A program made the position numbers and the translations under genes. DNA of 36,023 nucleotides from an uncultured Clostridia bacterium (GTDB taxonomy: Bacteria > Bacillota > Clostridia > Tissierellales > Peptoniphilaceae), in the NCBI GenBank assembly GCA_945916025.1, contig CAMEGD010000002.1:1-36023 (forward strand), read 5' to 3'. The notes beneath the pieces are model-generated. The model was given only the letters and a program-made list of their open reading frames with translations. It ran no database searches and was not told where the DNA came from. Positions 1 through 36,023 of this stretch are shown in pieces; positions within the stretch are counted from its first letter, which is position 1; the number at the start of each line of letters is the position of its first letter.

Positions 1-2
1 AC

Positions 3-548
3 AACTTTCAAGATGGACGTATTGTTATATTTGAAATGGCAGAAAACCTAAGTTTAGACTTAGTTAGAAAGTCTTATTTAACTAATCATATTTCCATAAA
101 TATTTCCTATGACAGGGGGAACTTTTATGATGAAAATATTTTAAAAAACTACAAGGGAGAGAGTAAGCTAGATTCTTATGGGAGGAAAGTTCCCAAGTCC
201 AGTAGGGGTTCTTGTCCTTTAATTGAATATACTTCATCTACAAGCCTTCTTACTAGAGAAGTTCTAAGGACCTATGATAGGGTCTGTAACAAAGACCTTC
301 TAATAAGGAAGATTTCAATTAGCTTTAATAACCTTTTAAGTAAAAAAGACTACAAGGCTAAGCCAAAGCAAATCAATATGTTTTCTGCCAGCAAGGTAAA
401 GACTTATTCAGATGAAGAGAAAGTTCAAAATACCATTTTAAAAATCAAAGAAAAATATGGAAAAAATGCCATACTAAAGGGGACGAATTTTGAAAAAAGA
501 GCTACAGGAAGGAAAAGAAACCAGCAGATAGGAGGTCATCAGTCATGA
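3..548 (+). CDS. Y-family DNA polymerase (UmuC/DinB-like), C-terminal part; 5' end outside window
   Basis: Frame is open from nt 3 (NFQDGRIVIFEMAENLSLDLVRK...ISINISYDRGN...TREVLRTYDRV); resembles the little-finger region of UmuC-like polymerases and is followed by a YolD-like ORF. Confidence 0.75.
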   Translation, partial: NFQDGRIVIFEMAENLSLDLVRKSYLTNHISINISYDRGNFYDENILKNYKGESKLDSYGRKVPKSSRGSCPLIEYTSSTSLLTREVLRTYDRVCNKDLLIRKISISFNNLLSKKDYKAKPKQINMFSASKVKTYSDEEKVQNTILKIKEKYGKNAILKGTNFEKRATGRKRNQQIGGHQS

Positions 549-928
549 TAAAATCTTTTTTATACCAGGATATAATAAACTTAAAAAGGCCGAAATCTAA
601 TCACGAAAAAATGTCTATAATAAATAGGGCTGCCCAGTTTGCTCCTTTTGCAGCCTTAAGCGGTCACGATGAAGCCATAATGGAAAGTGGAATTTTAAAA
701 TTTGAAAGGATTGAAATCAGTGAAGATAAGAGGTTTTTAATTGATATTAAGTTAAAGGACCTTCTTAAAAATAGGTCCAAAAAGTCTATTATAACCTACT
801 ATCAGGAAGATTTTTCTACCTATACTAGTGTAGAAGATGGGATTGACTCTTATGATGTATACAATGAAGAAATAAAACTTAGGGGAGGGACTATAATTAG
901 GTTAGATGACATATACGACATTGACTAA
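545..928 (+). CDS. YolD-like family protein
   Basis: MSIINRAAQFAPFAALSGHDEAI motif typical of YolD-like proteins; overlaps the upstream polymerase ORF by 4 nt. Confidence 0.8.
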   Translation: MIKSFLYQDIINLKRPKSNHEKMSIINRAAQFAPFAALSGHDEAIMESGILKFERIEISEDKRFLIDIKLKDLLKNRSKKSIITYYQEDFSTYTSVEDGIDSYDVYNEEIKLRGGTIIRLDDIYDID

Positions 929-936
929 TTTTTAGT

Positions 937-965
937 TTGAAATTTTTTGTGGCAAGTGGTATGAT
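937..965 (+). promoter_or_regulatory. Sigma-A type promoter for queT-like gene
   Basis: TTGAAA (937-942), 17-nt spacer, TATGAT (960-965). Confidence 0.6.
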
Positions 966-996
966 AAGGGGCAATTAAATTTTTAGAAGGAGTATT

Positions 997-1449
997 ATGA
1001 ATTCAAAAGATATTTCAAGACAGGCTATTTTAATTGCCTTGTTTTTCATACTAATAAACACAAATCCAATAGGATGGGGTGTCCTACAGTTTAGAATTGG
1101 GGAAGCTTTAACTGTAATCCCATTTTTTAATAGGAAGTATACCTTTGCTATGATTATTGCAAGTGGCCTTGCCAACATTTTTTCTCCTTTGGGAGCTTTA
1201 GATGTTCTTGTAGGTCTTTTATGTAGTTCGATTACTTATGCTATTAGTAAGCACATTGAAAGTCCAAGGATAAATGCACTAGTTTTTTCTGTTGTATCAG
1301 GTATAATTGTATCCTTTTTATTATTAAAGGTATACAATGCGCCCTACATTCCTTCTTTCTTTTCAATATTTTTTAGTGTTTTAGTAATAACTATGGTTGG
1401 TGTAAGTATTTTTAAGATACCTGCAGTTAATAAAATTATAATGGAATAG
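997..1449 (+). CDS. QueT-like transporter family membrane protein
   Basis: 150 aa hydrophobic protein with LQFRIGEALTVIPFF...LANIFSPLGALDVLVG; RBS agaaggag. Confidence 0.75.
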   Translation: MNSKDISRQAILIALFFILINTNPIGWGVLQFRIGEALTVIPFFNRKYTFAMIIASGLANIFSPLGALDVLVGLLCSSITYAISKHIESPRINALVFSVVSGIIVSFLLLKVYNAPYIPSFFSIFFSVLVITMVGVSIFKIPAVNKIIME

Positions 1450-1460
1450 GTAAAAAGCTA

Positions 1461-1489
1461 TTGACAAAATAAAGTCTAGAGAGTAAGAT
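1461..1489 (+). promoter_or_regulatory. Sigma-A type promoter of the pyr operon
   Basis: TTGACA (1461-1466), 17-nt spacer, TAAGAT (1484-1489). Confidence 0.7.
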
Positions 1490-1507
1490 AGCATATGAAA
1501 AAAAAGA

Positions 1508-1585
1508 CCTTTAATTTAAACCTGTGAGTTTAAAAAGGATAACATATTTCCATTAGAGAAATTTCTCGTTATCCAAGATTTTTTT
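1508..1585 (+). promoter_or_regulatory. PyrR-type attenuator: PyrR binding loop followed by intrinsic terminator
   Basis: CCTTT-AAT-TTAAAC-CTGTGA-GTTTAA-AAAGG (1508-1538) matches the PyrR binding-loop layout with a CNGNGA hexaloop; then GGATAAC...GTTATCC (1537-1574) and a T7 run (1579-1585), directly before pyrB. Confidence 0.75.
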
Positions 1586-1607
1586 AAAAAGAAAAGGAGA
1601 AAAGATA

Positions 1608-2540
1608 ATGTTAAAAGGAAGACATTTAGTTACACCTGACGATTTATCTATTGAAGAAATTTTTGAATTAATGGAGCTTGCTCAAGATATTATTAAGAGT
1701 CCAGATGATTATTCTACATTTTGTAAGAATAAACTTTTAGGGACTCTTTTTTTTGAACCTTCAACTAGGACAAGATTGAGTTTTGAAGCTGCCATGTTAA
1801 GACTAGGAGGATCCATAATTGGATTTTCTGAAAGTGGTTCTTCTTCTACAGCAAAGGGAGAAAGTCTAATCGACACTATAAGAACTGTTGGTTGCTATAG
1901 TGATATTATTGCTATGAGACATCCTCAAGAAGGCTCAGCAACATTAGCTAGACAATATTCTTACGTGCCTATTATTAATGCAGGAGATGGAGGCCACTAC
2001 CACCCAACCCAAACTCTAACAGATTTACTAACAATTTTAGAAACTAAGGGAACCTTCGGAAACCTAAATATTGGACTATGTGGAGACCTAAAGTTTGGTA
2101 GAACTGTTCACTCTCTATTAAAGACTATGAACAAGTACAAAAACAACAAGTTTTATTTAATATCACCTGAAGAACTAAAGATACCAAATTATGTAATGAA
2201 GTTGACTTTTGATGAAGGGGCAGACAATTTTGTTGAAAATGAAAGACTTGAAGAAGTTATTTCTGAACTTGATGTTTTGTATATGACAAGGGTTCAAAAG
2301 GAAAGATTCTTTAATGAAGCTGATTATGTAAGACTAAAAGACTCTTATATCCTATCACCTGAAAAACTTAAGGCAGCAAAAGAGGATATGATAATTCTAC
2401 ATCCACTACCAAGGGTAAATGAAATTGAACTTGAAGTAGACAAGGACCCAAGGGCAAAATACTTTGACCAAGCTAGGTACGGAATGTTTGTTAGAATGGC
2501 ACTAATTATGAAATTATTGGGGGTAGAAAAGAATGCTTAG
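1608..2540 (+). CDS. pyrB: Aspartate carbamoyltransferase catalytic subunit
   Basis: [33 protein letters not shown] motifs. Confidence 0.97.
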
Positions 2541-2958
2541 AATTACAAGTCTAAAAAAAGGAATAGTTATTGACCATATAAAACCAGGAATGGGTTACAA
2601 GATTTTTAAATTACTCGAACTTGATGAAGCTGATTGTAGAGTAGCTCTAATTATAAATGCTGACAGTGAAAAACTAGGCAGAAAAGACCTTATAAAAATA
2701 GAAAATGAAATAGACCTAGATTTACAAGCACTTTCTATCTTAGATGAAAACTTAACTATAAATATTATTGAAGATGAAAAAATTACTAGAAAAATTGAGC
2801 TAAATTTACCAGAGGAATTTGAGGATATATTTTCTTGTAAAAACCCAAGATGTATTACAAATAGTGAAAGAAATATTCCTAACAAGTTTAAGCTTTTAGA
2901 TGAAAAGAAGAAACTATATAAGTGCGAGTATTGTGATCACTTTTTAGAAGTTGAGTAA
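2533..2958 (+). CDS. pyrI: Aspartate carbamoyltransferase regulatory subunit
   Basis: [16 protein letters not shown] and four-Cys zinc site (CKNPRC...CEYC); overlaps pyrB. Confidence 0.95.
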
Positions 2959-4138
2959 AATGACTACTTTATTAATTAAAAACATTCAAATAACAGACTA
3001 TAGGGGCTCACAAATTTCAGATGTCCTTATAGAAAATGAAAGAATAAAAAAAATAGGCCCTAGTTTAGAAGGGGCTGATACTATAATAGACGGCATGGGC
3101 AAAGTCCTAATGCCCTCTTTTATAGATTTACATGCCCATTTTAGAGATCCTGGCCTTACCTATAAGGAAGATATAGAAACCGGTTCTATGGCAGCCTTAA
3201 AAGGGGGTTATACCCATGTTTTTGCTATGGCTAATACTAAGCCAGTTTGTGACAACAGGGAAACGTACGATTATATAATTAATAAGTCCAAGGACCTAGA
3301 CCTTATAGATTTATATCAAAATTACGCTGTAACTAAGGGACTAGAAGGAAGACAACTTTCAAACTTTGATGAAATTAAGGGACTAAAATTTATTTCAGAT
3401 GATGGCAAGGGGATATTATCAAATCACATGATGTATCAAGCTTGTTTAAAAGCAAAGGAAAAGGGTGTTGGCATAATGGTTCACGCTGAAGACCCAGAAA
3501 TTTCTCCTTATGATTACAGGATTGCAGAAGATATTATAACCTTAAGGGATATTTATCTATCAAAAATTACAGGTTGCAACATTCATTTTTCACACGTGTC
3601 CACTAAGGGCTCAACTGATTTAATCAGAAAGGGAAAAGCAGAAGGAGCAAATATTACCTCTGAAACAACTCCACATCACCTATTTTTCTCAGACATGGAT
3701 TATAGGGTAAATCCTCCAATTAGGACAGGAAATGATGTAGATGAACTTGTAAAAGGGCTATTAGATGGGACAATAGATGCCATATCTACAGACCACGCTC
3801 CTCACTCAAAGGAAGACAAGGAAAAGGGTTCACCAGGAATGATTGGTCTAGAAACGGCCTTTTCAGCCCTATATACTAGCCTAATTTCTAACAAAAAACT
3901 TACCTTAGAAGATTTATCAAGGGTAATGAGTTATAATCCTGGTAATATTTTAAAAATTGACCATGGGAAAATAGAAGAAGAACAAGTAGCCAACCTAGTA
4001 ATAGTAAATTTAGATACAAAATGGGAAGTAAAAAAAGATGACTTTGCTTCCAAGAGTAAAAACTCTCCTTTTATAGGACAAGTCCTAGAAGGAAGGGTGG
4101 AAGCTACAATTAGAAAAGGAAAGATTTGGAGATTTTAA
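2951..4138 (+). CDS. pyrC: Dihydroorotase
   Basis: [24 protein letters not shown] motifs; operon context. Confidence 0.96.
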
Positions 4139-4995
4139 TGATTATAGATAAACTTTATGAAAGAGTTAAGAATAATAGTTTTGTTTGTGTAGGACTAGAT
4201 ACAAATTTTGATATTTTGCCAGATACTTTAAAAAAAGAAGGAATATGTGATGGAATCTTTAAATTCAACAAGGAAATTATAGATTCCACCCATGACTTAG
4301 TAGCAATTTACAAACCACAAATTGCTTACTATGAAGCCTTTGGCTTAGAAGGTCTAAAGGCCTATGTAAAGACCTTAGATTATCTAAGGGACAAGGACCT
4401 ACTAACTATAGGAGATATAAAAAGAGGGGACATTGCAGATACTGCAAAAATGTATGCCAAGGCCCACTTTGAATCAGAATTAAGAACAGACTTTATAACC
4501 TTAAATCCTTACATGGGTTTTGATTCAATAGAACCATATCTTCCATATTTAGAAAGTAAAGAACATGGAGTTTTTGTCTTACTTAGAACTTCTAACAAGG
4601 GAGCAAAGGATATAGAATATCTTGAGCATAAGAAAAGACCGCTATACTACACAATTGGAGACAAACTTCAAGAGATGGGAAAAGACTTTGTTGGAAAGTG
4701 TGGTTATTCATCTTTAGGGATGGTCACAGGTGGAACTTACAATGATGAAGCTAAAGAAATAAGAGACTTATACAAAAATACTTTTTTCTTAATTCCAGGT
4801 TATGGAGCTCAAGGAGGTAAGGCAGAAGATATTAGAACTTACCTAAATGACTATAACGGTGGAGTAGTAAACTCTTCTAGAGGAATTATTAATAACTACA
4901 AAAAGTATGATGACGGAGAAAAAAACATTGGCAAATATGCTAGACAAGCAGTAATAAGTATGAAAGAGGATATTTATCTAAATGAAACAATATGA
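4138..4995 (+). CDS. pyrF: Orotidine 5'-phosphate decarboxylase
   Basis: [36 protein letters not shown] motifs; ATG at 4138 overlaps the pyrC stop (TAATG); ORF track extends to 4126. Confidence 0.94.
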
Positions 4996-5713
4996 AAAGA
5001 GAAAAGTTCTTTCTAATGACCATATTGGAGAAAATGTCTACAAAATGGTTTTAGAAGGATGCTTTCAAGGGATACCTGGACAATTTTATATGCTTAGAAA
5101 CTGGGAAAATGATCCTATACTTTCTAGGCCCTTGGGGCTAGTAGATGTAGGTGAAAATACAGGAACCTTTTTGTATATGGTAATGGGAAGGGGAACTGAT
5201 AATTTTTCAAAAATAAAGGCAGGTTCTGATATATCTGTTTTTGGCCCAAGGGGAAATGGATTTATCCTAGGAGATTATAAGAAAGTAGCCATAGTATGTG
5301 GAAGCGTTGGAATAGCTCCTATGAAATATTTAGCAAGAAACCTAGACTGCGAGATTGACTTGTATGCAGGTTTTAGAGAGTTTGATTTCTTTACAGAAGA
5401 ATTTGAGGGACTAGTAGACAATATATATATTTCTTCAGACAATGGAATGGTAGGTTTCCATGGAAATGTTCTAGGACTTATGGAAGAAGTTGGAAAGGAA
5501 TACGACATGATTTATGCTTGTGGACCAATCCCAATGTTAAAGGCTCTTTCAAACAACCTAGACAGGGAAAAATTACAACTATCTATGGAAGCTCACATGG
5601 CGTGTGGCTTTGGTGCGTGTCTAGGATGTGGAATAAATACTATCCATGGAATACAAAGGGTCTGCCATGATGGTCCAGTATTTTTTGCAAGTGAGGTAGA
5701 CTTTAATGCTTAA
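4982..5713 (+). CDS. pyrK: Dihydroorotate dehydrogenase electron transfer subunit
   Basis: [35 protein letters not shown] Fe-S motif; operon context. Confidence 0.93.
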
Positions 5714-6602
5714 GACAGACTTATGTGGAAAAATATTAAAAAATCCTGTTATTGCAGCTTCAGGAACCTTTGGAAATGGGAGAGAATTTTCAGAACTAAT
5801 AGATATAAATAAGCTTGGAGGAATTTGTTCGAAGGGAGTAACTTTAAATAAAAAAGAAGGAAATCCTGGTCAAAGAATCCACGAAACATATTCAGGAATT
5901 ATGAACAGTATTGGACTACAAAATCCATCAGTAAAAGGATTTATGGAAAAAGACCTAGATTTTATGCAGTCCTTTGATACAGAAGTCTTTGTAAATTTAG
6001 GGGGCAACACCCTAGAGGAATATGTCCAAGGTGCAAAACTTTTAGAAAATACCAAAATAGACTTTATTGAACTTAACATATCTTGTCCAAACGTAAAAGA
6101 AGGGGGCATGGCCTTTGGGCTAAATTGTCAAGATGCCTATCTAATTGTATCAGAAGTAAGAAAGGCTACCACTAAAAAGCTAATGGTAAAACTAAGTCCA
6201 AATGCTAACAACTTAGTAGATGTGGCAGTTGATTGCCAAAGGGCAGGGGCAGATGCCTTGTCCCTAGTGAATACTTTTAACGCCTTAGCCATTGATATAT
6301 ATAGGAGAAAACCTGTATTTGAAAATGTTACAGGTGGTTTGTCAGGACCATGTATAAAACCAATTGCCCTTAGAATGGTAAGAGATGTTTATAAAAATGT
6401 TAAGATTCCAGTTGTTGGATTAGGTGGAATAATGAACTACAAGGATGCCATAGAATTTATAATGGCAGGGGCAACAGCTATTCAAGTAGGTACAGCAAAT
6501 TTTGTAAATCCAAATGTAATGATAGAAATTATTAATGGTATGGAAGATTTTATAGTATCTCAAGGAATAAAATCCTTAGATGAAATTAGGGGGATAATAT
6601 AG
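5706..6602 (+). CDS. pyrD: Dihydroorotate dehydrogenase catalytic subunit
   Basis: [40 protein letters not shown] motifs. Confidence 0.96.
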
Positions 6603-6607
6603 AAAAT

Positions 6608-7177
6608 ATGAAAGATTTAAAAGAAATGTTAAAAGACAGTGGAGCCTTCTTAGAAGGACACTTTTTGTTATCATCAGGAAAACACAGCGATGGCTACGTT
6701 CAATGTGCAAAAGTGTTAATGTATCCAGATAGGGCAGAAGAAGCCTTAAAACCAGCAGTTGAAAAATTAAGAAACTTAGACATAGACTATGTAGTTGGAC
6801 CTGCTATGGGTGGAATTATAGTAAGTTATGAAGTGGCCAGACAACTAAATAAACCTTCTATGTTTACAGAAAGAGAAAATGACATAATGACCCTTAGAAG
6901 GGGATTTAGCATAGAAGAAAACTGCAAGATTTTAATAACAGAAGATGTAGTAACTACAGGAAAATCATCTATGGAAGCTATTAAGGCATTAGAAGGCTAT
7001 AATGTTGAAATTGTAGGAATTGCCTGTTTAGTAAATAGAAGTGGCAAGGAAGAATTATTTGGTCACAAGATTTATTCTTCCATTGACCTAGATATAAAAT
7101 CCTATGACCCAGAAGAATGTCCTCTTTGTAAAGAAGGATCTGAAGTTGTAAAACTTGGTAGTAGAAAGAAGTTTTAA
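6608..7177 (+). CDS. pyrE: Orotate phosphoribosyltransferase
   Basis: LLSSGKHSDGYVQCAKV and PRPP-loop ILITEDVVTTGKS motifs. Confidence 0.96.
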   Translation: MKDLKEMLKDSGAFLEGHFLLSSGKHSDGYVQCAKVLMYPDRAEEALKPAVEKLRNLDIDYVVGPAMGGIIVSYEVARQLNKPSMFTERENDIMTLRRGFSIEENCKILITEDVVTTGKSSMEAIKALEGYNVEIVGIACLVNRSGKEELFGHKIYSSIDLDIKSYDPEECPLCKEGSEVVKLGSRKKF

Positions 7178-7212
7178 ATAGGATATAATACTATTAGTAG
7201 AGGAGGTAAATT

Positions 7213-7935
7213 ATGTATTCAAAACTTTTAAAAGAAAAGGGACTAATCAATTACATTAGCGGGTCAGAATTTACCATTAGAACAAAGCTAATAGGTTCAA
7301 AAATCAAAGACGAAGTAGAAGAAATATTACAAATCATGGGAGAAAAGCCAGAAGAAATATATTCAGCAGGCCAAGTCCATGGAGATGTAATAAAGTATTG
7401 TAGTGGATATACTGGAAAGGAATACATCTTTGGAAGGGTATTTCATGATACAGATGGTTTGATAACTGACAAGGAAAATATAGCCTTATTAATAAAATTT
7501 GCAGATTGTACTCCAATTATCCTATACGACCCACTAAAAAAGGTCCAAGCAGCATTACATTCAGGCTGGAGGGGGACTGTCCAAGAAATAGGCAGAAAGG
7601 CAATTGAACTAATGGAAAAAGACTACGGGTGTATGAAAGAAAATATTTATGCCTATCTTGGTCCATCTATAGATATGGAAAATTACGAGGTTGGTGAGGA
7701 AGTCTACAATGCCTTTAAGAACTTTAAAAATAGGGATAACTTTTTTAAGAAAAAAGGAGACAAGTATTTATTAAGTATGATAGATGCCAACTTAGACCTT
7801 TTAGTAGAAAATGGTATAAAGAAAGACAATATAGAAGTTTCTAGAGAATCCACATATAAAAACTTAAGCCTAAATTCAGCTAGAAGAGATAAGGAAAACT
7901 ACAAACTAAACTCAATAATTACAATTATGAAATGA
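7213..7935 (+). CDS. pgeF: Laccase-domain (YfiH/PgeF-like) purine nucleoside phosphorylase family protein
   Basis: QVHGD, FADCTPIILYDP, LHSGWRGT metal-ligand motifs. Confidence 0.85.
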   Translation: MYSKLLKEKGLINYISGSEFTIRTKLIGSKIKDEVEEILQIMGEKPEEIYSAGQVHGDVIKYCSGYTGKEYIFGRVFHDTDGLITDKENIALLIKFADCTPIILYDPLKKVQAALHSGWRGTVQEIGRKAIELMEKDYGCMKENIYAYLGPSIDMENYEVGEEVYNAFKNFKNRDNFFKKKGDKYLLSMIDANLDLLVENGIKKDNIEVSRESTYKNLSLNSARRDKENYKLNSIITIMK

Positions 7936-7944
7936 TAAAAAAAG

Positions 7945-7973
7945 CCTAGGGAATATAAGTCCCTAGGTTGTTT
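7945..7973. terminator. Bidirectional terminator between convergent genes
   Basis: CCTAGGGA-atataag-TCCCTAGG hairpin with A run upstream and T run downstream. Confidence 0.8.
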
Positions 7974-8726
7974 TTAGCTTTGACCAATCATATTTACATT
8001 TCCTTGGCCTTGGTAGTAAATTCTTTCATTAAAGTTACTACCGTCATATTCAAATATCTTAAAGTTTAAAAAGGCCGACCCTTCTTCTAAAAGGCTTATT
8101 TTTAAAATATCATCTTCAAAAAAGACATTTATCTTAATTTTTCCAAGTTGCACCCTTTGATCAAATAGTAGGTAGTCTCCATCCTTTGAGCTGGCTAAAA
8201 GAACGAACTTGTGGTTATCATCATACATAAATACGCCATTGTCATCCTTTTGAGCATCTATATATATGGAAACACTTAAGATATCCTCCGAAAAGCCTTC
8301 AAGACTAAGGTTGTAGTACTCATTTAAACCTTCTAAGTTGTACTTATCACTTAGGGATATTACATTTACAATTGGATTTTCTTCAGTTACTTCAGCTTCT
8401 ATTTCTTCTTCTACCTCTTGAAGATTTGAAACTTCTACAATGTCATTTTGATCATTATAAGTTAAGGTAATGTTTTGGCCCTTCTTTAGGTCCATAAAAT
8501 CTTCATAGGAAGAAGCATCTAACTTTAAGACTTCATTTTCACTTAAAACTTCTACGTACTTAATATCATTTTCTACATAAGTTGAACTTATACTTCCACT
8601 TACAGTTTTCAAATCTTGGACATCCTCAACACTTTCAGTATTTTCATTTGTAGGCTTTGTGTTAGAACTTGGACTTTGACATCCTACAAGAAAGACTAAT
8701 GTTAATATTAATAATAATTTTTTCAA
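7974..8726 (-). CDS. Hypothetical lipoprotein
   Basis: MKKLLLILTLVFLVGC lipobox signal peptide; no recognised domain. Confidence 0.75.
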   Translation of the reverse strand: MKKLLLILTLVFLVGCQSPSSNTKPTNENTESVEDVQDLKTVSGSISSTYVENDIKYVEVLSENEVLKLDASSYEDFMDLKKGQNITLTYNDQNDIVEVSNLQEVEEEIEAEVTEENPIVNVISLSDKYNLEGLNEYYNLSLEGFSEDILSVSIYIDAQKDDNGVFMYDDNHKFVLLASSKDGDYLLFDQRVQLGKIKINVFFEDDILKISLLEEGSAFLNFKIFEYDGSNFNERIYYQGQGNVNMIGQS

Positions 8727-8848
8727 AATTTATTCACCTCATTTGTTTATATTTAATAGTATAATAGAAAATAGTTAAAAAAATATAACAAAATGGCAAC
8801 AAATATTGTATTTTTCTTTCCTTTAACTTATTATATAGACTGGAGGAA

Positions 8849-9712
8849 ATGGTGGAGGAAATTATTAAAAGAATAAGCCTACTAGGCCAGAAGGCTCTGA
8901 TTTATGAAGTGTTACTAAGTCCAAAGCCAGGTTTGGTAGATAGGGACAATTCCGGGTCTCACAAGGACATGGACATATATACTTTTATGGATTCTATCTT
9001 GTCTTTAAGTGATTATTTTTATTTATCCCTTAGAGAGGGTTGCATTTTTAAAGAAAAAGACTATTCCAATTTATTCAAAAAAATAAGACCCCTTGGTATT
9101 GAAGCTGAAAAACAAATGTATAAGTCAACTAAGGGAATAAACACCCACAAGGGGGCAGTGTTTATTTTTGGAATACTATGTAGTTCAATTGGGTCCTTAC
9201 TGGCAAATAAGGAAGTCTTAACTATAGATGGGATTTTAGAAAGGTCTAAGGAAATATCTAAAGACATATTAGATGACTTTTATGGAGTAGAAAACAAAGA
9301 AAATCTAACTTATGGTGAAAGACAGTTTTTAGACTATAAGATTTTAGGTATAAGGGGAGAAGCCTATAGTGGATTTCCCTCTATAAAAGAATCCTATGGT
9401 GCCTTTGTAGATAATATAAACAAGGGATATTCTGAAAAAGTTGCCCTAGGCCAAAGTCTGATTTATTTAATGGAAAACTTAGATGATTCTAATATAATTG
9501 GACGAAAAGGTAGAGATGGACTTGAAATTGTAAAAGATCAGGCTAGGAAAATCAAGGCCCTAGGAGGATATACAAATTCTTCAGGTTTAAAGGGAATTTT
9601 AGAAGCTGACCAAGTGCTTATTTCAGAAAACATTAGCCCAGGTGGATGCGCTGATTTAGCAGGAGCAACCCTATTTTTGTACTGGGTTATTAAGGACATA
9701 AATAATTTGTAA
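8849..9712 (+). CDS. citG: Triphosphoribosyl-dephospho-CoA synthase family (CitG/MdcB-like)
   Basis: LSPKPGLVDRDNSGSHKDMDIYTFMDS, NTHKGAVFIFG, TYGERQF, SPGGCADLAGATLF motifs. Confidence 0.85.
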   Translation: MVEEIIKRISLLGQKALIYEVLLSPKPGLVDRDNSGSHKDMDIYTFMDSILSLSDYFYLSLREGCIFKEKDYSNLFKKIRPLGIEAEKQMYKSTKGINTHKGAVFIFGILCSSIGSLLANKEVLTIDGILERSKEISKDILDDFYGVENKENLTYGERQFLDYKILGIRGEAYSGFPSIKESYGAFVDNINKGYSEKVALGQSLIYLMENLDDSNIIGRKGRDGLEIVKDQARKIKALGGYTNSSGLKGILEADQVLISENISPGGCADLAGATLFLYWVIKDINNL

Positions 9713-9774
9713 TGAATGTATATAAATGATATTATTTGTATATTAATGAGGTTTTAAGAATGAAGAACAGGGTT

Positions 9775-9821
9775 CCCAATACCTAATAAAGATAAAATAA
9801 TTTTAGGTAAGGGATCTTTTT
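9775..9821 (+). terminator. Intrinsic terminator-like hairpin between citG-like gene and LCP gene
   Basis: CCC-aat-ACCTAA...TTAGGT-aa-GGG followed by atcttttt. Confidence 0.6.
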
Positions 9822-9833
9822 AAGGAGAAATGA

Positions 9834-10805
9834 ATGAAAAGTAGATTTTTAGTATCTTTCTTAATTGCTCTTTTAGTTTTTGGAAGTGCCTATGCATGGG
9901 CCTGGTCAAAACTAGAAGGTGGTTTTACTGTTGCACAAGCTATAGAAGAAGAAGCTGGAGTGGAACAAGTTGAAAACATTGAAGAAGGAAATGAAATTGA
10001 ACAAATAGACCTACATGAAATATTTTTTATTTTAGTAGGAGTTGATACAGCAGATGTAAAAAGCATAAGAGTAGGAGAAAATGGCCAAACTGGAATTAGA
10101 TCAGACACCATGATTCTTTGTAAGGTAAACTTTGACGATGGTTCAATAAAGATGATGTCCTTGCCTAGAGACTCTAGAGTTCCAGTAAGGGGAAGCCTAG
10201 ACAAGTTAACCCATGCCCATTCCTATGGCGGTATGAAACTCTTATTACAAACAGTAAGGGATTTTACTGGCCTAGATGTGGATTACTATGTAAGAGTAGA
10301 CTATAGAGCTGTTGAAAAAATAGTAGATGCAATTGGAGGAGTTGAAGTCGACATTCCTAAAAAAATGCACTATGAAGATACAACAGCTGGAAAAGAACTA
10401 ATAGTAAACTTTGAGCCAGGTGTTAAAAAACTTGATGGACAAGATGCTATAAGATTCTTAAGATATAGGTCTTATTCTGATGGAGATATAGATAGGGTTA
10501 AGATGCAACAATACTTCTTAACAGAATTAATAAAACAAACCCTTACACCTAGAAATATTTTAAGACTCCCAAGATTACTTGATGTTTATTCATCATATAT
10601 AGATACAAATATGGATACTTCCATGGTATTTTCTGGAATAAAAATGGCTGGAAACTTAAACAGTGAATTAATTCAAACTGCAACACTGCCAGGAGAATTT
10701 TTAGACTTAGATGTTAGTTATTGGAAAGTATACGAGCCTGGAGCAGATGCCTTAATAGAAGAGTATTTTGGAAACTATTTAATGACAGAAAGTGAAGGAC
10801 AATAA
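9834..10805 (+). CDS. LCP (LytR-CpsA-Psr) family protein
   Basis: N-terminal TM helix; GVDTAD, RSDTMILCKV, MMSLPRDSRV, DYYVRVDYRAVEKIVDAIGGVEVDIP, GQDAIRFLRYR. Confidence 0.93.
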   Translation: MKSRFLVSFLIALLVFGSAYAWAWSKLEGGFTVAQAIEEEAGVEQVENIEEGNEIEQIDLHEIFFILVGVDTADVKSIRVGENGQTGIRSDTMILCKVNFDDGSIKMMSLPRDSRVPVRGSLDKLTHAHSYGGMKLLLQTVRDFTGLDVDYYVRVDYRAVEKIVDAIGGVEVDIPKKMHYEDTTAGKELIVNFEPGVKKLDGQDAIRFLRYRSYSDGDIDRVKMQQYFLTELIKQTLTPRNILRLPRLLDVYSSYIDTNMDTSMVFSGIKMAGNLNSELIQTATLPGEFLDLDVSYWKVYEPGADALIEEYFGNYLMTESEGQ

Positions 10806-11818
10806 TGAGACAATCTAGAAAACAAGAGCACTTAGAAAATTATCTACTTTCTTCTCACAAAAGTTCAAATTTATTTGATGAAATTTTTATTGGACATAAG
10901 TCTATTACAGACAAAAAATTTGAAGATGTAGATACTTCTATAGAATTTTTAGGCAAGAGAATTTCCTTTCCATTTATGATTAATGCAGTAACTGGTGGAA
11001 ATGACTATGCCAATGAAATAAACAAAGACCTAGCTAGAATTGCCAATGAACTAAACATTCCTATGGCTGTAGGTTCTCAAAAAGTAGCCCTTGAAGAAAA
11101 AGAGACTAGGGAGTCCTTTGAAATAGTAAGAGAAATGAATCCAGATGGACTTATAATATCTAACCTTGGAGCCTTATGTACCTTAGAAGAAGCTAAAGAA
11201 GCAGTAGAAATGCTAAATTCAAATGCAATTCAGCTTCACCTAAATCTTGCTCAGGAATTAGTTATGCCTGAAGGGGATAGGGACTTTACAGAAATGAAAG
11301 AAAGTATAGAAAGTGTAGTAAATGGACTTGATATACCAGTTATCCTTAAAGAAGTTGGAACTGGGATATCCAAGGATGTAGGAAATGACCTTTATAACTT
11401 AGGGGTTAGGTATATAGATTGTGCTGGCAAAGGTGGTTCAAACTTTGTAGAAATTGAAGACCTTAGAGATCCTGGACTAGATGCCAGTGAACTATACGAT
11501 TGGGGGATTCCATCTGCCTTAAGTCTACTTGAAGTTTTGAGTCTAAAAAAAGACGACTTATTTGTAATATCAAGTGGTGGAATTAGAACTTCTACTGAAA
11601 TTGCTAAATCTTTAGTAGTAGGTGCAAACTTGTGTGCAGGTTCAGGAGAAATAATAAACTACCTGATTAGAGGAGGCTATAATCTAGCCTTAGATTATGT
11701 AAAAAACTTAAGGCATAAATTCCAGATAATTATGATGTTATTAGACGTTAGTAAGGTAGAAGACCTTAAAAAAGTAGATTACAAAGTAGTTGGAAGATTA
11801 AGAGAGCTTATAGGTTAA
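10805..11818 (+). CDS. fni: Type 2 isopentenyl-diphosphate delta-isomerase (FMN-dependent)
   Basis: RKQEHLENYL, FPFMINAVTGG, GSQKVAL, QLHLNLAQELVMPEGDRDF, VGTGISKDV, SSGGIRTSTEIAKSLVVGA. Confidence 0.93.
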   Translation: MRQSRKQEHLENYLLSSHKSSNLFDEIFIGHKSITDKKFEDVDTSIEFLGKRISFPFMINAVTGGNDYANEINKDLARIANELNIPMAVGSQKVALEEKETRESFEIVREMNPDGLIISNLGALCTLEEAKEAVEMLNSNAIQLHLNLAQELVMPEGDRDFTEMKESIESVVNGLDIPVILKEVGTGISKDVGNDLYNLGVRYIDCAGKGGSNFVEIEDLRDPGLDASELYDWGIPSALSLLEVLSLKKDDLFVISSGGIRTSTEIAKSLVVGANLCAGSGEIINYLIRGGYNLALDYVKNLRHKFQIIMMLLDVSKVEDLKKVDYKVVGRLRELIG

Positions 11819-11885
11819 ATATTTATAACAAGGTTGTAACTTAAAGTAGGTCTAGGCCTTGTTATATTAATATATAGAAGGATTT

Positions 11886-12017
11886 GTGGGTTTTGGTGGC
11901 AGTATGTATATAGGTTTTTTAGTAGCTGTAATAGTATTTTTAATTACAAAGAATTTTATATATAGCGGATCTATTTTTCTTGCCATCTTTTTTTATAAAA
12001 ACCACATAGATAAGTAG
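11886..12017 (+). CDS. Putative 43-aa small membrane protein (absent from ORF track)
   Basis: GTG start after agaagg, or internal ATG at 11904; translates to VGFGGSMYIGFLVAVIVFLITKNFIYSGSIFLAIFFYKNHIDK*. Confidence 0.4.
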   Translation: MGFGGSMYIGFLVAVIVFLITKNFIYSGSIFLAIFFYKNHIDK

Positions 12018-12024
12018 GTAAAAT

Positions 12025-12645
12025 ATGGGCTACTATAAGCTAAATTCAGAAAAAGACAAAAAATTCTTAGAGATAATAGAAGAGGACAAGACCTTTTATG
12101 GAGGTCAACAAAAATGGCATGGAAGGAAAAGCAAGGTTATAAATGGATGTGGACCTGTATCTTCAGCAAATATCCTAGCCTATCTTTCTATCAAAGACCC
12201 TAAATACAAAAACCTTTATAGTGGGGATTTTACTAGGGAAGACTTTAAAAACTTTCAACTTGAAGTTTATGACTTTATAAGTCCAGGGCTTCTAGGTCTA
12301 ATTAGCATTAATAAGTTTGTAAATAAGACTTTAGAATACGCCCATAAAAAAGGGGTTGACTTAAAATACCAGAAGTTAATTTCTCGAAATAAAAACTTTA
12401 ATTATCTTTCATCTTATAATTTTATTATTAATGCTCTATTAAAGGACCTTCCAGTAGCAGCTTTTAATCTAGACCCTAGAAAAAACCTTGATTTTTCTTG
12501 GCACTGGCTTGTAATTACTGGAATATATGAAGAGAATAATAAAATCAGACTAATAGTATCTTCTTGGGGAAAGAGATTTGATATAGACTTTTTTGACTAT
12601 TATAAGTCTATGAAGTTTGGTGGAGGGTTAGTTTATTTTTATTAA
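12025..12645 (+). CDS. C39-like / papain-like cysteine peptidase family protein
   Basis: INGCGPVSSANILAYL (Cys region), WHWLVITGIY (His region), VSSWGKRFDID. Confidence 0.65.
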   Translation: MGYYKLNSEKDKKFLEIIEEDKTFYGGQQKWHGRKSKVINGCGPVSSANILAYLSIKDPKYKNLYSGDFTREDFKNFQLEVYDFISPGLLGLISINKFVNKTLEYAHKKGVDLKYQKLISRNKNFNYLSSYNFIINALLKDLPVAAFNLDPRKNLDFSWHWLVITGIYEENNKIRLIVSSWGKRFDIDFFDYYKSMKFGGGLVYFY

Positions 12646-12717
12646 TTTTACAATTTGCAAACTATAAAGCTAAAAAATTATGTATAATATATATGTTATT
12701 TTTCTTTGGAGGAATTT

Positions 12718-13614
12718 ATGATAAAAATTTTTACAGATTCATCTTCAGACATACCAAAGGGAGTTCTTGATAAATACAAGATAGACGTTCTTCCAATTGG
12801 TATTATGCAAGATGAAAAAGAGTATACTATTGGACAAGACATAGACTCTAATTTACTTATAGAAAAAATGAAGGAAGGACAAGATTTTAAAACATCCCAA
12901 GTAACAAGGGCCCTTATTTATTTTAATATAGAAAAATATATTAAGGAAGGTTATCAAGTTATTTATCTACCCCTGTCGTCAGGTATTTCAGGTACCTATA
13001 ACAACGCCTTAGGGGCTAAGGAAGACTTGCTAAAAGTATATCCAAATGCCCAAATAGAAATTGTAGATTCCAAGAGTGCAACTTACGGTCATGGAATTGT
13101 TACAATAAAGGCTGCTATTTTAGCTGAAAAAGGTTATGGCATTAAGGAAATTATTACTAAATTAAATGATATTATAGAAAACCAAATTCACCTATTTACA
13201 GTTAATGACTTAGAATACCTTTTTAGAGGGGGAAGACTTTCAAAATCTTCAAAAATTATTGGTGGCCTATTAAATATATTACCAATCTTATATATTGAAA
13301 GAAAAGAAGGAAAAATTATTTCAATAGACAAGGCTAGAGGAAAAAAAGCCTTCTTAAACAAGGTAAAACAACAGGCTAATAAACTATCAAAGACTGGAAC
13401 ATTTAATAGTAATCAAAGTGTGGTAATCGCCCATGCTGATTGGGAAGAAATGGCTGAAGATACTAAGGAATTTTTTATAAATGACTTGGGAGTAAAAAGA
13501 GAAAATGTTCATATTAGAGAATTAGGCTGTATAATAACAGCACATACAGGACCGGGAACATTGACAATATTCTTTAGTAGTGACCCTGGAGAACTTAATA
13601 CTTTTGATATATAA
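12718..13614 (+). CDS. DegV family fatty-acid-binding protein
   Basis: IFTDSSSDIPKGVLDKYKIDVLPIGI, LPLSSGISGTYNNA, VDSKSATYGHG, YLFRGGRLS; ATG at 12718 after ggaggaattt. Confidence 0.95.
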   Translation: MIKIFTDSSSDIPKGVLDKYKIDVLPIGIMQDEKEYTIGQDIDSNLLIEKMKEGQDFKTSQVTRALIYFNIEKYIKEGYQVIYLPLSSGISGTYNNALGAKEDLLKVYPNAQIEIVDSKSATYGHGIVTIKAAILAEKGYGIKEIITKLNDIIENQIHLFTVNDLEYLFRGGRLSKSSKIIGGLLNILPILYIERKEGKIISIDKARGKKAFLNKVKQQANKLSKTGTFNSNQSVVIAHADWEEMAEDTKEFFINDLGVKRENVHIRELGCIITAHTGPGTLTIFFSSDPGELNTFDI

Positions 13615-13671
13615 GATTCTATTATCCTACAACATATAGTTTGGGAGGTAGACAGGAAAACTTATACAAAA

Positions 13672-13714
13672 AACTTAGGACCTTATGAAAGTACATAAGC
13701 TTCTAAGTTTTTTA
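13672..13714 (+). terminator. Intrinsic terminator downstream of degV-like gene
   Basis: AACTTAG-gac-CTTATG-aaagta-CATAAG-ctt-CTAAGTT followed by T run. Confidence 0.7.
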
Positions 13715-13901
13715 TTGTCTAAATAACAAGGCTTTTGGGCATCTGTCCAATGTGTAAGAATACTGAAAGTATGGAATTCTAATCATGGGAATATAAGATT
13801 AATAAAATAATAAAAGAAAAAAGCAAAAAATTACATGTATATATAAATGACTATTTGATATTATTCAATTATGAAAACGTTTTTAATTTAGAGGTGAGAA
13901 G

Positions 13902-15437
13902 GTGAATATTCTATATATAGATATTGAAGATAAGACAGTTAAAGAATTTATCTTGAAACTTGCAGATTCAAGAATAAATTTTATTAATTATGGTTCAAGT
14001 GATATGGAAATAAATGATTTTTCGGTAGTTATATATTCTAACTTTATGAGAAATGAGAGTAGATTAAAAAAATTAAGAGGTTTAAATCGAAACTCAAAAT
14101 TTATTTACATATTAGATCATTATAAAAATGATACTATTCAAAAAGCTATAAACGCACAGCTAGTAGATTATCTATATTTTAAAAATGAAAATTATGTAGA
14201 GAAAGTAGTAGAAATACTGAATACAAAAAATAACAACAAAATACTAGATGCTAAAGTTGAGAACAAAAGTTTAAATATGGCTAAATCAATGGTCACTTCT
14301 TTTTATATTTATAATTTAATATATGGTGACATGAAGAACCTTGATATGCTAATAGACTTAGTAGAAAAATACAACTTAGAAATAAATCCGAATCTATCCA
14401 TAGTATTGATGATTGACAATTTTTGGGAAGAAGTAAGGTTTTTAGACAACAAAAATAGATATGAAATAAAAAAAGAGTATCTTGATTTTGTTAATTATTT
14501 TATAGATAAAAATAATATCCAAGCCATAGCAAGCACTCTATTTGGGACAGATAAAATTACAATTCTATTAAACATAGATAAAGACAATCAGAAAGATTCC
14601 ATAAAGTATAGTACTAAATTAGCTATTAAGTTAAAAGAATATATTAATTTAAAAGCTAAGCATACTGTAACCATTGGTGTTGGTTCTATATTCCAAAATC
14701 CAAAATATTTATGGAAGTCATATGAAGAAGCTTTTAAATCTTTAGATTATTCTTTTTATCTTGGCTCAGACAAGGTAATTCATTTTGAAGAAACTAAAGA
14801 TCTAACAATTTATAACGATGCTAATAAAAATAAACTGCCACAGTCATCTGCCATGGGGATAATGATAACTAATGGACTTTATAAAGAAAGAAAGTATACA
14901 GATAGGGAAGCATCGATTATTGTTACTGGATTTTCAGCAGTTGCTATAACATTTATGATAGTAGTAGCAGATAATCTTGGATTTACTTCTATGTGGAATA
15001 CATTCTTTGCATCAGCTTTAGTAGTTACATTCTTGACAACAGCTATAACTGCAAGATTAAGGCCTTTGTCTAAAATGAATGATACTTATTATAACAATAT
15101 GCCAGCTAATATAGATGAAACGCGCCAAGGAAATGTAATTAAAAGTGCTATTGATGAAGATTTTAAAGTATGCTATGAAGTACCACCACTACACATCAAT
15201 ATATTAAATTATCTAAAAGATGCTTTTGAATTAGTTTTGGAATATCTTCCCAACTTAATGTCAATAGGCTTGGCTGGTTTGCTCCTAGCAGAATATACCC
15301 CTTTATTTGATTATTTGGGATATATTTTCTATCCTATAACTTTAGCTCTTAGAATTCCTGAACCATTACTTGCAGCTAAAGCTACAATATTGGGATTAGC
15401 TGAGATGTATTTACCGGTATTATTGCTGAAGTTATAG
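13902..15437 (+). pseudogene. Chimeric ORF: YesN/AraC-type regulator N-terminal part (to ~14800) joined in frame to YjiH-family membrane protein C-terminal part (from ~14830)
   Basis: HTVTIGVGSIFQNPKYLWKSYEEAFKSLDYSFYLGSDKVIHFEE is typical of YesN/AraC-like regulators just before their HTH, but continues into SSAMGIMITNGLYKERKYTDREASIIVTGFSAVAITFMIVVADNLGF (YjiH-like); no HTH is present. Confidence 0.65.
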
Positions 15438-15622
15438 GAATACATTTAGCTGATGAATTTATAGGAGAAGACGACAAAATTGACATTGTAAAAATAGGAC
15501 CTGTTGCAAGACTAGGTTATTTAGACTTTACTGTAGTAGATAACAGTTTTACTATGGATACACCAAAAATTGACGAAAAGTTTCAAGAATTAGTAGACGT
15601 TGGATTAGAGGGTAAAGCTTAA
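15416..15622 (+). pseudogene. C-terminal fragment of a flavin-reductase-like protein, out of frame with the upstream ORF
   Basis: Frame shared with the TAA at 15620: GIIAEVIGIHLADEFIGEDDKIDIVKIGPVARLGYLDFTVVDNSFTMDTPKIDEKFQELVDVGLEGKA*. Confidence 0.5.
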
Positions 15623-15641
15623 TTCTATTAATTATAAAAAT

Positions 15642-15675
15642 AAGGACCTTATGGGAAACCATAAAGTCCTTTTTA
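15642..15675. terminator. Bidirectional terminator
   Basis: AAGGAC-c-TTATGG-gaaa-CCATAA-a-GTCCTT followed by T run, between convergent units. Confidence 0.75.
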
Positions 15676-15686
15676 CTTGGAGTTAA

Positions 15687-17129
15687 CTATCTAAAAGTCT
15701 TTTTTATTGAACCTAAAACGCCTCTTGCTATGTCTCTTCCTACTTGTCTACTAAAGGAATAGACGGCAGAACTAATCATCTTTCCAATCATATTGTCTCT
15801 AGGTGATTTAGTCTTTTCTTCTATCTTTTTAAGTTCTTCTGCCTTTACTATACTAGCTTCTTCATCAAACCTCTTGGCAAGTAATTCATAAGCAGATTCT
15901 CTATCTAGGGAATCCATATATTTTTCCCTTAAATAAGAAGAATTTACTATTTCTTTAGATTCATCTAAAGTTAAAGGCACAAAGGAAGACTTAGGTGGAT
16001 ATATAAGCCCCTTAACTACTGGAGTAGGGGAACCTGATTCGTCTAGGGTAGAAAAAATTGCTTCCCCAGTTCTTAGGTTTTGTATTTCACCTTCTAAGTT
16101 GAAGGAATCATTTTGTCTTAGACCTTGGGATATTTCCTTGATTGTTCTAATTTCCCTTGGAGAAAAGGCTCTTAGTTGGTGAATAATTTTAGTTCCTAAT
16201 TGGGAAGATACTTCGTCAGGAATATCCATTGGATTTTGGGTTACAAAGAAAACTCCAACTCCCTTAGACCTAATTAACTTAACAACTTGTAAAACTTTTT
16301 CTAGCAAGACCCTTGAACCGTTATTAAACAATAAGTGGGCTTCATCAAAGAAAAATACTAGTTTTGGAAACTCCCTGTTACCAACTTCTTCTAATTCTTC
16401 ATATAACTCAGACAAAAGCCAAAGTAAGAAAATAGAATACATTGTAGGGTTATTTACTAGCTTTTTACTAGATAGGATATTAATTATTCCCTTGCTGTCT
16501 TTTTCTCTTATTAAGTCAGTAATTGAAAGAGAAGGTTCATTAAAGAAAAAGTCTCCCCCTTGGTCTTCTAAAAGTAAGACTTTTCTTAATATAGCTGAAA
16601 TGCTTTGGCTAGTAACATTTCCATATTCTTTAGAAACTTCTTTTTTATTCTCATCAATATATCTTAATATAGATTTAAGGTCTTTTAAATCTAATAGGAG
16701 CATTCCTTCTGAATCGGCGATTCTAAAAGCTATATTTATGACTCCTTCTTGGGTGTCGTTTAGTCCAAGAATCTGTGACAATAGTAGTGGTCCTAATTCT
16801 GAAAGACTTACCCTAAGTGGAAGTCCCTCTTTTCCATAGACATCCCAAAGTTCAACTGGAAAGCTGGAAAAGTCCATACTTACTTCCAGCTCTTCAACTC
16901 TATCTTCTAAGTTATCCATAACCCCAGCTTTAGAAAGGTTACTAAGGTCTCCTTTTACGTCTGCTAAAACTACAGGAATACCTAATTCTGAAAAGGCTTC
17001 TGCTAGAACCTTTAAGGTTACAGTTTTCCCAGTACCTGTGGCACCACATATTAAGCCATGTTGATTTAATTTTTCAGTAAGTATACTTAAGTCTTCCTTG
17101 TCCTTGTTTTTTCCAAATACTATTTTCAT
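15687..17129 (-). CDS. HerA-like / DUF853 family ATPase
   Basis: GLICGATGTGKTVTLKVLAEAFSELGIPVVLADVKGDLSNLSKAG; FFFDEAHLLF; VFFVTQNPMDIPDEVSSQLGTKIIHQLRAF. Confidence 0.9.
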   Translation of the reverse strand: MKIVFGKNKDKEDLSILTEKLNQHGLICGATGTGKTVTLKVLAEAFSELGIPVVLADVKGDLSNLSKAGVMDNLEDRVEELEVSMDFSSFPVELWDVYGKEGLPLRVSLSELGPLLLSQILGLNDTQEGVINIAFRIADSEGMLLLDLKDLKSILRYIDENKKEVSKEYGNVTSQSISAILRKVLLLEDQGGDFFFNEPSLSITDLIREKDSKGIINILSSKKLVNNPTMYSIFLLWLLSELYEELEEVGNREFPKLVFFFDEAHLLFNNGSRVLLEKVLQVVKLIRSKGVGVFFVTQNPMDIPDEVSSQLGTKIIHQLRAFSPREIRTIKEISQGLRQNDSFNLEGEIQNLRTGEAIFSTLDESGSPTPVVKGLIYPPKSSFVPLTLDESKEIVNSSYLREKYMDSLDRESAYELLAKRFDEEASIVKAEELKKIEEKTKSPRDNMIGKMISSAVYSFSRQVGRDIARGVLGSIKKTFR

Positions 17130-17276
17130 AAAAGTTCCCTTCTTTTCTAATATTAGGTTTATATTTTTGTTATCTATATTCTATCAAAAAAACTAGTAAG
17201 GGCAAATATTAATTTATTAATAGCCTTTCATCTTAATAATATAGCTAAGAAAATTTAAATATGTTATTATTTATAT

Positions 17277-18173
17277 ATGAAAAATTACAATAATGATTTA
17301 GATAAATTAATTTTAGAAGCTGAAAAACATAGGCATAATAAGGACTATCTTTTGTCTATAGACCTATACAAAGAGGCTTTATTTTTTCTTGAAAATGGAG
17401 AAAAAATAGAAGTCTTATTTAATCTTGCAGATGTTTATGGGGAAGTGAAAAACTTTGTAGGTGCAAACTTAGTCTACAATGAGATAATTGAAATAGACCC
17501 ACTAAGTAGCGGCGCCTGGTACGGGATAGCCTTTACCAACGAAATTTTAAATAATGACATATATATTTCTTTAGATGCTTACGAAAAGGCTATTGAACTA
17601 GACCCAGCCTACAAGGAAGCCTATTATTATGCAGCTACAATTTATGGTGATTTGGAAAATTATCCTAAGTCCATTTCTTATTTGGAAAAAGTAATTGAAC
17701 TAGACCCTGAAGACTATGTTGCCTATAATGACCTTGGTTCTATTTATGAAAGTCAGAAGGATTACAAGAAAGCTAAGAGTTATTTAGAAAAGTCAATTTC
17801 TATAAATGATCGTTATTATCTTTCTTATTTCAATTTAGGTGTAGTTCATAAGCAGATGGGTGACCATGAAAAAGCTATAGAGTATTATGAAAAAGCTAAG
17901 AATCTTTCAGATTCTAGGTTTATTTACCTCAACATGAGTGCGATTTATATAGAAGATAATAAATTAGATGAGGCCATAAAGATTCTTACTGAGGGAATTA
18001 AGGAAAATGGACACTATATTTTATATTATAATAGAGCTTGTTCTTATAGGAAATTAGGCAAAATTGGTCTGGCTCTAAAAGATTTTGAAGAAGCCTATAA
18101 TCAAGATGACAAAGTATCAGACTGGGCAAAAAACGACCCAGACTTAAAAGATATTATTAAGGAGTATTTATGA
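17277..18173 (+). CDS. Tetratricopeptide repeat protein
   Basis: Successive TPR motifs (AYEKAIELDPAYKEAYYYAATIYGDLENY..., SYLEKVIELDPEDYVAYNDLGSIYESQKDY...). Confidence 0.9.
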   Translation: MKNYNNDLDKLILEAEKHRHNKDYLLSIDLYKEALFFLENGEKIEVLFNLADVYGEVKNFVGANLVYNEIIEIDPLSSGAWYGIAFTNEILNNDIYISLDAYEKAIELDPAYKEAYYYAATIYGDLENYPKSISYLEKVIELDPEDYVAYNDLGSIYESQKDYKKAKSYLEKSISINDRYYLSYFNLGVVHKQMGDHEKAIEYYEKAKNLSDSRFIYLNMSAIYIEDNKLDEAIKILTEGIKENGHYILYYNRACSYRKLGKIGLALKDFEEAYNQDDKVSDWAKNDPDLKDIIKEYL

Positions 18174-18919
18174 TAATTTTAAAGACAGATGAACAAATAG
18201 AAAAAATGCATAAGGCAGGAAAGCTTTTAGCATCAGTCCACAGAGAACTTAGAAACATTATTAAACCAGGTGTAACTACCATGGAACTAGACCAGTTTGT
18301 AGAAAACTATATAACTGAAAGGGGAGCTTATCCAGAACAAAAGGGATACAACGGCTTTCCTTATTCAATATGTGCCTCTATCAACGATGAGATTTGTCAT
18401 GGTTTTCCAAGAAATGAAAAGCTAGTTGAAGGTGACATCTTAACGGTAGATATGGTGGTAAATTTAGATGGTTATCTTGCTGATTCTGCTTGGTCTTATG
18501 GAGTTGGAGAAATTTCTAAGGAAAAACAGGATTTACTTGATGTTACAAAAGAGTGCCTTTACAAGGGGATAGAACAAGTAAAGGTTGGAAATAGGCTAGG
18601 TGATATTGGCCACGCCATCCAATCCTATGCAGAGTCATTAGGATATTCAGTTGTGAGAGATTTCATTGGTCATGGAATAGGAAAAGATATGCACGAGGAA
18701 CCCCAAGTATTACACTATGGAAGACCTGGTAGAGGTTTAAGACTTATGGAAGGCATGGTCTTTACAATTGAACCAATGATAAATATTGGAAAGTACAACA
18801 TAAAAATGGACGACAATAAGTGGACAGCTAGAACTATAGACGGGAAAATGTCCGCTCAATACGAACACACACTAGCCTTGACTAAGAATGGAGTAATTAT
18901 TTTAACTGCTCAAGACTAA
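18170..18919 (+). CDS. map: Methionine aminopeptidase type I
   Basis: MHKAGKLLASVHREL, NDEICHGFPRN, DFIGHGIGKDMHEEPQV, FTIEPMIN. Confidence 0.96.
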   Translation: MIILKTDEQIEKMHKAGKLLASVHRELRNIIKPGVTTMELDQFVENYITERGAYPEQKGYNGFPYSICASINDEICHGFPRNEKLVEGDILTVDMVVNLDGYLADSAWSYGVGEISKEKQDLLDVTKECLYKGIEQVKVGNRLGDIGHAIQSYAESLGYSVVRDFIGHGIGKDMHEEPQVLHYGRPGRGLRLMEGMVFTIEPMINIGKYNIKMDDNKWTARTIDGKMSAQYEHTLALTKNGVIILTAQD

Positions 18920-18927
18920 GGAGGAAA

Positions 18928-20298
18928 ATGAAAAGACAAGTAAATTTACTATCTGGGGATATAAAAAGTTCCCTCATAAAAATGAGTATACCACTAATGG
19001 GTATATCCTTTGTCCAAATAACTTATAATTTAGTTGATATGTTTTGGCTAGGGCGTTTTAGTGATGAGGCAGTAGCAGCTGTAGGAACTGCAGGCCTTGT
19101 AAATTATATAGGTAACTCTTTAGCCATGGTGGGTAGAGTGGGGGCAGCTACTTGGATTGCCCAATCTTACGGCAGGGGAAATTATAAGGACACAAAGGCC
19201 TATATTGAAAGTGGAATAAAGGTAAATATTGCAATTTCTATTTTTTATACTATATTTGCTTTTTTAATGATGGAAACTTTTTTAGGCTTTTTTACTTTAA
19301 CAGAAAACGTAAAAAACTATGCTGTTGAATACTTACTTATCCAAATTTCAGGGATGGTGATAGTCTTTCTAAACCCTATGTTTGCAGTAACTTACAATAG
19401 TATTGGAAATAGCATGACCCCTTTTAAACTAAGCTTAATAGGTCTAACGATGAACTTCATCTTAGATCCTATTTTTATATTTGTTTTTAAAATGGGAGTT
19501 ACTGGTGTAGCCTTAGCAACAATAGGAGCACAACTTTGTGTCTTATTAGCCTATTTATATATTACAAAAAAATCCAGTAACTTTTTAGGAGATGTAAGGA
19601 TAATATCCAAACCAGAAGTTAAAAAGATTATAGATATTTTATTTATTGGATGGCCAGCCTCTGTCCAAAGTACAGCCATGGCCCTAATAGCAGTAGTATT
19701 AAATACCTTCATTTCAAAATTTGGTCCAATGCCAATGGCTGTATATTCTTTAGGAATTCAGATTGAATCTATATGCTGGATGACAGCAGATGGATTTTCT
19801 GTAGCTGTGTCTTCATTTATGGGCCAAAACTTAGGGGCACAAAACTATGAAAGACTCAAAAAAGGGTATAAAGAAAGTGTAAAAATTTTTATAACCATTG
19901 GCCTTATAGCTATGGTAATTCTCACCTTGTTTGGAGAAAACCTAATTGCCTTATTTATTCCTGAGGACCCATTAGCTCACAAGGAGGGGGGAAAACTTTT
20001 GAGGATAATGGGACTTTCTGAAATACTTATGGCTTTAGAAATTGGCATTAACGGAGCTCTAAATGGAGTTGGATTAACAAAATTTCCAGCTATTAATGGG
20101 CTTTTTGGAAACTTATTAAGAATTCCAATTTCCTTATTTTTAATTCCATATTTGGGATTAAGTGGAATTTGGATAGCCATAAGCATTACAATGGCTCTAA
20201 AGGGCCTATCAGCAATAATTGCCTATGGTTTTATTAGAAAGAAGACAGACGGATTTAGACAACTTTCGTATAGGAGGAACTTAGATGAGACAACTTGA
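18928..20298 (+). CDS. MATE family efflux transporter
   Basis: [38 protein letters not shown]; multiple TM segments. Confidence 0.94.
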
Positions 20299-20884
20299 TA
20301 AACCTACAATAGGTGAACAAATAGCAATAATTTCCACAAACCATGGAATAATCAAAGTAAGATTATTTGAAGACGAGGCTAAAAAAGCAGTGGAAAACTT
20401 TAAAGGTCATAGTTCTAATGGATACTATGACAATACTACCTTCCATAGAGTAATTAAGGACTTTATGATTCAAGGTGGAGATCCTGAAGGAACAGGTTTA
20501 GGTGGAGCTAGTATTTGGGGAAAACCATTTGAAGATGAGTTTTCAATTAACTTAAGACATTTTTACGGAGCCTTATCAATGGCCAATTCAGGACCAAATA
20601 CAAATGGATCCCAGTTTTTCATAGTTCAAGGATCTAAAATTGGTCCAGATATAATTGGACAAATGAAAGATTTAGGAAAAGACAATGGATTCTCAGATTC
20701 AGTAGTAGAGGCTTATGAAGAACTAGGTGGAGCCTACTGGTTAGATGGAAAGCACACAGTATTTGGCCAAGTCTTTGAAGGAATGGAAGTAGTTGAAGAA
20801 ATAGTAAATGTAGAAACAGACTTTAGAGACAAACCAAAGGATCCTATTATTATCCAATCAATTATTATTGATAATTTTAGATAA
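20285..20884 (+). CDS. Peptidyl-prolyl cis-trans isomerase, cyclophilin type
   Basis: [50 protein letters not shown] aggagg. Confidence 0.95.
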
Positions 20885-20969
20885 TATGTAAAAATTTCAA
20901 AAAAGGTTTTCATCTTTTCATTATGTGGTATATAAGAACTAATACATTAACTTGAAAGGAGAGTATTTT

Positions 20970-22364
20970 ATGAACAAGGATATTCTAAAAGGTAAATGGA
21001 GTCAAATAACCGGTACCATCCAAAAAAAATGGGGACAAATAACAGATGACGAATTAACCAAGATTAAAGGGGATACAACTCGTTTTAAAGGTATTCTTCA
21101 AGAAAAATATGGATATACAAAGCAAGAAGCTGAAAATATGTATAACGAAGTTTTTGACATGGGTAACAGTGTAAAAGATTCAATTGTCGACAAAAAAGAT
21201 GACCTTGTAGATAAAGGACAGTCCTTTAAAGACAAGGTTGATGCTAAAAAAAGAGAATTAATTGAAAATAAGGGATCATTTAGGGATAGAATTCCTGGAA
21301 ATGAATACCTTACAGACAAGCAGATAATTGAAAAAAGAAATGAAGAAATTAGAACTTATAGAACCAAAGAACGAATCGAAGATAGGTATTTTCCTAGAAA
21401 TGGACTTGAAAAAGAAGATTCTTTATTAGAATGTGAAGATATCCAAGGACTTGCAAAAAACAGGGAAAAAAATGAAAAACTAATAGGTGAAAATATGAAA
21501 AGAAATGAATATTTAGAAGACAGAGACCTTGATAGAGATGAAAGAATACTTGAAGAGGATAAAGTATTAGACGAAGAATTAAAAGATGTTGATAACTTAA
21601 TAGGTAAAAGAGTATTAGTAGACAAGTACTTTGAAGAGGATGCTACAGATGATTACATTGAATTAGGAAATAAGCCGAGAGAAGCTGCACCTGATGAAGA
21701 AGTAGTTACAGGAAAGAAAATATTAATAAATAGACATTTTGAAGATGACCCTACTGATGATTATGTTGAAGTAGGACAAGGAAGCCTTAAGGACAAAAGA
21801 ACAGTTGATGATAGAGAGATTTTTGAAGATACTCTAGTTAACAATGAGGCTGAATATTTTGTAGAAGAAGACCATCTTGAAAGACCTGAAAGATACTTTG
21901 AAGAAGATGACTCAATCTTAATTGGTGATAGAAGGGACAATGAAACTTTCACAGTAACCCATAAAGAAACTCTTGTAGACCATGACTTAGATGATGATCT
22001 TGAATATGACGAAGAAGACATGTTATATGGAAAAGCGGAATATGAAAGAGACTTATTAAGTGGAAAAGACGTAGCCTATGAAACTGAGTTTGATGGTTTA
22101 AATAAGGGAGACGAAGACTTGTTCGAAGAAGAAAACAACTTAACAAATGAAAATCTTTATGAAGTTGAAGTGTTAGATGAAGAAGATTTGCTTTTAGAAG
22201 AAGATGTAGCTAAAAGAGATATTAAAAAAGAAGATTTAAAGACAAAAGAAGAATTAGAAGAATCTCTTTTAAGGGACGAAAAAGATCAAAGGATTGATGA
22301 AGATTTTTATAGAGAAGTAGGAGAAGCTACTGCCTATATCAAAGAAGAAAATCAAATTAAGTAA
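20970..22364 (+). CDS. CsbD-like N-terminal domain followed by ~400-aa acidic low-complexity region
   Basis: MNKDILKGKWSQITGTIQKKWGQITDDELTKIKGDTTRFKGILQEKYGYTKQEAE is CsbD-like; remainder is D/E/K-rich with a 22-aa imperfect duplication. ATG at 20970 after gaaaggag. Confidence 0.75.
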   Translation: MNKDILKGKWSQITGTIQKKWGQITDDELTKIKGDTTRFKGILQEKYGYTKQEAENMYNEVFDMGNSVKDSIVDKKDDLVDKGQSFKDKVDAKKRELIENKGSFRDRIPGNEYLTDKQIIEKRNEEIRTYRTKERIEDRYFPRNGLEKEDSLLECEDIQGLAKNREKNEKLIGENMKRNEYLEDRDLDRDERILEEDKVLDEELKDVDNLIGKRVLVDKYFEEDATDDYIELGNKPREAAPDEEVVTGKKILINRHFEDDPTDDYVEVGQGSLKDKRTVDDREIFEDTLVNNEAEYFVEEDHLERPERYFEEDDSILIGDRRDNETFTVTHKETLVDHDLDDDLEYDEEDMLYGKAEYERDLLSGKDVAYETEFDGLNKGDEDLFEEENNLTNENLYEVEVLDEEDLLLEEDVAKRDIKKEDLKTKEELEESLLRDEKDQRIDEDFYREVGEATAYIKEENQIK

Positions 22365-22375
22365 GTAAATTAGCC

Positions 22376-22413
22376 AAACACCTAAGAAAAAAGTATTTCT
22401 TGGGTGTTTTTTT
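22376..22413 (+). terminator. Intrinsic terminator
   Basis: ACACC-t-AAGAAA...TTTCTT-g-GGTGT followed by T run. Confidence 0.75.
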
Positions 22414-22433
22414 GTAAATACTAAAAAAAAGTG

Positions 22434-22462
22434 TTGACATTTCACTTTGACCCATATATAAT
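22434..22462 (+). promoter_or_regulatory. Consensus sigma-A promoter of met T-box transcript
   Basis: TTGACA (22434-22439), 17-nt spacer, TATAAT (22457-22462). Confidence 0.85.
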
Positions 22463-22468
22463 TCATAT

Positions 22469-22740
22469 ATATTTAATATTTACTGGGATGAGGAGAGTAC
22501 TATTAAATTGATCCTTACAGAGACATTTCGGTTGGTGAGAGAAATGGGAGAGATTAATAGGAAAATGGCCTCTGAGTATTTGTACCGAGACATTTTTGTT
22601 TAGGCTACAACAGGAACTCCTGTTATAGAGTTAAGGGTATGTTTGTACCCTGTGAGGTCTTTTTAGTGATAAAAAGATAAATTAAGGTGGTAACACGTAG
22701 TTTTAGCTTTCGTCCTTTTTAGGGATGGAAGCTTTTTTTT
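22469..22740 (+). ncRNA. T-box leader, probable Met specifier, upstream of metNIQ
   Basis: Stem I motif gatgaggagagtac; candidate ATG specifier (22565-22567) in gaaaATGgcctctgagta; T-box AAGGTGGTAACACG (22684-22697); terminator 22705-22733 followed by a T run. Confidence 0.85.
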
Positions 22741-22775
22741 GTTTCTATTCCAGTAAAATATCAAAGGAGTAAATA

Positions 22776-23783
22776 ATGATTAGGGTAGAAAATTTAGTTA
22801 AAGAATATTATTTAAAAGACAATGTATTAAGGGCTGTGGATGATATTTCATTTAATGTAAGTAAGGGGGAAGTTTTTGGTTTTATTGGACTTAGTGGTGC
22901 AGGTAAGTCAACCCTTGTTAGGTGCCTAAATAAGCTGGAAGAAAAAACTTCAGGTGACATTTATATTGATAATACAGATATTTCCATATTAAATGAAAAA
23001 GAATTACTGGAAATTAGAAGAAGTATAGGAATGATTTTTCAAAATTTTAATTTATTTAAACAAAGGACAGTATTTGAAAATATAGCATATCCATTAGAAC
23101 TTATAGGAATTTCAAAAAATGAAATAAGAGAAAGAGTAAATGAAATACTCGACTTTGTTGGATTGACTGACAAAATCAATTCTTATCCAAGGGAACTATC
23201 AGGTGGACAAAAACAAAGGGTAGCCATAGCAAGGGCTTTGTCAACAAGACCAAAAATATTACTAAGTGATGAGTCCACATCTGCCTTAGACCCAAAGAAC
23301 ACAGATCAGATTTTGAAATTATTAAAGGATTCTGTAAAGGCCTTTGATATGACAGTTATTATGATAACCCATCAAATGGAAGTTGCAAAAAATATTTGTG
23401 ACAGGATAGCTGTACTGGACAAGGGAAGGATTATAGAAACTGGAACTGTTGAAGAGGTATTTAATAATCCAAAGACGGAAATGACCAGGTCTTTAATAAG
23501 GGCTCTTCCAGATGAAGCTGAAGATATTATTTTAGATAGGAATAGTTTTAAAGGAACCCTACTTCACCTAAATTTTGGACCTTCTACAGTGAAGCTTCCA
23601 ATTATAAATAATTTAATTAAGAATTCAAATGTAGTAGTAAATATTTTATCTGGAAATATTTCTACTATTTCTTCTAAATCCACTAGTGGATACTTAACAG
23701 TAGAACTAGTTGGAGATAAGGAGGAGATAGACAAAGAAATAAGAAATTTAGAAAATCAAAATGTAGGAGTTGAAAGATTATGA
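22776..23783 (+). CDS. metN: Methionine ABC transporter ATP-binding protein
   Basis: GLSGAGKSTLVRCLNKLE, LSGGQKQRVAIARALSTRPKILLSDESTSALDP; C-terminal NIL domain; T-box context. Confidence 0.93.
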   Translation: MIRVENLVKEYYLKDNVLRAVDDISFNVSKGEVFGFIGLSGAGKSTLVRCLNKLEEKTSGDIYIDNTDISILNEKELLEIRRSIGMIFQNFNLFKQRTVFENIAYPLELIGISKNEIRERVNEILDFVGLTDKINSYPRELSGGQKQRVAIARALSTRPKILLSDESTSALDPKNTDQILKLLKDSVKAFDMTVIMITHQMEVAKNICDRIAVLDKGRIIETGTVEEVFNNPKTEMTRSLIRALPDEAEDIILDRNSFKGTLLHLNFGPSTVKLPIINNLIKNSNVVVNILSGNISTISSKSTSGYLTVELVGDKEEIDKEIRNLENQNVGVERL

Positions 23784-24430
23784 TTAATAGTTATTTAAAA
23801 ATAGTGTTGCCAGCCCTACCAGAGACATTGATTATGGTCTTAGTATCATCTTTAGTGGGAGTGATTTTTGGACTTCCTCTAGGGGTTTTATTATATATTA
23901 GCAAAGAGGGAGGCCTAAAAGAAAACAAAAGAGTTTATAGGTTTTTCGATGCATTTATAAATGTGTTTAGGTCATTACCCTTTATTGTATTAATGCTAGT
24001 TCTAGTACCACTTACTGTATTGTTAGTTGGAAAAAGAATTGGCTTAAAGGCCGCTATAGTACCCCTTTCAGTTTCAGCTATACCCTTTATAGCTAGGTTA
24101 ATTGAAGGAGACTTGTCTGAGGTAGACAAGGGGATTATTGAAGCAGCTAGGTCTATGGGTTCTTCTGTAAAAGACATTATTAAACTTGTCATACATGAAG
24201 CTAGTCCAAAATTAATATCATCAGTTACTATGACTGTTATTAGCCTAGTTGGACAATCTGCTATTGTTGGAACAATAGGTGGAGGCGGCTTGGGAGATGT
24301 TGCTTTAAGATATGGTTATCAGAGAAATGAAATAGATATCCTATGGATGTCTTGTATAACCATTATCTTGATTGTACAATCTGTACAATTTGTTGGAATG
24401 AATGTATCTAGAAGTCTAGATAAAAATTAG
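23780..24430 (+). CDS. metI: Methionine ABC transporter permease
   Basis: ALPETLIMVLVSSLVGVIFGLPLGVLL, NVFRSLPFIVLMLVLVPLT, EAARSMGSS. Confidence 0.93.
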   Translation: MINSYLKIVLPALPETLIMVLVSSLVGVIFGLPLGVLLYISKEGGLKENKRVYRFFDAFINVFRSLPFIVLMLVLVPLTVLLVGKRIGLKAAIVPLSVSAIPFIARLIEGDLSEVDKGIIEAARSMGSSVKDIIKLVIHEASPKLISSVTMTVISLVGQSAIVGTIGGGGLGDVALRYGYQRNEIDILWMSCITIILIVQSVQFVGMNVSRSLDKN

Positions 24431-24440
24431 GGAGGAAATT

Positions 24441-24992
24441 ATGAAAAAGAAGTTGTTAGCATTATTATTAGGATTTAGTTTATTATTGGTTGCATGTAAC
24501 AATCAAAGTGACACAGATGCAAATGCAGAGGCAGAAAAAACTGTAAGTGAAAATGAAGTAGTACATGTAAAAATCGGTACATCACCAACACCGCATGGGG
24601 AGATTGTAGAAGCTTTAAAGGATAAGTTTTTGGAAGAAAATATTGAAGTTGAAGTTATTAATTTTGATGATTATGTACAACCAAACTTAGCCTTATCTGA
24701 TGGAGACCTAGACTTAAACTATTTCCAACATCTTCCATATTTAGAAAGTTTTTCTGCAGATCACAACTTAGACTTAGTAGGACTTGGACAAATCCATGTA
24801 GAACCTTTAGCCTTGTACTCAGAAAAATATGAATCAGTTGAAGACATTGAAGATGGAGCAGAGATTTTAATACCAAATGACCCTTCTAATGGGTCTCGTG
24901 TCATAATTATGACAACGGCAAATAGTAACGATAGAATCAGGCTTTCCAGCCCTCTACAAAAAAATAAAAATATGTATTGGTGTGCTTTTTAG
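24441..24992 (+). pseudogene. metQ: Truncated metQ (substrate-binding lipoprotein), metQ-like to ~24898 then element-derived tail
   Basis: LLLVACN lipobox, KIGTSPTPHGEIVEALKDKF, NYFQHLPYLESF, ILIPNDPSNGSR; homology stops there and the ORF ends in a non-MetQ tail (VIIMTTANSNDRIRLSSPLQKNKNMYWCAF). Confidence 0.85.
24899..24914. repeat. 16-bp perfect palindrome at metQ/element junction
   Basis: TGTCATAATTATGACA equals its own reverse complement. Confidence 0.85.
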
Positions 24993-25026
24993 AGTAATTA
25001 TGGCACATGATTGTTCTAAAAAGCAC
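24982..25026. repeat. 12-bp perfect inverted repeat, 21-nt spacer, near element left end
   Basis: GTGCTTTTTAGA (24982-24993) / TCTAAAAAGCAC (25015-25026). Confidence 0.85.
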
Positions 25027-25056
25027 ATCAGTATGAACTAAAAATAGGAGGGGCAA

Positions 25057-25338
25057 ATGAGATTGATCTTAAAAATAATCCTATTTCCTATATCTTTAAT
25101 ACTGTCAATTTTGAAGTATATTTTACTTTTCGTATTGAATGTGGGAACGTGGATATTAAATATTATTTCTGGATTGATAGCTATAGGGGCAATTGCGTCT
25201 TTTATAAATGGCGAAACAGAATTAGGGATTATTGCAGTTGTTTTAGCACTGTTATTTAGTCCTTATGGATTGCCATATATAGCGAGTAAATTAGTCATAG
25301 AAATAGAAAGTTTGAATCTAAAAATCAAAAGTATTTAA
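25057..25338 (+). CDS. Small membrane protein of CTn/Tn1549-like elements (CD1845-like)
   Basis: 93 aa hydrophobic protein, RBS taggagg; position before repA is typical of these elements. Confidence 0.6.
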   Translation: MRLILKIILFPISLILSILKYILLFVLNVGTWILNIISGLIAIGAIASFINGETELGIIAVVLALLFSPYGLPYIASKLVIEIESLNLKIKSI

Positions 25339-25361
25339 TAACAATTAAATCAGGATGTAAG

Positions 25362-25397
25362 AAGACGATAGAAATTAAAAATCTATCGTCTTTTTTT
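25362..25397 (+). terminator. Intrinsic terminator
   Basis: AAGACGATAGA-aattaaaaa-TCTATCGTCTT followed by T run. Confidence 0.8.
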
Positions 25398-25419
25398 GTG
25401 CCTGGGAAGGAGTAGATAG

Positions 25420-26169
25420 ATGAATTTCGATTATTTTTATCATCGTGAAAGCGAAAAATTTAGTTTCTATATTTTACCTAAGCTTTTAATCTACGATGAT
25501 TTATTTAAGGAATTATCTTCAGATGCAAAAGTACTTTATGCATGTTTGTTAGATCGTATGGATTTATCTAGTAAAAATGGATGGCGTGATAGGGATGGCA
25601 GAGTGTTTATTATATTTACGATAGAAGAGATTATGGAATCTCTAAACAAATCAAATAAAACAGCGGTGAAAATTATTAAAGAACTTGATGATATAGGGCT
25701 AATACAAAGAAAAAGACAGGGACTAGGAAAGCCGAATTTAATATATGTTATGGATTTTATGACACCATTTTTACCCGAGTGTAAAAGTTACACTTCAGAA
25801 ATGAAGAATCTACACTCCAGAAGTGTAAAAAGTACATTTCAAGAAGTGAAGAAAGTACAAGGAACTAATACTAATAATAACAAGACTGATATTACTAAGA
25901 CTGATTTGAACAATGGTAAAAAAGCCTTTGGCACTTTCAATAATGTTTATTTATCAGCTGAAGAATTAAAAAGGTTAAACGAAACTATAGGTTTACGATT
26001 AGAAAACTATATTGAACGCTTATCGACTTACCTAAAAAGTACAGGAGGTCATTACAATGACCATCACGCAACAATCTTATCTTGGTTTCATAAAGATCAA
26101 GGTAGTAAAAACAATGTAGGGAATAACATTCCAACCAATGATGATTACAGCAAAGGAGACTATTTATGA
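25420..26169 (+). CDS. RepA_N-type replication initiator protein of ICE
   Basis: YHRESEKFSFYILPKLLIYDDLFKELSSDAKVLYACLLDRMDLSSKNGWRDRDGRVFIIFTIEEIMESLNKS. Confidence 0.88.
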   Translation: MNFDYFYHRESEKFSFYILPKLLIYDDLFKELSSDAKVLYACLLDRMDLSSKNGWRDRDGRVFIIFTIEEIMESLNKSNKTAVKIIKELDDIGLIQRKRQGLGKPNLIYVMDFMTPFLPECKSYTSEMKNLHSRSVKSTFQEVKKVQGTNTNNNKTDITKTDLNNGKKAFGTFNNVYLSAEELKRLNETIGLRLENYIERLSTYLKSTGGHYNDHHATILSWFHKDQGSKNNVGNNIPTNDDYSKGDYL

Positions 26170-27008
26170 TTAAAAGAATTTTACTAGGTGAAATTGAATA
26201 TCCATTTAATGAGGAAAAGGAAGAGTATGTAGATGGACATGTTTACTGTAAAGAATGTGGGGAGCAACTCGATAATAATCAGATAGAACTTTTTGGAGAT
26301 AGATATGTTTTTAGAAAAAAGTGCTTATGTGAAAGAAAAAGAGAAGAAGAATATGAAAGACACCAAAGGCAAGTTCGTATAGGAATGTTAAAAGAATCCT
26401 GCTTTAAGTCTCCAATGCAAGGAACATATAAATTTGAGAATTTTAAGGGAGATAAAACAAATGCTTACACCGTTGCTCTAAACTATGCCAAAAACTTTAA
26501 AGAGATGAGGAATGACAATATCGGACTATGCTTCTTTGGGCCAGTAGGTAGTGGAAAATCTTTTTTAGCCTCGTGTATTGCAAATTACTTGATGGAAGAA
26601 GAGATGATGACGGTGAAGATGAGAAACTTTGCTGAGATTATTAATGAACTACAAACGGGTGGTTTCAGCCTAGATAAAAACAAATACATTGACTCCTTTA
26701 CGAATGTGCCACTTTTAATTCTAGATGACTTAGGTATTGAAAGAGATACAGCTTATGCAAAAGAGCAAGTTTATAACGTAATAAATAGTAGGTATCTAAA
26801 GCAAAAGCCAACAATCATTACAACGAATCTACCTTGGGAGCGGATAAGCGAAACAAAAGAAAGTCTAGAATATCAAAGGATTTATTCAAGAATTGTAGAA
26901 ATGTGTATCCCAGTTCAAGTAAATGCAGAAGATTATAGAAAAACAATAAACAAATCAAAGTTAGAACGATATAAAGAACAGCTTACGAAAAGAGGTGATG
27001 AAAGTTGA
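26166..27008 (+). CDS. DnaC/IstB-like AAA+ ATP-binding protein
   Basis: GLCFFGPVGSGKSFLASCIANYL, LLILDDLGIERDT; Cys-rich N-terminus (CKECG...CLCE). Confidence 0.9.
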   Translation: MIKRILLGEIEYPFNEEKEEYVDGHVYCKECGEQLDNNQIELFGDRYVFRKKCLCERKREEEYERHQRQVRIGMLKESCFKSPMQGTYKFENFKGDKTNAYTVALNYAKNFKEMRNDNIGLCFFGPVGSGKSFLASCIANYLMEEEMMTVKMRNFAEIINELQTGGFSLDKNKYIDSFTNVPLLILDDLGIERDTAYAKEQVYNVINSRYLKQKPTIITTNLPWERISETKESLEYQRIYSRIVEMCIPVQVNAEDYRKTINKSKLERYKEQLTKRGDES

Positions 27009-27490
27009 TTAATGAGGATATATCAAACAAAACAGTTAGTATGCAAGTTCGAGCAAGTGAAAAAATGATGGATCAGCTTCTAAAAACTCTTAAAAAAATG
27101 CAAGAAGAATCTAAAAAACATGGGGGTCTTGAAAAGTACCTTAAGCAAGAAGGTAATGAAGTAAAACTAAAAGATATGGTAAAAAGAAGTCAACTTGAAG
27201 AAATCCCTGTTAAAGAAGCTGAGCTTAAAGAGCTAAAGAAGGAATTGAATAAATACGGAGTTAAGTTTTCTGTTATGAGAGATAAAGAGAGTGGAAACTA
27301 TAACGTGTTCTTTCAAGCAAAGGATACTAAGGTTATGGATCTAGCTTTTAATAAGGCGTTACAAAAAGCAGAACAGAAGCATGACAAGAAAGAATCTGTT
27401 CACAAACAAATTAATGAATTCAAAGAAAAAATTAAAGAGACTATCACCAATGACCAAGTTAAAAATAAACACAAGGAGCAAAGCCTATGA
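27005..27490 (+). CDS. PcfB family protein (DUF3801)
   Basis: Coiled-coil-rich small protein, KYGVKFSVMRDKESGNYNVFFQAKDTKVMDLAFNKAL; position between DnaC-like and VirD4 genes. Confidence 0.8.
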   Translation: MINEDISNKTVSMQVRASEKMMDQLLKTLKKMQEESKKHGGLEKYLKQEGNEVKLKDMVKRSQLEEIPVKEAELKELKKELNKYGVKFSVMRDKESGNYNVFFQAKDTKVMDLAFNKALQKAEQKHDKKESVHKQINEFKEKIKETITNDQVKNKHKEQSL

Positions 27491-28215
27491 GTAGTATCAT
27501 GCAATATAATAATAAAGAATTTGGAGAACTCACTGTTATTGAAAAAGACGGTGAGTTTTTCTTTATAGGAAAAGAAGTAGCAGAGAAGCTAGGATATTCA
27601 AATACAAGAGATGCTTTAAGTCGTCATGTTGATGAATCAGATAAGGGCGTCGGGAAACACGACACCCTTGGAGGCAAACAATCTTTTATCGTTATAAATG
27701 AGTCTGGACTTTACTCCCTAATTCTATCTTCCAAACTTCCTTCAGCTTTAAGATTTAAACATTGGGTGACAAAAGAGGTTCTTCCAAGTATTAGAAAAAA
27801 TGGAGGATATATCTCAAATCAAGAAAACTTGTCAAACGAGGAAATTCTAGCAAAAGCAATGTTGGTTGCAAACAATGTAATAAAGGAAAAAGCGGACAGG
27901 ATAAAAGAGCTTGAGCCTAAAGCCAATTACTACGATCAACTAGTAGATAAGAATCTACTTACTAACTTTAGGGATACTGCTAAACAACTAAATATACCAC
28001 AAAAGGCATTTATTGATTTTCTACTAGAGAATGATTTTCTATATCGAGATAAACATCAGAAGCTACTACCTTATTCTAGAAAAAATAACGGCTACTTTGA
28101 AGTCAAGGAATGGGTTAGTTTAGATGGTCATTTGGTTGGTATTCAAACAATGGTGACTCCTAAAGGAAGAAACTACTTCCTAGTCTTGTTAGGAGGTGGT
28201 TTAAGTCGTGATTGA
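27487..28215 (+). CDS. Phage-type antirepressor (Bro-N plus KilAC-like C-terminal domain)
   Basis: GELTVIEKDGEFFFIGKEVAEKLGYSNTRDALSRHVDESDKGV; SALRFKHWVTKEVLPSIRKNGGYI; C-terminal DTAKQLNIPQKAFIDFLLENDFLYRD. Confidence 0.88.
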   Translation: MSSIMQYNNKEFGELTVIEKDGEFFFIGKEVAEKLGYSNTRDALSRHVDESDKGVGKHDTLGGKQSFIVINESGLYSLILSSKLPSALRFKHWVTKEVLPSIRKNGGYISNQENLSNEEILAKAMLVANNVIKEKADRIKELEPKANYYDQLVDKNLLTNFRDTAKQLNIPQKAFIDFLLENDFLYRDKHQKLLPYSRKNNGYFEVKEWVSLDGHLVGIQTMVTPKGRNYFLVLLGGGLSRD

Positions 28216-30409
28216 TAAAATATTTAAGGATATTAAAGGACTAATCAAAATAGATAGTCCAAAAGACTTTCTCATTAATTGGATGCCTTATATCCTTATC
28301 TTCTACATTGGGAATATTTTTTCCAAACATGTTGCTTCCTATGTTGGAGGGGATGTTATAGATAGGATATTAATAGCTATCCTCGAAGTTAATACTATGA
28401 GTCTTCTTCCAATTTTTAAGACTAATGACTTAATAGTAGGGTTAGTCTTGTCAGGCCTTGTAAAGTTAATTGTTTATTCTAAAGGGAAAAACGCTAAGAA
28501 GTTTAGGCAAGGTGAAGAATATGGTTCAGCAAGATGGGGAACTAAAAAAGATATTGAACCTTACATTGATGAAAAGTTTGAGAACAATGTTCTTCTGACA
28601 CAAACTGAAAGACTTACCATGGACTCAAGACCGAGCAATCCCAAATATGCAAGAAATAAAAATGTTATGGTCATTGGTGGTTCAGGCTCAGGTAAAACGA
28701 GATTCTATGTAAAACCTAACCTCATGCAAATGCACTCATCCTATATTGTCTATGTAGGAACTCAAACTATTCAACCAGGAATTGAAGATATGCTCAGAGA
28801 AAAAAACGATGGCGGGAAGCCTGTAAGATGGGCTAGCTTACAGAGATCAGGATCTAACAGCAGAAGATTTGAAGGTCCTACGATGTTCTATCCAATATTT
28901 TTTAATAAAGATGACAAATCTTTTCATTCTACTGGAGAATCTTTACCGTTGAATCTAGATAGAAATACTGTGATAGCTCCAGAAGGAACTATAGCGGTGT
29001 TTCCACTTGGTCGTAATAATGATGAAAGAAATTGGCAGTTATCACAGAAAACGTTCAATGAAAGGTTATCTAGAGGGTTCGTCAAGTTTGGAAAATGGAA
29101 TGAGGCTAAAAACTCAAGAAGCATCAGTTATTTGTCTACTGGCGTTATAAATAGAATAGCTAGTGGTGAGTTAAAAATCTTGGGCTATGAACAGGATGGC
29201 GCAGCAATTATTGAAAATGTAAGCACTATTAGACCTGTATCAACATGGAATAAGCCAACTCATAGTGCTAGTGAATATGGTTCCAGTCTCTTAAATCATA
29301 TCATGCCAGATAGAAAATTTCCTTTTCCTAAGTCATTATACGCTGTTGCTGACACATTGAAATTTTTTGTTTCCAATAAAAAAGATGCATTAATCCTTGA
29401 TTTTTTTGCGGGCTCTGGGACAACGGCTCATGCAGTTAATTTATTGAACAAAGAAGATGGTGGCAAGAGACAATCAATTATGGTAACAAATAATGAAGTT
29501 TCAGTTGATGAATCTAAATCACTAAAGAAAAAAGGATTTAATCCAGGTGATATAGAGTGGGAGGATTTAGGCATAGCTCATCATATAACTTGGCCAAGAA
29601 TTAAATGTTCAATTCTTGGCATTGATACTGTCGGCTCACCCTTAACTGATACCTATAAAATAACAAGAAAAAAACAAGTTCTGGTTCCACGTAAAATTAA
29701 GAAGATTGATTATGTAACCCCAGAGACACTAGATACTGTCACTAAGCGAAAAAACTTTGTGTCAAATCTTAATTCTAAATACTCAGACTTGGCTCAAAGT
29801 CTTGTGAAAAAAGATGAACCTTTTATTGTTTCTGACGAACATTCAACAACTATTATATTTGATATCGAATATTTAGAAGAATGGTTGAATGAGATAGAGG
29901 GAAAAGACCATATTCAAAACTTTTTAATCATTACAAATAACAATAAAGAATTTAATAATATTAAGGATAAAGTTGCTGATTTAATGGGCGAGAATCAAAG
30001 TATTATAGAAGAAGAATTACCAATGTCAAAAGGTTTCGATACTAATGCGATTTTCTTTAAGTTGGGGTTTCTTGACAAAAATAGCGTTGCAATCGGAAAA
30101 CAACTTAGTGAGTTATTACCATTACTATGGATGAAAGCTGGTTCAGTAGGGGAATGTCCTTCTATAGGAGAGAATGAAAATGTAGATGCTTTAATTTATC
30201 CTAAAAATAAATTCGGAATTCTGATTAAAGAAAATAGATTTGCGGATTTCAAAAATGAGTTAGATGAGTATCCTGAAATCAATACAGTATTTATAGTTAC
30301 TGATTCAGACGAAGGCTATGTTGAAATGTCTTCATTATTGGAGGTTAAACAAACATTTCAACTTTACAAAGACTATTTAGATAATTTTAGGATAAATATT
30401 AGGAGGTAA
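28208..30409 (+). pseudogene. Fusion ORF: VirD4/TraG coupling protein N-terminus (~28208-28750) plus type III Mod DNA methyltransferase C-terminal half (~28751-30409)
   Basis: N-part: GSARWGTKKDIEPYID..., VMVIGGSGSGKTRFYVKPNLMQMHSSYIV (Walker A). C-part: RWASLQRSGSNSRRFEGPTMFYPIFF, KPTHSASEYGSSLLNHIM, LILDFFAGSGTTAHAVNLLNKEDGGKRQSIMVTNNE. VirD4 Walker B and Mod DPPY are absent. Confidence 0.8.
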
Positions 30410-30412
30410 ATA

Positions 30413-33211
30413 ATGAAATTAGAACTTTTTCCATTTCAGGATACAGCATTGAATAATTTGCGAAAGAAAACAGCGGAGGCAATGTATTTTTTTGAACGTA
30501 CAAACTCATCACAAATAATATCATTTACAGCACCTACGGGTGCTGGTAAAACAATAATCATTACAGCTTTAATTGAAAAGATATTTTTTGGAGATGCTGA
30601 TTATCCTGAACAACCAGAAGCAATCTTTGTTTGGCTTTCGGATTCTCCTGAGTTAAATGAACAATCTAAACAAAAAATTGAAACAAAGTCTGACAAAATA
30701 AAACTCAATCAATGTATAACGATTGAAAATGAAAGCTTCGATCAAGAATTCTTAAGTGATGGACATATATACTTTTTGAATACTCAAAAGTTATCATCTT
30801 CTAGTAACTTAACAAAATATGGAAATAATAGGGAATATACTATATGGGATACTATTCGAAATACAGCGGAGTCTAAGTCCGATAGGCTTTATTTTATAAT
30901 AGATGAAGCCCATAGAGGAGCAAAAAGCAGAGATAGAGCTGAGGCGACCTCTATTATGCAGAAATTTATTAAAGGTAGCGTAGTAGATAGTATAAAATCT
31001 ATGCCTTTAGTTATAGGAATGTCAGCAACTAGTGAAAGGTTTAATACTTTAATTGCAGGAACAAGCTCATCGATTCATAACGTAGTAGTGCCAATCGAGG
31101 ATGTTAGAGCGTCCGGCTTATTAAAGGAAAAAATAATTATTACCTATCCAGATGAATCTGATGCTAATAAGGACATGGCGGTTCTACAGGCTGCAACAGA
31201 TGAGTGGAAAAGGAAATGGGATCATTGGTATCAGTATTGCACAGAACAACACTATTCACATGTAAATCCTGTATTTGTGATTCAAGTCAAGAACAGAAAG
31301 GGAGATAGAATATCAGAGACATCTCTTGATGAGAGTTTACTGCAAATTGAAAAAAGACTAGATTATAAGTTTAAATTTGGCGAAGTTGTTCATTCTTTTG
31401 GAGATATAAATGGAAGTTTGCAAGTAAATGGTTTAAAAGTGCCATACATTGAACCCTCAAGAATAAACGACAATCGCAATATAAGAATAGTGTTTTTTAA
31501 AGAAAGCCTATCCACAGGATGGGATTGTCCTAGAGCAGAAACAATGATGTCATTTAGAAGTGCAAATGATTCCACTTATATAGCTCAGTTATTAGGTAGA
31601 ATGGTCAGAACTCCTAAGCAAATGCGTATTCAAGTAGATGAAACATTAAATGATGTTTATTTATTTTTGCCACATTTTAATCAGAATAATGTTGATAAAG
31701 TAGTCGAAGCATTTCAATCTTCTGAAGGTGATTCTGTTCCAGCAGAAGTTGAAGGTCAAAAGATTGGAGTACTTAGCTATGAGACTTGGACAGTTAAACC
31801 GGTAAATAAAGCTAATAGAAAACCTAAAAACATATCAGGTCAATTGCAATTCGAACCTGAATCTTCTAACGAAAAGAAAGATCCAACAAATCAACCAGAT
31901 GACATTGTTTTATTGCCACTTTGTGAAAAAGATGAAGTAAACAATCTTCCTGATTTAAGACCAACTCCTGAAGAGATTCATGAGCAAAGGAATAATTCAG
32001 ATGAGGGCCAGGAAGCAGAACCAGATAATGATGTTTTTGATGTCGACACTGACGTAATTGATAGGGAAGAAATTACAAAATTTATTAATGAAAGTGGTTT
32101 GCTAACCTATCAAGTTAGAAAAGTTCAAATTACGAACTATTTAGCATCATTATTTAAGTTATCTAGGCTACTCTTACAATCTAATTTAGATCTTAGCGAA
32201 AACGAAAGAATAGTAGAAGAAATTGTTGAAATAATATGTGCGTATATACAGAAACTCAAGAAAAATAATGATTATAGTAAATTAAAAAAAGAACTACTCG
32301 AATTTAGATTAAATAAAAAAGTTTTGGATGTATTTGGAGAAGAAATAGAAGATGAAGGCTTAGGTGGACTATTTTCAAGCTCTAACATTGATGTTGAGCG
32401 TCAATTTAGACAAGCTGAAGCTAAATTAAATAACGAAGGAATTGGTCAAAGATATGGTCAGAAATATTTTGAAATTAATGATCCTGACGAGTACAAAATA
32501 CATGTGATCTTATTTGCATTTGACAAGAACAATATTGATTATTTACATGAGTATGCAAAAGAAAAGTTTCACGAATTGAATGATAAGTTCAGAAGATATA
32601 TTCCTACTCTTCCAGAAGTTTTTCAAAATCAATATGAAAAAATTTCTTCTAACTCAGATAAAGTAAGCCAACATAATTTTAGATTACCTGCAACAATAAG
32701 TGTAGAATCTAAACCAGATTATAAATCATATGAAGATCATCTATTAGTTAATCAGAGCACGGGTGTAGCTCATGTAAATTTAAATGATTGGGAGGAACAA
32801 GTTTTAGAAGAAGAGAGAAAAAGGGATGATTTTGTGTGTTGGTTGAGGAATCCGTCGAGAAAACCTTGGGCCTTGCAGATTCCATATGAAATAGATAATG
32901 AGACAAAACCAATGTACCCTGATCTTATTATTATTAGAAAAGATCCTGTTTTAAAGTATGTTGTTGACATTATAGAACCACATGGACAACATCTCGCAGA
33001 TAATGTTGGAAAAGCAAAAGGATTAGCAGAATATGCCAGACAAAATCCTGGTTTGGGAAGAATTGAGCTTGTACGCATTGTCGATAGTCCTAGTAAAAGA
33101 ACAATATTTCTTCGCTTAGACATGGCTAAAACTAAAATAAGAGATAAGGTGTCTAAGATTAATACTTATGAAGAATTAGAAAACCTATTTAGAAATTATG
33201 GAAACAAATAA
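30413..33211 (+). CDS. Type III restriction-like Res subunit (SF2 DEAH helicase with C-terminal nuclease-like domain)
   Basis: TAPTGAGKTIIITALI, FIIDEAHRGAK, IGMSATSERF, STGWDCPRAETMMSFRSANDSTYIAQLLGRMVRTP, MYPDLIIIRKDPVLKYVVDIIEPHG. Confidence 0.85.
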   Translation: MKLELFPFQDTALNNLRKKTAEAMYFFERTNSSQIISFTAPTGAGKTIIITALIEKIFFGDADYPEQPEAIFVWLSDSPELNEQSKQKIETKSDKIKLNQCITIENESFDQEFLSDGHIYFLNTQKLSSSSNLTKYGNNREYTIWDTIRNTAESKSDRLYFIIDEAHRGAKSRDRAEATSIMQKFIKGSVVDSIKSMPLVIGMSATSERFNTLIAGTSSSIHNVVVPIEDVRASGLLKEKIIITYPDESDANKDMAVLQAATDEWKRKWDHWYQYCTEQHYSHVNPVFVIQVKNRKGDRISETSLDESLLQIEKRLDYKFKFGEVVHSFGDINGSLQVNGLKVPYIEPSRINDNRNIRIVFFKESLSTGWDCPRAETMMSFRSANDSTYIAQLLGRMVRTPKQMRIQVDETLNDVYLFLPHFNQNNVDKVVEAFQSSEGDSVPAEVEGQKIGVLSYETWTVKPVNKANRKPKNISGQLQFEPESSNEKKDPTNQPDDIVLLPLCEKDEVNNLPDLRPTPEEIHEQRNNSDEGQEAEPDNDVFDVDTDVIDREEITKFINESGLLTYQVRKVQITNYLASLFKLSRLLLQSNLDLSENERIVEEIVEIICAYIQKLKKNNDYSKLKKELLEFRLNKKVLDVFGEEIEDEGLGGLFSSSNIDVERQFRQAEAKLNNEGIGQRYGQKYFEINDPDEYKIHVILFAFDKNNIDYLHEYAKEKFHELNDKFRRYIPTLPEVFQNQYEKISSNSDKVSQHNFRLPATISVESKPDYKSYEDHLLVNQSTGVAHVNLNDWEEQVLEEERKRDDFVCWLRNPSRKPWALQIPYEIDNETKPMYPDLIIIRKDPVLKYVVDIIEPHGQHLADNVGKAKGLAEYARQNPGLGRIELVRIVDSPSKRTIFLRLDMAKTKIRDKVSKINTYEELENLFRNYGNK

Positions 33212-33242
33212 GGAAGTAGTTTTCATCTCTCCACTTCCTTAT
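33208..33242. repeat. 10-bp perfect inverted repeat spanning both convergent stop codons
   Basis: ATAAGGAAGT (33208-33217) / ACTTCCTTAT (33233-33242). Confidence 0.7.
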
Positions 33243-34554
33243 CCATATAATTCTCATAGTTTTTCTTATATTGAACCAGCTCAGAAAATAAATCATTTGA
33301 CGTAGAATACTCTTGCATAAGGGTATTCTTTTTTTCTTGGAATTGATCAAGTTCTTTAAGAATATCCTTAGATTTTGGAACAGAGTCATAGGTTTCAATT
33401 ATAGCTTTAGAGGCAATAGTATAGAGTTTTAGTTCAGCAGAATATTCCTTGGCGAAATTCTCGTCATTAGGGTTAGCTTTATGATATTTATAATGTTCTC
33501 GGTACTCTCTGATTGTTTCCACTTGCTCCATCGTTTCAGATAGCTTTTCCATATTAGATTCGATATCTTTAATTTCGTCTAGAAGACCTTGTCTTTCGTC
33601 TGCTATCTTTTGAATATGTTCTTCTAGTTCTTGCTTAGAATTAATCCCAAGTTGACGTATAGCGATAACAGAATCAGCCATAGTTTTTAGGTTATGCTTA
33701 TTAGCCCAGAACTCGTATCCTTTACTGGATTTAATCTTTTCATTGTTACTAATATTGATTACTTTGCCTACTCTTTGCTTGATAGCGGGGCGATGACTTT
33801 GAACAGATTCTTGGAGCCTTTCTTTTAATCTTTCTTCCGTATAATCATCACCTATTGTTTTAGCACGAGTAAATCTTTGCTTATCTTTATGTCTGAAAGC
33901 TATGTGCTTACCATGTTTAATTTCATAACCTAACTCAGACATTCTCTTTAGAAAATCTTCCCAATTTTGAGCTTGTTTAAGCATACGATCGATATCAAAT
34001 TGTAGCTTGGATTTCCATGAAGTTCCTTGCTTAGCCTGCTGAAATTCATACCAAGACTTTCCTTTAGTCTTATACCTTCTTTTATAGCTTTCGTAATAAG
34101 TATCAATAACGGATAGCTTGTTTTCTCTACATAATTCATCACTTCGGGTTCTAATTTGATGATAAGTCTTGTAGTTAGCTCGATAGCATTTAACTGTGAC
34201 CATATTGACATGATTAAAGATGATATGGTTATGAATATGGCCACGATCCAAATGGGTAGCTATGACATACTCATACTCGTTTTTCAGATGTTTTTCACAG
34301 AGTTCTTGACCAATTCGGTGAGCAGTTTCTGCATCAGTTTCTCCTGGAAAGAAGGATTGAATTAAGTGCTGGGCTAAAACTGTTCCCTGAACATTGTTAG
34401 CTTCTCGAGTTTTTAGAAAAGAAGTGTGGGCAGTAATTGGATTGCACATAAAACCTGAGACCAGAATTTGGTCGTTGGTTTTTTCATCCTTTGAGATATA
34501 GTCAATAGCCAAATTAAGTGTTGATTTTATTGGATGAATTTTTGTAATTGCCAT
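33223..34554 (-). CDS. Relaxase/mobilization nuclease (MobP-like, Tn1549-type)
   Basis: MAITKIHPIKSTLNLAIDYISKDEKT, HLDRGHIHNHIIFNHVN metal-binding motif; follows mobC. Confidence 0.92.
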   Translation of the reverse strand: MAITKIHPIKSTLNLAIDYISKDEKTNDQILVSGFMCNPITAHTSFLKTREANNVQGTVLAQHLIQSFFPGETDAETAHRIGQELCEKHLKNEYEYVIATHLDRGHIHNHIIFNHVNMVTVKCYRANYKTYHQIRTRSDELCRENKLSVIDTYYESYKRRYKTKGKSWYEFQQAKQGTSWKSKLQFDIDRMLKQAQNWEDFLKRMSELGYEIKHGKHIAFRHKDKQRFTRAKTIGDDYTEERLKERLQESVQSHRPAIKQRVGKVINISNNEKIKSSKGYEFWANKHNLKTMADSVIAIRQLGINSKQELEEHIQKIADERQGLLDEIKDIESNMEKLSETMEQVETIREYREHYKYHKANPNDENFAKEYSAELKLYTIASKAIIETYDSVPKSKDILKELDQFQEKKNTLMQEYSTSNDLFSELVQYKKNYENYMDKEVER

Positions 34555-34556
34555 GC

Positions 34557-34910
34557 CTATTTTCCTCCATCCGAAGCTCTATTTAGAAGTAATGAATGTA
34601 TTAGCCAAATTTCTTTTGATATGGCATCAATATCTTCTCTAATGCTTTTTATATCATCACGATAGATAACGCTTGTTTGATTAGCGTGTTTTGCAATTTG
34701 ATTTATATTGTTTGTGGCATTAGATAGTAGCCATTGAATATTTCTGAAAGGTTCAAGATCAACAGTATAAATTTCTTTTTCCATAACGCATTTTCTAATA
34801 AAATGAGCCATCGTTTTACTATTTGTCATCTTCATTTTCTCCCTGAACAAGGCCAGTTCTTCATCGTTCAGGTAGATTTTTAATTGATTTTTTCGACTTC
34901 TATTTTCCAT
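34557..34910 (-). CDS. MobC-type mobilization/relaxosome protein
   Basis: MENRSRKNQLKIYLNDEELALFREKMKMTNSKTMAHFIRKCVMEKEI...NNINQIAKHANQ; start at 34910 after aggaggaag (ORF track start 35033 is probably too early). Confidence 0.85.
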   Translation of the reverse strand: MENRSRKNQLKIYLNDEELALFREKMKMTNSKTMAHFIRKCVMEKEIYTVDLEPFRNIQWLLSNATNNINQIAKHANQTSVIYRDDIKSIREDIDAISKEIWLIHSLLLNRASDGGK

Positions 34911-35037
34911 TTCTTCCTCCTGTTTTTTGTATTTTCGGGGTATTAGGGTGCTCCCTAACAAGTTAAAATTGAATAAAAAAAGAAGCAGTCCGAGTTGGTC
35001 TGCTTCATCAATTTTTCGCAAGTGGGTACTCACTTGC
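34911..35037. other. Candidate oriT region upstream of mobC
   Basis: TTAGGG-tgct-CCCTAA (34943-34958) and GCAAGTG-ggtact-CACTTGC (35018-35037) hairpins immediately upstream of the mobC-relaxase pair. Confidence 0.4.
34975..35006 (-). terminator. Intrinsic terminator for the minus-strand AlbA_2-like gene
   Basis: On minus strand GAAGCAG-accaactcgga-CTGCTTC followed by seven T. Confidence 0.75.
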
Positions 35038-35088
35038 TATGCTTGCTACTAAATATAAACGTGTAGAAAGCGTTAAGCTTATTTACCT

Positions 35089-36023
35089 TTATTGTTTTGA
35101 TATAAAACTAAATTTTTCTTCTATTGGATTATTATTGTTATCATATAGGCTTGAGGAATCAACACTGAAAATATTAGCAAAGTTATTAAAAATAGGGAGC
35201 ATTCTTTCTTCAAATGATTCAAGGATATTCCATTTAATAATAGGAAGGCGAATTAAGTTTTTTTTGATTGCTTTTCCGCGATTAAATCCATAATAAGTAG
35301 TAGAATATTTATCCCTAACATTTAATAGGGTTAAAGTAATAAAAAATGATGTCCCTAAATCTAATTCAGATAATGCTTTGCAATAAATATATATTTTTTC
35401 GGCAATTAATTTTTCTAATTGATCCCAATGATAGATTTCTAAAGGATTTTCATCTCTAAAATCATTTAACAACCTAATTTCACCTGCTTCAAGTTTTCCA
35501 TCTGTAAATATTTGTAGGTATGAAGAAAATCCGTTATGGTTTGTCTCATATGTTTTCATTAGACCATCAGCATTATAGTATGAGTAATTACTATAATCAG
35601 GAGAAATAACACTTAAAGCTCTGTTATTATAGCATTTTTTCAAATCTATAAAATTAGAAACATCTAATGACCATTCAGGTATTACGTGAAGTATTAGGGA
35701 AGAACGTTCAGATAAGGACTCATCAATTTCAGAATCTAAGATAGTCGAAATTCTATCTGTGATAAAGTTATATATCTTTTGCTGTGTGATCTCTAATTCG
35801 GAAAACCCATTTTTCAAATCAGAATATCTCATTGGTCGAGATTCATTTCCATTACGTTTATAAAATTTGTGTTCACCATCATCAAATGCATGAGGTCTTA
35901 ATATGCTTTTGGGGATTTCAATAACAATACAGTTATCATTATTTACTACGACATGGTGGAGTTTAATACCATAAATAGCAGGAACTGTTTTTGTAGCTAT
36001 TTTATTTCGGAAAGATTGTTCCC
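35089..36023 (-). CDS. AlbA_2/Schlafen-like ATP-binding protein, C-terminal part; 5' end beyond window
   Basis: Frame is open past the annotated ATG at 35832: ...KIATKTVPAIYGIKLHHVVVNNDNCIVIEIPKSILRPHAFDDGEHKFYKRNGNESRPMRYSDLKNGF, typical of AlbA_2 domain proteins. Confidence 0.7.
   Translation of the reverse strand, partial: EQSFRNKIATKTVPAIYGIKLHHVVVNNDNCIVIEIPKSILRPHAFDDGEHKFYKRNGNESRPMRYSDLKNGFSELEITQQKIYNFITDRISTILDSEIDESLSERSSLILHVIPEWSLDVSNFIDLKKCYNNRALSVISPDYSNYSYYNADGLMKTYETNHNGFSSYLQIFTDGKLEAGEIRLLNDFRDENPLEIYHWDQLEKLIAEKIYIYCKALSELDLGTSFFITLTLLNVRDKYSTTYYGFNRGKAIKKNLIRLPIIKWNILESFEERMLPIFNNFANIFSVDSSSLYDNNNNPIEEKFSFISKQ

Follow-up and report, generated by a model that had tools for sequence, protein, structure and literature searches.

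A 511-codon open reading frame (ORF) on the plus strand of the window (the whole 36-kb contig analysed here, from a fragmented assembly of 130 contigs that is 64.7% complete) raises the question of whether it encodes a new kind of fused sensor or results from the decay of known genes. The ORF exists as claimed in an earlier note on this DNA, at positions 13902-15437 and with a GTG start; it joins part of an AraC/YesN-type regulator to part of a YjiH-like membrane protein, and is followed by the C-terminal end of a flavin reductase (Table 1). According to our comparisons, the most likely explanation is ordinary gene decay of recent date and not a new kind of fused sensor. We give a probability of roughly 0.7 to the reading that the locus is the remnant of one AraC-YjiH-reductase operon, recently collapsed by two internal deletions.

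Table 1. Coordinates of the remnant, its two junctions and the flanking features in the window.
Feature	Coordinates	Strand	Evidence
degV (left flank, intact)	12706..13614	+	Pfam DegV 6.6e-72; full-length syntenic counterparts in G001 and G002
Terminator-like hairpin in the interval between degV and the remnant	13668..13713	+	20-nt arms, 90% complementary; RNA fold z = -5.1
AraC/YesN-type regulator, N-terminal ~313 codons, without linker and HTH	13902..14843	+	homology
Junction J1, in frame, clear microhomology absent	14841..14846	+	sequence comparison to three intact operons
YjiH-like membrane protein, residues ~179-373 of 437	14844..15428	+	homology
Junction J2, frame-breaking, <=8 nt of possible microhomology	15417..15426	+	alignment with intact operons
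Flavin reductase, C-terminal 67 codons and stop, without start codon	15419..15622	+	homology
Terminator-like hairpin between the remnant and herA, T tracts on both sides	15642..15671	.	RNA fold z = -3.0
herA-like ATPase (right flank, intact)	15687..17129	-	Pfam HerA_C 1.8e-178; adjoins degV in G001 and G002

Each of the three parts resembles one particular intact gene at a level well above chance. The regulator part shows 40% identity to residues 5-307 of the 527 of the AraC regulator from P. catoniae (E = 1.8e-53), in a match that spans 312 amino acids and includes the N-terminal sensor homology, and 32% identity to the regulator from genome G006 (E = 2.8e-40). This homology bears out the YesN-type start proposed earlier. 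The receiver-like beginning proposed along with it survives only as a predicted likeness in alpha/beta fold, because a Pfam search of the N-terminal ~110 residues did not retrieve the receiver family. Further along, a GGDEF_2-like domain at ORF residues 196-282 scores just under the Pfam cut-off. Intact relatives' regulators carry a C-terminal helix-turn-helix (HTH_18), but Pfam found no AraC-type helix-turn-helix in the 511-aa ORF; the regulator is indeed cut before any such motif, as had been noted, and lacks residues ~308-527 in P. catoniae numbering. NCBIfam searches with the ORF and with the reductase tail did not match anything.

The YjiH piece, of ~192 codons, is 73% identical to YjiH from P. 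catoniae (E = 3.1e-89) and also matches that of G006 (E = 2e-80). It is an incomplete Gate domain, in which the first ~178 and the last ~64 residues of a ~437-aa protein are gone (1-178 and ~374-437 in P. catoniae numbering). The tail, in turn, shows 76% identity to residues 158-223 of the 224 of the P. catoniae flavin reductase (E = 4.5e-28), with a further match at 71% identity (E = 1.1e-23), confirming the earlier assignment of a reductase C-terminus leading to a terminator. Its frame is open from 15404, true homology begins at 15419, and the stop codon lies at 15620-15622. Residues 1-157 are absent; the split-barrel domain PF01613 occupies residues 21-171 in the intact protein, and a Pfam search with the ~67 residues that remain did not detect a flavin reductase-like domain.

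Alignment with intact operons located both of the deletion-type junctions that the earlier note had deduced, and narrowed their positions from near 14800-14850 and near 15416 to the few bases given in Table 1. At J1, the regulator is traceable to ...LPQ and YjiH from SSAMG, in frame; at J2, YjiH is traceable to ...YLPVLL and the reductase frame from II-AEV, out of frame, which leaves the reductase tail without a start. Up to eight bases, TATTATTG (15418-15425), could be common to both sides of J2, and the inferred parental overlap at the joins is about 0-8 bases, both figures being estimates from the genes of relatives and not from this organism's parental sequences. None of the words of at least 13 bases across either join had a second copy in a 429-kb sample.

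In the window, the regulator starts after degV, and the reductase ends with its stop and a terminator before herA, which fits a single inserted unit. The two hairpins that flank the remnant have AGGACCTTATG in common (13677-13687 and 15643-15653), either by chance or as a trace of insertion, and a search of 13400-15900 for RNA families did not find any.

Comparison with close relatives, as had been proposed, revealed both the intact genes and an empty site. This kind of flavin reductase occurs in 10 of 130 genomes of the same family, including the one studied here; a search for it across the phylum, in 399 genomes and with a strict cut-off, yielded none. In G006, G137 (P. catoniae) and G139 (Peptoniphilus sp. 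S30M) the genes are arranged as flavin reductase-AraC-YjiH on one strand, with gaps of ~10-30 bases, whereas in six other Peptoniphilus genomes and in Clostridium symbiosum the AraC gene is divergently oriented, with the flavin reductase after YjiH. The YjiH of the window is closer to the reductase-first arrangement (73% identity) than to the divergent one (~50%), and an extra N-terminal regulator domain is common to the window and the reductase-first operons. Likewise, phylogenies built from the YjiH and AraC parts group the window with the operons of G006, G137 and G139 (99-100% SH-aLRT). The three genes had been described as partial and unrelated; they are partial, but all three pieces match genes that adjoin each other in relatives, indicating one operon and not three unrelated genes.

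In contrast to the window, degV and herA lie next to each other in convergent orientation, ~60-100 bp apart, in the two genomes of the same genus (G001 and G002), where the neighbouring genes are full length and syntenic with those of the window. The operon is thus either a lineage-specific insertion or was lost from both sisters, and its putative horizontal gain between degV and herA is the simpler reading.

Under the collapsed-operon explanation, an ancestral operon with the order AraC regulator-YjiH-flavin reductase would have occupied the site between degV and herA. If its genes were spaced like those of relatives, the deletion at J1 would have taken out about 1.2 kb, comprising the AraC linker and helix-turn-helix and the start of YjiH (~178 residues). 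The deletion at J2, of about 0.7 kb, would have taken out the end of YjiH (~64 residues) and the beginning of the flavin reductase (~157 residues). J2 could plausibly have arisen by slipped mispairing at a short repeat, while J1 looks like a homology-free join. The ancestral order is deduced, because the closest intact operons place the reductase first, and an intact one-strand AraC-YjiH-flavin reductase order was present in no genome searched; either such an order existed in the lineage or there were more rearrangements than the two visible deletions.

The second of these options can be framed as a variant of decay that overlaps with our preferred explanation, in which a reductase-AraC-YjiH operon was duplicated in tandem, or otherwise rearranged, and then suffered several deletions. 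Its appeal is that the nearest relatives are reductase-first and that the window order is a cyclic permutation of their arrangement. We nevertheless consider it quite unlikely: three or more events would be needed, the terminator downstream of the reductase agrees with this gene having originally come last, and no duplicate operon pieces are left in the window.

The earlier note also suggested that the in-frame join might yield a working membrane-anchored sensor devoid of DNA-binding activity, that is, a functional new protein in which the YjiH piece anchors the sensor half of AraC. Several features speak for this: the ORF is free of internal stops and frameshifts, as are all the retained pieces, J1 falls just past the point where the sensor domain is predicted to end (its structured part extends to about residue 300), and the YjiH half shows purifying constraint, its differences from P. 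catoniae YjiH at codon positions 1, 2 and 3 being 45, 31 and 107. Of 66 positions that are otherwise invariant, this half departs at 5; the corresponding figure for the YjiH of G006 is 6 of 67. However, the out-of-frame, start-less reductase tail is conserved like the rest, with deviations at 0 of 29 invariant positions, which implies that conservation reflects how recent the event is and not selection on the fusion. Moreover, a join would be in frame by chance one time in three, and the YjiH piece lacks both of its ends. The fused version was found in 0 of the 130 family genomes, the entire fusion, used as a query against genome contigs, did not retrieve any relative, and a plasmid search produced matches to the YjiH part alone. 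A structure model of the fusion was confident up to residue ~300, across the sensor half, and not beyond; a control model of an intact YjiH was equally poor in that region, so that the model is neutral on the membrane part. We thus regard a functional fusion as very improbable, and slightly more improbable still that it is translated into a membrane-tethered AraC sensor half that does not bind DNA and titrates its ligand or a partner. Most likely, the remnant is devoid of predicted DNA binding, transporter or reductase function, although it may still be transcribed.

A different concern is that the joins might be artefacts of library preparation or assembly, with the operon being intact in the organism. 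Arguments for this are that the assembly is fragmentary and incomplete, that the gene pieces retain the constrained look expected if intact copies were present, and that the same contig contains two more truncations, at a VirD4/Mod join around 28750 and in metQ. Against this, the core genes at 7213-20884 that have syntenic partners in G001 and G002 are full length, and the other 393 kb of the assembly examined (from 20 other contigs, set against about 0.8 Mb of G002) contained a single clearly truncated gene among ~75-100 testable orthologues. Besides, the missing AraC, YjiH and reductase pieces were found neither in the window nor on any other contig of the incomplete assembly, and the overlap at the joins is too small for a k-mer assembler error. 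An MDA-type chimera was judged unlikely for a sample whose type is unstated: among the MDA chimeras of one published set, only 11 of 475 were direct-orientation joins of less than 10 kb (PMC1855051), and the chimeras from the MDA reaction are mostly inverted (PMC1855051). Overall, an artefact seems unlikely, and the deletions are probably genuine. The identities of the parts, the intact operon of relatives, the empty site of the sisters and the residual coding constraint are observations; from these we infer that the deletions are recent, that they took place in the organism and not merely in the sequence data, and that the remnant is without function.

The truncated orthologue detected in that survey is a PfpI/DJ-1-like gene (locus L185, positions 9686-10012 of contig C10 of G000) that lacks the first ~89 residues, possibly through an in-frame internal deletion. 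In the window itself, the N-terminal part of a VirD4/TcpA coupling protein is joined in frame to the C-terminal part of a type III DNA methyltransferase (Mod) at 28208-30409; VirD4/TcpA homology to many relatives stops near 28745, and after the mosaic, within a Tn1549-like mobile element, comes a Res gene (30413-33211). The metQ-like lipoprotein gene (24441-24992), which lies at the edge of that mobile element, breaks off at position 116 of its 236-position family profile. A CsbD-domain protein of 470 aa is encoded at 20952-22364, the place at which the sister genomes encode proteins of 142 and 170 aa, and its alignment to these is limited to the first ~70 residues.

These results call for caution, because an apparent mosaic of three genes corresponds here to one collapsed operon that is recognisable only through intact relatives and sisters with an empty site. 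Should such joins recur in this assembly, the annotation of fusion proteins would need a prior check of the reads. The patchy and rearranged AraC-YjiH-flavin reductase unit itself appears to be little described: our literature search did not retrieve any paper describing the three genes together.

Among known systems, the operon of P. catoniae (NZ_LR588416.1; locus L093) contains the same three genes on one strand as the pieces in the window, and its regulator likewise has an N-terminal domain of ~110 aa ahead of the sensor part; it differs in that every gene is intact and in that the reductase is first, whereas it is last in the window. In the divergent arrangement (P. lacydonensis, P. phoceensis, C. 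symbiosum and others) YjiH lies immediately 5' of the reductase, as in the window, but the regulator is on the opposite strand, YjiH is ~50% identical and the genes are intact; the divergent Peptoniphilus regulators, unlike that of the window, also lack the N-terminal domain. We found no feature that distinguishes the window locus from the remnants of operons with internal deletions; like these and like internal-deletion pseudogenes, it combines truncated neighbours, in-frame and out-of-frame joins, and a site that is empty in sister genomes.
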